Assembly (NCBI GenBank): GCA_963855995.1
Contig: OY979716.1
Span: 44,978,213-45,042,212 of the forward strand
Source: Muricea muricata
Taxonomy: Eukaryota > Cnidaria > Anthozoa > Malacalcyonacea > Plexauridae
Length of the DNA stretch: 64,000 nucleotides
Direction of reading: 5' to 3'
Shown here: one piece after another, positions 1 to 64,000 of the stretch
How positions within the stretch are numbered: the stretch's first letter is position 1
Layout: each line of letters begins with the position of its first letter
Program-made: the position numbers and the translations under genes
Notes under the pieces: model-generated
The model's input: only the letters and a program-made list of their open reading frames with translations
The model's database searches: none
Told to the model about the DNA's origin: nothing

Positions 1-391
1 TTGGCAGATTTTGGCCTCTTTTTGCATAGCTATTTGGCTCCAAGCATGCGCAGAACCTACCAACTCTGAACAAACTACAGATTGCTTGTTTATGATGTAA
101 AATACACCCGATTTTCAAAAATTATCTATTAATTTCGTGAGATACGGCGAGATATGAATGTTTGTTTCTTTATTCACATTTAACCATTAAGATTATTTGC
201 TACGTGAAGACATATTCTCTTCGACAGTCGTCAAAGATGATGTAGCAATGTCCCGCTTTTAATACCGTGAGTAAAGCAAAATGTTTTTAGTGAAAAACTC
301 GTAACCTCAACTTAATGTAGATTTTCTAATAACGCAACGATTGCAACTCAAACAATGATTCGTGATGAATAAACGGGTAAACTTTGTTTAT
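1..391. repeat. Left arm of a long inverted repeat (pair with 8309-8640)
   Basis: The stretch from about 60 to 391 is the reverse complement of 8309-8640 with few mismatches; for example AAACTTTGTTT at 381-391 pairs with AAACAAAGTTT at 8309. Similarity fades outward of about position 60, and the arm may continue left of the window. Long arms like this occur in MULE-type and Polinton elements, but nothing between the arms identifies the family. Confidence 0.8.
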
Positions 392-2561
392 GCATTAAGA
401 TCAATGTTAATAGATAATGGGGAATGACTCATGACTAGACCTTTATGTATGTAAGTTTTTTTTATCATCCATTGTGTAACTTGTGTATGTTCATGATCCA
501 AGTAAATCCTACTTCACAATGTCCTATTTGTCAGCATTCTCTCCTTTGGCAGGTGCCAGGTGGATGTGACTGTGCATGCCAGCAAGTGGCATATCAAATT
601 ATCAAAAGAGTGTACTCCATCAGTGATTTTCTATAATTATAATTGTGTTGCAAATTCGCTTGATCACATCCAAGAAGAGAAACCAAGTGTGAACTAAAAT
701 ACAAAATAATCCTTTTGCATTTTACTTTAGTACAGTATCAATATGTTTCACATTTTAATGTATGGTTATGTTGATACAAAACAGTTTTACTATGATACTG
801 TCCTTATTTTTTGTGCAGGCTTTTTCCATGGTTATTTGAATCATTTCTTGCAATGCAGTAAAAGTGGTCAATGCAAGTCATAAAGCTTTCAATTCAATAG
901 GTGCACTGTCATCAATCAAGAAGAGACGCCAATAAAATAACCATGTTGTATATGCCAACATTTTTTAAAATTCATTAGCAAATTTTTTTTTGAAATTAAC
1001 ATTATTTGAACAAAATGATTGTTGCTTTTGAACTAATTTTTTATGTTATATATGGTTTAATTTAATTGATTCACAGCCTTTTAAGCCAGGAAATGTCTGA
1101 TCAAATTCCTGGAACGGTACACACCTTGGCCACAGCAAGTGTGGCAAGATAACAAAAATTCTGTCAGTTGATTGGGTATAAATTGTGTTCAATTTTAAAT
1201 TTTTGCACATTGCAAATTTGTTCTGAACTTTAAATTCAATTTGGTTTGAAATTAAGTAATGAATAGTAATCTAAAGTTCTAAAGTAGTGCTGTTCAACAA
1301 CATTCCCCTTGACTCCAATATTAGACCGACCTTGCTCCAAAGGTCATCTCTGTTAGTCTCTAGAATTGCTCCCAAAAATTGACTAGAAGGTTTACACGAC
1401 ATGAATATTAACTAAAATGAGACATTATATGATGATGCATGTACCATTATATAATGCCAGTAATAATTCACTAGTTATAAAACTACTGATACTAAAACCA
1501 AGTGACAGTCAACATGTTGGACCACTGATACTGTTTTGTATTTTCCTTAAAAATTATTAATCTTTTAAATACATTTGACTGATGTTAGGAATGGTTCAAA
1601 CTTTGGACAAACTGAAATTAACTTTCAAATTAATGGAAATGAGCTATATATCCTATATATTTATTGTTAAACCTGCAATAATTGTGGAAAAACTGAACTT
1701 GTAACATCAACTGTAAAACATGCTATTGATATGAGCATATCATGTAACCATTTTTTACCAGGGTCTTCAAATATAGAATCTTCAATCCACATGATTGAAG
1801 ATGAGTAAATGCAAGGGCAATACAAAGCAGTGTTTCTCATGGGTGGGTTTTCTGGGAGGGGGGTTTACACCCCTATTTTTCTTGCCCCCCCCTTTCAGAA
1901 AGTATTTAAAACCACTAGAACGTCATTTCACCCCCTGGTGCACTTTGGCTTGATATTTCAAAAATGTATCAAAAATGGCATATTGCATGGCTTGCAATAT
2001 GGATTGCATGGCTTCCAAACCTGGAATTTTACTGCCAAGCTTAAGCCAATACTTTTTTGGTAATCTCGACATAATGTTGCTCTTCCAATACTTTCCTTAC
2101 AAGATTCAGTTTCGGATCACTAGGGTTGGGTGCCAATTTCTTATGTGGATCTGATTGCATGCTGTGTCACAATTGCAGGCACCATGAATCTAAGGTGCGC
2201 AAAATTCGGGCATTACCATAGCATACCATATCATGGACAGATTGTGAAATTAACTGCAAAAATGTCTCTTTGAATTAATCCTTGTGCAGCATACAGAAAA
2301 CTATAAAATACACATATTTACATTTGGTTGTTGAGAAAGTTTGAAGCTGATTTTTCAACTTACTGCCTACTTTTTCATATGCTCCATCTAAAATGTACAC
2401 AATGTGTCAGCTAGAATTATGATGGGTTGTGGTGTCTTTACTTTAAAGTGGAAACTATATCTACAAATTCCAAAATTCTGCCGGAAACGGTTGCAATTGA
2501 GAGGAATTTATCAACTTTGCAGGTCTTCCAGCCAGAATCGAAGTATCAAACCAGTGGTTAA
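392..2561. other. Non-coding interior of the long-inverted-repeat element
   Basis: AT-rich sequence with only short ORFs. A 63-codon ORF at 445-636 holds a cysteine-rich patch (CPIC and CDCAC, with CNLC nearer its start) but nothing I can assign. No RNA gene or clear promoter was seen. If the later insertion at 2567-8053 is removed, the element would be about 3.2 kb and apparently non-autonomous. Confidence 0.4.
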
Positions 2562-3719
2562 GGGATCAGGGGCGGATCTAGACTATTGCAACTGTAGCAA
2601 ATGCTACAGTCAGATTTTTTTCGGAAGAATCTTTTCCGAAAATTATTTTCTATCATAATTAATTCTGGAAATAATTATTCATAATTATTTATTCCAATTT
2701 TATCATTTTCCCATAATTTTTGGATATTATATTTTAATTTTTGAAGTAGATTGTCTATGAAATTGTTTCGTCGCTTTCCTGGGATTTCCGATCACCTTAA
2801 AACCCGCAAATAGGCCTGCTTTTTAGGCATTCGCCTTTCATTAAATAACATCATTTAGATGGACATCATGACGTTTCGTTGGAAGCCTGCGATCAAAATC
2901 TTGGTGATTTTGCTACAGTCAGCGGTGCTTCCTATGAGTTTTGCAACAGTCAGCGGGGGGTATTTGCTATAGTCAGACTGTATCTAACCAATCAAAATAA
3001 CGCATTTTTGCTATAGTGGCTAGAATTCTCTACAGTCAGATACAGTTGCGCAATCTTATGCTGCGTTATGAACGATGTTATATGGTGGCAAGTACAAAGT
3101 GCTTTAGCCTGATTTGCAACGATGGCGTCTAATGCTATATTAGAGTTAGACCGCCTGAATTGTACGCCTGAAGTTTCTTCTTCGAGAAAGCAAGAAAGCT
3201 GTCAGAGATCAAGCGTTTGTGTCAAGAGACATTGTCTGCCGATTACAAAGCGAAGGCAAAGCGTGGCATCGAATGTGAAGTCTTCGTGTGTAATTTTGCC
3301 GAGTTGCAGTTCCCTGTCATCCAACAATTGCGAACGTGTAATTACTTTCCTGTCAGGTTGGCCAGTTGCCTCGTGAATATATTAATATGTTATCTCTTGT
3401 CGGTCAAGTTCTTGCTTGAGTGCACGTGAGTACTATTATTTATTGAGACACTAAGCTTAATTTGGATGCACAATGATATATTATATTCCTACATAAATTT
3501 AAATATATAAAAATGGCTGGCCTAACTGTGCTGGGCACATGCTCAATAAAATTATTGATACGGTGTACTATTCATAATAAATAAAACCTTGTCGGGACAT
3601 AAGAACATTAGCGTGAGTTCTCATCACGAATTTATCTAAACCACAGAATAGAAATAAACAGAAAGGCCACTCGAGTCGGAACCTTTGAAGTTTGTGTCTC
3701 CACGCATGTCTCATCACGC

Positions 3720-6617
3720 ATGTTCATCATGCAGGTTCTGGCCAGTCAATTCCCTTTTCTGGCCAATAGGAATGCTGACCTGGCCGTTCCGTCATTATTC
3801 TGGTATTCTATTCATTATCCGTCATTATTTCATCCAAAACACTTGGATGAAATTCGTATATTATTGGCTGACCGAAGCATTGATGTATTAGCTTTAAATG
3901 AAACTAGGTTGAATTCAAGTATCTCTAATGGGCAAGTTCACATAAGAGGATATGACATCTTGCGCTTAGACAGAGATAGAAATGGAGGTGGTGTCTGTAT
4001 GTATGTAAAAAATTCTCTGTCATATCATTATAGAAGTGATTTAGTCCGAGAAGGCCTTGAATCTAGTTCTGTGGAAGTAAGAAAACCTAATTCACGCCCT
4101 TTTATTATTTCTACTATATACAGACCACCATCCGCTACGGTTGATATATTTACCAAGATTGAATCTTTATTAAGTAATGTAGATAATGAAGATAAAGAAA
4201 TCTACTTGTTGGGAAACTTAAATTGTAATTTTCTAGATACTACAAATTTCGCAGCTAAAAAGTTGGCTTTGATTATGGAAATATATCAACTGATACAAGT
4301 TATCGATAAACCAACTCGAATTACAGAATCCTCAGCTAGTTTGCTTGATGTATGTATTACATCTGCACCTGACAAAATTGTGTGTTCTGATGTGATTCAT
4401 ACGGGAGGAAGTGATCATAGTTTGATCAATGTGGTCAGAAAAATTAATGCTACTACTAAAATAAATGCAACTAAAGAAATTTCTTTTCGAAATTTCAAGC
4501 ATTTTAATAGTATAGCATTTCAAAATGATCTCTTTCATCAGCTATGGGACACAGTTGATACTTTATGTAACGTTGATCAAAAATGGAATTTGTGGAAGGA
4601 ATTGTTTTTAGGCGTACTTGATAAACATGCTCCAATAATGTCGAGAAGAGTAAGAAACAAAGGTAGTGTTCCATGGATAACGAGAGAAATCAGAAGCAAG
4701 ATGATAAATCGAGATCACTTCAAAAAACAAGCGATTTCGACAAATTTGAGTACTGACTGGGAAACATATAAGTCTTATAGAAACAGTGTCAATATTGCCA
4801 TGCGTAAAGCTAAAGTAGATTATTATAGGAATAGAATAGGGAACCAAAAAAATAATCCTAAACAAGCTTGGAAAACTGTAAATGATATCCTTGGACGCGG
4901 TTGGAAAAATGATACAATTAATGAAATCAAAGTAGATCACAATACTGTATCATCACCAACCAAAATTTTCGAATGTTTCAATGATTATTTCGCGAATGCT
5001 GGCCCAAATATCGCAAATTCAATTGGTAGATGTAATTCAAATTATGAACACTATGTTGCTAAAGTCAACAACAGCTCATTTACTTTTCAAACTGTTAGTC
5101 ATTCAAAAGTTTTTAAACTTCTTGAGGTATTAGTAACTTCTAAAGCTACTGGTGTGGATAAAATTCCGGCACGAATTCTTAAATTAGCTGCCCCAGTTAT
5201 TATCAACTCAATAACTAAGATATTTAATTGTTCTATTGTTACTGGATATTTTCCATTGGATTGGAAGATTGCGAGAGTCACTCCTTTGCATAAAAAAGGT
5301 TCAAAAAATCTAATGGAAAATTATCGTCCGATTTCAATTTTACCAATTATTAGTAAAGTATTCGAACGAATATTATATGATCAATTTTATGAATATTTAA
5401 CATCTAACAATCTTTTGTCTAAACAACAGTTTGGCTTCAGACGTTTCCATTCTACCATGTCGACTTTATTAGATTGTACAAATGAGTGGTGCATTAACAT
5501 GGACCGTGGTCTTTACAATTTAGTCGTTTTCTTGGACTTAAAGAAAGCATTCGACACAGTCAACCATGTGTTGCTATTAGCGAAACTTGAGCTTTATGGG
5601 GTTACTGGTTTAGCTTTTAATTTATTCAAATCTTACCTTGCTGAACGTTTACAGGTATGTTCTGTAAACGGTAAACTTTCAAATCCAAGAATAGTAAATT
5701 GTGGAGTACCACAAGGATCGATTCTTGGCCCGCTTCTATTCTTAGTTTACATCAATGATTTGCCAAACAGTCTACAGTTTACATCTGCTCGACTGTTTGC
5801 AGATGACACGAATATAACAGTAATTGGTAAATCAATTGAGGAGATGGAGCGAACCATCAATCTTGATCTTCTTAATGTCAAGGAGTGGCTTTTAGCAAAC
5901 AAACTCAGTCTGAATATTGTTAAAACTGAATATCTTTTGATTGGTTCTCCCCATAATATAAAACATTTGAGTTCAGAACCGAATGTTTGCGTTGGCAATG
6001 AAGCAATAGAAAGAGTTCAAGTGACAAAAGCTCTTGGAGTCCAATTAGACGAACATCTAGCATTTAACAGTCACGTCGATCATATTTCCAGTAAAATTTC
6101 TGCTGGTATAAGTGCATTAAAAAGAATTAAAGAATATACGGATCAAGACACTTTGAAATCGGTCTACTATGCATTAGTCCAGCCTCATTTTGATTACTGC
6201 TGTGAAGTTTGGGATTCAATTGATGCGACCCTTTCAAATCGATTACAGAAGCTTCACAATAGAAGTGCCAGAATCATAATGAATTGCGAAAATGACCATG
6301 GTCAGTCAAGTCTGGCCCTTGGTCTTCTTGGATGGAAAACCCTGGAAGAACAGAGGGCTCAGAGTACAGCTAGACTAATGTATAAGGTTTTGCATAATAT
6401 GGCCCCAACAAAGTTAAATGAGATTTTTAATATGTCTAATACTGTTCATGGCCATAATTTACGAGGATCTAATTCCACTCTCTTCCTTCCGCGTCCAAAA
6501 ACTGAATATCTTAAGAAAAGCATCAGTTTTAGAGGTCCAAAAATATGGAATTCTTTGTCCGAACAAGCTAGAAATAGCGAATCTCTGTCCATATTTAATG
6601 CTAATATCTCTAGCTAA
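3720..6617 (+). CDS. Non-LTR retrotransposon ORF2 (endonuclease and reverse transcriptase), CR1/L2-like
   Basis: An uninterrupted ORF of about 965 codons. The N-terminal third looks like an APE-type endonuclease: ALNETRL, GGGVCMYV, IYRPPS and a SDHSLI segment near residue 232. The central part is a reverse transcriptase, with DLKKAFDTVNH, GVPQGSILGPLLF and the catalytic LFADDT box near residue 690. The C-terminal part (HFDYCCEVWDS, then KLHNRSARII) is typical of CR1/L2/Jockey-group ORF2 proteins. The endonuclease motif usually written GDxN appears as LGNLNCNFL, so a key Asp may be Asn. The true start is uncertain because nothing upstream looks like ORF1. Lack of any stop or frameshift implies recent insertion compared with its surroundings. 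Confidence 0.9.
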   Translation: MFIMQVLASQFPFLANRNADLAVPSLFWYSIHYPSLFHPKHLDEIRILLADRSIDVLALNETRLNSSISNGQVHIRGYDILRLDRDRNGGGVCMYVKNSLSYHYRSDLVREGLESSSVEVRKPNSRPFIISTIYRPPSATVDIFTKIESLLSNVDNEDKEIYLLGNLNCNFLDTTNFAAKKLALIMEIYQLIQVIDKPTRITESSASLLDVCITSAPDKIVCSDVIHTGGSDHSLINVVRKINATTKINATKEISFRNFKHFNSIAFQNDLFHQLWDTVDTLCNVDQKWNLWKELFLGVLDKHAPIMSRRVRNKGSVPWITREIRSKMINRDHFKKQAISTNLSTDWETYKSYRNSVNIAMRKAKVDYYRNRIGNQKNNPKQAWKTVNDILGRGWKNDTINEIKVDHNTVSSPTKIFECFNDYFANAGPNIANSIGRCNSNYEHYVAKVNNSSFTFQTVSHSKVFKLLEVLVTSKATGVDKIPARILKLAAPVIINSITKIFNCSIVTGYFPLDWKIARVTPLHKKGSKNLMENYRPISILPIISKVFERILYDQFYEYLTSNNLLSKQQFGFRRFHSTMSTLLDCTNEWCINMDRGLYNLVVFLDLKKAFDTVNHVLLLAKLELYGVTGLAFNLFKSYLAERLQVCSVNGKLSNPRIVNCGVPQGSILGPLLFLVYINDLPNSLQFTSARLFADDTNITVIGKSIEEMERTINLDLLNVKEWLLANKLSLNIVKTEYLLIGSPHNIKHLSSEPNVCVGNEAIERVQVTKALGVQLDEHLAFNSHVDHISSKISAGISALKRIKEYTDQDTLKSVYYALVQPHFDYCCEVWDSIDATLSNRLQKLHNRSARIIMNCENDHGQSSLALGLLGWKTLEEQRAQSTARLMYKVLHNMAPTKLNEIFNMSNTVHGHNLRGSNSTLFLPRPKTEYLKKSISFRGPKIWNSLSEQARNSESLSIFNANISS

Positions 6618-6797
6618 TGCCAGCCTGTTCAACAATAATATATGATTGTATTAATGTAGTAATTTATTTATTTTGTACATATTTCTAATTGTGTATATTT
6701 ATAGTTGTATCACGTCCCACTTGGAAACCAACATTCAGTTGAAGTGGCTAACGTGTTGAAATAAAGTTTTAATAAAATAAATAATAATAAATAAGTC
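6618..6797 (+). repeat. 3' UTR and AT-rich tail of the non-LTR element
   Basis: A short 3' UTR ends with AATAAAGTTTTAATAAAATAA followed by AATAATAAATAA. A simple A/T tail of this kind marks the 3' terminus of CR1/L2-like elements, placing the insertion boundary at about 6797. Confidence 0.65.
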
Positions 6798-8020
6798 AAT
6801 TGCATAAAAATAGGGGGACATGTTACACTGCTGAGTGGTCCTACTGTTCATACCCTATACTGTGTCTAAACTCTGTCAGTTCAATCACTATAATTTTGAA
6901 GAATATTGATAGATATATTTCCTATACTAAGGGGAATATATAAATCAAAGACTAACCCTCAATATATGATAAGATTCACTGATACACATTTAATAAATCT
7001 ATTATTTATAACAGCAACTTATACTTTTTATGTTTCCACTCAGCCTATTAAGGTGCAATGCTACCTAATTTGCCGTACTTTGTTTTTATTACTCTGTATG
7101 ACACCAAAGAAGTTACTCATGTAGTGAGTTAAAGGCATGTCCTCTTGTTTATAAAGGTTTGGAGGGATGTTCTGTTTAAACATAAGGCATGTATGTGTTA
7201 ACAAAGTTTAGAATGGTTTATATATGCGATCATAAAGCATCAGTGGCCAATACCCTCTTTGATAAGTAATATCATTTGGCTTGAGCAAGGCATATTGCAG
7301 CTTGATGGTTAAAAGTGATTATTTTGATAGCTAACTATTATGTTCTGAGCATGTCTTCCCAGGCAGCATAGCAGCATATATGTAGAGCTTTATGCCCATG
7401 ATATAAGCTGGGTAAAATGAAAATTTGCCATATAATCATGGCAGTGTTGCTGAACAGGGCCTAATATGTTACATAATCAATGCCGCCATCTCAGCCAGTG
7501 TCCCCAGATCATATATTAGGTTAGGTAGATAATCTAAGTAATCTATCTATCTTTAACATGTGGCCAGACTGACCAGTGTTGGTAGCGGATAATAACATCA
7601 GAATGCCATAAAAGTTCCACTACCTATATAATACAACAGTCAGATTCAACATTTTGAGAAAATTAATACTGAAGCATACTTAGGGTCATTGCTCAAAACG
7701 TTTTGTATGTATGTTTATATGCCTTCCTTCGTCCTGCTGTTTCAACATGGTTTACAAATGAACATTCATCTAACTTCCTTCATTCTGCTGTTTGAACATG
7801 GTTTACAAATAAACATTTACTGCTGCATCATATGCCGTTTGAGTTTTTTTGCCATTTTTTGCCTAAAATATGGCCTGGTTAAGGCCATTATGTATTCCAT
7901 GCATGGCATGATGCAGTGCTCAAAACGTCAGAAATGCCATTTCCGGGCTTCAAATTTCAAAAAATTTCGGGGGGGGCCACGCCCCCGGACCCCCCAAGTT
8001 ATGCGGGACCTAGGATTTTG
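6798..8020. other. Non-coding interior of the hAT-like element with a local duplication
   Basis: No gene was recognised. A 55-bp unit containing CTGCTGTTT.AACATGGTTTACAAAT is repeated head to tail at about 7723-7829. Close to the right end a GC-rich patch (7969-8005) carries G- and C-runs around CACGCCCCC, as often found near the ends of CAGGGGCGG elements. Confidence 0.5.
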
Positions 8021-8308
8021 CTACAGTCAGATTTTAAGCTGGATCCGCCCCTGGGGATGTTAGTGAACTAGGCTCTGTCCACCAAGCTATGGGCTTATGA
8101 GATATGGTGGTGCAGTGTGTATTAGGGTTGTAAGATTGTAATGCCTGTGAAATTGTGAATAGATATAGGTTGGTGCTTCTCTTGAGATTATAAATGTTTT
8201 TATATATATGTCGTATTGTGTTTTGCATTGATTTTTAATATTGTTCTAAAATCACTCATTCTTCTTTGCCTCAATTGCCTGCCAAAAATGACGTAAAACA
8301 CAAACAAA

Positions 8309-8640
8309 GTTTACCCGTTTATTCATCACGAATCATTGTTTGAGTTGCAATCGTTGCGTTAGAAAATCGACATTAAGTTGAGGTTACGAGTTTTTCACTA
8401 AAAACATTTTGCTTTACTCACGGTATTAAAAGCGGGACATTGCTACATCATCTTTGACGACTGTCGAAGAGAATATGTCCTCGCGTAGCGTATAATCTTA
8501 ATGGTTAAATGTGAATAAAGAAACGAACATTCATATCTCGCCGTATCTCACGAAATTAATAGATAATTTTTGAAAATCGGGCGTACTTTACAACTTAAAC
8601 AAGCAATCTGTAATTTGTTTGAGAAATCGTAAGCGCCAGC
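8309..8640. repeat. Right arm of the long inverted repeat
   Basis: Reverse complement of about 60-391 (see the left arm). It ends some 340 bp before the PolB-1 remnant. Between them lie GAAGACCCTGG at 8727-8737 with an inverted partner CAGGGTCTTC-like at 8707-8735, and an alternating CG run at 8950-8966. Confidence 0.8.
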
Positions 8641-8977
8641 ATTGTTTTTAATCAGCAGCATACGTTGAGCCTCACTGTGCATGCGATTTTTTCCCCAAAA
8701 TCTGGGGAAGATGAAATGAATTTTACCAGGGTCTTCGTCAGCCGCCATCGGCCGTTACCCGAGAAGACCCTGGGACCGAGGTTGCGTCCAACCATTTTAA
8801 GTCACATGACATGGACTCTGTTATAATTTCTTACATAAAGTAATGCCCACTTAACATAGATTACCGCAGTGCAAATTATGTCATATAAGCGGCGCATGTG
8901 CCGTCTATCAGACATACAGCCAGCACAGTAACATAGTGGTTAGCCGCTGACCGCGCGCGCGCGCGGGTGGCTACCCA

Positions 8978-11690
8978 CAAAAAGCACTAGATCTGACAGT
9001 TGAAGAACGTCGATTAAAACCCCGCGATAAAATACATATTATTGTATCGCATCCATCGTGGGTACATGCGTTTCCGACTAAATTGATTACGATCACAAAT
9101 GACGAACAGTTTTTCCATACACTATTAAAATCCGTTTTGGAGTATGTAGAATACAAAGCAGTTCCGTTAAACGAAGTGACGGTTGAAGTCCAATCTACGA
9201 AAATTCCAAGGGGGAAAGGTCGTCATATTAAAATTTCCAAAGATAATACTGGACGTAAAAGATGTATTATCAGGGTAAAAAATTCTGATACGATGTGTCT
9301 TGCTCGCGCTATAGTAACGGCCGTTGCCAATTTGAACAAAGGTAAGTGGACGAAATCTCAGTTAAAAAACGGATTTAACAAGTCCCGGGGACTTCAAGAA
9401 ACTGAGGCTTTAAAATTACACGAGGAAACGGGTGTATCTATTTCAGACCAGGGTAACACTTTGGAGGACGTCGAAACGTTCGAAAAACATCTTGGGATTC
9501 AAATTAATATTGTCGATGCCGATTATTTCAACGATATTATACATACTGCAAATCCCGATGCAGACGATATGGTATACCTATACAAAAACGGGAACCATTA
9601 TGACGTTGTAACGTCCATGCCTGCATTGTTAGCAAAGGACTATTATTGTCATACGTGTAAAAAAGGTTATACGCGTCGCGATAAACACAAAATGTCCATA
9701 TAAGTGTTTGTCGTGTTTCAAAACAGGAAAACATACGGGTGATAAAATAACGTGCAATGAATGTAATAGGACATTTTTTGGTCAAAAATGCTACGAAGAA
9801 CATTTAAGAACCGTTCAAATGGTAAAAAGCGTGACGTTGTTTGTGAACTTGTCCAAAAATGTTTAGAATGTAAACAAACCGTATCAAATCTTAAAAACCA
9901 CGTATGCGGACACAGTACATGTAGTAATTGCAAATCCTGTTGTGATCCAAAAACGCACAAGTGTTATATGTTACCTGTGGAAACCAAAGGTGGGACGTGT
10001 ACGGGTGAAACACTGTGTACAGGTCCTAAAAAGGATTGGTGCTTATGTTGTAAAATGCGTACTATTAAGTACATGTTTTATGATCTGGAAACGCAACAAA
10101 ATACGGGGACGCACGTTGTGAATTACGTGAACGCTCAAGATTTCGACGGGAATGAATATACGTTTGAAAATATAACATCGTTTTGCAAATTTGTATTTGA
10201 ACACGTAGGGCACACGTTCATAGCACACAATGCAAAAAATTTTGATGCCCAGTTCATTTAAAAGTATTGTATCAATAACGCTATAAAGCCGTTTTGTATT
10301 TACAACGGGACGAAAATTATGTATATGGCTATAAAAGAATTCAATATAAGGTTCATCGATAGCATTAATTTCGTCAACGATGCGTTGGAAACATTACCAG
10401 AAACGTTTGGATTAAAAGAGTTAAAAAAAGGATATTTTCCGCATTTGTTCAACATACCTGAAAACCAAACGAACATTGGTCCTATTCCGTCAAAATATTA
10501 GTACGATCCTGACCATATGAAACCGGAGAAACGTACTGCATTTTTAAAATAATACGACGAACGTGTTGAAGAAAATTACGTTTTTGACTTTAAAAAAGAA
10601 TTGGTAGTCTATTGTCGATCAGATGTAGACATTTTACGGCGAAGTATGATGTTGTTTCGTGCCGACTTTCTTAAAATTGGGAATATCGATCCGTTACAAT
10701 GTATTACCATAGCCTCGGAGTGTATGTCAATATATCGGTCAAAATACATGCCTGAAAATACAATCGGTATTATTAAAGACGTTTCAAAAAATACGTGCAG
10801 TAAAATGTCGGTCCAATGGTTGAAATATCTACCCGAAATGGAAAACGTATACATTCAACATGCGATGAAGGTGGTGAACATTTTATTCCGACAGTTGGGA
10901 AAGTCGACAGGTTTTGTGAACAAACGAATACGGTTTACGAATTCCAAGGATGTTTTTTGGCACGGATGTCCTAAATGTTATACTCCGGATCGGATTAATC
11001 CTGTCCTTCAACGTGATATGATTGAGCTACAACAAACAACTGCTATGAAAAACATTAAAATTAAGGAATTAGGGTATAATCTCGTCGAAGTCTACGAATG
11101 CGAAATACAAAAAAATACCGAAATTGACGTACGATTTCAAACCTGAAGAAAAAGGACGGTACGTCGACTTTGTAAGCCCACACCCGACTGTTAACTTTTT
11201 CGTATGTGTGCAACAATACAACAACAAGAAAAATGTGAGCATACAAACAATGAACGTGCGTTTACGGGTACGTGGTGCACGAATGAACTCGCACTGGCTC
11301 TTAAAAAAGGATACCGGGTTCTTAAAATATACGAAGTTTGGCATTTTCATTGAACGACGGACACATTGTTTCGAAACTACGTTCAAGAATTCATGCGCAT
11401 TAAAAGGGAATCGTCGAAACCACCAAAAAAAGATTTAGACGAATTTAAAAAGGAAGTTAAAAACCACCTTGGTATTGAATTAGGTGATATTAAATTTAAT
11501 GCCGGTATGAGAAAGATATCAAAACTTTGCTTAAATAGTTTGTGGGGAAAATTTGGGCAACGCATTAACGACACAAACCGAGTACGTTACGGAACCTAAA
11601 GACTTTTACAAAATCTTATTGAACGAAACACACGAGGATATTAACGTGCAATTCTTAACAAAAGTAGAATACCCACAGCTATAGAACTGC
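8978..11690 (+). pseudogene. PolB-1: protein-primed type DNA polymerase B of a Polinton/adintovirus-like element, decayed
   Basis: Replicative polymerase of the DNA_pol_B_2 family. The reading frame is open from about 8978 but has no ATG at its left edge. Visible parts are a Cys-rich segment (YYCHTCKKGYTRRDKHK, then CNECNRTFFGQKCYEEHL), exonuclease motif I FYDLETQ near 10.08 kb, motif II FIAHNAKNFDAQ near 10.23 kb, motif III YCRSDVDILRRS near 10.61 kb, and polymerase motif B KLCLNSLWGKFG near 11.55 kb. Motif A reads DFVSPHPTV instead of the usual DFxSLYP. Motif C is missing because the gene stops at about 11690. Breaks include frame changes near 9.70, 9.82, 11.14 and 11.35 kb and in-frame stops at 10259, 10499 and 10549. 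Its ACG/CGA-rich codon style resembles element D, not PolB-2. Confidence 0.9.
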
Positions 11691-13500
11691 TGAATCAGCA
11701 TTTTCACGGAGCTCTTACCCCTGTGAATTAGTTCCCAGGTCATCCGTGTGAGACAGGTGCGCGCGCATGTTGACCGGAAATACGTGTAAAACCTGTTTTG
11801 ACTGGTTTGAGGGGGAAAACGTCGTATTGTTTGACTTTGGACGACAAAAAATCATGTTTAAGGCAAACTTGTGGTACATTTATTGAGACTTTGCATTTAG
11901 TATTGTAAAGCGATTATGTTCGAGTCATGTTGATTGTTGTGTGTGTTATTTCCCTGTGAACGGTGAAAGCCTTTTCTTAATTCTTTCTCTTTGTTATTAC
12001 TGAAACTAGAATGAACTACGATTAATATTAGATTGTGTAATAAACAACTGAGACATGTGTAAGATTTATTAAATTTTATTTTCAATTTTAGACATCTTGA
12101 TGTCTGACGAACAGCAGTACTCTATAAAACCCAATGTGTAGAATGCCTGAGCATGTTTGACACTTGCTAAAATAAAGAGAGGTAAAGTTATCATGAATGG
12201 TTAACATCTAGCAGAAACCTAAATGTATACGTATACTTGCCAATTTGTTCCATTTTTATTTTGCCCCATATCTATGTAGCGAAGGATAGCATTGGGTGCT
12301 ATAGCAATTAGTGTGTTGTTATGTTTTGTTGATATGTGGTTGATACAGTGTACATTGTTTATGGTTTGTAAATTAAGTTCTCTGTGATACCGCTAATTAC
12401 AGAACAACCATTTAAGATGTATACACTTTTTAGTCAGTTTGTAAACTAAATCTTTGTGATGGCATTGGGCATCATTCAGTCATGTAAAAGTTTTGCCTGA
12501 ACCTTTTAAAACAGTTTTAAATCATTTTTTGTGATACTTCAGGGTGTTTCAAAGTTTCCTGTTTGAATTGTAATGATTTTAGTCCAATATTTATGTAGAG
12601 AAGGATAGCATTGGGTGCTAGCAATTAGTGTGTTGTTATGTTTTTGATGATATGTGGGTGATACAGTGTGCATTTTTTACAGTTTGTCAATTAAGTTCTT
12701 TGTGATACCGCTAATTACAGAACAACCATTTAAGTTGCCTACACTTTTTAGTCAGTTTGTAAACTAGATCTTTGTGATGGCATTGGACATCATTCAGTCA
12801 TGTAAAAGTTTTGTCTGAACCTTTTAAAACAGTTTTAAATCATTTTTCGTTATACTTCGGTGTGTTTCAAAGTTTCCTGTTGACTTTACCGCGTCGGTTT
12901 GCCAATTATACTGCTTTGAGGTACCGCTATTTACTGAACGACCATTCAAGTTGCCCACGCCTTTTTAGTCAGTTTGTAGACTAAATCTTTGTGATAGCTT
13001 TGGACATCATCTAGTTGTGTAAAAGTTTTGCTTGGACATTTTGAAACAGTTTTAAATAATTTTTTCGTGATACTTCAGCGTGTTTCAAAGTTTCCTGTTG
13101 ACTTTGTGGGACGGTTGGCAATTTTACGTCTGTGATACCGCCAATTACATGACATTGAAAGCCCCACACGTTTTTTTGTCAATATGGGAATTAATACTTT
13201 GACTTTGGACTGAGTATCAAACAGTCATGTAAAGGTTTTTTAATTTAGTTTTTGAAAAAGCTTAAAAACATTTTATGTTGTCTTTACCAGCCAAATATAC
13301 TTTTGTAAGTTATTCCGTGCGATGCCCCAGGATTTTAATCAATTATTCGTGCTGACGCTAAGCACCAATGCATTGTTATCGGTTGTTTCCACTATCTATT
13401 GATTGAAAGATCATGTCCGGCATAACTGATGAATCATCAAATTAATTCAAGACGTGTTTAAGCACGTTCAGAAATAACCGGATGAAACCGGATTGCTTAG
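11691..13500. repeat. Diverged tandem repeats upstream of PolB-2
   Basis: No coding potential. From about 12240 to 13200 a unit recurs three to four times, recognisable by GTCAGTTTGTAAACTA.ATC (12434, 12754 and, diverged, 12967), CATGTAAAAGTTTTG and GTTTCAAAGTTTCCTGTT. Spacing is about 320 bp and then about 215 bp, so later copies are shortened. The stretch from 11691 to 12240 shows no recognisable feature except the abrupt end of PolB-1 at about 11690. Such a block beside a polymerase gene may be terminal or regulatory sequence of a Polinton; this is inference. Confidence 0.7.
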
Positions 13501-13504
13501 CTAA

Positions 13505-13514
13505 GGTATAAAAA
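13505..13514 (+). promoter_or_regulatory. TATA box upstream of PolB-2
   Basis: GGTATAAAAATG lies about 110 bp before the ATG at 13622, in the right orientation and after a long non-coding stretch. This is a plausible core promoter for PolB-2. A pyrimidine-rich TTCTCTGTTTTCAG at 13577-13590 could also be a splice acceptor from an upstream leader exon. Confidence 0.45.
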
Positions 13515-13621
13515 TGATGTGTTTGAGAATGCTGCCACTGCAGTGTAAACATTGTGTTCACTTGTAACCACCAAGGTTCTCTGTTTTCAGCTTGTTATTT
13601 TTTCGACTTTTCAATTCCAAT

Positions 13622-16600
13622 ATGAAATCAACAAGACAAATCAAAACACCTCGTCAGCGTCTTTTAGAAAAAGCTAAGAGGAGCAATGACAAGTCGAATC
13701 GGCTTCAACGCAAAATCCAGCATGAGATGCAGAAGCGAACCCCCAAAATGAGTAAGGTCATGAAATGGCAAGAGAAGTCGGTCAAATATGTAAACAGGGG
13801 GCTTCGCTACATGAACGAATTCGATGCACAGGGCGAAGATAACCATGAGATTTCTTTTAATTTGGAAAAGGTATGTGTTTACAATTTTAGACAAGTGATA
13901 ATCGTTTCAACGTTATTGGGCGGTACAAATGGAAAACGAATCATAGTTATAGAATTCATTTTTATTTATAGGTCTCAGAGAGAGTTGTGAAAAAATTTGG
14001 CACAACTTCATGTGTTTTTCGTGCGTCGATGCAAGAACCGAGTAATACAGATAATGTAAAAATTCGGGACATTATGAGCGAGCTTTCGTCACTCTTCACA
14101 GACGCTATTGAGCAGGTAAATGTTTCGGTCTACAGCTTAATACCGACAACTTCATAGCTATCATACCTAATAAATCAATATCTTGTTTTAAGGTGAAGGA
14201 ACAATGCGAATTTTGCACGCCTCTGGAGGACAAAATCCGCGTTATGGTTCGTTCCAGTGCTCTGAAATCCCCCATCAGCACCAGACTGATTCCATCCGTT
14301 CAGATGACCTCCAGTAAAGTCCTCAGCGAAATTACGAAGGTCCTTCAAAGTAATGAAGAGATACCTTTAGACAAGTCTTTTACAATCGATATCATTGGCG
14401 TTAAGGCACCGACGGGTTCTGGAAAATCTCTCAAGGTACTGGATTATTCCAAAGACACTCATATAAAGAAATCTATCATTACTATTAGGAACAAGGATAA
14501 TTTATGTTGTGGTCGTGGAATAGCAGTGGGGAAGGCTTTAGCTGACAATGATCCTAAAGTTAAACAATTTAAGTTGGGCAAGTTGATTCAAAAACGCGTA
14601 GCTTCAGAATTATATAAGAAAGCCAATATATTTCCTGGTCCTTGTGGTCTTTGTGAAATAAGTAAATTTCAGGGGTCCTTACCTGGTTACCGGATAATAG
14701 TGATTGATTTTCATGCTCGTAATGCATGTATTTATGAGGGCCCACGGGGTGATAAAAAAATTGTCTTGTATAAGAACAATGATCATTATGTAATTAATCC
14801 GAAAAAACTGCCAGCTTTCCACGGAAAACGGTTTTTCTGTCAAAAATGTTAGTCATTTTTTTCGAACTATTCTTCTCATCCTTGTTTTGATCCATGCCAC
14901 ACTTGCTTATGTAAGGAATGTCTTTTGGTTTCTGATCAAAAACGTACTTGTCCGGACTGTTTCAAAATTTGTCGTTCGGCTCAATGTTTTGAGCATCACA
15001 AAAAGTCTTGCAAATCGAAGGGAGTTGATCTGCCTTCGAAATGTCAGACATCATTTAAATGTCAAACGTGTTCAGTAACAGTTGAACGTAAACGACAGGA
15101 CGAACATAGATGTGGTGAACATGTGTGTCAAGTGTGTAAAAAAATTGTCATGTCAGGTCATTTGTGTTACATGCAATCTGAACCAACTAAAGAACCAAAC
15201 GAAAAACTATTTTATGATTTTGAAACTGACTTTTCTTCTGGCAAGCACATAGTTAATTTTGCTGTAGCTCAGTATCCCGATGGGACAGAGTTTGTGTTTA
15301 AAGGCTACAATGCACTGCATGAATTTTGCGATTTTGTCTTCTCTGTGGAGCATATGGGGTATTGTTTGATTGCCCATAATGCCAAAGGTTTTGATGCTGT
15401 ATTAATTCAACGATGGTTGTTTCAGAATAGACCAACAGCGGACATGCATGTCATTCATTCAGGACAAAAGACTATGCAGCTGACTTTCAATGACTATAAA
15501 ATCCGACTCACAGACTCTTTAAATTTTCTACAAATGCCCTTATCAAAATTTCCTGAGATGTTTGGCTTAGATTTATCTACACACTCAAAAGGCAATTTTC
15601 CTTTCAAATTCAATTCTGTTGAAAATCAAAATTATGTAGGACCTGTACCGAATATTAAATTTTATGATGCAGATAATAAGAAAGACGAGAGTAAAAGAGA
15701 AAAATTTATTGACTGGCATAAAGACTTGATCAAAACCAATTATATTTTTGACTTTCAAAAGGAAATGTATAAGTACTGTGCACAAGATGTGAGCATTTTG
15801 AGATTATGTTGTGTGGAATTCAGAAAAACATTTCTTAGTGAGATGGGCGTAGACCCTTTTTGTTATTGCACAATTGCGGCTGCAGTAATGGCTGTTTATC
15901 GTTCAAAATATTTAAAAGAAAAGAGTATCGGCATCATACCTAAAAATTTGTATCGCGATGGTAATAAACCTTTTTCTAAAACATCGATTAAATGGTTAGA
16001 GTTTATTGCGGCTCAAACGAATTCAAAAATTTTGCATGCGGTTCATGGAGGTGAAAAGGCAATTGTTGATGAGGAGTTGGGTAAGATGTACCATGTGGAC
16101 GGGTTTTGCGAGGAGACAAAAACGGTGTACGAATTTTATGGTTGTGTGTATCATGGTTGTCCTTTATGTTTTGACGAAACGAGCGATCATCCGTTTCATA
16201 GCGCACGGAAGATGTGTGAGGTTTACGAGGTGACGATTGAATGGGAGAAACGGTTGAGGGCTCTTGGCTTTACTGTAAAAACAATTTGGGAACACGACAA
16301 TAGGAAAAAAACCGATCTCGACCCTCGCGATAGTTTTTTTGGCGGTAGGGTTGGCGGTTATAAATTATTTTGTGAAACAGAAAGTGATGAAAAAATTGAA
16401 TATGTCGATTTTACTTCTTTGTATCCGTTTGTTAATAAGACAAAGGTTTATCCAACAGGTCATCCGACCATTATTCGCGAAAATTTCGAACATATTTCAA
16501 ACTACTTTGGCTTAATAAAATGTAAAGTTTTGGCGCCGGCAAATTTGTATCATCCAGTTCTTCCAGTTCGCGCAAAAGGTACACTTTTCTTCCCCTTGTG

Positions 16601-17771
16601 CAAGCAATGTGTCATGGATAACTCTTCAGAATGCCGGCATTCTGAAGAGGAACGATCGTTTTGGGGTACTTTTACCACAGTTGAAGTAGAAAAAGCTCTC
16701 GAGAAAGGGTATAAGATCTTAGAGATTCACGAAGTGTGGCATTTTGAAAACACATCGAACAGTTTATTCAGTGAATATGTGAATTATTTTTTAAGGCTAA
16801 AACAGAAAAGCTCAGGGTTTCCAGAATGGGTTCGCACACCCGAGGACCAGGAAAGATATATAGATGAATATAATAAGTATGAAGGAGTACTTTTACGTAA
16901 AGATAAAATTGTAAAGAATCCCGGATTGCGTGCATTTGCTAAACTATGCCTTAATTCGCTTTGGGGGCGTTTTGCAATGCGCACTGACAAAGTAATGACC
17001 GAATTCATTACTGATCCTTTACAATTTTACAAACGTATTAATGGAGCAGACATTGACATCCATGATCTTTGTTTAATAAATGATGAGCTGGTAGAACTCG
17101 TTTATAAACGCAAGCATGAATATGAGGTTGAGAGTAAAGTCACTAATCTTTTTATCGGAATATTTACAACTGCATGGGCTAGATCAGAACTCTACAATTT
17201 ACTTGACTTAATAGGGAAAAATGTTTGGTATGTGGATACGGATAGTTGTGTTTATGTCTCTAAACCTGGTGACCCACAGCCTGCTTTGGGGGATTTTTTA
17301 GGCAATCTTACTAATGAGATCACTCCCAAGCACGGCCTGGATGCTTATATTACACAGTTTGTTTGTGGGGGTCCCAAAAATTATGCGTATAAAGTTAGTG
17401 ATGGTAAGACACACTGTAAGATAAGGGGGTTTACTTTAAATTATAAGAACAGCTTAGTTTTGAACTTTGATTCTTTAAAAGAAACAATTTGTAAATATGG
17501 AAGTAAACGGGTTAGAGTTAGGGCAAGTAAAAATGAAAATAAATTAAAAGTTGTAAATGAGTGTAAAATCACCAGAGAGAGATGGACCCGTCGGATTGTC
17601 AATAAACGTGAAGAGAAGGAATACCAAGTTGTATTTGACAAGAGGATTGTCCTTGGTAAAGGCGAGGACACTATACCATATGGTTTCCACTGGAGTCCAT
17701 CAACTAGTTCTACGATAACCCCTACCGTTATACCACGAGTTCCTGACAATCTGCTGTACACTTTGATTTGA
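13622..17771 (+). CDS. PolB-2: Polinton DNA polymerase B in three exons, one premature stop
   Basis: Protein-primed family B polymerase, the replication enzyme of Polinton/adintovirus elements. Exon 1 is about 13622-13868, exon 2 13971-14115 and exon 3 14193-17771; both introns are short, phase 0 and canonical (GTATGT..TATAG and GTAAAT..TTAAG). Seen in order: a basic N-terminus, an OTU-like or Cys-rich region (GPCGLCEISKF, FFCQKC, CPDCFKICRSAQC), ExoI FYDFETD near 15.21 kb, ExoII IAHNAKGFDAV near 15.38 kb, ExoIII YCAQDVSILR near 15.78 kb, motif A DFTSLYP near 16.41 kb, motif B KLCLNSLWGRF near 16.95 kb and motif C YVDTDS near 17.23 kb. All catalytic motifs are intact. One in-frame TAG at about 14850 splits the frame. 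After the stop at 17769 an acidic tail reads on, with a frame change, to about 17921. Confidence 0.9.
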
Positions 17772-17935
17772 CCGTCTGATGCTGTGGAGGAAAAGAGCAC
17801 TGAAATGGACCTAATGGAATACGACGATATGATTAATGATGAGATGATGATGACGAACCAATGCAGGTTGATAATACCACAGATATTGACTTAATGGAAA
17901 CGGACGATGAAAGTTGTTGAATTAGTAATTAGTTA

Positions 17936-18045
17936 GAATGTTATTAGCATATATGTATATTAGCATCCACTGTATATAAGTCGTTGCTTGTTATTAAAGT
18001 GGGTTCAGTTTGTTCAATAACACAACATGGTGGCAGTGGTGGGAT
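17936..18045 (+). repeat. 5' LTR remnant and primer-binding-like site of the gypsy element
   Basis: The short AT-rich stretch ends AATAACACAACA and is followed at about 18027 by TGGTGGCAGTGGTGGGATC, the usual form of the join between a Ty3/gypsy LTR and its primer-binding site. A TATATAAG box at about 17973 would fit an LTR promoter. Only about 90 bp is present, which is short for an LTR, and no matching 3' copy was found. Confidence 0.55.
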
Positions 18046-18149
18046 CTTGTCTTTGAAGGAACAGTGGAAGTGCGGTCGTTCGACGACTAAGAGGCGCTAC
18101 TAACTTCATTGAAAGAGTTCCAGACCCAGAGTCAAGCTGAAACATAAGA

Positions 18150-18950
18150 GCGATAATTACCTTATTTCAAGTGCAACCACCAGAGAAATTCAGCTTCAAG
18201 CCGGAAGCTGGTTGAAGTGGATTCGAAGATTCGAACGATTCAGAATGGCTTCAGGTCTTGAGAAAGAAAGTGAAGAGAGCCAAGTTAATACGTTGATCTA
18301 TTCGATGGGCGGTGAAGCAGACAATATTGTGCAATCTCTCAGTATCGCAGCAGAAGATCAAAAGAAATATGACGTAGTCAAGAAAAGACTAGAAGATTTC
18401 TTTATCATTAAAAGAAATGTGATTTTCGAGCGAGCGAAGTTCAATCTGCGAAGCCAGCAAGAAAATGAAACCGTCGATGTGGTTATCACAGACTTGTTCA
18501 ACCTTGCCGAACATTGTAATTTTGTTGTTCTCCGTGAAGAACTGATCCGTGACCGCATTGTTGTCGGAATTCGTGATAAAACTCTGTCTGAAAAACTGCA
18601 GCTTAAGGCTGACCTGACTTTAGATAAAGCAGTAAACGTTGCCTGCCAGAAAGAAACAGTCAGAAAGCAGCAAAGTATCCTTCGGGGCGATGGAAAACAG
18701 TGTGTTGACGCCGTAGGTGTGGGAAACTTTGCAAAAACTAGAAAGAATCAGTATTCAAAACCAAACTTAAATGAGCACGAAAAGTGTAGGCGAGACAAAG
18801 GGAAAGAGAAATGTGATAGGTGCTTAAGGCCTATGCATCCCAAGAAGAATTGTCCTGCAAAAGACGCTAAGTGTCATAAGTGTGGGTAAGACTGGTCACT
18901 GGCAAAGGGCATGTAAAAGTAAAGCAGTCGGTGAAGTCACAGGTGAGATC
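18150..18950 (+). pseudogene. Ty3/gypsy Gag, frameshifted at the zinc knuckles
   Basis: Gag binds and packages element RNA. The frame runs from about 18165 (QPPEKFSFKPEA) through a capsid-like helical region (WIRRFERFRMASGL, LIYSMGGEAD, FNLRSQQENETV) to a basic tail with two zinc knuckles: CDRCLRPMHPKKNC and CHKCG, the latter completed after a one-base frame change at about 18886 by KTGHWQRAC. It lies 3' of the primer-binding-like site and 5' of the protease and reverse transcriptase, the normal order. Confidence 0.85.
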
Positions 18951-18984
18951 TTTCCAAATGATTTTTTTCTAGGCGAAATAGTCG

Positions 18985-20267
18985 TAGAAAATATTGAGGC
19001 TGAGCCTTGAAATGTAAATCTCGAAGTAAATGATTTCAAGTGTCAGTTTAAGCTTGATTTCGGATGCAGATGTTACGGTCGTTCCGAAAAGTGTTTACGA
19101 TGAATTGTCAAGTAAACAAAATCTTAGGCTTCAGTTAACTGATAAAGTATTATTAGGACCATGCAAATATCGACTTAATTGTTTGGGCAAATTTAACACT
19201 AAGATAACCCCTAAGAATAAATCTATTGTGGAGGAAATTTATGTTATCAAAGATTTAAGCAAACCATTGTTAGGCAAATCAGCATATGTGTCATTAAATT
19301 TACTAAATAAAATCCATGAAGTGGAAAATGTTAAGGCAACAGAAGAAAGCGTTTACAAACAACAAATAATTAATCAATATCCTAAATTATTTGAGGGCTT
19401 AGGTGAGCTTGAAGGTGAGTATGAGATAAAGTTGAAGGAATTACCAGAGCCTTTTGCTTTAAATGTGCCAAGAAAAGTACCTTTCCCATTATTAGATAAA
19501 ACTAAGCAAGAAATTGATAGAATGTTGCAAAGTGGGGTGATTTCAAAAGTAAATCAACCGACACCATGGTCCACTCCCATGGTAGTAACACCAAAAGAAA
19601 ATGGGGATGTGCGAATATGTGTTGATTTGACTAAGTTGAATAAGAGTATATTAAGAGAAGCATATCCTCTCCCATCTGTTGATTTCACGTTAGGAAAGTT
19701 GTCAAGATCTAAAATATTCTCTAAAATAGATGCAAATAGTGCTTTTTGGCAAAGAAAGCTATCAGAATCTTCTCGTTTATTAACAACGTTTATAACCCTG
19801 TGGGGTCGATTTTGTTTTAATCGACTTCCTTATGGTATATCCACAGGGAGTGAACAGTTCCAAAAATGCATGAATAATATCTTAGAAGGAGTTGAATGTG
19901 AGATTGACGATTTATTAGTGCATGGGGAATCACAAGACCTACATGATACTAGGTTAGACGCAGTTTTGAAGAGACTCGAAGAGTTTAAACTGACTTTAAA
20001 CAAGAGTAAATGTTTATTCAGTGTTACTACTGTAAAGGCATTAGGTCAAGTTATATCAGCTGAGGGGGTATTCCCTGATCCTGAAAAAGTTAAGGCCATC
20101 GTTAACATACCTACACCCAAAAATGAAGCTGAAGTAAGGTCTTTTATGGGCATGGTGAATCAGTTTAACAAATTTACAAGTCACATGGCATCTAAATCAA
20201 AGCCACTTCGTGATCTATTATGCAAAGATTCAGCATGGTATTGGGGTGATAAACAAGATAAAGCATT
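18985..20267 (+). pseudogene. Ty3/gypsy Pol, part 1: protease and reverse transcriptase
   Basis: An aspartic-protease segment at 19030-19300 (ADVTVVPKSVYDEL) sits just after a one-base frame break; its active site reads Asp-Ser-Asp instead of Asp-Ser-Gly. The reverse transcriptase follows from about 19440: ICVDLTKLNKS, LPSVDFTLGKL, FSKIDANSAFWQ, FNRLPYGIS and a catalytic box that reads EIDDLLVHG. The connection segment contains FPDPEKVKAI and VRSFMGMVNQFNKF. The frame is cut at 20267 by the hAT insertion and resumes at 24458. Confidence 0.92.
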
Positions 20268-23200
20268 CAGGCCTTAAAATATCAGGCAGAAAGCTGTCTG
20301 CCAAAATGTCCGGTGTGTTTCAGAATGGGTCGGACATTTTAAAAATTTATGGCCGATGGCCAAATGTTTATTTCCCGCGAAAATCAATTATTTTAAAATC
20401 ATACGGACGGTAAATGTTCAGCAGTATTGCATTGATCGTATACATTAGTTTCTCGATCGAAAATCAACATTATTTGCCAATACCAGAAGTAGGTCAATAG
20501 AAGAATAAATAAGTGCTAAATTACGGTGTTTGATCAGTAATAATAAGAATGAATATCTTTAGCTAATGTAACACGGCCCTATGGGCTTAGTTCACTGTGC
20601 ATACCACGTTCATCAACTTCTTAACGAGTTCATTTTAATTTAGTTCAATTACAGACTTAGAGTCACTGTCAAGTCCTTATGGTTTAATTATCTTCAGAAT
20701 CTGAATCAGAGAATAAACTCAGACTTTCGGTTTCTTCTGATCTTTCTTCATCCATGTCTTTGTCTTCTTTGTCACCTCCATGGCTTTCTTTTTCTGCTGC
20801 CTCATTGTCGCTTTCATCTGACGATATAGTCGAAAGCCTTCGGTGCGACTTGCGGGTTGTATATGATCGCTTTTGTTTCTCATCACGTGGGCGCCGTTGT
20901 TTTGCGGAATGCCATAATTCAATGGCGGGTAATGATCATACTCCTCCCATGCCGGGCCTTCTTCCATGATGCGTAGAATATTTTCCAACCTTTGCAGGGA
21001 AAGAGAGCAACGGAAATTTGTTTTCACGCGTTTTAACTTGGAAAACATTCTCTCGAGCTTGGCTTTAGATACCGGGATGGTAAATAACAATTCAATTAAG
21101 ATAAGTGCATCTTTCCATCCTTTACTCCTTTACTCCTTGGTGCAGAAAATATCTTACGCCATGTAATGAGATACGGTTGGCCAATCACTCCGATCGTTTC
21201 AACACCAAAATCGACTATCCCATGCCATTGGATAAGCACGTCTGGAACATTTGCTGAGAGGCCAGCAGTCTTAAGCGAAACTTCGAACTTGTCATGCACT
21301 GCAATAATGGCGTCATCAGCAAATTCGTTGTCGCCTTTCCAGCCCTCGCAATCAAGAATTTGTACAACGGCATTGATTATCTCTTGGCCTTCGTCCTCTT
21401 GTTCAAGTCGGTCAGTCAAGCATTGTCAAATCTTTTCTGTGTACTCATTCTTTTTGCCTTCAACGAAGACCTTCTGTCTTTCGAATAATAAGAGTTCGAC
21501 ATTCTGATTGAAAAACTGACCATTCACTACCTTGATTTTTGAGAGAAAGTTTCTAACGTTTGGTAATTTTTCAAATGCCTTTTTTTCAAATTGTACCAAG
21601 CGGTCTTTCGCTTTTTTCAATGCTCTCACACTTTGCACTGGATCAATTGTCTCCTTCTGGAATGTCAATGATAAAATCGACGGTATGGTTAATATATCAA
21701 TGAACAAGGCAAGTAATAATGGCATTCCGGTGCTCTTCCAACGTCTAAGATAACCTTTCATCTTGGCTTTATCTTTCCCTATTATGCTTTCATGTTCTGT
21801 CATGGTTTCAAGGTGCTGAATGTAAATACCCCACTTGTCTAGACACATCTTCATTGCAGCCAACTTGTGAGAAATCCATCTCGACCTCGATGATTTTTTC
21901 GGCTTTACGCCTCCTTCGTCAAACTCCATGGATTGTTGGTAAAGATCGTGGAGTTCCTCAAGTTGACGAAGTTTTTTTGGTGCTTTCTTATAAAGGAAAT
22001 ACATCTTTAACAGCATATCATCAACCTCCTGAAACTCTGTGGTCTTTAATGCATCGCTCAGTGCTAACTCGAGCCGATGAGCGATGCACCAAATAAACAC
22101 CATCCATGGCGATTCCTCTCGAAGGCGGGTTTTAATGCTGTTGTTACATCCACGGTTAACACTTGCCCCATCAAATGTGAAACCAACCAACTTTTTGTGA
22201 TATGGTAAAATACCAACCGATGATAATGAAGATGAAATAGACTCTTTGATGTCATTAAAGCTTTCTTTGATAGCGTCGGTTATTCCGTCTGCACTACCAT
22301 ATTTTGCCTGGAATAAAACATCCTTTATAAAACTTACTAAATAATGTTTGTTTAGAAAGAAAAAAAATGATGAAAAGTTTTAATTATTTGAAAATATACC
22401 TGCTTGACACTTAGGAATGAAAGTTTTACTTCAACAGAATCGGATCCAACAGGTTGTGGATTAAAATGAAGACAGTAGATTATACCTATTGTAAATAAGT
22501 TATTTATAATTAAAACAACGTACATTACAGCGTGCGTGCCACGTGGTTTTAACAAGGAGTTTTAAATGTCTGCTGGAAAAGAGGTAAATAATGGACAATT
22601 TTAGATTCAATGTTCGATATTTTTGTTTGTGTAATGTTTTGACAGAAAAGCGATCCCTCGCATCGCAAGGATTTCAACGATGGCGGCAAAACGATCCCTC
22701 ATATATTGCAAGAATTTCAACAATGGGATAAATACTGGCAGAGCATAATCACATTTAAAGACGAAAAGCAGTAAATTCGTAAAAGTAGTAAAATGAATAA
22801 TGAACTTGGAAATTTCGCACGAACGAATCTCCGCACCGCGTGTTGAAAAGGAAACAAACAAAAAAAGGATATATTATTTACCTCGTTTTCTACTGTTGTG
22901 TTATCCATGGATCCATCGCATAATACGCTGTAAAATTTAGCTTTTGCTAAATCGGCATTTAGTTGGTGTTTAAGCTCTTGCCCCATAAAGTCTATGAAAG
23001 TACCCACCGATGGATCCGTAAGATATTTCGTACCAACATCAACTCCATGTTTACTTTCCAGTTTCAATATGTTCTTGCATTTACTGATGGGTAGCTCTTG
23101 CTTGACCACAAAATATGTTGTCTCGAACTTGGTTTTAGTTTTAGTTAACGTAGATGGATCCATTTTATTGTGAATTTGCAATCTAGACACAATAGCAGTA

Positions 23201-24457
23201 TTTGCTTTGTCGCAGGATTTTGCAATTTTGTTTGCACGCTCTTCAATTGGCTTTCAAAAAATTACCATAAGCCACGGTGTGGGGATGTTGTGGATCACCA
23301 TTGCTATTCTTTGCGTGATCTTTTACGGCTGAAACTCTGTAATTTGTTGAACCTTTGATAAATATGTCTGAGTAATTGGGCAAGTCCTTGATTTTGTCTT
23401 CAAACATGATACAAAATCAAGTCCTTGATTTTGTCTTCAAACATGATACAATTTACATCTAAGATTCCTTGCCTTTCCTGCGGCATCAACGTCGTATGTT
23501 AACCATTCCGCTGCCGAATATTCCGACAAATCGGACTTCCATTTCTCTACGGTAGACGCTGTGACTGTTCTGACTTCGTTTGAGCTTGAAGCACCAATAT
23601 TCCGACGCTGTTTGGGGTTTCTCTTTACTTTTGTTAAAGAAGTGGACGAAGTTGCTGCCGGAGCGACTGTACAGGGCTCGCTTGATTTGCCAAACATGGA
23701 AGTTATAGTTCTCTGCACTTTTTTGGGAGGTTCAGATGTTGACGCTGATGCCGTCTCAAGCGACTGAGGTTCAGAACACTTCCTGCAAAGACTTACTCTT
23801 TTGGCTTCTTCATCGTAACCTTTAGTGCTAGGATTAGCTGGCGAGGAACAAACGTTACAAACTACATTTTCACAGGACACACAATTATACTTTGTATTCC
23901 TTTCTTTGCAAAAGGAGCACAGCGGTTTATCGACATTGGAGCTCATTTCTCACTATAAAAACTACATATCTTTCGAAAATTGTGTTTTCTCAAAGTTTAA
24001 AAATCGCCTTTTAAAAATCAAGTTAACTCGCGACAAAGGTAGCAAGAAGATACTGTATGTTTTTAAAGGCCAGGAAGCCAATTCACTGTTGTTTGTTTCA
24101 CTTCAAATATGCCACCACTGCCGTCAAAACACAATTAGAAGAAAATTGTTGTTGTTTTGACTCCTTGAATTTCACTGATATAAACGCGACGTAAATTCTG
24201 GTTTATATCACTATATCACTGAAACTATGACACCACTTAGGGCAAATTAATTGCTTGGCCGTGATTAAAACTTTATTTTACACAGGAAATTTACGCCAAT
24301 AAAGTTTTGTCGGACATCAATACGTTTGGGTCGGACAAACGCAAATCCTCAATTTTGCTTTCGTCAGACAGAATGTCCGGAGCTTTTCTAATTACGTCGG
24401 ACAATTTAACGAATGGGTCTGACAAATGTCCGTGACCGACCGATATTTTAAGGCCTG
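20268..24457 (-). mobile_element. hAT element inserted in the gypsy pol gene
   Basis: Both ends are CAGGCCTTAAAATATC (20268-20283) and its reverse complement (24442-24457), a perfect 16-bp terminal inverted repeat. AGCATT lies outside each end (20262-20267 and 24458-24463); if one mutated base is allowed, an eight-base duplication shifted slightly inward is possible. The gypsy reading frame is continuous across the excision point, which fixes the boundary. The element encodes its transposase on the minus strand. Confidence 0.92.
20719..23946 (-). CDS. hAT transposase (zinc finger protein 862/KIAA1586-like), multi-exon
   Basis: Cut-and-paste transposase read right to left. The first exon (23437-23946) encodes an unusual Cys-rich start (CSFCKERNTKYNCVSC, CNVC, CRKC) and a linker. 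The second (about 22882-23190) carries LCDGSMDNTTVE with a likely first catalytic Asp and ends at a GTAAAT donor. The main exon (about 21426-22318) holds GFTFDGASVNRG with a second catalytic Asp and the conserved HRLELALSDAL; the last part (20719-21419) ends with the hAT dimerisation motif IPVSKAKLERMFSKLKRVK. A stop and frame change fall near 21420 and 21095, so the copy is probably inactive. Confidence 0.85.
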
Positions 24458-26060
24458 AGCATTTAGTGATTTAAAGAAATGTTTGATTTCCGCTCCAATT
24501 TTGGCTCTATATGATCCAAATTTAGAAACTAAGATAAACGCAGATAAGTCTTCCTATGGTATAGGTGGGGTAGTATTACAAAAACAAGAAGATGGGGAGT
24601 GGAAACCCGTATCATACATATCAAGGGCACTTACTGATACCGAATCTAGGTATAGCCAAATAGAGAAGGAATGCCTAGCATTTACTTGGGCATGCGAGAG
24701 GTCGAGTGATTACATTTTAGGTAAATCATTCATTGGTGAAACCGATCATAAGCCCTTGGTACCCTTGTTGACCACCCACACCTTAGACCAAGTACCACCT
24801 CGTATTCAAAGGTTCCGAATGAGACTAATGAGATTCAACCTGCAGAACGTGATCCATGTACCTGGTAAGCAGATGTACACTAGCGACGCATTATCCAGAC
24901 TCATACGGAAATCTGCTGACTCGGATCCAGTAATTCCCGAAGTTGAGATGAACGCATTCATAGGTACTGTGATTGACTCATTGTCAGTCTCGGACACGAA
25001 GCTTAAAGAAATCATCGAAGCACAAGAAGATGACGAGGTGTGCAAGAGAATAAAGCAATACTGTTTAGAAGGATGGCCAGATAAACACGCAGTTCCAGAT
25101 GCTGTAAAATCCTACTGGAGAGAAAGAGGAGAACTTACCGTAGTTCAACGTCTGATCATGAAAGGAATGCGAATATTGATTCCATTGAACATGTGTTTGG
25201 ACGTCTTAGACAAAATTCACCAAGGACATCTTGGAATTACGAAGTGTTGAGAACGTGCGAAGCAGTCGGTGTGGTGGCCGGGTCTGAGTACTCAAATTCA
25301 AGATATGGTGCAGAATTGTCGCACATGTGCCATGCATCTAGTGAATAAGCCAAGAACCCTTGGTTCCTACATCGTTTCCAGAACGACCATGGCAGACGTT
25401 AGCAACGGACTTTTTCAGATGCGAGAACGTTGACTACCTACTCGTAGTGGATTACTTTTCACGATATGTTGAAGTATGCGCAATGGGGAAGAATAAAACG
25501 GCGACGGAAGTTTGCAGAGTTATGAAGTCAATCTTTTCGCGGTATGGGATCCCGGAAAAGTTAAGTCGGATAACGGGCCTCCGTTTAACAGCGGCGAATA
25601 CTTGCAGTTTGCAAACGAGTGGGGATTCGAAGTTGCTCACAGCAGTCCAAAATATCCACAATCCAACGGAGAAGTTGAACATGCCGTGCAGACCGTAAAG
25701 CGACTTCTCAAGAAAGGAAAAGAGAAAGAAAAAGCTTTGTTAGCTTACAGGTCAACACCATTATCTTGTGGGTACTCTCCGGCAGAGTTACTCATGTGAA
25801 GAAAGATTCGTACGACGGTTCCAGTGTTTCATACGTTGTTAACACCTAAGTGGCCTGACCTTGTATATTTACAAGAACACGAAGCCCAACGAAAAGTACA
25901 ACAAGAGAAATATTACAACACTAGACACCGTGCAGTACCACTTCAAAAACTTACTGAAGGAACTGAAGTTCATACAACGCATCCTGAGCCAGGTGTCATC
26001 AAGAATGCCACCGTTACTCCGCGACAGTACGAAGTCGAGACTCCCACCGGAGTGATCAAG
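24458..26060 (+). pseudogene. Ty3/gypsy Pol, part 2: RNase H and integrase, 3' end lost
   Basis: Continues the pol frame from 20267. RNase H is clear (LYDPNLETKINADKSSYGIG, then YSQIEKECLAFTWACER). The integrase begins about 25200: IHQGHLGITKC, then frame breaks near 25250 and 25560, WQTLATDFFRCENVDYLLVVDYFSRY with the first catalytic Asp, and VKSDNGPPFNSGEY with the second; the Glu lies in NGEVEHAVQTVKR. The tail ends near YEVETPTGVI at about 26058, where the sequence changes to an element C gene. No 3' LTR follows, so the right end is deleted or was replaced. Confidence 0.9.
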
Positions 26061-26522
26061 GACGAGGACGAGGGCAATCCCACTCAAGAAACGATACCTT
26101 TACCAGACTCTGCTATCGTGGACAGTATGCCAAAAACAAAGCGGCAAAAAGCTATGTCAATTTTAAATCGATTGAAGACACGACCTGACATTATTACCTG
26201 GGACGAATCTGGACGCGTCACTCTCGAAGGTGTAAAAGTCCCAGGTTCTAATATATCTGACCTGTTGAGTGACGCCGTGAAAGGACGAAAAAACTTTAAT
26301 CCTACCGGCTCGAAAAGGTTTTTTAATGTCTTATCAAAAATTAATATGCGCAAAGATCTTGTCCGAAATGAAGAGAGATGGAAACAATCCGAAATAGACA
26401 ATTCTCATGGTGAAGTAGTAGACGAAAGCTCTCAATCTGCTACCCCGTTGAAATATTTCCGTAGTCTTGTAGAAAGACACGAAGCAAAAAAACCAACACA
26501 AACTTCCTGGCTAAAATATTAA
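26060..26522 (+). CDS. Element C accessory protein, unknown function, now fused to the gypsy integrase tail
   Basis: The frame is open with the upstream gypsy remnant from 25824, but the composition and content change at about 26060. The last 150 residues (MPKTKRQKAMSILNRLK, a WDESGRVTLEGV segment, then NISDLL and NFNPTGSKRFF) resemble a small protein I have seen beside capsid genes of invertebrate Polintons; its role is unknown to me. An AATAAA follows the stop at about 26541. It converges on the virion genes of element C, which read leftward. A start at ATG 26128 would give about 131 residues. Confidence 0.6.
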
Positions 26523-26644
26523 TCTTAATTTTTCATGTTAATAAATAAACATTTTAAAAAATCTTTTTCTTGTGATTTTGATTTATGTGTTAATGCAAGA
26601 CAAGACATTGGTTTAAAAAAACATTTATTGATTAAAGTACTACA

Positions 26645-27186
26645 TTATTTCCAAAACATCATTTTACTAGACTGATTATAGTTATCGTTTGCCTGCTTTA
26701 GCATTACTTTGAAATGATTCTTAACAAACTGAGACACTTTTACATCATTTGACATTGTATCCTTACTAAAAAACTGTACGATTTTATTCATGCTATGTCC
26801 CCTTGCTCTACGACTAAAATAAAATATACAGTACTGTCCACACACATCGGACCAAGAACTTTGCAGTTTACGTTTATTAAAGTCCCACTCGCTCGAATGT
26901 TTATCTAGCAAGTGTTCAAATAAACTACTATAGTAAGATGGTGGCTGTCCAAAGCTGTCAAAAAATTGTCCGCTAACTGCGTTTTGTTGACCGTTCTGTT
27001 CTTCTTCTGTAAAAAAAACGCTAACCAGTGACTACCTATCTCACTGCTAGGATCTGTGTTTGCAATCAATCCACATGGAAACTTGTCAATTCTTTCAGGT
27101 AACTTATCACGGGGAAACACACCACAAAACCTCTTTCTTGTTACAGAGTCTTGTTCCAAAGCATGGACTATCTGAATAGTGTTCAT
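26645..27186 (-). pseudogene. Adenain-like cysteine protease of element C, frameshifted
   Basis: Maturation protease of the adenain/Ulp1-fold family used by adintoviruses and Polintons to process virion proteins. The first part (26905-27186) has the catalytic His in SHWLAFFLQ and an Asp in LTALDSH. The second part (26645-26911, another frame) has the Gln-Cys end of the site in LQSSWSDVCGQYC. Together they match the family's length of about 180-200 residues. The frame changes near 26910-26930. It is the last gene of the leftward cluster and follows the major capsid gene directly. Confidence 0.85.
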
Positions 27187-28505
27187 TTAGCCAGAGTAGT
27201 CATAAATGACGTTCCTTTCTGCATCAATTTGATTCAGATTTTCAAACTCTCCATAACACACGATACTCACGGCTGCTGCCGGTGCAGTTGAGAACTTGAT
27301 GTCAACTGTCAAATTTCCTCTTTGAACTGTACTGAAATGGGGTGACAACCCACACATATCGGCGGTCAGGTCAAAAGCAAAAATTGCATTTCCATTTGAA
27401 AACTCATCTCGTGATATATCGTTTCCCATGTTGTAATACATCTTCCCGTGCCGGAAAAAAGCATGGAAACGCCTCAATAAACCTTTTGTATGCACCGAAG
27501 GAGAGTTGAATCGGTTTAAACGGTATTGCTTCTCCATTCACGGATAATGCAACAGATGACATGTTAAAGTGTTGAAAATTGTACGGATTTTTCTTGTACG
27601 CCCTGTTAAACGCCTCGTTCTCGACTAATCCGAAGACGAATGTTTTCGGTTCAAGTCCACTAAAGACGTTATCTTTCACCAAGGATGGATTCCCGGCTGG
27701 AATAATAAAACTCTTGCACTCGACGCGACGTATGGGGTAGATTGCTGGTCCTTTTTTCAATGCAATTTCGTGAGCCATGGTGATGCTAGGGTTTACTTTA
27801 ACTTTACGTATTTTAAGATAGGCCTCGGTTAGTTTGACTCTGTAATCAGCGTCATCCACAGATGACATCAAACAAAACTCATGTCCATTTCGATTCAACA
27901 CAACTTTTAGATCGACAAAGCTGAGTAGCAGTCGTTCAGTAAAAAATACGTCGCAAAATATCGGACTAGCCAGCTCTATCACTCCACTTGTTTTGCTAAA
28001 CTGGTACCTCGCTTTAAGACCTTTGTTACCGTCTACAGCAGTAGGATCTGCCACTTCCATTTTCCCTGCAGTATCTTTGTAAAACAAGACTGCAGTGAGC
28101 TGAGACTGCTTAGCGGAAGACCATAATTGAGGAGGGTTTCGAGATAAGATCGGTAGCTATTGGTGCCCATAGCCTGTGTTACTTGCTTCTCTTTCAAATA
28201 GGCATCGACTTGTTTAAACAGACTATGAAGGAAATTGTTCATGACCCCAACCTTCTCACCCGTGTCGAAATCTGCGCCATCAGCTTTCGTCACTTTTGCT
28301 CTCACCACGAGAATTGTTTTTGACAAATCGATATAATCTTCTGTTCCCGGCGACAAAAAGTAATGGGGCCACTTTCTGTTACACTGGAAACAGTTTGGTG
28401 ATCTATCCAATGTCCCTTTTCCAAACTTACTTGTGTTGGAGGCATGGAAAATAAATCAAGCTCACTTTTTGTACATTCTTGCGACTTTGAATGTACGAAA
28501 TTCAT
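27187..28505 (-). pseudogene. Major capsid protein (double jelly-roll hexon) of element C, frameshifted
   Basis: Building block of an adintovirus/Polinton icosahedral capsid. The gene reads left from ATG 28505 in pieces: 28302-28505, 28033-28410, 27404-28087 and 27187-27537. Diagnostic stretches are FSMPPTQVSLEKG at the start, FLSPGTEDYIDLSKT, the central YPIRRVECKSFIIPAG followed by FVFGLVENEAFN, then NPYNFQHFN, and FAFDLTADMC near the end. Total length of about 440 residues fits the family. Three frame changes (about 28370, 28060 and 27470) mean no full-length protein. The gene sits between the basic core protein and the protease. Confidence 0.85.
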
Positions 28506-28507
28506 AT

Positions 28508-28990
28508 TTAACCAAATATATCTTTGGCACGAGTTGTTCTCCGCTTCTTGGACTGACTGCTTCTGGCAGTAGACGTTGATGCCTTTCTCTTTTTAGCAGT
28601 TGTTCTCCGTTCCCTCGCTCGACTGGTAGGTCTTTTTTTAGTCCGTTGTCCACTTCCTGTTTGAGCAAAAGTCTTAAGACGATTAATGGCTTTATCTCTT
28701 GCATCACTTACGGCCTCTTTTCCACGAGTTTTTATTGCCTGTTTCAAATCTTTACCGGAAGAAACATCCATAAGCACATTTGCCCCAGCGTTCAGTGCAC
28801 TTTTACCAAGGGCTTTCGCACCACTTTTAACCATTGGCATAACAGCTCTTGCAAGGCTTCTAAAAAGTCCTCCTAAACCGAATCCGACTTGACCATAACC
28901 ACGGATCCAGGGGGTTCCCGTAAAGATGGGCATTCCGTGTCCTTGTTGCTGGCCCATGTAGTAACGTACGTACTGATCTGTTTTAGTCAT
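28508..28990 (-). CDS. Basic core or minor capsid protein of element C (adenovirus pVI/pX-like in style)
   Basis: An intact ORF of 160 residues. The N-terminal half has a glycine-rich amphipathic stretch (YGQVGFGLGGLFRSLARA, then a VMPMVKSGAKALGKSAL segment) and the C-terminal half is very rich in Lys and Arg (RTKKRPTSRARERRTTAKKR). This plan, a membrane-active or capsid-lining start joined to a DNA-binding tail, recurs between capsid and penton-like genes in Polintons. The assignment is by position and composition, not by a catalytic motif. Its stop is three bases from the capsid ATG. Confidence 0.65.
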   Translation of the reverse strand: MTKTDQYVRYYMGQQQGHGMPIFTGTPWIRGYGQVGFGLGGLFRSLARAVMPMVKSGAKALGKSALNAGANVLMDVSSGKDLKQAIKTRGKEAVSDARDKAINRLKTFAQTGSGQRTKKRPTSRARERRTTAKKRKASTSTARSSQSKKRRTTRAKDIFG

Positions 28991-28993
28991 TGT

Positions 28994-29746
28994 TTATACA
29001 AAATAAGATGAACTCTGCTGCTTAAAATGTAGTGTCACTAACACATTTCCACGTTCAAATGGTACAGGTTTACCTGTATCATCTCTTAATACAATCTCAA
29101 TGTCCTCAAAAGATTTCGTTTGAACGGTCACATACTGTATGTTGGTAAACGTTTTTGCGAGAACTTCGCCCATTTTTCCTTGCTGGGGAACGCTTTTAAT
29201 CAGTTTGGCATTTGTATCTCCAACAACCTGAGGCTGTACAATATCACAATAAAAATATATCATCACTGTGCCGTTCAAGTCAGTGACATATGTACTCGTA
29301 GTTGTTTTTGTAATTTTTATTTCCTCTCCACCAAATCCCAAAATAATAGACAATCGTCCCATTAAAACCAATTGGTGACTATTCTTTACATGAACAGTTA
29401 CTTTTTTTCGAGCATTACACGTTAGTCTAATGTTGTCATTTCCTGTGTTTCTTTTTAATGCTGCATTGATCGATTTCACCAGATCGGCCATCGTGCCAAA
29501 ATAGCCACAGTCAACTATTGCCGTTTGAAAAATCAAACCGTCTTCACTGTAGTAAATGTGATTCTCGTGGTGTTGTAAAGTATACCATGTAATTGGATAA
29601 GAGATAGAGTATAAACTCACTTCCCAATCACCATTCAAATCAATGGCTTGTGGCAACTTTACACAATAACTAGTCGTCTTGTTATCGGGAAAGATATTTA
29701 AGAACGAGTTGCTTGGAAGCTCAAGATAAAAATGTGACCCACTCAT
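28994..29746 (-). CDS. Penton-like minor capsid protein of element C
   Basis: An intact 250-residue ORF. It begins HFYLELPSNSFLNIFPDN, followed by YCVKLPQAIDLNGDWEVSLY, a pattern typical of the second capsid protein of Polintons and adintoviruses (predicted single jelly roll, vertex position). The middle has LVLMGRLSIILGFG and a DIVQPQVVGD strand; the end has FERGNVLVTLHFK. The stop codon is four bases from the next gene's ATG, so the virion genes appear as one leftward unit. The ATG at 29746 is the first in frame and follows an AT-rich gap. Confidence 0.75.
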   Translation of the reverse strand: MSGSHFYLELPSNSFLNIFPDNKTTSYCVKLPQAIDLNGDWEVSLYSISYPITWYTLQHHENHIYYSEDGLIFQTAIVDCGYFGTMADLVKSINAALKRNTGNDNIRLTCNARKKVTVHVKNSHQLVLMGRLSIILGFGGEEIKITKTTTSTYVTDLNGTVMIYFYCDIVQPQVVGDTNAKLIKSVPQQGKMGEVLAKTFTNIQYVTVQTKSFEDIEIVLRDDTGKPVPFERGNVLVTLHFKQQSSSYFV

Positions 29747-29784
29747 TGTGAATTACAGACAAGAATAACATGACAACTACACAC

Positions 29785-30886
29785 TCAAGAGTTTAAAACA
29801 TTTATTTCAGAAGCATTTACCCATGAATTAAACTTGTTAGGATAACCTAACCATTTTACAAGATATTCTACTTTACTTCCCCTTCCGCGTTTTTTAAGAA
29901 TTTTTTCCACCTCATAGACATCATCGTCTTTGACAACCTTTTGCAGCTCTTTATCGTAAAACATTCCTTTAAGTTCCTCCCCGTCATAGTCTTTTAGTTT
30001 GTAAATGGGAGGGTCTCTTGGTAATCTTTTACTTACAACAAATATCTCGGTAGAAAAGTTTGGCAAATAAGATTTCTCAAATTTACGTTTAAGTTTACTT
30101 ATTTGTACCTTGTCTCCAACCTAAAATATATACTTTACAGGTTGTACGTTATCAAAAAAGCTATCGTATAGCATATGAAAGACATCATCCTCATTTTCTG
30201 TGTTGACAAGTGCGGGTTTCATCTTTATACCCCTATGTCGACTATGATTGTATGAATAGACCAAGTCGGGTAAAATTTCTAAATATCTCATCGTTTTCTT
30301 TGCCGTAAAATAACGCCACATCTTTGACTTAAATGTATGAATGACTCTTTCCACAATAGAGGCCTTTGTCTCGTTGAACGTATTGAAAAGTGTAATATCT
30401 TCATTCTTCAACAATGCTTGAAATGATTTGTTGAAAAATTCTGTTCCCTGGTCTGTCATGATCTTTTGGGGTTTTCTGCCCGAAGCTTCGAAGTCCGACT
30501 TTAAAAGCTTCAACTATGGCAGGACCCGTTTTTGACTTGATTGGAACTATCCATGCATACTTAGAGAATACATCTATACAGACGAGCAAATATCTATATT
30601 CATCATTATACTGTTTTAAAGACTGCATGTCTGCTAAATCCATTTGCCACTCTTCGTCTATACCTCCCACAATTACACAATTCCTCCTAAAGTTTTGACG
30701 AGCTGGTTTATGTAAAGTATAAGTATCTTGACTCAATAACCAGTCTGAAATTTGTTTTCGACTTAATTTAAACTTTTCCTCTTGCTTTACATCACAGTAT
30801 AAACTTTCAATTCCTCCGAAACTTCCTAGACGTTTTGGATCATAATAAACACTTTTTAAGTACTCATCAACTGTTGACTGGTCCAT
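29785..30886 (-). pseudogene. Element C integrase with C-terminal chromodomain, frameshifted
   Basis: Retroviral-type (rve) DDE integrase of the Polinton family, which inserts the element into host chromatin. From ATG 30886: an N-terminal helical region, then the first catalytic Asp in EEWQMDLADMQS, the second in IMTDQGTEFFN and the Glu in ASIVERVIHTFK. The frame changes between about 30515 and 30405, and again between the catalytic part (end 30121) and the chromodomain (29785-30066). The latter shows DVYEVEKILKKRG and YLVKWLGYPNKFNSWV, an aromatic-cage fold that may guide insertion to methylated histones. Confidence 0.9.
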
Positions 30887-30936
30887 GTCTTCTTTTTTAA
30901 TGAAACATACGAAAAAGTGTACCAGTGTTATAAAAA

Positions 30937-31248
30937 TTAGTTTTCTGTCTCGGTATATTGATCATTCAGTTCAGTTACTGCTGAAGTTGTATTTTCAGGT
31001 AGGTCTAACTGCTTGTCAATAGGGCCGCAGTTTTTAATTGTTTTACTGTTGTACCCCATTTGCAAGTGACCTTCCACATTTAAATTGTTACAGCCAAAAC
31101 TTACACCAAATTTAAACATTTTCTGTCTGCTATGATTTTTGTCTCTTTTGATTTTATCACTCTTGCTATGACAAGTTTCCATGTTACCTCTTGCAAGCAG
31201 GCCGAGTAAAATGAAGAAAAACAACAAAAGAGTACGTTTTAAAATCAT
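30937..31248 (-). CDS. Small secreted or membrane protein, copy 1 (element C)
   Basis: 103 residues. The first 20 or so residues (RTLLLFFFILLGLLARG) form a signal peptide or membrane anchor. The rest is polar, with CHSKSDKIKRDKN and FGVSFGCNNLNVEGHLQMGY. It lies in a 335-bp segment present again at 31409-31743, where the copy differs by a few bases. No known family. Upstream of the integrase and on the same strand. Confidence 0.55.
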   Translation of the reverse strand: MILKRTLLLFFFILLGLLARGNMETCHSKSDKIKRDKNHSRQKMFKFGVSFGCNNLNVEGHLQMGYNSKTIKNCGPIDKQLDLPENTTSAVTELNDQYTETEN

Positions 31249-31288
31249 TTATTTCTTTGGTAGATTACACTGTGTAGTTATATTTTAA
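30954..31288. repeat. 335-bp direct repeat, copy 1
   Basis: Begins TATATTGATCATTCAG and ends GTAGTTATATTTTAA. Nearly identical to 31409-31743, same length, only scattered substitutions. The two copies are separated by exactly 120 bp (31289-31408) of element D-style sequence. Confidence 0.92.
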
Positions 31289-31408
31289 GAGGGCCTTTTA
31301 CGGTTAAAAGACGATCTTATCGCCGATATTAAAAAGTTGAAAGGAAAATCCCGAAAGAAGAAAATGGTATTTGCAGCAAAGGCTATGGCGAAAACCGTAT
31401 TTATCGCG
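31289..31408 (+). pseudogene. 120-bp fragment of an element D gene between the two direct repeats
   Basis: Open throughout in one frame, including KDDLIADIKKLKGK and MVFAAKAMAKTVFIA. Its last 50 bp (31359-31408) recur at 32685-32734, where the D sequence continues. Codon use (CGA, ACG, CGC) matches element D and differs from the flanking C repeats. Confidence 0.7.
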
Positions 31409-31682
31409 TATATTGATCATTCAGTTCAGTTACTGCCGAAGTTGTATTTTCGGGTAGGTCTAACTGCTTGTCAATAGGGCCGTAGTTTTTAATTGTTTTA
31501 CTGTTGTACCCCATTTGCAAGTGACCTTCCACATTTAAATTGTTACGGCCAAAACTTACACCAAATTTAAACATTTTCTGTCTGCTATGATTTTTGTCTC
31601 TTTTGATTTTATCACTCTTGCTATGACAAGTTCCCATGTTACCTCTTGCAAGCAGACCGAGTAAAATGATGAAAAACAACAA
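31401..31682 (-). CDS. Small secreted or membrane protein, copy 2 (element C)
   Basis: 93 residues, almost the same as the copy at 30937-31248, with the same hydrophobic start (FFIILLGLLARG) and the FGVSFGRNNLNVEGHLQMGY core. Its C-terminus differs because the repeat edge falls before the stop. The duplication is recent, judging from the few differences. Confidence 0.55.
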   Translation of the reverse strand: MLFFIILLGLLARGNMGTCHSKSDKIKRDKNHSRQKMFKFGVSFGRNNLNVEGHLQMGYNSKTIKNYGPIDKQLDLPENTTSAVTELNDQYTR

Positions 31683-31719
31683 AACAGTACATTTTAAAAT
31701 CGTTTATTTCTTTGGTAGA

Positions 31720-32199
31720 TTACACTGTGTAGTTATATTTTAATTTACACACGCATAGAACATAGTCAATTAGATTGTTGATAAATGTTGTTCTCTCGAA
31801 TTCAGAATACCTCTGAAACCAAGCGAAACATGTCATATTGAATAGTGCCTCGAAGTAATCTCTATGGATCGCTGACGGTTCAGGATACTTCAAAATCTTG
31901 CAAGCTTCAACGACACCTTTCCACATAACATCATGGTCTAGCAGATCAAGAGCTCGCTCAGCATAGTATATCCAGCGTTCTTCATCACCGAGAGCCTCAA
32001 TGCGCTTTCGAAACCGTGTCCAAGGTCTACTGCAATCCTCATCTTGTTTGGCCTGTGCAGCTTCTTCTTCCAATTGTTGAATCTTACGATAGACCATCTT
32101 CGTGAACACAAAATCTATCAGTTTCTCAACAGTCAAGGCATCAAAGTCAATTTCACACTCATACATTTGTTTAAACAGGTGTGCCATAATTCTCTTCAC
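31720..32199 (-). CDS. Element C hypothetical protein, 159 residues
   Basis: Intact, largely helical and charged: IDFVFTKMVYRKIQQLEEEA, then WTRFRKRIEALGDEERWIYY and FERTTFINNLIDYVLC. No membrane segment or catalytic motif. Its stop overlaps the right edge of the 335-bp repeat copy 2. Position beside the integrase block suggests an accessory gene of the same element; I do not recognise the family. Confidence 0.55.
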   Translation of the reverse strand: MKRIMAHLFKQMYECEIDFDALTVEKLIDFVFTKMVYRKIQQLEEEAAQAKQDEDCSRPWTRFRKRIEALGDEERWIYYAERALDLLDHDVMWKGVVEACKILKYPEPSAIHRDYFEALFNMTCFAWFQRYSEFERTTFINNLIDYVLCVCKLKYNYTV

Positions 32200-32306
32200 G
32201 TTCTTTAGACCAACTGTTCACAAGCACGCTTAACAAATAGACTAACGTGATCATGATGATCTCGTCTCTTTTAAGTCATGTAAACCAGACAAACCAGTTT
32301 TTCAAA

Positions 32307-32343
32307 TATATGAATATGAACAAACATGTTTATTCATATATGT
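32307..32343. repeat. Palindrome 3' of the 89-residue ORF
   Basis: ATATATGAATATGAACA and TGTTTATTCATATAT pair with a short loop. It lies in the gap between two leftward genes and could mark a transcript end; it is less perfect than the element D palindromes. Confidence 0.5.
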
Positions 32344-32406
32344 CATCATAAATTAACAACGAAGATATACATTGCAATGAAAAGCTTTATTCAAGAAAAT
32401 ATAATA

Positions 32407-32676
32407 TTACAATTGTTCAAGAGTCTCTTTTTTAAGCAACCGTCTCTCGTTTGCACAGAACACTGATCGCCAATCGTAACAAGTGTACTTCAGTAACTCT
32501 AGTCCATTCACCCTTGGTTTAATATCGTTTAAACTGTTCATAAAGTTCTCCATAACTCTTGCTTCAGATATTTTTGATAACGCATCATCAAAGTACATTG
32601 ACAATCTTTCATCACTTTCCATCATAAGACAAGATGCTGTCTTTGTGATGGATGACCAATGATGCAGCCGTTGCAA
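32407..32676 (-). CDS. Element C hypothetical protein, 89 residues
   Basis: Contains MESDERLSMYFDDALSKI and MNSLNDIKPRVNGLELLKY. The ATG at 32676 is only eight bases from the D junction at 32685, so the true N-terminus may be lost or altered; an internal Met at about 32622 is an alternative start. No family recognised. Confidence 0.4.
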   Translation of the reverse strand: MQRLHHWSSITKTASCLMMESDERLSMYFDDALSKISEARVMENFMNSLNDIKPRVNGLELLKYTCYDWRSVFCANERRLLKKETLEQL

Positions 32677-32684
32677 GCCGTCGC

Positions 32685-32932
32685 AGAAAATGGTATTTGC
32701 AGCAAAAGCTATGGCGAAAACCGTATTTATCGCGGGGACTGTAACGCCGCGTTATTTTTTCCGCCGGCTATTGTAGTCGCATCATTAGGTGCTGCTGCTA
32801 TGTTATTAGACGGAGGACAAAGCGCAGTAAAGAACGTAAGAAAAGTACGCGAGAATCGAACAAAACAAACGAACACGGAATCTAATTTAAAAGACGTCGA
32901 AATCGAGATAATAGAGACATTTAGCTTCGCGT
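32685..32932 (+). pseudogene. Element D membrane-protein remnant
   Basis: Starts with the 50-bp segment shared with 31359-31408, then after a one-base frame change reads FFPPAIVVASLGAAAMLLDG, a membrane-like segment, and a charged tail (VRKVRENRTKQTNTES). The frame and the D-style composition end near 32932, where sequence leading into the Harbinger transposase begins. Confidence 0.5.
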
Positions 32933-33049
32933 TTTGTTATTTTACCGCAAACGGGAAACTGCATTTCGCGGTTTGCCGCTCGCGGTTTGCGGTGACAACA
33001 ATTTTGCGATTTAGCAAGACGTCAAGTAATCAAGTTTTTCTTTTCCAAG

Positions 33050-34762
33050 ATGGCGGCCGTGGTGAGGTTAGTATGTATGTTAGTATGCGTAAAAATTGTA
33101 CAGGATGATGAATCAGAAAAAAACTGATGCCTTTCTAACATTTCTTATTCTTTATTAGCACACAATATAGTGATGTTCTTATGATACAGTTGTTGAACGA
33201 CAGCAGTGAATCGAGTTCTAGCAGCGATGAGGAAGATCTTGATTTGGTGCTTTTTGAAGAAATGTTTCCAGTGGGAAAGTTGAATGATAAACCGTTGATA
33301 AATTTGCAGGATCTCAGCGACCAACAGTGTGAAAAAATGTTTAGGCAAGTATTTTAACTGTTCTTGATGATCTCTGAAAGTAAAGCTTTTCTATTTTAAC
33401 TCATTTCAGGTGGTTCATTCGAGTTTGCAATGAATACTTTAGGGTTTATAGAAAATTATCAACAAACTCATTTTTTTCCACCCAAGGTTTCATAAAGAAG
33501 ACATACCTCGTCGTTTTTCCGCTGGGCGTCTGGAATGGAAGCTTTGCTGATTTTCCTCAGAAGACTAGTTTATCCAAACAGGTGGTATGATTTAGTGGAC
33601 ACATTTGGAAGAAGTGAATCTGAGTTAAGCCTTATTTCCAACAAGGTATACTTTTTACTTGTTTTCATCAAAGAACCGACATTTGTTTGACATTACAGTA
33701 TTAAATTATATTGGGTCTGTCTAGATTTTGGATGATCTTCATGATCGATTTGGCTATCTGTTAAACACTTTGGACCTAGTTTGGCTTGACCCTGAGGTCT
33801 TCTCCAATTCAATTCATGAGAAAGGGGCACCTTTGGCTCAGTGTTGGGGATTTATTGACGGCACAGTGAGGCCAATTGCACGTCCAGTCAGAAATCAACA
33901 AATAATGTATAGTGGGCATAAGAGAACTCACTGCCTGAAATTTCAGGTATGATGAAATTTAGAAGGTTATAGTATAATTTTTGCAAATCAGGGATGGTAG
34001 ATTATATAAATAAATAAGCCAAACCCTCATTAGTGTCTTTAAGAAAAAGAAATACAAATACAAAAAAAAACAAAAGTCAAATACAAAGAAAAACAATGAG
34101 CATTGTTTAAAGTTTGGCTTATTTATGCAGGCAAACTACCAACCCTGGTGTAAATTTCCAGCTGTTTAAACAATGAGCATGCTGCCAAATGAAAACTGCA
34201 AGCTCCTGCCCCTCTTATACTATATGACCATGCACTATATATTTTTGCAAATAAAATTTTAAACTGAATAATTAATTTTCATAATTGACTTTTTCAGCCA
34301 GTGCATGCCCCAAATGGCCTGATAGTGAACATGTTTGGACCTGTGGAAGGACGCAGGCATGATGCATTCATGCTTGGTGTTAGTGGTTTGCCAGAAAAGT
34401 TGAGAAGGCTTCAACTTCCCAATGGAGATCCTTATGTTGTTTATGGAGATCCAGCATACGGTGTGACTGACAACATTTTGGCTCCATTTCGTGGCGCATT
34501 TTTAACAGTTAAAGAACAGGAATTCAACAAGCGCATGAGCAAGGTTCGGGTAAGCGTGGAATGGGCCTTTGGAAAAATTACTCAGTATTTTGCTTTCTTG
34601 GACTTCAAGAAAAATCAAAAAGTTTTACTTCAGCCTATTGCCAAGTACTATCTTGTTGGAACTCTTTTGGTGAACTGTCACACGTGTTTATACGGATCAC
34701 AAACAAGTTCATATTTTGAGCTTCAACCTCCATCCTTGGAAACCTATTTGTTGAATCAATGA
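33050..34762 (+). CDS. PIF-Harbinger transposase (DDE_Tnp_4), five exons
   Basis: Cut-and-paste transposase. Exons are about 33050-33066, 33159-33344, 33487-33645, 33725-33946 and 34298-34762; donors are GTTAGT, GCAAGT (a GC-AG intron), GTATAC and GTATGA, and all acceptors are AG. The acidic N-terminal exon has ESSSSSDEEDLDL. The catalytic Asp residues lie in WGFIDGTVRP and YGDPAYGV and the Glu in VEWAFGKI. One frame change inside exon 3 (about 33535) removes part of the region after FHKEDIPR. Intron 4 contains a MITE. The convergent partner gene at 34932-36756 is the Myb-like protein that Harbinger transposases need. Confidence 0.88.
33989..34147. mobile_element. MITE in the Harbinger intron, related to 62524-62646
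   Basis: Ends CAGGGATGGTAG and CTACCAACCCTG. Internal inverted pair AAATAAGCCAAAC (34010) and GTTTGGCTTATTT (34112), and CTCATTAGTGT shared with the copy at 62524. Flanks TTGCAAAT and GTGTAAAT look like a decayed eight-base duplication, pointing to hAT. Confidence 0.7.
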
Positions 34763-34931
34763 CAACCTTACTATTATTGTTCAAAATATATTATAAATAG
34801 TTATTTTCAACTGCTCAATAAATAAAACGTGTCAGAAATACACCTTAATATATACATATAAAAGTATCAAACAAATTCTGTGTATAAAAAAGTGCAACAT
34901 TTTATAATTGATACAAACACTGTCCTATTGC

Positions 34932-36756
34932 TTAAAAACTAGGATGTTTTTGTAGTAAGGCAAGGTATGCTCTTCTTTCTTCCAATTTCAGCTGAAGCTT
35001 TGCTTTCCTTTCCTTTCCTTTCTCAGCTTCAGCATTATACTTCTCTTTCTCAAATTCTAGTTCCATTCTTCTTAAATTCAGTTCTTTTTCTTTTAACTCT
35101 GCCTTCTGCTGATATTTATCGCTGAGCATCTGTAATGCTGTAAGCTTGCTAGCTCGTTGTTGCTTTTTTCTTTTTTTACCTGCACATAAATCCATAAGTA
35201 CAGCTGTAGTATATTAACAAATTTGAAACAAAAATCCCTGATACTTATAGCATCAACAGGACAAAAAATGTTTGGCATTTTACTTTGGAATGATGCACAG
35301 TATCTACAGCCTAGATCCAGGGCTTTTACTTGGCAGGTATCTATCCTACAATTTTCCCAATAGAACAAACCCCTCGCACAAGGATTGAATGCTGGGATTA
35401 GCAGGGTATCATGCTACAGATGGCAATTGCTTAATGGTTTAGCTAACTGAATGCTGTCACAAGTTGAATTTCATCACAAGGCAGATCCTGTGAAATAGCC
35501 TAGAAAATTTTTAAAACTGATTAAACTAATTGGACTTTGTGTACTTTTTACATCATTTTCCTGAAAAATAACATTAGTGTGCAATATTCAGGGCAAGTTT
35601 GGGATAATTTTAGTAATTTCATGGAGGAATGTAGTAATAATCTTTGCATTGTTCCTTATTTTTTTTGCCTGTCTCTGTCTTGTTTCCCCCACTATCAAAT
35701 TAATAGACATAATAAATAGAAAATAGAAGGCACTAGGTCTAAGCTCCAGTACCTAATAAATAGATGAAATAAATATTTCTACCCTACAACAGACCTACCT
35801 TTTTGCTTTTTTTTTGAACTGCTATCATTTGCCTCAATATTTTCACTACTTGTGGAATCTTCACTGCTTTCCTGATCAGTGTTGCATTGTTCCTCTATTT
35901 AAATAAGTAAGGTACGTTTACTTTACTACATTTGAAATATCCATGCTTGATGCATAATTTTTTAGTTACAAGAAACTTTGGTGCATTATTTTCGATAAAT
36001 ACTTTATAGTGAAACATGGAGCTACACAGCTCTCACTGTGACAACTAAATAGACAGGGTAAAACAATGAAGTAGAGTATGAGTTAGCCACCTACCACTGT
36101 CCTATAAATACACTCTTCTACGCAATGACAACATGTGTTTAATTGGAAGAAACTGTATCAAAACATAGTTGTAACTTACTACACATTTTCCTCATTGCTG
36201 CAGCACACATGTCCTGGCCTTTTTTATTCTTCATATCTTCTATTCTATTCTTTTCTTCTTTTTCCTTTCGTTTCAAATCTTCCATATCCCTTCGGTATGT
36301 CCAGATATCTTGTAAAAGTTGAGATAGTTCAGAATATTCTTCTTCTGTGCCAGATCTTAACACAATTGATTTCAACAATAATGACCACTATATCAACAAA
36401 AATCAATACATAGACAAAAAATACAACACGGAAATGTATGAAAATGTCCTGTAATGTACAATGTCCTATATTATGTATGAAAGCAAAATTGCTTAAATAG
36501 AATTTAAACAATTTTTAAATGATACTCACTTCTTTAATGATTTCTTGTCATCATCTTTGTGCTTAGTTATAAGACGTTCGAGTCTATCTTTACAAGCTCG
36601 TCCAGTTAAGTCAATCGTTTTACCGTCTTTACTAAATGCTCTGCTAAGTAGACAAGCAATCGTCTCCCATTCTGCACCGTTCTTTGGGTTTTTTGCTGCC
36701 ACTTCTCTTGCTAACATCAAATCGTTTGATATTTCTGGCCATCTAAATGGCACCAT
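34932..36756 (-). CDS. Myb/SANT-like Harbinger partner protein, four exons
   Basis: DNA-binding helper that brings a Harbinger transposase into the nucleus and to its ends. Exon 1 (about 36539-36756) has FRWPEISNDLMLAREV and WETIACLLSRAF with the Trp pattern of a Myb/SANT or MADF-like domain, then RACKDRLERLI. Exon 2 (about 36179-36360) is coiled coil (LQDIWTYRRDMEDLKRKEKE). Exon 3 near 35800-35895 is acidic (ESSEDSTSSEN). The last exon ends at 34932 with ELNLRRMELEFEKEKYNAEA, another coiled coil. Exon limits are approximate and canonical sites are present. Confidence 0.75.
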
Positions 36757-36847
36757 CTTTCTAAAAAATATCGGAAGAACAGAAACACATCGTACTTAAC
36801 AAAAACGTGATTATAGATTGAAACGCTAGATTAAAAAAATTGTGCTT

Positions 36848-36878
36848 CTTTTTTTTTATTCTTTGAGAATAAAAAAAG
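36848..36878. repeat. Palindrome at the left edge of the element D gene block
   Basis: C(T)9ATTCT, loop TTG, AGAAT(A)7G, just upstream of the first D gene at 36885. It resembles the gene-end palindromes found at 38.5, 43.7, 43.95 and 44.37 kb. Confidence 0.7.
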
Positions 36879-36884
36879 TAAAAT

Positions 36885-37251
36885 ATGGAATTTGAATTTT
36901 ATAAGATGTTATCACGGTACCATAACATTGACGAACGATATCGTGAAACAAAAAAGTTTAAGGAACTCTATAAAATTGCTGTATATGAGATCCTTCAAAA
37001 TAATGAGAATGCTACACCTATTATACATCAATATTTAAAAGATAAATTTTTAGAACCGTTTACTAGAGTTGGTATATGCAAACAAATACGGTATATTTTA
37101 TTACCTATTCTTTGGAAAGATCATCGGGCGGAATTGTCGAAGCACATATTGTTCGTACGATCGTTAAGCCGTACATTTGGGACTTAAATTTAAAATGGTC
37201 AAAAATGACAGCAATGGATAAATTAAAATATCATGAAAAAAGTAACGTTTA
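36885..37251 (+). pseudogene. Element D hypothetical protein with one frame change
   Basis: The first 85 or so residues (MEFEFYKMLSRYHNIDERY, IYEILQNN-like helical region, FTRVGICKQIRYILLPILW) read in one frame; a one-base change near 37130 moves the likely continuation to another frame (HIVRTIVKPYIWDLNLKW, ending at the TAA at 37249). Its end overlaps the start of the next small ORF at 37233. No family recognised. No signal or membrane segment. Confidence 0.5.
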
Positions 37252-37397
37252 ACGATAACGTGCAAGTACATGTTATACCCAGGGAACCGCGGCGTGGTAC
37301 GTGGTTTGTAGATAGATGTAGGTTTATGCAACGTGTGCACGAATTGGAACGATTGTTTAAAACATGTCAAACTAGCTGGCCCAGCACGTCAAGCTAG
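37233..37397 (+). CDS. GADD34/PPP1R15-like PP1 adaptor, 54 residues (element D)
   Basis: An intact mini-ORF. It begins with the PP1 docking motif KVTF (RVxF class) at residues 3-6, followed by alternating Val residues (NVQVHVIP) and then RRGTWFVDRCRF at residues 20-31 and a helix rich in Glu and Arg. The order RVxF, hydrophobic strand, RxG.W, DR.RF is the conserved core of the GADD34/PPP1R15 family, whose members bring protein phosphatase 1 to eIF2alpha and reverse translation arrest. Known viral relatives are ICP34.5 of herpes simplex and DP71L of African swine fever virus. The similarity was judged by eye. It could be chance in so short an ORF, but the two motifs are in the right order and spacing. 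It overlaps the end of the gene before it. Confidence 0.65.
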   Translation: MKKVTFNDNVQVHVIPREPRRGTWFVDRCRFMQRVHELERLFKTCQTSWPSTSS

Positions 37398-37553
37398 CTG
37401 CCCCACCAAATCATAAACAGATTTAAGCACCGCCAGCAAAAATTTAAACAAAATTTTTTTGTATAAATTTATTACAAATTTGTTTAGTTTTGTTCAAGCA
37501 GTTCGGCTCAGAAAATTTTAAACAAATTTGTTTAAAATTTAAAGAAATAAATA

Positions 37554-37829
37554 ATGGAAGAAACTAAAATTACGACGGTCGAAAAAGTTAAGAACCCAAA
37601 ACGCGTCGAACAAGGAAAATGTCTGGCCGCTATTTCAAGGGAAGCCAAAGCTCGTAAAGCGGCGGAACGTGCAAAGGTAGAAGAATGTGTCGAAAATGCA
37701 AATATATTCTATGTAGCTGTTGCAGGTCTTGGGTACGGCGTACATACGTATTTTTTAAAACCACAACAACAACAGGAGGTACAACAACCACAAGTACAGC
37801 AAGAACAGCCGAAAAGAAAAATTTTGTAA
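37554..37829 (+). CDS. Element D small membrane protein, 91 residues
   Basis: An intact ORF. Charged N-terminal helix (CLAAISREAKARKAAERAKV), one short membrane segment (IFYVAVAGLGYGVHTYF) and a Gln-rich tail (QQQQEVQQPQVQQEQ) ending in a basic RKIL. Start chosen at the first ATG, directly after AAATAAATA, the AT-rich leader found before most D genes. First of four small membrane-protein genes in a row on the plus strand. Confidence 0.6.
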   Translation: MEETKITTVEKVKNPKRVEQGKCLAAISREAKARKAAERAKVEECVENANIFYVAVAGLGYGVHTYFLKPQQQQEVQQPQVQQEQPKRKIL

Positions 37830-37854
37830 ATATTTCGTTATAAAATAAATAAGA

Positions 37855-38082
37855 ATGTCGTTAACGAAAGAAGTTAAACGGACTTTACAATGCAGGATTA
37901 ATCACGCTTGGGGCGTTTGGTGTATCGATGCTGAGTCAGAAACTATTGAAAGACGGTCTTGGGGTAACGCGTTCTGCGTCAAGTGTACTCCGGTTGGCAT
38001 CGGCCGTTGGAGGAGGATCGGTCCTGGTAAAATTTTTGCAGAAAAAAGACTACGTTCCGGCCAATCCATTTAAAGCTTCGTA
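37855..38082 (+). pseudogene. Element D small membrane protein, frameshifted
   Basis: The ATG frame opens MSLTKEVKRTLQ; a frame change near 37893 brings in a much more protein-like reading with two hydrophobic stretches (LITLGAFGVSMLSQKLL and SASSVLRLASAVGGGSVLVK) and an end in YVPANPFKAS at TAA 38080. The uninterrupted 72-codon ATG frame is Trp- and Cys-rich and looks like a shadow. Preceded by ATAAAATAAATAAGA. Confidence 0.5.
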
Positions 38083-38091
38083 AATAAAAAA

Positions 38092-38346
38092 ATGGCAAGC
38101 GTCGTAGCGGGTGGGTTATTTAATGCCGTCGCATTTGCAGGTGCCGGTTACGTTTTTCACAAATTGGATAAGAAAGGCTACGAAGATGAAATGAAACGTC
38201 ATAATTTGGCTATGGAACAATTAACGGCTGCAAAAGAAAAATGGTACGAAATAACCGTCGAGAAGAAAAACAAAATAGCATTGTTGCGACAACGTTTAAA
38301 CGATGCCAACAAAGATTTAGACAATACAAACGAAGCCTTACATTAA
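38092..38346 (+). CDS. Element D membrane and coiled-coil protein, 84 residues
   Basis: An intact ORF. An N-terminal membrane or amphipathic segment (VVAGGLFNAVAFAGAGYVF) leads into a long charged coiled coil (EMKRHNLAMEQLTAAKEKW, then NKIALLRQRLNDANKDLDN). I recall proteins of this plan near capsid genes in invertebrate Polintons, but no function is established. Starts 10 bases after the stop of the gene before it. Confidence 0.65.
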   Translation: MASVVAGGLFNAVAFAGAGYVFHKLDKKGYEDEMKRHNLAMEQLTAAKEKWYEITVEKKNKIALLRQRLNDANKDLDNTNEALH

Positions 38347-38359
38347 TCTAAGGACAGCG

Positions 38360-38497
38360 ATGGATGAAGATGTAGGACCAGAACCGACATTAAACGATTA
38401 TTACGAACCATCCGACGACATGAAAATGTATATGAATGTTGTCGTTTGCGTTACGGGATCGGTAGCAGTAGTTTTAGTGAGTAAAATGTTGTTTTAA
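38360..38497 (+). CDS. Element D single-pass membrane protein, 45 residues
   Basis: Short intact ORF: an acidic start (MDEDVGPEPTLNDYYEPSDD) and a single membrane helix (MNVVVCVTGSVAVVLVSKM). It begins 13 bases after the preceding stop and ends three bases before a perfect palindrome. Its short length lowers confidence, but composition and tight packing support it. Confidence 0.5.
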   Translation: MDEDVGPEPTLNDYYEPSDDMKMYMNVVVCVTGSVAVVLVSKMLF

Positions 38498-38499
38498 AT

Positions 38500-38527
38500 A
38501 TTTCATAACCTTAAAAGGTTATGAAAT
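38500..38527. terminator. Gene-end palindrome after the 45-residue ORF
   Basis: TTTCATAACCTT, loop AA, AAGGTTATGAAA: 12-13 bp perfect arms, three bases after a stop. It lies between convergent gene sets. Confidence 0.55.
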
Positions 38528-38611
38528 TACAATACATATCTCGTTACCAAAAACCCGATCCCGATCGTACTTCCCAAAAGATAAGGTAGGTGGTCGTTTG
38601 ACGTTTTAAGG

Positions 38612-38639
38612 AAGGTCCCCGTTTCAGGGACCTTTTTTT
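38612..38639. terminator. Hairpin with T-run at the end of the 437-residue gene
   Basis: AAGGTCCC, loop CGTTTCA, GGGACCTT, followed by T residues. The stop codon of the minus-strand gene (38624-38626) lies in the loop, so the palindrome spans the 3' end of that gene. Confidence 0.55.
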
Positions 38640-39937
38640 ACCGGTGTAACAGGCGGGGGTTTTTTTGCCACCGGTGCAACGTAATTCACGTTCATATTAA
38701 CACCAAATTTCATAGCGTTTGTTGTGAGCGTTAACACGTTGTTGTAGCCTTCGACTTTGTTTTTGAGGATAATCATATTGGATGGAATTAAAATAATACA
38801 TGGCGTTATTGCCATATTGAGAACGACGTTTGTATCTTGGATGGCCTTTCGCATATCCGAAATGGATTTTGATGGATTATCTTGCACTATCATGTCTTCG
38901 ATGAGTCGATCAAATATTTGCTGGGTTTGTAACGATTTCGCACCTTGTCCTACAATAGGCCAACGTGTTTGTGCTTGCGCTCCTAAAACGCTATAAACGT
39001 AGGATTTGATAGCCGATTGAAATAAGACTTGTCCCGTTTTTGTAAGACCATTGCTATCGTCTTTGATGAATCGCATCCAATCAGTCTCCGAATCGTTGAC
39101 GAGCCTTGAGACTTCTTCGTACTCGATCCCGAGCACGCCAGAATTATTAGCCCTCATTCGGTACCTATAATTCCTAATATTATTTTTATTCGCATGATGC
39201 GAATGCCAATAGTTGATATCGGCACGCGTATGGTCAAATTTTTTAACCCAAATTTTTTTAGACGGGATATTTTTTTGTATAATTTCTTTCATATCGTTTG
39301 TAATGTACGGTGACATTTTTTGTAGATCACTTGTAAACCTTTTCATGTGGTAGTAGATGTAATACCGTGCGATACTCGTAATAACGTTATTACCACCCGT
39401 TAAATGTTTTCTGCTGATTCCACCAACGTGTGAAATAATATAGGCAGCTAATAACGATGCAAAATACGGATCGTCTTTGTTCACAGCCATTTTTGTAATA
39501 TCATTAACAGTACCTTTCCACGATGTAGTTAAAGCATCGAAATTACTTGTGAACCCAGACCTTGCATTGACATAAATAGTAAATTTCCTATAATTATATG
39601 GCAATGTTGCCGACGATAAGACGAACGGTTGGACCGTACCGCTCGTATCCCATATTCTCGGTAACCAGTGCAATTCTCCTGCATAAAGTTTTTTAAAATC
39701 TTCTGTCGTAATGTCTAAAAATTGGTCGTCGCGGACTTTAAACGATACGCTCGTTTCGGTGACGTCACCGGTTTTTGATAAGACGACGTTAAATCTGAAC
39801 CTGTCTAAATGTGCGTTTGGATATTTTTGAACGAATTGTCGTTCCATCCGTTTTTTGGTATTCTTTAAATTTCTTAATGCCTTATTATAATATTGTCTAT
39901 ACGACGTTTCGTATTTTTTAAAGTCTTCTTCAGACAT
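38624..39937 (-). CDS. Element D orphan protein, 437 residues, intact
   Basis: The longest intact gene of element D. The N-terminus is helical and basic (YRQYYNKALRNLKNTKKRME), followed by a mixed region with FRFNVVLSKTGDVTETSVSF and LHWLPRIWDTSG, a middle with HVGGISRKHLTGGNNV and KIWVKKFDHTRADINYWHSH, and a Lys/Pro-rich end (KKPPPVTPVKKGP). No signal peptide; one hydrophobic patch (VVLNMAITPCIILIPSNMII) near residue 385. I know no family with this pattern. Size, conservation of the frame and place beside the integrase suggest a structural or DNA-handling protein, as inference only. The ATG at 39937 follows an AT-rich leader (CATTTTATT on the plus strand). Confidence 0.8.
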   Translation of the reverse strand: MSEEDFKKYETSYRQYYNKALRNLKNTKKRMERQFVQKYPNAHLDRFRFNVVLSKTGDVTETSVSFKVRDDQFLDITTEDFKKLYAGELHWLPRIWDTSGTVQPFVLSSATLPYNYRKFTIYVNARSGFTSNFDALTTSWKGTVNDITKMAVNKDDPYFASLLAAYIISHVGGISRKHLTGGNNVITSIARYYIYYHMKRFTSDLQKMSPYITNDMKEIIQKNIPSKKIWVKKFDHTRADINYWHSHHANKNNIRNYRYRMRANNSGVLGIEYEEVSRLVNDSETDWMRFIKDDSNGLTKTGQVLFQSAIKSYVYSVLGAQAQTRWPIVGQGAKSLQTQQIFDRLIEDMIVQDNPSKSISDMRKAIQDTNVVLNMAITPCIILIPSNMIILKNKVEGYNNVLTLTTNAMKFGVNMNVNYVAPVAKKPPPVTPVKKGP

Positions 39938-39959
39938 TTTATTGGATATCCTTAATATC

Positions 39960-40998
39960 TTTAATCAGAATCCATGACCGGCTATCGTACCCTAACCATT
40001 TTACTAACGCCATACCGTTCTTTTTTCAAAGGACTTTTTCTATTCTATACGTATCGTCTTTTTTGTTGACCGCAGATAATTTTTAAATTTCCCGATAATC
40101 GGTTCCCCTTCGTGATCCTCTATTTCGTACATATTAGGGTCTCCTCAGAATACTTTTGATATTTTAAATATTTCTTCTGTAAAATTTGCTTTGTAACCTT
40201 TTGCAAAAATACTTTTGAATTTATTCACCCTGACCGTATCTCCTATCCTAAACTTAGGTAACGGTAAATCCCCAGTAGCGTGCCCGTAAACGTAGTCCAT
40301 ACCATATTTTCGTTAGTTTTGTTTACGTCTTTTGGTTTCATAAGAATACTACTGTGTTTGGTATTGTTATAATTTTTTGTAAGTCCGTCTAAAACATCGA
40401 CCCAGTTGTACGTTCCTTTACTGTAAAAATATTTCCACATCATTGTTTTTAAAGTCCAATTAAACCTTTCGACGATAACGGCTTTCTTATCGGAATGCGT
40501 AGAAAAATAGTCTACGTTATGACTTTTCAGAAGATCCCTAACACCGACGTTATAAAATTCTTTTCCTTCGTCAAGCTGAGCAACGTTAGGATATTTCCCA
40601 AACCTTTCTTTAAAGTTACCTAGTGGTAGGTTGACGGCTTTAGTCATATTTTTAGTATCCTTTCGGTAAATGGGTATCGTAAACGCATATCAGCTAAGAA
40701 TTTCTACAGATGTTAATATCCATCAATACCCTTTGTTTTTACTCGCGTATTTTCTCATATCTACGAGGTCCATTTGTATTTGATCTGCAAGGTTTTTTAC
40801 AAAGGTTTTTCGGAATTTATGTTTCCGAATGACAGGCTTGTATCTCGTGTAAGTGTCTTGCGTTTCTAACCATTCTTTGACAAGTCGTCTACTTACTTTT
40901 ATTCCATCGGCTTTTGCTTTTTGATATAATTTTTCTGCAGATTGGTAACCTTCAGAAGAATCATAATATATATCCCGTAATTCCTGTTCGTTGATCAT
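39960..40998 (-). pseudogene. Element D integrase with chromodomain-like tail, broken
   Basis: Polinton-type rve integrase, clearly different from the element C copy. The N-terminal piece (40723-40998) has RDIYYDSSEGYQSAEKL and the first catalytic Asp in IQMDLVDM. Two in-frame TGA codons (near 40725 and 40690) separate it from the second piece (40243-40647), which has NVAQLDEGKEFYN with the second Asp and AVIVERFNWTLKTMMWK with the Glu. Downstream, 39960-40240 carries an SH3-like strand set and a chromodomain-like end (ALVKWLGYDSRSW) with stops. The premature stops are TGA, compatible with CpG decay after insertion. Confidence 0.88.
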
Positions 40999-41017
40999 AT
41001 TTTTATTCGATATATAA

Positions 41018-41674
41018 TTAAAACATGACGGTTAACCCGACGTCGTAACCAATATTTGTATTCACGTCAAATTCAAACATGCTATGATTACCATTCAATA
41101 CCGATACCGACGTATGGATATTATCGTATACCGTTACGGATTCGTTTAAGCTTTGTTCTTTCGTGACCGGAAATCGTGCAAATGCTCGGCTTGGATTTCC
41201 GTTCTTATCGAAATTCCTATCGGTATTGACACAATTACATCCGATCGTAATATAGCGTAAACCGCGGTTAATATCAACAACCGAAGGTGATTTCGTTTTG
41301 GTATTTATTGGAATAATTGCATTAGGTGGGAAGCCAAGTAAAGGACCGAAATGATGCAAGTTTAATTTTTTTGGTGAAAGAATAGTGCAGCGGTTATCAT
41401 GCATATGACGTTCTAACGTAATATTTGATTCAGCTAAACGGTCGACGATCATATTAAACGTCCAGTACCCTTCTTCGAACCCCACGCCCGTTGTAGGATG
41501 GTCCGAAACCGTTATAAATTTAATAAGATTATTAACGTTCGGACAAACGTTCTTATATTTCCATAATACGCTAATATTTTTAACATATATTTTTTCACCG
41601 GATATCGTCGTAATACATTTCCAGAGAAAAACGTCGGTTTTGCCCGTATAGAGCGATAACATAAGTTTATCCAT
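41018..41674 (-). CDS. Element D penton-like minor capsid protein, 218 residues
   Basis: An intact ORF. Features of the Polinton second capsid protein include GVGFEEGYWTFNMIVDRL, KLNLHHFGPLLGFPPN (compare LSIILGFG in the element C protein), GLRYITIGCNCVNTD and FARFPVTKEQSLN, with an end in MFEFDVNTNIGYDVGLTV. The similarity to the element C protein is in layout, not letter by letter, so a related virion protein such as a fibre base is possible. It is transcribed away from the 172-residue gene; the two ATG codons are 13 bases apart within a palindrome. Confidence 0.6.
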   Translation of the reverse strand: MDKLMLSLYTGKTDVFLWKCITTISGEKIYVKNISVLWKYKNVCPNVNNLIKFITVSDHPTTGVGFEEGYWTFNMIVDRLAESNITLERHMHDNRCTILSPKKLNLHHFGPLLGFPPNAIIPINTKTKSPSVVDINRGLRYITIGCNCVNTDRNFDKNGNPSRAFARFPVTKEQSLNESVTVYDNIHTSVSVLNGNHSMFEFDVNTNIGYDVGLTVMF

Positions 41675-41691
41675 TTTATTTAATAAAATGG
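41671..41691. promoter_or_regulatory. Palindrome holding both start codons of a divergent gene pair
   Basis: CCATTTTATT, centre T, AATAAAATGG. The ATG of the leftward gene (41674-41672) and the ATG of the rightward gene (41688-41690) lie in the two arms, leaving no room for a separate promoter between them. Both genes must be driven from inside the neighbouring coding sequence or from this palindrome. Confidence 0.7.
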
Positions 41692-42206
41692 ACGATATTG
41701 AATTAGATAATCTTGGCGACCGACCTGTAGAAGAAGAGGAGGAGATAGGTGAAGAAGAAACAATTACGGATTGGCGGGACGAAAGTGTTATTATTATTGG
41801 CAGGTTTAATCCAGAAATACGTCAAGGTTTGGATGCAGAAAAACAAGCCGACCGTGAATTAGGTAAAATTCAAGGTGTTAGGAACCGAGGGTATACGGAA
41901 GATAAGAAAAACCTCCTTAGGGAATTAGGTATTCAATTAGGCAAAGGGGACGGTCCATCTGCAAAAAGTGTTTTTGAAAAACTAAAAGTAACCGTGAATA
42001 GGAAAGGGAAGGTGAACGGTGCAGAATTTGATGGCGTCCGAATTATTGTACAAACAGGTAAAAAATTAGTTTATACGGAAGACGTAAAAAAATTATCGAA
42101 AGTCAACGAATTTAAAGAACTCGTGAAAAAAGCTGAATTGGAACATAAAAAAACACCTGCGGCTCTTGTAGAAGAAACGTTACCGGATATATCGGTAAGC
42201 AAATAG
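41688..42206 (+). CDS. Element D acidic hypothetical protein, 172 residues
   Basis: An intact ORF. The first 30 residues are strongly acidic (VEEEEEIGEEETITDWRDE). The rest is charged and helical, with LLRELGIQLGKGDGPSAKS and VRIIVQTGKKLVYTEDVKKL. No membrane segment and no known motif. Its stop is one base from the next ATG (42208), which suggests joint transcription with the membrane gene downstream. Confidence 0.65.
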   Translation: MDDIELDNLGDRPVEEEEEIGEEETITDWRDESVIIIGRFNPEIRQGLDAEKQADRELGKIQGVRNRGYTEDKKNLLRELGIQLGKGDGPSAKSVFEKLKVTVNRKGKVNGAEFDGVRIIVQTGKKLVYTEDVKKLSKVNEFKELVKKAELEHKKTPAALVEETLPDISVSK

Positions 42207-42207
42207 C

Positions 42208-42803
42208 ATGACGATTGATAAGGAAAAAATACGCGAATTTCGTGGCATTACAAAAACATCCGATCATAATTTAGATAACGGTGGTTTAAAAGCACAAGAA
42301 GAATATTTCGCGAACTTGCTGCGAACGAACTGAACGTATTGAAAAAAAAATTATACGAAGAAATGGCCGAAGTGTGCGTATTAAAAGCTGACGAAATCCG
42401 GCTATGCCGTTATACGGCCCGAAAGCACTACCGTTCAATCTATGGTTGAAGAAGAAGCACAACGTAACGACTTGACGCGTTTCGAACGATTTAAACGATG
42501 GACTAAAAAAACCTTGGCGGTATGTCTGTGGTTGCTATATCGGTTGCGGGTATTATAACAACTACCGTTATGGGTGCACGGACCGCGATTAAAAAAGGTG
42601 CACGAGCCACAAGTAAATTTCCGAAAGCACTTGCAAAATTAGGTGAAAAAGCCGCTCCGATTATCGGCGGTCTATTAAATTTAACGGCAAAACTATTATC
42701 GTTAGGTGCAGACGCCGTTGGGTTTTTATCGAAAACTTTATGGTTGTTAGCCGTTGGATTAGCGTATTTGTTGTACGAAAAAAAAAGAAAGACTACTAAA
42801 TAA
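42208..42803 (+). pseudogene. Element D membrane protein, broken by frame changes
   Basis: Starts MTIDKEKIREFRGITK; frame changes near 42315 and 42410-42520 interrupt a helical region (ANELNVLKKKLYEEMAEV, then RFERFKRWTKKTL). The intact C-terminal part (42522-42803) has three hydrophobic stretches: VVAISVAGIITTTVMGARTA, IIGGLLNLTAKLLSLGA and LSKTLWLLAVGLAYLLYE, with a basic spacer (KKGARATSKFPKALAKLGEK). It lies just before the major capsid gene, a place where membrane-active capsid-lining proteins are often found. Confidence 0.6.
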
Positions 42804-42806
42804 ATT

Positions 42807-43130
42807 ATGAGTAGAAGTGAAGAATTAAAGCCTGGTTATAAAAAAACATCGCTCCTTCCAGAAGAAATAAGAGGAAGAAGAAAATGTCTCGTATCACCAC
42901 TTCAAAAAACACAAGCAAAGCCTGGAGATATTTACTACGTCAATATGCCGGAATTAAATTCAAGTCAATGTATTATTCCGGACACGATGGTATTATCGTT
43001 TAAATTTGAAAATAGTAATACGAAATCATGGTTTTTAAACAATCTTGGAAGATTACTTGTCGATCAACTCAAGGAGAATTGACTCAAGGAGTCTATCAAA
43101 ATACAAGCGAAAGTATGATTGAAGTTTACC
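42807..43130 (+). pseudogene. Element D major capsid protein, only the N-terminal quarter
   Basis: The start (LLPEEIRGRRKCLVSPLQKT, then KPGDIYYVNMPEL and NNLGRLLVDQL) is the N-terminus of a Polinton-type double jelly-roll capsid protein of a different branch from element C. After codon 91 a frame change occurs beside a duplicated ACTCAAGGAG, a few more residues (NTSESMIEVY) are readable, and the gene ends at about 43130 inside the oppositely oriented fibre gene. Most of the capsid gene, over 1 kb, is deleted. Confidence 0.65.
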
Positions 43131-43454
43131 TTGTAGTTTAGTACTTATAGTTTGATCACCTTGGTTGCCTTTAGGACCCTGTGGGCCAGGGTCACCTTTA
43201 TCTCCTTTCAAAGAACTCCCACTACCCAGATCACCTTTGTCTCCTTTCGGTCCCTGTGGCTCGGTATTACCTTGAGGTCCTTGATCGCCTTTAGGACCTT
43301 TCGAAGAACCACTACCAGAATAGTGTGTGTCCGCGTATGCTTTCGTCACAGGTTCAGAACCTGTAACCGAGCTTGGTAGGTTTATAATCTTATTCCCGAA
43401 CATATCGATATCTTCCTCTATCAGACTCGATGAATAACCGAACAATAACGACAT
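43053..43454 (-). CDS. Element D collagen-like fibre protein, 3' end replaced
   Basis: The start (IDMFGNKIINLPSSVTGSEP, then VTKAYADTH) matches the attachment segment used widely in phage tail fibres and viral collagen-like proteins. It is followed by Gly-X-Y repeats (GPKGDQGPQGNTEPQGPKG, KGDPGPQGPKGNQG) with one imperfect triplet. The last 28 or so residues are read through the antisense of the capsid remnant, so the real C-terminal knob is missing. Probably a trimeric receptor-binding or surface fibre. Preceded on its own strand by an AT-rich leader. Confidence 0.75.
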   Translation of the reverse strand: MSLLFGYSSSLIEEDIDMFGNKIINLPSSVTGSEPVTKAYADTHYSGSGSSKGPKGDQGPQGNTEPQGPKGDKGDLGSGSSLKGDKGDPGPQGPKGNQGDQTISTKLQGKLQSYFRLYFDRLLESILLELIDK

Positions 43455-43474
43455 TATTTATTTTTCTATAAAAA

Positions 43475-43679
43475 ATGGGTTGTGCAACTTCAAAGAACGA
43501 GGACAAGTGCAACAAAGACGTACGCAAAAAAAGAAAAATTCTCACGGGATTCCACATGTCCAGAGATGCCGACAGAATAGAAAGAAACTTTCAATACGCA
43601 ATAGAAAGAAAAGCAAAAAAAAATGTATGAAAAATCAGTCGTTAAAGAAGAAAAACCTATAGTTAAAGAAGAAGAATAA
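43475..43679 (+). pseudogene. Element D small protein with N-terminal acylation motif
   Basis: Starts MGCATSKNEDKCNKD, an ideal site for N-myristoylation at Gly2 with palmitoylation at Cys3, followed by a basic stretch (RKKRKILTG). The ATG frame stops at 43630; a one-base change in the A-run near 43614-43622 would join it to an acidic Lys-Glu tail ending at TAA 43679. If real, the protein would bind the inner face of a membrane. The next 30 bases are a palindrome. Confidence 0.5.
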
Positions 43680-43681
43680 TT

Positions 43682-43709
43682 TTTTTCCTATTTTCTAAAA
43701 TAGGAAAAA
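43682..43709. terminator. Palindrome filling the gap between convergent stops
   Basis: TTTTTCCTATTTT, loop CT, AAAATAGGAAAAA: 13-bp arms. The plus-strand stop ends at 43679 and the minus-strand stop begins at 43710, so it exactly fills the gap and could act for both. Confidence 0.65.
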
Positions 43710-43946
43710 TTAGATTAAAATTTTAGTTAACATACTTACAAATACAGCTACAGGTACCCAAAATATTAACGTGTCTAAAAACGTACTAAATTCACGACAT
43801 TTTTCAGAAACTTCATCATATGTCCCAATTAATGCTCTTGCAAATCCAGGATATTTTTCAGAAATTTCATCACATATTTTAATTAACTCTTCTGCAATTT
43901 CAGGGTCATAAACTTCATTAATTAATTCTTTTAATCTATCAATCAT
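43710..43946 (-). CDS. Element D small C-terminally anchored membrane protein, 78 residues
   Basis: An intact ORF. An acidic helical part (RLKELINEVYDPEIAEELI, then YDEVSEKCREF) precedes a single C-terminal membrane helix (TLIFWVPVAVFVSMLTKIL), the layout of a tail-anchored protein. Two imperfect internal copies of I.DE.SEK. (CDEISEKYPGFA and YDEVSEKCREFS) suggest an internal repeat. Its ATG lies in the next palindrome. Confidence 0.6.
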   Translation of the reverse strand: MIDRLKELINEVYDPEIAEELIKICDEISEKYPGFARALIGTYDEVSEKCREFSTFLDTLIFWVPVAVFVSMLTKILI

Positions 43947-43973
43947 TTTATAACTTTTAAAAAGTTATAAAAT
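43945..43973. terminator. Palindrome between two minus-strand genes
   Basis: ATTTTATAACTTTT, loop A, AAAAGTTATAAAAT: 14-bp perfect arms. It follows the stop of the 112-residue gene (43987) and touches the ATG of the next gene (43946). Confidence 0.65.
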
Positions 43974-43986
43974 TTTCACTCGCGAT

Positions 43987-44325
43987 TTAAAATTTCGTAG
44001 GAGCCATACAGACGTGCTTGCGAATCAACGCATCGTACACGTTTATATGCAATCTAGGTAGATTGTCTTCACCGTCGGTAAAATTAATCTGCCTAATTTC
44101 AAGCACGGCTTTTACGTCGCACGCCACCTTACCCACGTATTTGGAATACTCCACTTCGTTGGCACCTTCGTAAAGTTTTGTATCAGTCCTTAAATAAGCG
44201 GACCATAATTCTCGTGCTTTTTTTTTAACTTCCATATGACGAATCCGGCTTTTTAATCCGTGATTAACACGATATTGTTCTGCATTAGGAATATCAAATG
44301 GACTGCTCATTTTTTGGTTTTCCAA
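43987..44325 (-). CDS. Element D hypothetical protein, 112 residues
   Basis: An intact ORF with a helical basic region (KSRIRHMEVKKKARELWSAY) and a strand-rich second half (KVACDVKAVLEIRQINFTDG, LRLHINVYDAL-like end). Its last residues (LIRKHVCMAPTKF) resemble the end of the 75-residue protein at 44644-44871 (LFVREHVRMVDTEW), suggesting that both share a short C-terminal motif. Function unknown. Confidence 0.6.
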   Translation of the reverse strand: MENQKMSSPFDIPNAEQYRVNHGLKSRIRHMEVKKKARELWSAYLRTDTKLYEGANEVEYSKYVGKVACDVKAVLEIRQINFTDGEDNLPRLHINVYDALIRKHVCMAPTKF

Positions 44326-44367
44326 AAAAAAACACTTTTGGAAGTCTGCGATTTTTTTAATAAAAAT

Positions 44368-44396
44368 GTTTTTATAATCTTAAAGATTATAAAAAC
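44368..44396. terminator. Palindrome over the stop codon of the 72-residue gene
   Basis: GTTTTTATAATCTT, loop A, AAGATTATAAAAAC: 14-bp perfect arms. The stop codon of the minus-strand gene (44380-44382) lies at its centre. Confidence 0.65.
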
Positions 44397-44598
44397 CATG
44401 TTTTTTTAAATTACACGGTACTGCCTCGGGGCATAACATAATGCTATCCATGTTATCGTCCTTTAACAAAGTTACTAACCAGAAATCATTGTCGTCGTCA
44501 AATTTTACTTTCACTTGCGATAAACCAAACACCGATTCCAAATCGTATAAGTTCAACTTGGATATAATTGTATAATAACTTGGATGATAAAGTTTCAT
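44380..44598 (-). CDS. Element D hypothetical protein, 72 residues
   Basis: An intact ORF with strand-like content: LYDLESVFGLSQVKVKFDDD and FWLVTLLKDDNMDSIML, ending KKHGFYNL. No membrane segment. The palindrome over its stop and AT-rich leader before its ATG follow the D gene pattern. No family recognised. Confidence 0.55.
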   Translation of the reverse strand: MKLYHPSYYTIISKLNLYDLESVFGLSQVKVKFDDDNDFWLVTLLKDDNMDSIMLCPEAVPCNLKKHGFYNL

Positions 44599-44643
44599 TG
44601 TATTACAATTTTCTGAAAAACTTTTTTAAATTTTCGCGATTTT

Positions 44644-44871
44644 TTACCATTCTGTGTCGACCATACGAACGTGTTCGCGGACGAACAACGTTGACACGTT
44701 GTCTAATTTTAATGACATTGATGTCGTCTTGAACCTCTTATCTTTTTTCACGCCAAACGAAAAACACTTGTCTGTTTTTAAAAACACTGATTTATCATCG
44801 TTCGTCTTGATTGGAATCATCTGCATACCTCCGACTTTCAGTGATTTCACAGTTTCAAAGTATAAAGACAT
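44644..44871 (-). CDS. Element D hypothetical protein, 75 residues
   Basis: An intact ORF (LYFETVKSLKVGGMQMIPIK, then KCFSFGVKKDKRFKTTSMSL and the end LFVREHVRMVDTEW). The end resembles that of the 112-residue protein at 43987-44325. Last recognisable gene of element D; beyond it are a looser palindrome at 44932-44961 and unrelated sequence. Confidence 0.55.
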   Translation of the reverse strand: MSLYFETVKSLKVGGMQMIPIKTNDDKSVFLKTDKCFSFGVKKDKRFKTTSMSLKLDNVSTLFVREHVRMVDTEW

Positions 44872-44931
44872 TATTGTTTTATTAACATCCTGAAATTTTG
44901 CTTTTAAATTTTCTCAATTTTTTTGACTTGG

Positions 44932-44961
44932 AAATTCCTTAAAAATTTTATTAAGGAATTT
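44932..44961. repeat. Looser palindrome at the right edge of element D
   Basis: AAATTCCTT, 12-base loop, AAGGAATTT. It lies upstream of the last leftward gene, so it may be the end signal of a lost rightward gene or mark the element's edge. Confidence 0.45.
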
Positions 44962-45103
44962 TTTTCCGCCATCTTGGAAAAAATGCTGACAATGCTTTTT
45001 TTTAAAATTTGATGACGCTTTTAAAAAACATCAGCCAAAAGGCCGAAAAATGATAGTTTGTCGCCTTCTGACATATGGGGTGACCTATAGTGCCTTACAT
45101 ATA

Positions 45104-45486
45104 CTACTTTTGCTCATGTGAATGAACAATAGACCTCATACCCACTTCTATTTCTGGTTTAGATTCTCTTACAGTAGGAGTTTTCCTTGATCTTGTAGCT
45201 GACTGTGCCCCTAAAACAGTACGAACATTGTTCTCATAACTTTTTCTATCATCTGGAAAATGTTCCGAGCATACCTTCTGGTTTGGACAAGGGTTGAGCA
45301 AGCCTTTAGTTTTCAAGACCCTGACCCATTTTCTCTTAATTTCTTTATTTCTTGGCATTTTATGAAATGACAACTCTGGGTTTTTTTCACTGTTTTATTA
45401 CTGCATTGTGGTACACAACAGTATGTTTTCCATTGACGAGTTTGCCTTTTATGCATTCCTTGTGAAGTGCTTGGGTTATCCTCCAT
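45104..45486 (-). pseudogene. THAP-domain protein fragment
   Basis: The THAP zinc finger is a DNA-binding domain shared by host regulators and P-element transposases. From ATG 45486 the first part has CCVPQCSNKT (first Cys pair); after a one-base frame change near 45375 it continues FHKMPRNKEIKRKWVRVL and KVCSEHFPDDRKSY with the second zinc ligand pair (Cys..His). A linker follows and the frame ends at 45104. No transposase domain follows on this strand, so this is a fragment or a solo THAP gene. Confidence 0.75.
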
Positions 45487-46308
45487 AATTTTAAATTTAT
45501 TTGTTGTTTACAAACGACACTGTTTAGGTTATGTAACTGAATTTAATTATACCTAATTGAACTATACTATATTATCCTATTTTATACTACATTTACAAAT
45601 CCTAACTATGTTATATTTTAATTTTCTTGTCCTAACTAAAGTTAATTCAAATGTACTGAGAAATTTAAATACTTTTAAAATGCCCTAAAGTTTAGATATT
45701 TTGTACAGAATTTACAAGCTCAATGACCAAAAATTAATCCTAAAACTTACAAGTTATTTTCTGGAGGTTAAAAACCTAAAGGCAACTTTAGCAAGGAGGC
45801 AAACAGAACCAGCACTTGTACTTTTCTCTCGCAAGCACAATTTTGTAAACATTTTTAATTTCCTGCCAAAACTGCTCAAGCTTCAGTGGCGAAATTTTTC
45901 GTACAAATCGCCAAGTATTGCCGCATTTTACAGATTAAAAATGAGATACACAAAAGCCCAGGGACTTCAAGATACAAGATCGAGGAAGAGAAACTATCAA
46001 AGATAAATTTGAAGTAACAATTAGGCCGATTGCAAATGGTTTGGTAAACTTACCTGTTTTTCTTGAGACAAATGCAAATTTCAATACATTAGTTCGTAAA
46101 ATACGTCGCAAACCTGTCGCGCTCTTTTAGCTTTTTGTTTGCAAGAAATGGATGGAATTCTATCAAATTTTAACCACACATGTCTAAGGCCTTTATGTTT
46201 ATACAAACGTTATAAAAATTGTTTGATGTCAAACAAAAAGCACTCAATATTGTTTTGTATTTCGCGATACCAACATCAACCGCTCATCGCCAGCCATTAA
46301 ACGTTTGA
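45487..46308. other. Non-coding gap
   Basis: AT-rich. A 101-codon ORF at 45701-46006 with basic composition has no recognisable domain and was not called. No repeats with clear ends were seen. Confidence 0.4.
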
Positions 46309-47196
46309 ATGCAATGCACGACTCCTACTGTCATGCATAGCGGGCGTCGCAATAAGGCAAGTCGTCCATTGAATGTGTTAGGCAAGAAGGAAGAAGCCTT
46401 CAGTGCACTCGATCAACACAAATACGACAAAGCAAAGCAAGCGTTGTCAGAAGGTATCGAGCTTGTTAAGTTCCGCTTAAAGCTCATACGCATTGCGGAC
46501 AAGAGTGAATGCGGTTGGAAGACTGTCGACGAATATGTAGCCGACAAATTAGCTGACAATTCTGATGACGAGAAACGATTATACCATTCAGAGCAGCAGG
46601 CCCAGAGAAAGATCTGTAAGACTAGGCCGAACTCTAGCAGATCGACAACCAGCACGAACGTAGCAACCAATCACAGTTTAGTCCTGCTCAGTTTAATGCA
46701 GCTCACAAGTCCTCGGCTGAACAACGCATACCACCCTATAATTATCTTGGACCATGTTTTTTTTGTGGACGATACGGACATTTGCGGAATTGTTGCCCCG
46801 ACCGAGCAGCAAGTTTAAATGGATCCAACCCATACAAATTCAACAGTCAACAATGATAGGATTTGGGACAATCAATTGTCAAACTTACCACCAAATAAGT
46901 GTGATTTATTTTTGAGTTCTAATCGTGCCATAATTAAACAGAATAATTTTAGTTCTGAAGGAGTTCAAGGTTGTTTAAAGCCTTGTTTACGGTTTTGGCA
47001 CAAAACGCTTCAATGCCCACAGTTTGTGTATAACATTATTGAAAGAGGTTATGTTCTTCCATTGAAAACAACGCCCCCGCCTGTATTTATTAGCAATAAC
47101 AGATCCGCATTAGATCATCTAGAGTGTGTTGAACAATCAATCAACCAATTACTTAAGCTTAGATGTATTAAAGAGTGTACATTCGAACATTACTAG
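46309..47196 (+). pseudogene. DIRS/Ngaro-like retrotransposon fragment: Gag end and start of reverse transcriptase
   Basis: The first part (46309-46720) is helical (KEEAFSALDQHKYDKAKQAL, RLIRIADKSECGWKTVDEY-like). In a shifted frame a zinc knuckle of Cys-x2-Cys-x4-His-x4-Cys form (CFFCGRYGHLRNCC) appears at about 46757-46798. The next ORF (46819-47196) begins the pol region of DIRS-like elements: GCLKPCLRFWHKTLQCP, NIIERGYVLPLKTTPPP, then NNRSALDHLECVEQSI. The catalytic reverse transcriptase and recombinase parts are missing, cut 12 bases before a terminal-type direct repeat. Confidence 0.7.
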
Positions 47197-47208
47197 CTTT
47201 GTCACTCT

Positions 47209-47283
47209 CATGTAATGCCAACACAGGCACTAACTCCATTTGTCTGTATATAGTTGTTTGACATATTCGCTAATAGTATAGAA
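47209..47283. repeat. Direct repeat copy 1 (75 bp), next to the DIRS-like fragment
   Basis: Starts CATGTAATGCCAACACAG and ends ATAGTATAGAA. The second copy is at 47683-47757 with about six differences. They lie 474 bp apart and bracket a TATAAAAG-containing stretch, as split direct repeats of Ngaro/PAT-type elements do. Confidence 0.8.
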
Positions 47284-47644
47284 TGTACAATTCTCTACGA
47301 TTGTGTAGCATTAGGAGAGAATGTTTTCTATTCGATTATAATAATATGCTGACGTTAGCATTGCTAATTATGTAAATGAATTCAGACCATCAGTATAAAA
47401 GTGTGGTCTGCTATAGATGTTGTTCTCTCTTGGACGTAACATAACAGATGGTTATTTTTATTTTAAAGTGCAATTATATGTTCCATATGTAATACGAATT
47501 TGCATAGGCCCTGTTGGGGGACACTGTAACATCTTGGCCCGACCCAGGTTTCCGTACGAGGTAAGGTTTTTCCTGGCCTCCCAGTGTTGCAGAGAAGATA
47601 GTAGCAAAGACTACATTGTTATGGGTTTCTGTGTAAAAGGAAAT

Positions 47645-49930
47645 TTAGCTGTTGTAAAGTATTTTGGTAGCTTGAGACAATACATGTAACGCCAACACAC
47701 GCACTAACTCCATTTGTGCGTATATAGTTGTTTGACATATTCGCTTATAGTATAGAAGGTCCTGAAACAGTGACTTAACAGCATCAATCATAAGGAGATA
47801 TCCCAGTGTAGGGGTCTTACGTTTACTCTTGTAAAGAAATACTCCTACTGCTGTTCGCAAATTTTGCAGGTATTCATAAGCTATGTTTAAAAAAGGGAGC
47901 CATATGTGTTTGTTTGCTGGCTTTAGTGGAGCTTTAAAACCTTTTCCAAAGGGATTTCTTGAACTCATTATGTTAAAAAGATGATCCATGGTCTGGATAA
48001 AATTCACAGTCTCATCACAATTTTAAAATTCAGGGTATCCCAGATCCTTTAAACACAATAAGGCCTGTGCAGTGGAATTGCTCAGTGTTTGGACTGAGAG
48101 GTTCACCTTCATTTTCTGACTAGCAAATTCTAAATGGTTGCGTTTTAGTTTGTTAGCTAGGCGCAGCCCTTCATCCTATTGCAAATTATGTAATTTCTCT
48201 ATTAAATCCCAGCTTATTACACCTCCTGTTCACTTATTTCTAATATTCTTGTACTTTGCAAGCATGTTCCTTACTAACTTCAGCATGTGGCAGTTGTCTA
48301 ATAACATATAAACTTTCTTTGATTCATCAGCAGGATAGGGAAAAAATAATGTGGTAATGGGTATGATATATAAACCCCAAGTGAAGATAGCATGCTCTGA
48401 TTGCCACCACAACCATCACACATCAAAGCATGCACATCAATTGAGTTACTATGTAAGTGTGTTTGTAAATTGCTAGTTAAATTTTCCAGAACCTCCCCAG
48501 TTAGACCACCTGTTAGGTAGTATGTCACAGGTACTTTCCAGTTGCTATTTAATGGCACAAGAAGATAAACTAAGGCATTACTTGCACCTGGTAAAGTGTC
48601 ATCATCTATATTTTCCCCCAAATTGACAAAACCAACATATTGTGTACCATCCCACTCAATTTGTTTTTTGATTGACATTTCATGTAATATGAGGGCAAAA
48701 ACAAGTGGGTGTTCGGATTCCGCAACTTTTTTCATTACGGATAAGATTGCTTCTTTTGTTATGCCCGGATTCCCATCGATAACACTTAGCCATTTGGTCA
48801 GTGTGCGTGGTAAGGGCAAGAACTTTCTCAAGTAAATATATGCCTTTGGCGAATATGCAAATAAAGTTAGGGCAAATTTTCTGATTTCCTCTGGGTATTT
48901 ATTTTTCTTTTGATTTTTCTTTTAGTGCTTAAAGGCATCTAAACTCAATTCACCTAACCACAACTTAATTCTTTTCGTGGTCTCCTCACTTATTTTAAAT
49001 TTCTCTTTTACATCTTTAAACAACTCACTTAGTTTTCGTATTCTCTTTTAGGCCAAACATTTTTGTTTTCTGTGTTTTCGGTTTAATTTCAAAATTTCTT
49101 TCTTGTAGCTGCCCAGTTCTTCAGTTGTTTGAACAGGAGTTGACATGTGCGTGGATGGTATGTAAATTTTCTCCTTAAAAATAATAATAGATTGTTTTAA
49201 AAACCTTTTGATATGTAAATGTATATACATCAATTTGTTATTTTTAATGGGTAAAATCCTGTTCTTATTTGCATTCTCAGCTAAATAAACAGCCAACATT
49301 GACCAGCAATATTCTTGTTTGTAGGTATGACAGCAGTAAAATCTAGTTTGTAATCCAAAAAATTCTTACTGAGGTGTTGCTCATGCTTCTGCATAGACCC
49401 TTTCTTATTATTATATCCTCAGCCTGCCAGCTGGCTTTCCTTTTATTTCGAGTCTAAAATGTTTATACAGGTAATATTATGAACTTATGTTTTGTATTAT
49501 TATTTTTATATTTTTTGAATATTTCTCTGAATAATAATTTTTTTTCAGATTACTTAACTCACTTCTATGTCAACGTCGATTTCTGGAATTGCATCTGGTT
49601 TAAGTGCCCACTTTCCATTTTTATTAGCTATGAAGCTGTCTTCATTAAAATGTACACAGCATAATATGCTATTTCTATTGGGGTTAAAATTTTCTGTTCC
49701 AACAGCATCAATCCATGCCTTGCAAGTATGAGGTTTGAAGGAAATCTATTATGGATAATGAAAATTTACTATTTTTGTCATTAAACTATAGAATAATGTA
49801 CAATAAAGTTTAGTGTATGTATTAATATGTATATATAATATAATTTGATTGATACTTACCGATGAAAACTTAGGTTGCTTTTACTTTTTTGTCTGTTTTA
49901 GCAACCCACAAATGCGCATACTTTAACCAT
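47645..49930 (-). pseudogene. P-element/THAP9-like transposase, multi-exon, decayed
   Basis: Read right to left. The THAP domain is split: exon 1 from ATG 49930 has VCAFVGC and SFHR before a GTAAGT donor, with an in-frame stop; exon 2 (about 49555-49745) has KAWIDAVG, NPNRNSILCCVHFNEDSF and LKPDAIPEI. A coiled-coil region follows (48950-49200). The catalytic part at 48298-48831 has KEAILSVMKKVAESEHPLV, LILHEMSIKKQIEWDG (the usual catalytic Asp before EM is His) and HALMCDGCGGNQ. The conserved DNCHMLKLVRNML is at about 48290 and the C-terminal SSRNPFGKGFKAP at about 47950. Several stops make it inactive. Direct repeat copy 2 (47683-47757) overlaps its 3' end. Confidence 0.85.
47683..47757. repeat. 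Direct repeat copy 2 (75 bp)
   Basis: Same 75-bp unit as 47209-47283 (CATGTAACGCCAACACAC.. to ..TATAGAA). It abuts the 3' part of the P-element-like gene, so one insertion disturbed the other. Confidence 0.8.
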
Positions 49931-52020
49931 TTTTTGCCTAAAAAACACAATGTACCTTTTGAAATTAATTTTTTTAAGTATTTCGGTTTCTCGCTTGTGT
50001 TTTTATATTTAAAACTTCCCCAGTAACCACTTAGCAATAACTGAAACATTTTTCAAGAAAAGGAAAAAATATGTTTATGTGGTACATGTACTTAACAGTG
50101 TTAGAATTACTATATCAGCTTAAAATGCTGGTTACAAAAATATAGAAAAAATAAAAGGCTGATGCATGTTTGTCTTTTTTATAATGCGCAAAAAAGTTTA
50201 AAAAATCGTTCGACCTTTTGGGATAATGTTTTGCTTATTCAAATTTATACAACACGTTTAGAAACAGTACTAGTTCACAGTATAAATAGACAAACAGCAC
50301 AAAAGTAATGTTTTTTTTAGAAAAAATACATTTAAACTACGATATAAACAATAAAAACACTAATATTTTCAACATAACATAATTTACAAAAACAATCTTT
50401 TGTATGGGTTCCTGTGTCACAACATCCGAATGACTGCATCACAACATCCGGACTTGAATCACAACATCCTGACTTGAATTTGCCCCCCCCCCCCCAATAA
50501 ACACGCTCCCTTTTTTTGCCGGCATGGTTGCACTCTCTAGTGTTATTTATAATCTCAATGTTAAAGACAGGAATTTGCACCCGGTTGCCATCTTGAATTC
50601 CGCTCGTTCGGAGGACTGGGACAGAGTTCTTTCATCTCCACTTCCGGTAGAGAATTTACTGTTTCGGTTGTGTTTTTCCCGCATTCTGGCGTATTTAGAG
50701 GAGATTTTTTAGAAAGTGGCGTATTTTTTGCGAAAAGCGCTCAAAACATAGCGCCCAGGCCTTCGCGAAAAAATGCTCTGCCGCCATCTTTTGTTTTGAA
50801 AGTTCTTCAAAAATATTTGCGAAGAAAAACAGAATTTTAATGGATTTTTGGTTATGTCATGAGGCAAAACATTGCTAAATATAAAGAAGAATAACGTGGT
50901 AAGTGTAATATCGTATTTAATGGACGTTATTTGAATTATTATGATGTTAATATGCACACGTTACACATATCTGACTCAGGAGTGAGCATATTTGCCATTT
51001 TAAATTAATAACAAAACTGATTGAAAGCGACTGCTTTCGTCCTCTGAATGATGACCAGCTTGTTCACAACTTGTTAATAACATAAGTACATGGAAAACAT
51101 TAAGGATTTTGCATTTTTAAGGAAAATTTGATTATTTGTGCATTTGAATCCCTTTACTTCAATTTACTGATTTTACAGGCATTCAGTTTTTTACTCATTT
51201 ACAGGCATTCAGTATGCAACTTCATGCCATACACTATACAATCTGAAATGTCCTTTTTAGGAATGAAAATAAAATTTTCAATCATATGTTTACTTTTTAA
51301 AATATCCTAAGTTGTAAAGTTTTCAATTACACCACCATCATGGATGCAACAATCTGGTAGAAAGGTTGCTGAACCAGGACTGGCTGAACCAGGACTGGCA
51401 CAAAACAAGCTTATGTATTTTTGGTCGCATTGCTTACATATTTAACTTGGGGGGTTGATGCCTCTAAAGCCAATCTCGTAAAATATGCCCTGCCACAAAG
51501 TACATTGAATATCGCAAAATACACGGGTATTTAAGTCTTGGGGATTGGGTGGAAGCTCTCCCTAAAATTTTCAAGAATTTTCTATTTGGGGGGGAAGGGG
51601 TTCCTCCTGTTAATGTTTAATGTCGATGACAATTACAGTTACTACAGACAAATAATTCATTAGAAACAGAAGACTATGTTAACAACTGTATGTAAATCAT
51701 GTTTTATGTAACATATTAAGTTTTATGCTTTGAGGAAACACCACAAGTCTTAATTGGAAAGCATTTGTTAAGATATTTTTAGCACAGACAGTAATCCACA
51801 CTGCTGCCAACTGAAGTTTTGCAATAATAAATCTGGTGTTTCCACAATACACATACAGTATTACTTGGATCAAGACATTGTTTCCTTAAAATCCAACCTG
51901 TAATTTTCAAAAATGCATATGAAGGTGCTTTTAATGAAGTAATTGCAAATATTAAAACCAACAAAACTAAAGCCATCCTTTTTAGCAAAAAGTAAACAAA
52001 ATTGGAAGCCAAAATACACA
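49931..52020. other. Non-coding stretch with simple repeats
   Basis: No gene was recognised. About 50416-50480 holds three copies of a 20-bp unit built on TCACAACATCC, followed by a run of 13 C (50483-50495). About 51370-51402 has CTGAACCAGGACTGG twice. CCGCCATCTT appears at about 50761. The rest is AT-rich and featureless. Confidence 0.5.
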
Positions 52021-52540
52021 CTTTAAAATGTTTATGCAATGAAATTTCACCACAAAGTTTTGTAGCCTCAGTGTAAAGTTAACGTAAAATGGGTTGGTAA
52101 CTTCTTTTACAGAAGTTCATCATTTTGCTTCTTTCCTGAGAAATTTGGCTTTGAATAATATGCAAATATCATACTTATGACATCACAGTGCATAATGAGT
52201 TTTCAGTGCTGTAGGAATTTGTCTTACAGTATCCATGATAAATTTCCAAAAGTGTCTCTAAAATACAGCAAATCGGAATTTGTAAGTTATAATTTTGGAA
52301 TTTTGTTTGACAAACTTAAATTGTTCAAAAATCTATGTTGTTTTAAATTACATTATGCACTGTAATGTCATAAGTAGGATATTTGCATATTATTCAAAGC
52401 GAAATTTCTCACGAAAGAAGCCAGACAATGAACTTCTGTAAAAGAAGTTACCAACCCATTTACGTTATCTCTACACTGAGGTCAAAAACCGTCGGGGTGA
52501 AATTTCGTTGCATAAACACTTTAAAAAATTCTGCGAGGAC
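52021..52540. mobile_element. Foldback (long palindrome), arms about 180 bp
   Basis: The left arm (about 52021-52197) and right arm (about 52353-52540) are inverted copies: GACATCACAGTGCATAATG on the left pairs with CATTATGCACTGTAATGTC on the right, and AAAATGGGTTGGTAACTTC pairs with GAAGTTACCAACCCATTT. The centre is about 155 bp. No coding content. Likely a foldback MITE; the outer ends and target duplication could not be fixed. Confidence 0.8.
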
Positions 52541-53991
52541 CAACCACCTAAAAGTTCTTGAAAAAGGTATTGTTTTTATCCTCACACACTGTATTATAAT
52601 GTACAATTCATCTCACAATGTGCCAATCGCACTGAAGGCAGAAACACCCAACATTTTCAAGGTAACAGATTTCCTAGGTTAGACGGAAAAATACCATAAA
52701 ATTACAATCTTTGCTGACTAGATATTGGACATTTATCATCACCATATGCTTCAATACAGGGGTAAGTTGAGAATTATTCAGGCACCTTGTTCTTGTTCAA
52801 AATGCCGTCCAGGCGTTTTATCAACTTCTAGTACATGAAAATATGCTGGACAAACTATTTCTCATCTTAGATATAACATCGAGCTGGTATTTATGAGAAT
52901 AATATTGCAAAATTCAAACACGTTCACTCCTTTGCCGCCATGTTCCAAAAAACAACAAAATTACTCAGTTTATCGCAAAGCATCATGGTAATTTTGAGCA
53001 CGAGTTTCTCAATTTTTAAAAAAATCTCCTCTTAAAAATTTGTTAGATTTGCCAACGGTTGGATTTTTTGAAGCAGGGCATTTTTTGGGATTTTATTTTG
53101 AGAACTAAGACCTAAGGGTTCTTTTGGGATATATTTTCATGACAAATAGAGCAATTGAGCAAAACATACATATCGACGGATATCATGTAGCAACACAATG
53201 TTTGTATTAAACTCGACGCGAGAATTTCTTGAATAGTTTATACAAAATTAAAAGCAGCATGTTCCTGGGCTGCTATGCTGTAGGTTCAATTAACGTTATT
53301 ATTTATGCATGTATTCTAATATTCCACTTTTCGAATGAAGTTTGAATAAAGCTTATTAATAAATTACATGTGTAAAACAAAGATTTTTGAATGACATAAG
53401 GGAAGAAGCAACTAGCCAATGTAGCCATGATCTTAGACGTTACCTATGTGGGGGGGGGGGGTCATGTAAAATCCTGGCATTTTTTGCATTAGGAATTTTA
53501 GGAAAATTGACCTGGCAACACTGCAGCTTTTATTTTCAATGCTTCATTCAGACCCGTGATTCAGACCAATGTGAAATGAAAAAAGTTGGATGTTTCAAAT
53601 AAACAGGAGACATTTTGTTGAAGTATAAGACATGTATTTTTATATGGTTCATACAGATAATATATATTCTTTGCACACAATTTACTGTACACCACCGGAC
53701 AGGTATTTATTTGAAATAAATTGATATAAATAATTTATTTTTGATATGTATTACAAAATACTAATATTGCTGCAATGAATAGATTATTAAAGTAGTAGAC
53801 TAGCTTTAGTTAAGTTACCTTTTGTGATATCATTGATCCTGTTCCTTTCAACAGAACTGTACTTTGGGACTTTGGTCATCAATTGGAATCCTAAAATTTA
53901 AATTGTAGATCATATAAAAGTTGAATACACACTTTCTATTATACATGTTTCATTACATTGCCAGGATTTCTGTGGAACTGAGTAGAAATAA
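52541..53991. other. Non-coding gap
   Basis: No gene was recognised. A run of 12 G occurs at 53450-53461. The rest is AT-rich. Confidence 0.4.
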
Positions 53992-56870
53992 TTAACATAC
54001 TGCATTGTTTAGTTCCTCACATACTTGACAAAACCATTCATCATCTTCATCAGTAATTTTTACACATTCCCTGTTAAGTATTAGTGGTATTCAATTTACT
54101 ACACTGCATTAATGTAAAATGGACTTTAAGCATATAATTCAAAACATACCAGTGGTGCCAAAAGGAACAGGAGTCACACATTATCATGTTTCCCAGTTTA
54201 ACACGATCGCAGGTATTACACCTCCACAGATCACACAAGGCCTTCACTAAAAAAAGAAGATCAATATAAATCTAGTTAATGGGTGTTCACAGTCGAAAAG
54301 TTTTAAATATACCCAACTTTATTGACACTACAGAAAACATGCTTACTTGCTGTAGTCACTCCTTTCCAGGCATCACTTGTAAAATAAGCCTTCAAATTTG
54401 TAATTGCATAACCAAGTGCTTCAGGTGGAAGATGTTCATCATCAAAGTGAATTTCATTAGCTGCAATAACTCCTTTACCTGTTAAGACTCTTTGTATCAC
54501 ACGATTAGATACACCAAAGCTCACAAGTTGTTCTTCGACTAAAAAAGAATGGAATTTGGTTCGAAGTTCATCATCAATAGCAGGTGTGACAATAAAAAGA
54601 AACCACTTACTATTGCAGTCATTTCCAAATAGTGCTGATATGTCATCATGATTTGGCTTGGCAAATCGTACTTTGGAAGTTTTTTTCCTCTTTTTCTTTG
54701 CCGATCTAAATCACAGGTGAATTAGTAATTGTTTTAATTGGAGTTACTCTCTTGTTTGCGCAAGAAGGTATACAGGAGGTGGGATGCTTTCACTTTTTTG
54801 GTTATCTCTTGAGTAAATCCTTGTTTTCACAGTTATCAAGTTCATCTGCAAATAATCGAAGTGTGTCTTGTAAAGTTTGACGTGCTACTTGAAAATCTTG
54901 TGAACATACTCTTTCTTGCAGGTTGGACATTGTTTAACTTCAAATTCTTTATAATTTGTGTTAATTTCTAATTTTGAGGCATCTTTCAAATATCTCTGTA
55001 ATAGGTCAACATGTTTACATTATGGTATTGTGAATAAGGCTATCTGGGCAATCACATATAAACTGGTGAATGCAAATATTGCATTCTTTACATTTTAACT
55101 GACATGCTTCATCTAAATATTTGCTTGCTTGTTTTAGGATTGTGTACTGTAGGTCATTTGTTCCACGTTTGATTGTCCACATGGAGCTCCCATCTTCCTG
55201 AATGTCATCCGATAGACTTTTGCTTTTATTATGACGATCCTTTATTAGTTTTGACTTGTTTGTTTTCCTTTTGCTAATTTAATAATTCTGTCAAAAGACT
55301 TGTCTTTAGCAAATTGTACAAGATAGTGCAAACAGGTATCTACTCTTTCATTGATCCTCCTTTTGAGGCATCCATACTTGTGGAATGTGGAATGCCTCAA
55401 CAGCCATGTTTGTGTTAATGCCAACATTTTTTCCATTGCAATAAGCCCACAATTCTGTCCTTGTTGGCCACTCTTTCTTAAAATACTCTGCAAATTCCAT
55501 ACTGAGTTTAGAAAGCTGTGTGTCTGATTTGCAAATGTAATTTTCAAAGGAATCCAGTCTTTTTGTTGTAAAACAATTAGCATTTTGTAAATTTCTGCTG
55601 CCACTGTGTCTTTCACTTTAGCATGAAGTTCTGTTAGGCAAGCCCGATCAAAATGCCAAGTACAGAGAAGATGTTTTGGTTGACCACCCATAACTGCTAC
55701 CCATGCATTATAGTACTGGCTTGCCATGTGTGACATTATCCAGTGTGGGGATAGAACACCACAATTTCTCTTCAGAATATTGAAAAACAAGCACATGTGT
55801 GTAAAATCCTCATAGTTGGAAAGCAGCCAAGCAATAGGAACCCCTTCTCCGAACTCATCAAGAACAACAACTGATGTAAGTAGGAAATCGTATGCTGTTG
55901 TGCCGTGTGTTGAATCCACACAAACACCTTTGTGTGCAAACGTTTGGGCCATCATTCTCTGAAATGGGTTTTGAATTACAATTGCAAAGTTTTCTTTTGC
56001 CAGGTTAAATTCATCTTCTGAATCCTGGCCTTGAAATTTACAAAATTGCACTGGGTTTTTTTCACTATTATTCCATTCTTCTAACATAGCTTGACGACTC
56101 ATTTGATCATCCGTATGTCTGTGAATAGTGTCCAGCCCAAAAGATTTCTCAATGTTGTTGAGATCCTTTTTTGTGGCCAGGTGGTGATGCCTAAAGATCG
56201 TGGCTACATTGGCTAGTTGCTTCTTACCTTATGTCATTCAAAATTCTTTGTTTTGACACCTCTTGTTGTAAACTTGTTGAAATTTGTTCTCTTTTCCATT
56301 TACTGATTCTTGTATGTTCTAGTTGTTTTGAATGTCCATGGTGAGTGTAGCAAACATTTATTGACATACTCTTATCAGTGTTCAGTGTTGCTTTAATAGT
56401 GGATGTACATTGCCTTTGTATTTTGCTATTTCCTATAATTAAAATAGATTAAAAGTAAAAAATAAGTATATGAAAGCGTGTTGAGACCAGTGATAGATAA
56501 TTAGGGATTAACACAATATACTGTACATATTAATGTTACCTTGTGATTTAATTCTTCGTTTTCCCTGTCCTTGTTGAGTGTAGACGCCTGAACGATTGCA
56601 ATGATAGTATTCAATGTTTTTCTTTATTCCAGTTTGTCTGACATAGTTGCACACTTGTTCTTCTTCAACTTTATTTTTCCATTCTTCAAATTCTTATAAA
56701 GATAAAAAAATTAATTGAGATCATTCGAATGCCGATTGCTTAGTTTACTAGCCATGTACTCACCTGCTCTGTTTATGAATGTGAGCATTTCCATCTGGAA
56801 AACAATCCCATGCTCTTTCCTGAGGTGTTCTTGAAGTAATATATCCAATCCGAGTTGGTGTTTTAGACGT
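53992..56870 (-). pseudogene. MULE transposase gene with FAR1-like finger, SWIM and PHD domains
   Basis: Read right to left over many exons. About 56570-56700: VEEEQVCNYVRQTGIKK and EYYHCNRSGVY, a FAR1/WRKY-GCM-like finger. 55245-56102: a MULE transposase core with KGVCVDSTHGTTAYDFLL, GVPIAWLLSNYEDF and HLLCTWHFDRACL. About 55000-55110: a SWIM finger (ICDCPDSLIHN, then CKH after a one-base change). 54346-54540: GVIAANEIHFDDEHLPPEAL. The last two exons (54150-54246 and 53992-54070, with canonical splice sites) form a PHD finger: WRCNTCDR, MIMCDSCSFWHHW, then EWFCQVC. Stops and small frame changes show it is decayed. Confidence 0.8.
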
Positions 56871-56979
56871 GGTTTCTAACTCCGAGTGCCATGAACAATG
56901 GCGAGGCGCAGCCGAGCCATTGTTCATGGCACTAGGGATTTGGAAGCCAAGTCAAAAACACCAACGAGGATTGGATATG
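56837..56979. repeat. Long imperfect palindrome
   Basis: ATATCCAATCCGAGTTGGTG pairs with CACCAACGAGGATTGGATAT at the outside, and GTGCCATGAACAATGGC pairs with GCCATTGTTCATGGCAC at the centre, with a 13-14 base loop. It sits at the 5' end of the MULE gene. Confidence 0.8.
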
Positions 56980-57853
56980 GCTTCTCACACATCATTAGAT
57001 ATTCATAGCAATGAGGCATGGAATTATTACGATTACATATTGATAAAAAATAGATCTGGGACAATAAAGAGTGCACACTAAAGTGGAACTAATGACTTCA
57101 ATACAAAAGAAAATGCTAGGATACGTTACGATATGGTTGAGGTGAAAAACAAATTTACCAATTACATTTGCATAAAATTTTGCATGCATGAAGTGAAACG
57201 AAGTGTTCACTTCGGCTTAGGTTCGTCGTGAATAGATCAATTGTGTTGGGAAGAGAGAATGGCATCTTCTTTTACGAAAAAACGGTTTCGAGAGCAGGAA
57301 AGTGTTGAGCACACTATCGAAAATGTGAAGAAATCCACTCCACGTACTACTATCTACAAAAATCGATGGGGCTGTTCGCATTTTTTGAAGAGTGGCAATA
57401 CTTTCAACAATTGTAGTGTTAACATTTGTTTTAACACAAAATAACTAGTTGTGTTTAAAGAGATATTTAAAGCGTGTTTACAGTGTGTATTTGTGTTATA
57501 AATTAGTTAAATTGCGAGATGCTAACACCGTCCAAAGTTTTTTATCCAGGAGATATTCTCGAAAAACAGTAAAGTGTATTTAGAACAAAATTCTAAATAC
57601 AGTAAACTGTATTTAGAATTTATTTCTAAATACAGTTTAATGTATTTAGAATTTATTTCTAAATACAGCAATTAAGTTTAATTGCATAATCTTTTGTTTA
57701 CCCCTCAATTTCCCTCAGCTTCAAAGCCCTGCCCACTTGAATATATTAAGAGACTGACCTAGACTGGGTTTTCATGTACAGACACGTGATGTGAATGAGG
57801 AAGCATCATTGGCCGAATTGCTATGAATATCTAATGATGTGTGAGAAGGTCTT
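56979..57853. mobile_element. Non-autonomous element with 35-bp inverted ends
   Basis: CTTCTCACACATCATTAGAT..ATTCATAGCAAT at 56979 is repeated inverted at about 57815-57850. The interior is mostly non-coding; a stretch at about 57575-57668 repeats TTTCTAAATACAG and its inverse several times, giving nested hairpins. It separates the C2H2 part from the FAR1-like part of the minus-strand gene. Confidence 0.6.
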
Positions 57854-58691
57854 TCAATTTCTGGCATTCAAACCCACAGTTTTCACAGATGCAGTTGTCA
57901 TTAAGATCAGCAATAGCACTTGATTTCTCTAGGTGTTGTGATTTAATGTGCCTTTTTAGTGTAAACTTTCTAGAAAAGCTTAACCCACATGTTGAACATT
58001 GAAATTGTTTCTCTTGTTTTGGTAGATCTGTTTTTCGTGGAACAAACTCTGCTTCATCTGATGGAGATTAGTCATCTACATGAACAGGAGGCTGGATATT
58101 TACATGCAGAGGAGGTTGGTCAGCAACATGCACAGGAGACTTGACATCGACAACCACAGCAGGTTGGTCATCTAGATGCACAGGAGGTTGGTGATCTTCA
58201 TGCATGACAGGTTGATCATATACTTGCACAGAATGTTGTTGATGTATTGATGCCAGGTATTTCAGGTTTATCAATGTTTTCATTAGTAGATGATACATTA
58301 ATTTGGTCACTCGATTCTTGCAGTTCCATCTTGTACTGTGGCACAACATATGCTGTGTTAACTTCATTAGTTGAAATCCAACAACTAACAACAAGCCTCA
58401 AATATGTACTGGACCTTGATGGATTACTGAGGAAACTTGGTCGAACACATTTGTAATTTAAGGGATAATTACTTGTAAGGTCTTTGAAGTACTGTATGTT
58501 GAAGCCAGCGACTGCTGAGACAACCAACACAACAATACTACATATGTTGCCACATGTCTGTAGTGGGTAGTTCTATGTGCAAACACCAAAGAGTATTCTT
58601 CTACACTGGCATTGTTGTTTACTGTTTTTATATACTTATCAAGTCTCGATAATATATCAGAAGGTGCTGGCCATCCCAATGAATCACAATA

Positions 58692-59504
58692 CAGGGTGTA
58701 TAAAAAAAACGAAGCCCATCTTTTGTGTCTTAATTATTTCTAAATTACTGAAGCTTATAGCACAATTTTGGACTTGTTTTAAACCACGTTCTTTTCTCTT
58801 TTGAACAAGCCGTAATTCATATTTTTACTCCCAGTAACGTATGTGCTATGACAAATTTAGTAAAAGCTATCGATTTGAGATGCCTTCCAATCATGCAAAT
58901 TCACTATGTCTTTCATGGTCGCCAGTTAAATTTTTAATTTTTTCGCTTATTACACAAATGGTATTTCTGTTAAACTTAATAAAACTTGTTAGAAAGCTTT
59001 ACAGAAGATAACGGACCGTTTACTTCAACAAAAACCTGAGATTTATGCCAAAATAATGATCAAAATTAGCGTTTTGTTTATCCGTGCGTGCACAATGTTG
59101 TCGAAATTGCATAATGTCAATATTCATGATCATGAAGTCGATACAAGCTTGAACTATCTGTTCGTAGTGCAGGTTAATGGTCCTTTATCTTCTGTAAAGC
59201 TTTATAACAAGTTTTATTAAGTTTAACAGAAATAGCATTTATGTAATAAGCAAAAAAATTAAAAATTTAACTGGCGACCATGAAAGACATAGTGAATTTG
59301 CATAATTGAAAGGCATCTCAAATCGATAGCTTTTAATAAATTTGTCATAGCACATATGTTACTGGGAGTTAAAATACGAATTACGGCTTGTTCGAAAGAG
59401 AAAAGAACGTGGTTTAAAACAAGTCCAAAATTGTGCTATAAGCTTCAGTAATTTAGAAATAATTTGACACAAAAGATGGGCTCCGTTTTTTTTTATACAC
59501 CCTG
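58692..59504. mobile_element. Foldback MITE with TA duplication inside the Ulp1-like gene
   Basis: Begins CAGGGTGTATAAAAAAAACG and ends with its inverse ..TTATACACCCTG; TA lies at both flanks (58690-58691 and 59505-59506). The arms are about 335 bp each (58692-59026 and 59172-59504), around a 145-bp centre. TA duplication and these ends suggest the Tc1/mariner group. Removing it brings the protease frame together. Confidence 0.88.
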
Positions 59505-59734
59505 TAGACAATTTTTCTTTCAGACACATTTACATGGCACATGCTCCAATGATTACCAGGATGGTCATATGTCCCAAAGTATGTATTTCCTCTTTGGTCC
59601 TTTCCCACATTTATGGCAAAACTAAAGTTGGATGGAGTGTTCTTGTGGGTTTTGGGGTTTTTATGTAATTCATTGTTCAGATAAACAAAACTTGTATTGT
59701 TCTGTAAATTGTTCAAGGTTCTTATCCCATATGT

Positions 59735-59885
59735 GTCATGAAAGCGGGCTTCTGATTGGTTCTCAGCAGGTAAGTTTTTTTCGAACTTACCTGCTTTTTC
59801 CGAACTTACCCGCTTTTCTCTTTTATCAATAAAACCGGCTTTCTGATTCGTTACAAAAACACGAACTTACCTGCTTGCTGCTTAC
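59735..59885. repeat. Clustered ACTTACCTGC motifs
   Basis: GAACTTACCTGCTT or close forms occur at about 59790, 59806 and 59861, with an inverted copy GCAGGTAAGTTT at about 59767. The same motif forms the outer end of the palindrome at 60162-60309, so both may come from one element family. Confidence 0.6.
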
Positions 59886-60161
59886 GCTGCCGTCCGCCTC
59901 AAACTGCTCAACAACAATGGCGAACAAAATTTAGCTGATGATTAAACCTACACTTTAAAGAACATTTTTGGGCTAAAGACGTCACAGAAACCAAGCAAAA
60001 AGAAACGGAAAATTGTAAACTAAAGACAATAGAGACCCTGATAAAGAAATATTAAGAGACCAATAAGTTTCAGAAGAGAAAATGTTGACAAAATACATCG
60101 GCGACTCAGCGAGCCTCGGAAAACAACACAAGAAGATAAGTTTAGTATGGGATAAAAACCC

Positions 60162-60309
60162 AACTTACTTGCAGGTTCGGTTGGTTCGGGATTAACGCAC
60201 CTCGAGGTCTGACAGCTGTCCGAACCTACCTCGCTTCGCTCGGTAGGTTCGAACAGCTGTCAGACCCCTCGGTGCGTTAATCCCGAACCAACCTCCCTGC
60301 AAGTAAGTT
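60162..60309. repeat. Near-perfect palindrome, arms about 68 bp
   Basis: The left arm (60162-60230) begins AACTTACTTGC and the right arm (60242-60309) ends GCAAGTAAGTT; inner parts pair GACAGCTGTCCGAACCTACC with GGTAGGTTCGAACAGCTGTC. The loop is 11 bases (TCGCTTCGCTC). It can form a strong hairpin or cruciform. It interrupts the 5' part of the Ulp1-like gene region. Confidence 0.9.
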
Positions 60310-61349
60310 TGTTATATTATCAACCAGCGTATGTGATCTGAGGAGACCCACCGATACATACAAAGCATTGCCACCTCATTTAGTGACATTTCACAATATT
60401 TTAAAATCTCTTTCACAATATAACAACCTTTGAAATTTTGCCACATGATTTGCTGGTGGGTGTTCCACAACAGTTTCTGGTTTCCTATATGGCTGTGAAA
60501 ACCACTTTAAAAACTCTTCTTCTACAGATTTTTGGATGTCTTTTGCTGTGTGGAGTCTTGTAAGGTGGTTAATGCAATTAAGATCTACCTTTCCATAGCA
60601 TGTCTCAATGTAACTGGTCCTTTTACTAGCAGGATGGTCAATTACGGTTTTCCACTGGTGGACCTGGCTCTATGAAGGAAGTGAACTTTTAAAGTGAAAG
60701 GGTCAACGACTCCAGCTGGTCTGGAATATCCTCCAGTTTGCGATGTATTCCATTCACCAATAGTTGGAACGAGGCATTCAAACGCAAATCCTCTGCTAAA
60801 CCCATTTACGCTTTTAGTTGAGAATTTTCTGGAATTTTTTATCAACCATAAATCCTATATATTCGTAGCAATAAAAACAGACAGTATGAAAGATGATAAA
60901 ATAAACTACCTGTTAATATTTGCATTTTGAAAACGCTATTCTAAACTATTGTGATTTATAACATTTCAGTAGACGTGCTACTTATATTTGGCGTTTCGCA
61001 AACGCTATATCTAAATGCTTTAATAAACGTAAATTAATATACTTTACCTTGACTTCATTTTTCCCATCATGCTGAAATTAAATTTCAAAGTCGATGGTGT
61101 TTTAATCCAAAATATTGCACGTGATTTATACATCAGTGTAGTCCAACGCGATAAAGATTTAAGAAGAAAACCTAGAAAAGAAATTTGCATTTGGACCATC
61201 ATTGTTATTTTTGAACTTTGTGGGCGGAGGAAGTGCTCTTACTTCCGGTGTGAATTTCTGAGTGCATTCCAGTCCTCCGAACGAGTGGAATTGAGTGCAA
61301 ATTTATTTTTTTTATTTTATATATTTACTTTTTTATTTTATTTTAATAT

Positions 61350-61995
61350 TAAGACTATTCTCACTCACTGGGACTGTATCTACTTCACCAAATTTAGCTA
61401 AAGCGTGAGCCCGAAGGGCAAGTAAGAGGATTAGGGTTAGGATTAGGCTCGTCGTAAATTTATCATATAGTAAATTTAGAGGCTTTTAACAATTTACTGA
61501 TATAGTAAATTCGGATGAGGAGCTTATGCTGACCGATCCAGACGGTCATGGCTTTATAGGATACCCTAAAGGTCGAAATGTTGAGAGAGCACTGGGACCG
61601 AGTTGCCCTTGTGTTTTTTTGTATTTCCCACTCACTGGGACTGTATCTACTTCACCAAATTTAGTTAGAGAGGGAACGCATAGCGTGACAATAAGCATAC
61701 TGTTTTGCTATATTTAAGCTATTCTCACTCACTGGGACTGTATCTACTTCACCAAATTTAGCTAAAGCGTGAGCCCAAAGGGCGAGTAATGATTGTCGCG
61801 CTATGCACTCCCTCTTTAGCTAAATTTGATGGTGAAGAAGATACAGTCCCAGTGAGTGAGAAATGTGACAACCAAAAAATGACTCGATATTGATAGTTAT
61901 TATATGTATGATATATACACGAAACATAGGGGGAACTCGGTCCCAGTGCTTTCTTGACATTTCGACCTTTGGGTATCCTATAAAGCCATGAGCCT
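61350..61995. repeat. Mixed direct and inverted repeat cluster
   Basis: CACTCACTGGGACTGTATC..TTCACCAAATTTAGCTAAAG occurs at about 61360, 61630 and 61730 in the same direction and at about 61812-61860 inverted. A second pair, GGATACCCTAAAGGTCGAAA (about 61560) and TTTCGACCTTTGGGTATCC (about 61950), is inverted. The layout suggests a rearranged foldback element. No protein is encoded. Confidence 0.75.
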
Positions 61996-62039
61996 ATCCA
62001 GACGGGCTTGGCACTCCTAAAATTTTGGGCCAGCATACT

Positions 62040-62360
62040 ATGTTGTACACGTTTACATGACAATATTCAAGGGTGCAGTGCCAAAGTTTTTGGTTCGCGG
62101 GCCAAAATTTAGGAGTGCTGTGCCAAAAACTCTTGTCATGTAAACAGGCCTATATATGGGCTCTACTATAAGCCCGTTTACACAGCAATAATTTTTGGCA
62201 TGGCACTCCAAAATCTTAATACATGGACCCATTTTTTTTGGACACGGCACTCCTGACTTTTTTGTGTAAATGGAAGGCAGGCCTAAATTTATAGGTCCAC
62301 GTGCCCGAAATTTTAAGCGGGCCGAGACGGCCAAAATAGGTGGTCTTAGCTCGTCAAACA
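62040..62360. repeat. Dispersed-repeat-like sequence with internal similarity
   Basis: Motifs such as GTGC..TGCCAAA, CATGTAAACAGG and GCCCGTTTACACAGCAA recur direct and inverted within 300 bp. Looks like a degenerate MITE family member; ends not found. Confidence 0.4.
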
Positions 62361-62523
62361 AACGGTACCATGCCTAAATTTTTGCTTTGTCAGCAAATCG
62401 CCTTTTCTATTGTGAGAAAGATAGTGGCGGGAGAATTTGGCAGGTGCGAATAATTAATTGGTGCGAATCACCAAGCTATAATATTACTGGAGAACCTGCT
62501 CGTAGATAAAAAGCATAGATATA

Positions 62524-62646
62524 CAGGGTTGCCAGATCACTGCATTTTTTAGGCCAAATCGTCATTAGTGTAGTCAAGTAAACAAAGAAAAACAAAGAGC
62601 GTTGTTGAAGATTTGGCCTCAAAAATGCAGTGATCTGGCAACCCTG
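62524..62646. mobile_element. hAT MITE with perfect eight-base duplication
   Basis: Ends CAGGGTTGCCAGATCACTGC and its inverse GCAGTGATCTGGCAACCCTG. TAGATATA lies directly outside both ends (62516-62523 and 62647-62654). Only 123 bp, non-coding. The interior AGGCCAAAT..CATTAGTGT is shared with the copy at 33989-34147. Confidence 0.95.
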
Positions 62647-62654
62647 TAGATATA

Positions 62655-64000
62655 GTAGATAGCGCACCGAGCATTTGGGCTGAAGCGGGAAGTAGGCCAT
62701 ATTTTAGGATGGTGGCCATGTTGAATGGCCCCACTTGAGGAGTGAAGACTATAGATTTTTACTACAAAACTAGAAGTTACCATCGCAAGGAAAGTGCAGT
62801 TGTACCACCCATGCAGCTATGCCTTGACTATACCAATTTATTAACATCATTTTACACACTGTATGAATGAATTTATTTTGTTTAAAATATTTGAAATTAC
62901 AATATGCTATAAATTAATTACTATATACTATAAAGTGCACTTTGAATTACATTTGTGCACTGTTATCGATTCTTGGTGCCAATAATAATTTTAACCTACC
63001 ATTTAACAAGTCAATGGAAGTCATACCAAACTTCAAGAAGGAAATATGTCTTTCAAGGTGATACACACCTTCTTTCTTGCAATATTATTTCCAGGTAATT
63101 TAAATAATGATAGTAGTCAACAATATGATTTTTTGTCCAATATTGTAGATTTTCCAAATTTATTTAGCATGTATGTACCATCGATTAACTAGTTAGCATG
63201 TAGTATCAATATCTTGTTACGGTACTGTATATGTATGGTTATCATCTTGGCATACAAATTTGTCCCAGATGTGCATGTTGAAGTTTGAAAATAAGTATGG
63301 TAATTTAACAATACTTTGCTTGGCATATTTCATCCAATTGCATGCATTATGATGAACCCAAGATCCATCCATTTGGTGGATTTGAAACAGGCAATGTTAG
63401 GTACAGGAATTTAATAGTACATGGATAACACATTCTATACATTGCATATGATGTACTATTCCATACAATCTTGAAAATCAGCATTTTTCTTTCAATGGAA
63501 TACATTTCTGTTGAGAATTTCCATCCTATTTTTACATATAGTGTAACAATCCAGATTATAGTATGACTGAAATTACCATTTGATTTTATTCAGCAGTTTG
63601 ATATCTTTTATGTTTTATTCAGCAGTTTTGCAACATATTGCACCTTTCAGATCAATTTGGATTGCAAAGAAATAATTGATAATATTTAATTAGAAACATA
63701 AATAAATGAAATGGGGGGTGGGGGTACAAAAAAAACTTACCATTTTCTTGACTTGCAAATCATTATTTTTATCCATACAGTGATAACAATGAGCAGTGGC
63801 GTAACGCACGTTAGGTTGGGTTTGGTCAATAACTAAGGGCCCCCCCACCAAATTTAGATTAATACGGTTATACATTAATTACAATAAATAAGCATTGACA
63901 ATTACCACTGTGACTGTGGGAATTGGCAACTGACATTCTATTTTATCTAGACATTTTAATTTACTTTAAAGTTATTCTTATTTGTTATAACATGAAGTTC
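62655..64000. other. Non-coding right end of the window
   Basis: AT-rich with no gene, repeat end or RNA gene that I can support. Only short G- and C-runs at 63712-63726 and 63839-63849. Confidence 0.4.

Follow-up and report, generated by a model that had tools for sequence, protein, structure and literature searches.

A PPP1R15-core homologue in Polinton-type elements of the octocoral Muricea muricata: a candidate PP1 adaptor

Does a virus-like element integrated in the genome of an octocoral carry a cut-down phosphatase adaptor of the GADD34 type, and what might such a protein do? The question is raised by a frame of 54 residues that runs uninterrupted from ATG to stop at positions 37233-37397 on the plus strand of the window, by which we mean the whole stretch of 64,000 nucleotides of Muricea muricata DNA analyzed here. 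The original prediction described its product as an adaptor similar to the PPP1R15/GADD34 core, and the motifs on which this was based were confirmed in the translation, namely KVTF at residues 3-6, VQVHVI at residues 10-15 and RRGTWFVDRCRF at residues 20-31.

Direct family searches pointed to PPP1R15 at modest significance. The sole Pfam family matched by the 54-aa ORF was PP1c_bdg (PF10488), with 17.1 bits and an E-value of 0.0048, below the curated cut-off of 26.1 bits, and this model matches only two of five family members at all. In the PDB, the top structure was PPP1R15B (4v0u; E 0.0022, residues 2 to 47 aligned), which was also ranked top by a profile of five members (E 0.0025); with a seven-member profile, Septin-14 (E 0.094) outranked PPP1R15B (E 0.23). 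Such modest E-values, together with the observation that unrelated ORFs in the window also reach Pfam E-values of 0.001-0.01, would fit a chance resemblance, in which an unrelated small protein happens to contain a generic RVxF motif. The direct family searches were thus insufficient, with a score below the Pfam cut-off and spurious hits of similar E-value, and we therefore used the coral's own genome and octocoral profiles.

When the 54-aa ORF was searched against the genome (453 Mb in 74 contigs) in six frames, 15 matches were obtained: 13 element copies (L001-L013, of which L013 is truncated), one fragment (L015) and, as the only other match, one host gene (L014; E 0.014). Counted from the first ATG of the retrieved sequence, the frame of the host gene is 541 aa long, and it is open for 569 aa in the genome search. 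It ends in a PPP1R15 core, scores 28.5 bits against PF10488 (cut-off 26.1) and has PDB matches to DP71L, PPP1R15A and PPP1R15B. Since the core and the Pfam score identify this gene as PPP1R15, the query had found the host's own PPP1R15. A protein search with the host core recovered 16 relatives at E-values of at most 1, the closest three of which are 94-96% identical; among the 16 is an uncharacterised protein (P0018, 77% identity) from the octocoral Dendronephthya gigantea.

An HMM of 17 octocoral PPP1R15 cores was then scanned against 3067 stop-to-stop frames of at least 30 aa from the window and 12 element flanks. The highest score went to the window ORF (28.2 bits, E 2e-7), followed by nine other copies (19.2 to 26.8 bits), the fragment (12.7 bits) and the truncated copy (7.2 bits), and the best frame other than these reached 5.1 bits. 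No match was found in two carriers (L023 and L026) with a stop at Trp24, nor was an antisense frame of 68 aa with a TTG start, which covers the same stretch of the window (37164-37370), among the matches in the 3067 frames. Out of 20,000 shuffled sequences made as a control, 19,215 were scored with a maximum of 13.3 bits, compared to 15.1 to 28.0 bits for seven real element proteins. Furthermore, hhalign aligned the element profile to the octocoral cores with a probability of 97.6%; the alignment starts at KKV-x-F, stops where the helix ends and shows 48% identity in 44 columns. The same values, 48% over 44 aligned columns, apply to the host protein P0009.

A chance resemblance is thus extremely improbable: the host PPP1R15 was recovered out of a 453-Mb genome, no scored shuffle attains the real score, and the profile match is collinear over 44 columns. 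The homology proposed in the original prediction is supported by the host gene, the octocoral HMM and hhalign; the profile match to PPP1R15 stood with the octocoral cores, which match clearly, and not with Pfam, where the direct score remained below the cut-off. To judge from the alignments, the 54-aa ORF is almost certainly homologous to the core of PPP1R15 (GADD34/CReP) that binds PP1, actin and eIF2alpha.

The copies form a small family. A pattern of ATG plus a KVTF-like motif recovers 12 of the 13 element copies in the genome, and the five-member profile identified six relatives (P0002-P0007, E at most 8.3e-21) among about 5.8 billion proteins, two of which correspond letter for letter to copies in the genome (P0003 to L004, P0006 to L003). 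The remaining four (P0002, P0004, P0005 and P0007) differ from every copy in L001-L015 and may originate from other species or assemblies. One more protein from this search (P0008, E 7.6) represents the fragment L015 and was left out of the count. The ORFs of L010 (C2:49827701) and L011 (C2:44963213) are identical over the stretch compared, in opposite orientation and about 4.9 Mb apart, reflecting either a recent duplication or an effect of the assembly. In both L009 and L012, which are copies from different subfamilies, the Trp24 codon is replaced by a stop.

How much of the cellular core is retained? The PPP1R15 proteins of octocorals (L014/P0009 and P0010-P0025) are 389-574 aa long with the core at the end, and share with the element protein the motifs KKV-x-F, RExRxGTW and DRCRF..R...LE as well as their order. 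The element protein consists of the core alone, terminates earlier and has lost a stretch that precedes RExRxG, which reads MRHWDFAY in the host. In comparison with the human proteins PPP1R15B/CReP (4v0u) and PPP1R15A/GADD34 (7nzm), the Arg, the Trp and the RF helix motif are shared, as is the RVxF motif with PPP1R15B. The putative RVxF-type PP1 docking motif KKVTF (residues 2-6, 37236-37250, plus strand) aligns with K639-F643 of PPP1R15B, such that V4 and F6 correspond to V641 and F643, which have an RVxF role in PP1 docking as described in PMC4394352. The segment from R20 to W24 (37290-37304, plus strand) aligns with R658, of the Arg pocket of PP1, and with the invariant Trp, W662 (W582 in PPP1R15A), and the spacing from KVTF to the Trp is one residue short relative to PPP1R15B. 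Further downstream, D27, R30, F31, Q33, R34 and V35 align with D588, R591, F592, R594, R595 and I596 of PPP1R15A, of which F592 and R595 contact actin and R591, R594 and D588 face eIF2alpha, according to PMC8500838.

Across the seven element proteins, the docking motif [VI]-x-F and the Trp are present in all, and the Arg four residues upstream of the Trp in five; this pocket Arg is missing from P0002 and P0004. On the helix side, R30 and F31 are invariant and R34 is retained in six of the seven. The position of R594 is a Gln in the window ORF, as it also is in the octocoral protein P0020. The link from W24 to D27 of the helix motif is three residues shorter in all seven element proteins than in the 17 octocoral and the two human cores, and the sequence after the helix (beyond LE-x-L, where the R612 site and the LSAVL segment of DP71L are located) varies among the copies, with no conserved counterpart of R612, which acts in the C-terminal part of the PPP1R15A core (PMC8500838). 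Because the spacing between W24 and the helix is unlike that in the cellular PPP1R15 proteins, we prefer the term PPP1R15-core homologue to regular member of the PF10488 family.

An AlphaFold2 (AF2) model of the 54-aa ORF consists of an extended first half and a single predicted helix at residues 24-47 (37302-37373, plus strand), with a mean pLDDT of 70.6, rising to 89 for residues 31-40, and a pTM of 0.36. At this level of confidence, the predicted fold matches the two-part architecture of the PPP1R15 core outlined in PMC8500838.

Short viral versions of PPP1R15 are known. The African swine fever virus protein DP71L, with a short form of 70-72 aa, is a viral PPP1R15 copy (PMC5346070), and like the element protein, DP71L (9nb9) is a short stand-alone viral core. 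The element profile matches DP71L weakly (E 0.87), and in its alignment with the host core there is no gap after the Trp, unlike in the element proteins. Herpesvirus ICP34.5 and granulovirus coGV-gp036 are also viral PPP1R15 proteins (PMC4394352) and come from other virus groups. A literature search gave no report of a PPP1R15/GADD34-like gene in Polintons and no relevant phosphatase report for adintoviruses.

The shortened link may bear on the function of the protein. It could be that the ORF encodes a PP1 docking protein derived from PPP1R15 with an altered output, which binds PP1 and perhaps actin but does not lead to dephosphorylation of eIF2alpha and instead acts as a decoy that sequesters PP1, or retargets it to another substrate. 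This would be consistent with the loss of three residues between the Trp and the helix in all seven proteins, with the variable C-terminus, with the retention of the PP1-docking half in most of them, and with the finding that DP71L without residues 52-66 lost eIF2alpha dephosphorylation (PMC5346070). However, R30 and F31 on the actin and eIF2alpha side are invariant and only one of the seven proteins lacks R34, a conservation that a pure decoy of PP1 would need, and as three residues correspond to approximately one helical turn, the face of the helix may be roughly kept. We therefore consider an altered output rather unlikely, and favor as the probable reading a GADD34-like mechanism in which PP1 would be directed to eIF2alpha.

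The 54-aa ORF lies inside element D, which on the basis of DNA similarity to other copies extends from 36833 to 44887 in the window and is interrupted by a gap at 43129-43229. Related elements have the remainder of the capsid candidate and the ATPase at about this place, and element D lacks both; no match to type-B DNA polymerase (PolB) was found over the extent of the element; element D is a decayed provirus. No inverted repeat of at least 30 nt was found to bound it.

Downstream of the 54-aa ORF on the plus strand, the ORF list and the flank comparison identify two small conserved ORFs of 91 aa (37554-37829) and 72 aa (37855-38073), followed by a conserved ORF of 84 aa (38092-38346) that we used as a marker of the element family. 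On the minus strand follow a conserved ORF of 437 aa (38624-39937; ORF list, Pfam scan and flank comparison), a broken integrase (40145-40998) in three frames (40145-40300, 40243-40647 and 40723-40998), and an ORF of 218 aa (41018-41674; ORF list and flank comparison). The integrase pieces in the window have no rve match in Pfam themselves; for their open relative of 277 aa in the carrier L016, the rve match has an E-value of 2.2e-6 and reaches 28.3 bits, where the cut-off is 32.6. We suspect that the 218-aa ORF is a minor capsid protein; its relative in L016 had no match in Pfam. A conserved ORF of 172 aa (41688-42206, plus strand; ORF list and flank comparison) is followed by the N-terminal remnant of a longer protein (42807-43082, plus strand), for which similarity ends at about 43129 and which is open for 329 aa in L030. 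By their position, this remnant and its relatives in L028-L031 are candidates for the double jelly-roll major capsid protein of Polinton/Maverick elements, and the candidate ORF in L030 had no match in Pfam or the PDB. The last ORF, on the minus strand at 43053-43454, is collagen-like, with a score of 20.4 bits, which is below the cut-off, and 92.7 bits for its relative in L029.

For 12 further copies, we compared the 10-kb flanks with the ORFs of the window. Relatives of the upstream gene, the 84-aa ORF and the 437-aa ORF were each found in 11 of the 12 flanks, of the integrase in ten and of PolB in four; in the twelfth flank, the match to the 84-aa marker sits just beyond the compared stretch. 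The PolB of carrier L021 scores 69 bits against PF03175 (cut-off 25.8), and in sequence that extends beyond four of the carriers, an A32-type packaging ATPase (PF04665) was detected with 62.4 bits in L030, 22.9 bits in L028 (cut-off 22.8) and, below the cut-off, 16.7 bits in L029. Collagen-like ORFs were identified in L029 and L031 (66.2 bits in the latter). The carriers thus share with Polinton/Maverick elements and adintoviruses a type-B polymerase, an A32-type packaging ATPase and a putative rve-like integrase, and the residence of the 54-aa ORF in elements of this type, as originally predicted, is supported by these genes. Scans of viral contigs with the 54-aa ORF, the 84-aa marker and a piece of the integrase returned no relative.

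The carriers also contain GIY-YIG nucleases (L031:1589-2182, 34.1 bits; L030:2707-3180, 16.1 bits and below the cut-off), which have a zinc-finger-like C-terminus and are located near the collagen-like ORFs. The window itself holds other mobile sequences. A DDE_Tnp_4 transposase fragment (34301-34762, 54.6 bits) is located to the left of element D. PolB fragments at 8979-11664, the first pieces of which show 70-78% protein identity to the PolB of L021 and L023, derive, as judged from this similarity, from a second, incomplete element of the carrier family. The regions 14193-17771 and 27404-30886, with a long PolB ORF (PF03175, 165.4 bits) and a minus-strand cluster that includes an rve-like integrase (25.1 bits, below the cut-off), likewise represent, by their gene content, further Polinton material beyond element D.

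How could such a short ORF be expressed? The upstream gene (36885-37252, plus strand) is split in the window into two frames (36885-37187 and 37076-37252), and has a relative in L016 that is open for 158 aa. The second frame overlaps the start of the 54-aa ORF by 20 nt. An overlap of about 20 nt is also seen in L002, L003, L005 and L009, where the upstream frame enters the 54-aa ORF in another frame, and in L001 and L004, where it has breaks further up. In L007 the upstream frame continues in-frame to give an ORF of 105 aa, and in L006, L008, L010 and L012 it stops before reaching the 54-aa ORF. The start ATG is present in 11 aligned copies, which were collected with a pattern that itself demanded an ATG; in the own-genome search, which is independent of this pattern, all 13 element matches start at residue 1 or 2 of the query. 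From this layout, translation by termination-reinitiation and from an own transcript both seem possible. Programmed frameshifting from the upstream gene was considered and set aside, since the copies with an overlap would require a +1 shift.

We also considered the possibility that the ORF is a relic, a piece of the host PPP1R15 that travels with the elements and is neither expressed nor used. Few elements hold the ORF, some copies are broken (the Trp24 stops in L009 and L012, and the truncated L013), and the element in the window is decayed, all as would be expected of a relic. An analysis of substitutions in 41 codons of eleven distinct copies, excluding L011 (identical to L010), L013 (truncated), L015 (fragment) and L014 (host), gave a pooled pN/pS of 0.26, in a sample which was collected by protein similarity and hence is biased toward conserved copies. 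Pairwise dN/dS between the three subfamilies was 0.08-0.35 at dS of about 0.3-1.6. Within the subfamilies, where there are few changes, it ranged from 0.12 to 1.34, a spread that fits decay after integration. The maximum likelihood estimate of dN/dS was about 0.25 (lnL -437.1 versus -447.6 at a ratio of 1, with kappa on a grid). The copies of the 54-aa ORF are under purifying selection, in three sublineages. The low ratios between subfamilies at such divergence, the start of all 13 element copies at query residue 1 or 2, and the retention of the ORF despite differences in the order of the genes around it, make a relic improbable in our view.

Two gene orders were observed, in that the 437-aa ORF and the integrase are located upstream of and on the same strand as the 54-aa ORF in L022 and L024-L026. 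The element family is abundant in the genome, and many copies have open marker frames of 130-140 aa. A search with the 84-aa marker gave 150 scored matches among 231 candidates, some of which are partial, compared to 13 places with the 54-aa ORF, and ten of the 150 adjoin known copies. To examine the others, 30 places outside the known carriers were checked, of which 20 were best-matching (L032-L051) and ten more distant (L052-L061); one place among the top marker matches, C29:32578, was not included in the 30. The tblastn search recovered no 54-aa ORF upstream of the marker in these 30 places, the weak matches in L054 and L059 (E 0.14-0.38) being on the wrong strand or fragments. In L038, a match of 12.1 bits (E 0.026) to the element HMM was seen. 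In 18 of the 20 best-matching places, the gap between the upstream gene and the 91-aa ORF mostly consists of a different upstream-gene tail followed by a stretch of variable length; the site of the 54-aa ORF is highly variable here and may harbor other accessory genes.

In a marker tree of 32 elements, which covers 12 carriers and leaves out L027 (no piece found), L052-L061 and the other marker matches, the carriers fall into three groups, two of which are carrier-only (support 100 each) and one of which contains five carriers and four other elements (support 77). With three carrier groups and absence from most relatives, the 54-aa ORF is a patchy accessory gene that has either undergone repeated gains or losses or been transferred by recombination. 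Absence from related elements, which had been named as a ground for rejecting the original prediction, was thus found for most of them, but three sublineages do carry the ORF, and purifying selection acts on it there. Since most related elements lack it, the 54-aa ORF is not required for their spread.

Where did the gene come from? In a tree of 26 sequences (17 octocoral, seven element and two human), all element proteins group in a single clade (support 99) that joins the octocoral protein P0017 (support 78). The human cores likewise join inside the octocorals, at P0015 (support 73), which suggests an effect of long branches and makes the nesting weak evidence about the source. The GTW, FM and HELE residues common to the element proteins and P0017 provide a better hint of the origin than the nesting. 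Taken together, the sequences suggest that the 54-aa ORF was most likely captured from an octocoral-type host PPP1R15, and another cnidarian is a possible source.

We propose the following scenario for the GADD34-like mechanism that we favor. A Polinton/Maverick-type virus lineage carrying a cut-down host PPP1R15 core would have integrated into the octocoral genome. The extended first half of the protein, with KVTF, R20 and W24, would wrap PP1, while G-actin and the eIF2alpha domain would be bound by the helix half, which contains D27, R30, F31 and R34. PP1 would then strip the phosphate from eIF2alpha, such that viral translation could continue. The binding of PP1 and actin, eIF2alpha as the substrate, and a counter-defence against a PKR/PERK-type shut-off are all steps that we infer from the known adaptors.

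The broader hypothesis, to which we assign even chances, is that Polinton-type viruses of cnidarians captured a host eIF2alpha-phosphatase adaptor and reduced it to a minimal core of fewer than 50 conserved residues with a shorter link between the Trp and the helix. If true, phosphorylation of eIF2alpha would be an antiviral barrier in early-branching animals, and the gene would come and go at an accessory site within these elements. The natural shortening between the Trp and the helix would also make it possible to test how large a part of the PPP1R15 core the targeting of PP1 requires. An octocoral Polinton version would bring counter-defence by PPP1R15 to a further group of DNA viruses and to a host outside the Bilateria; it suggests an antiviral role of eIF2alpha phosphorylation in Cnidaria, which is directly testable.
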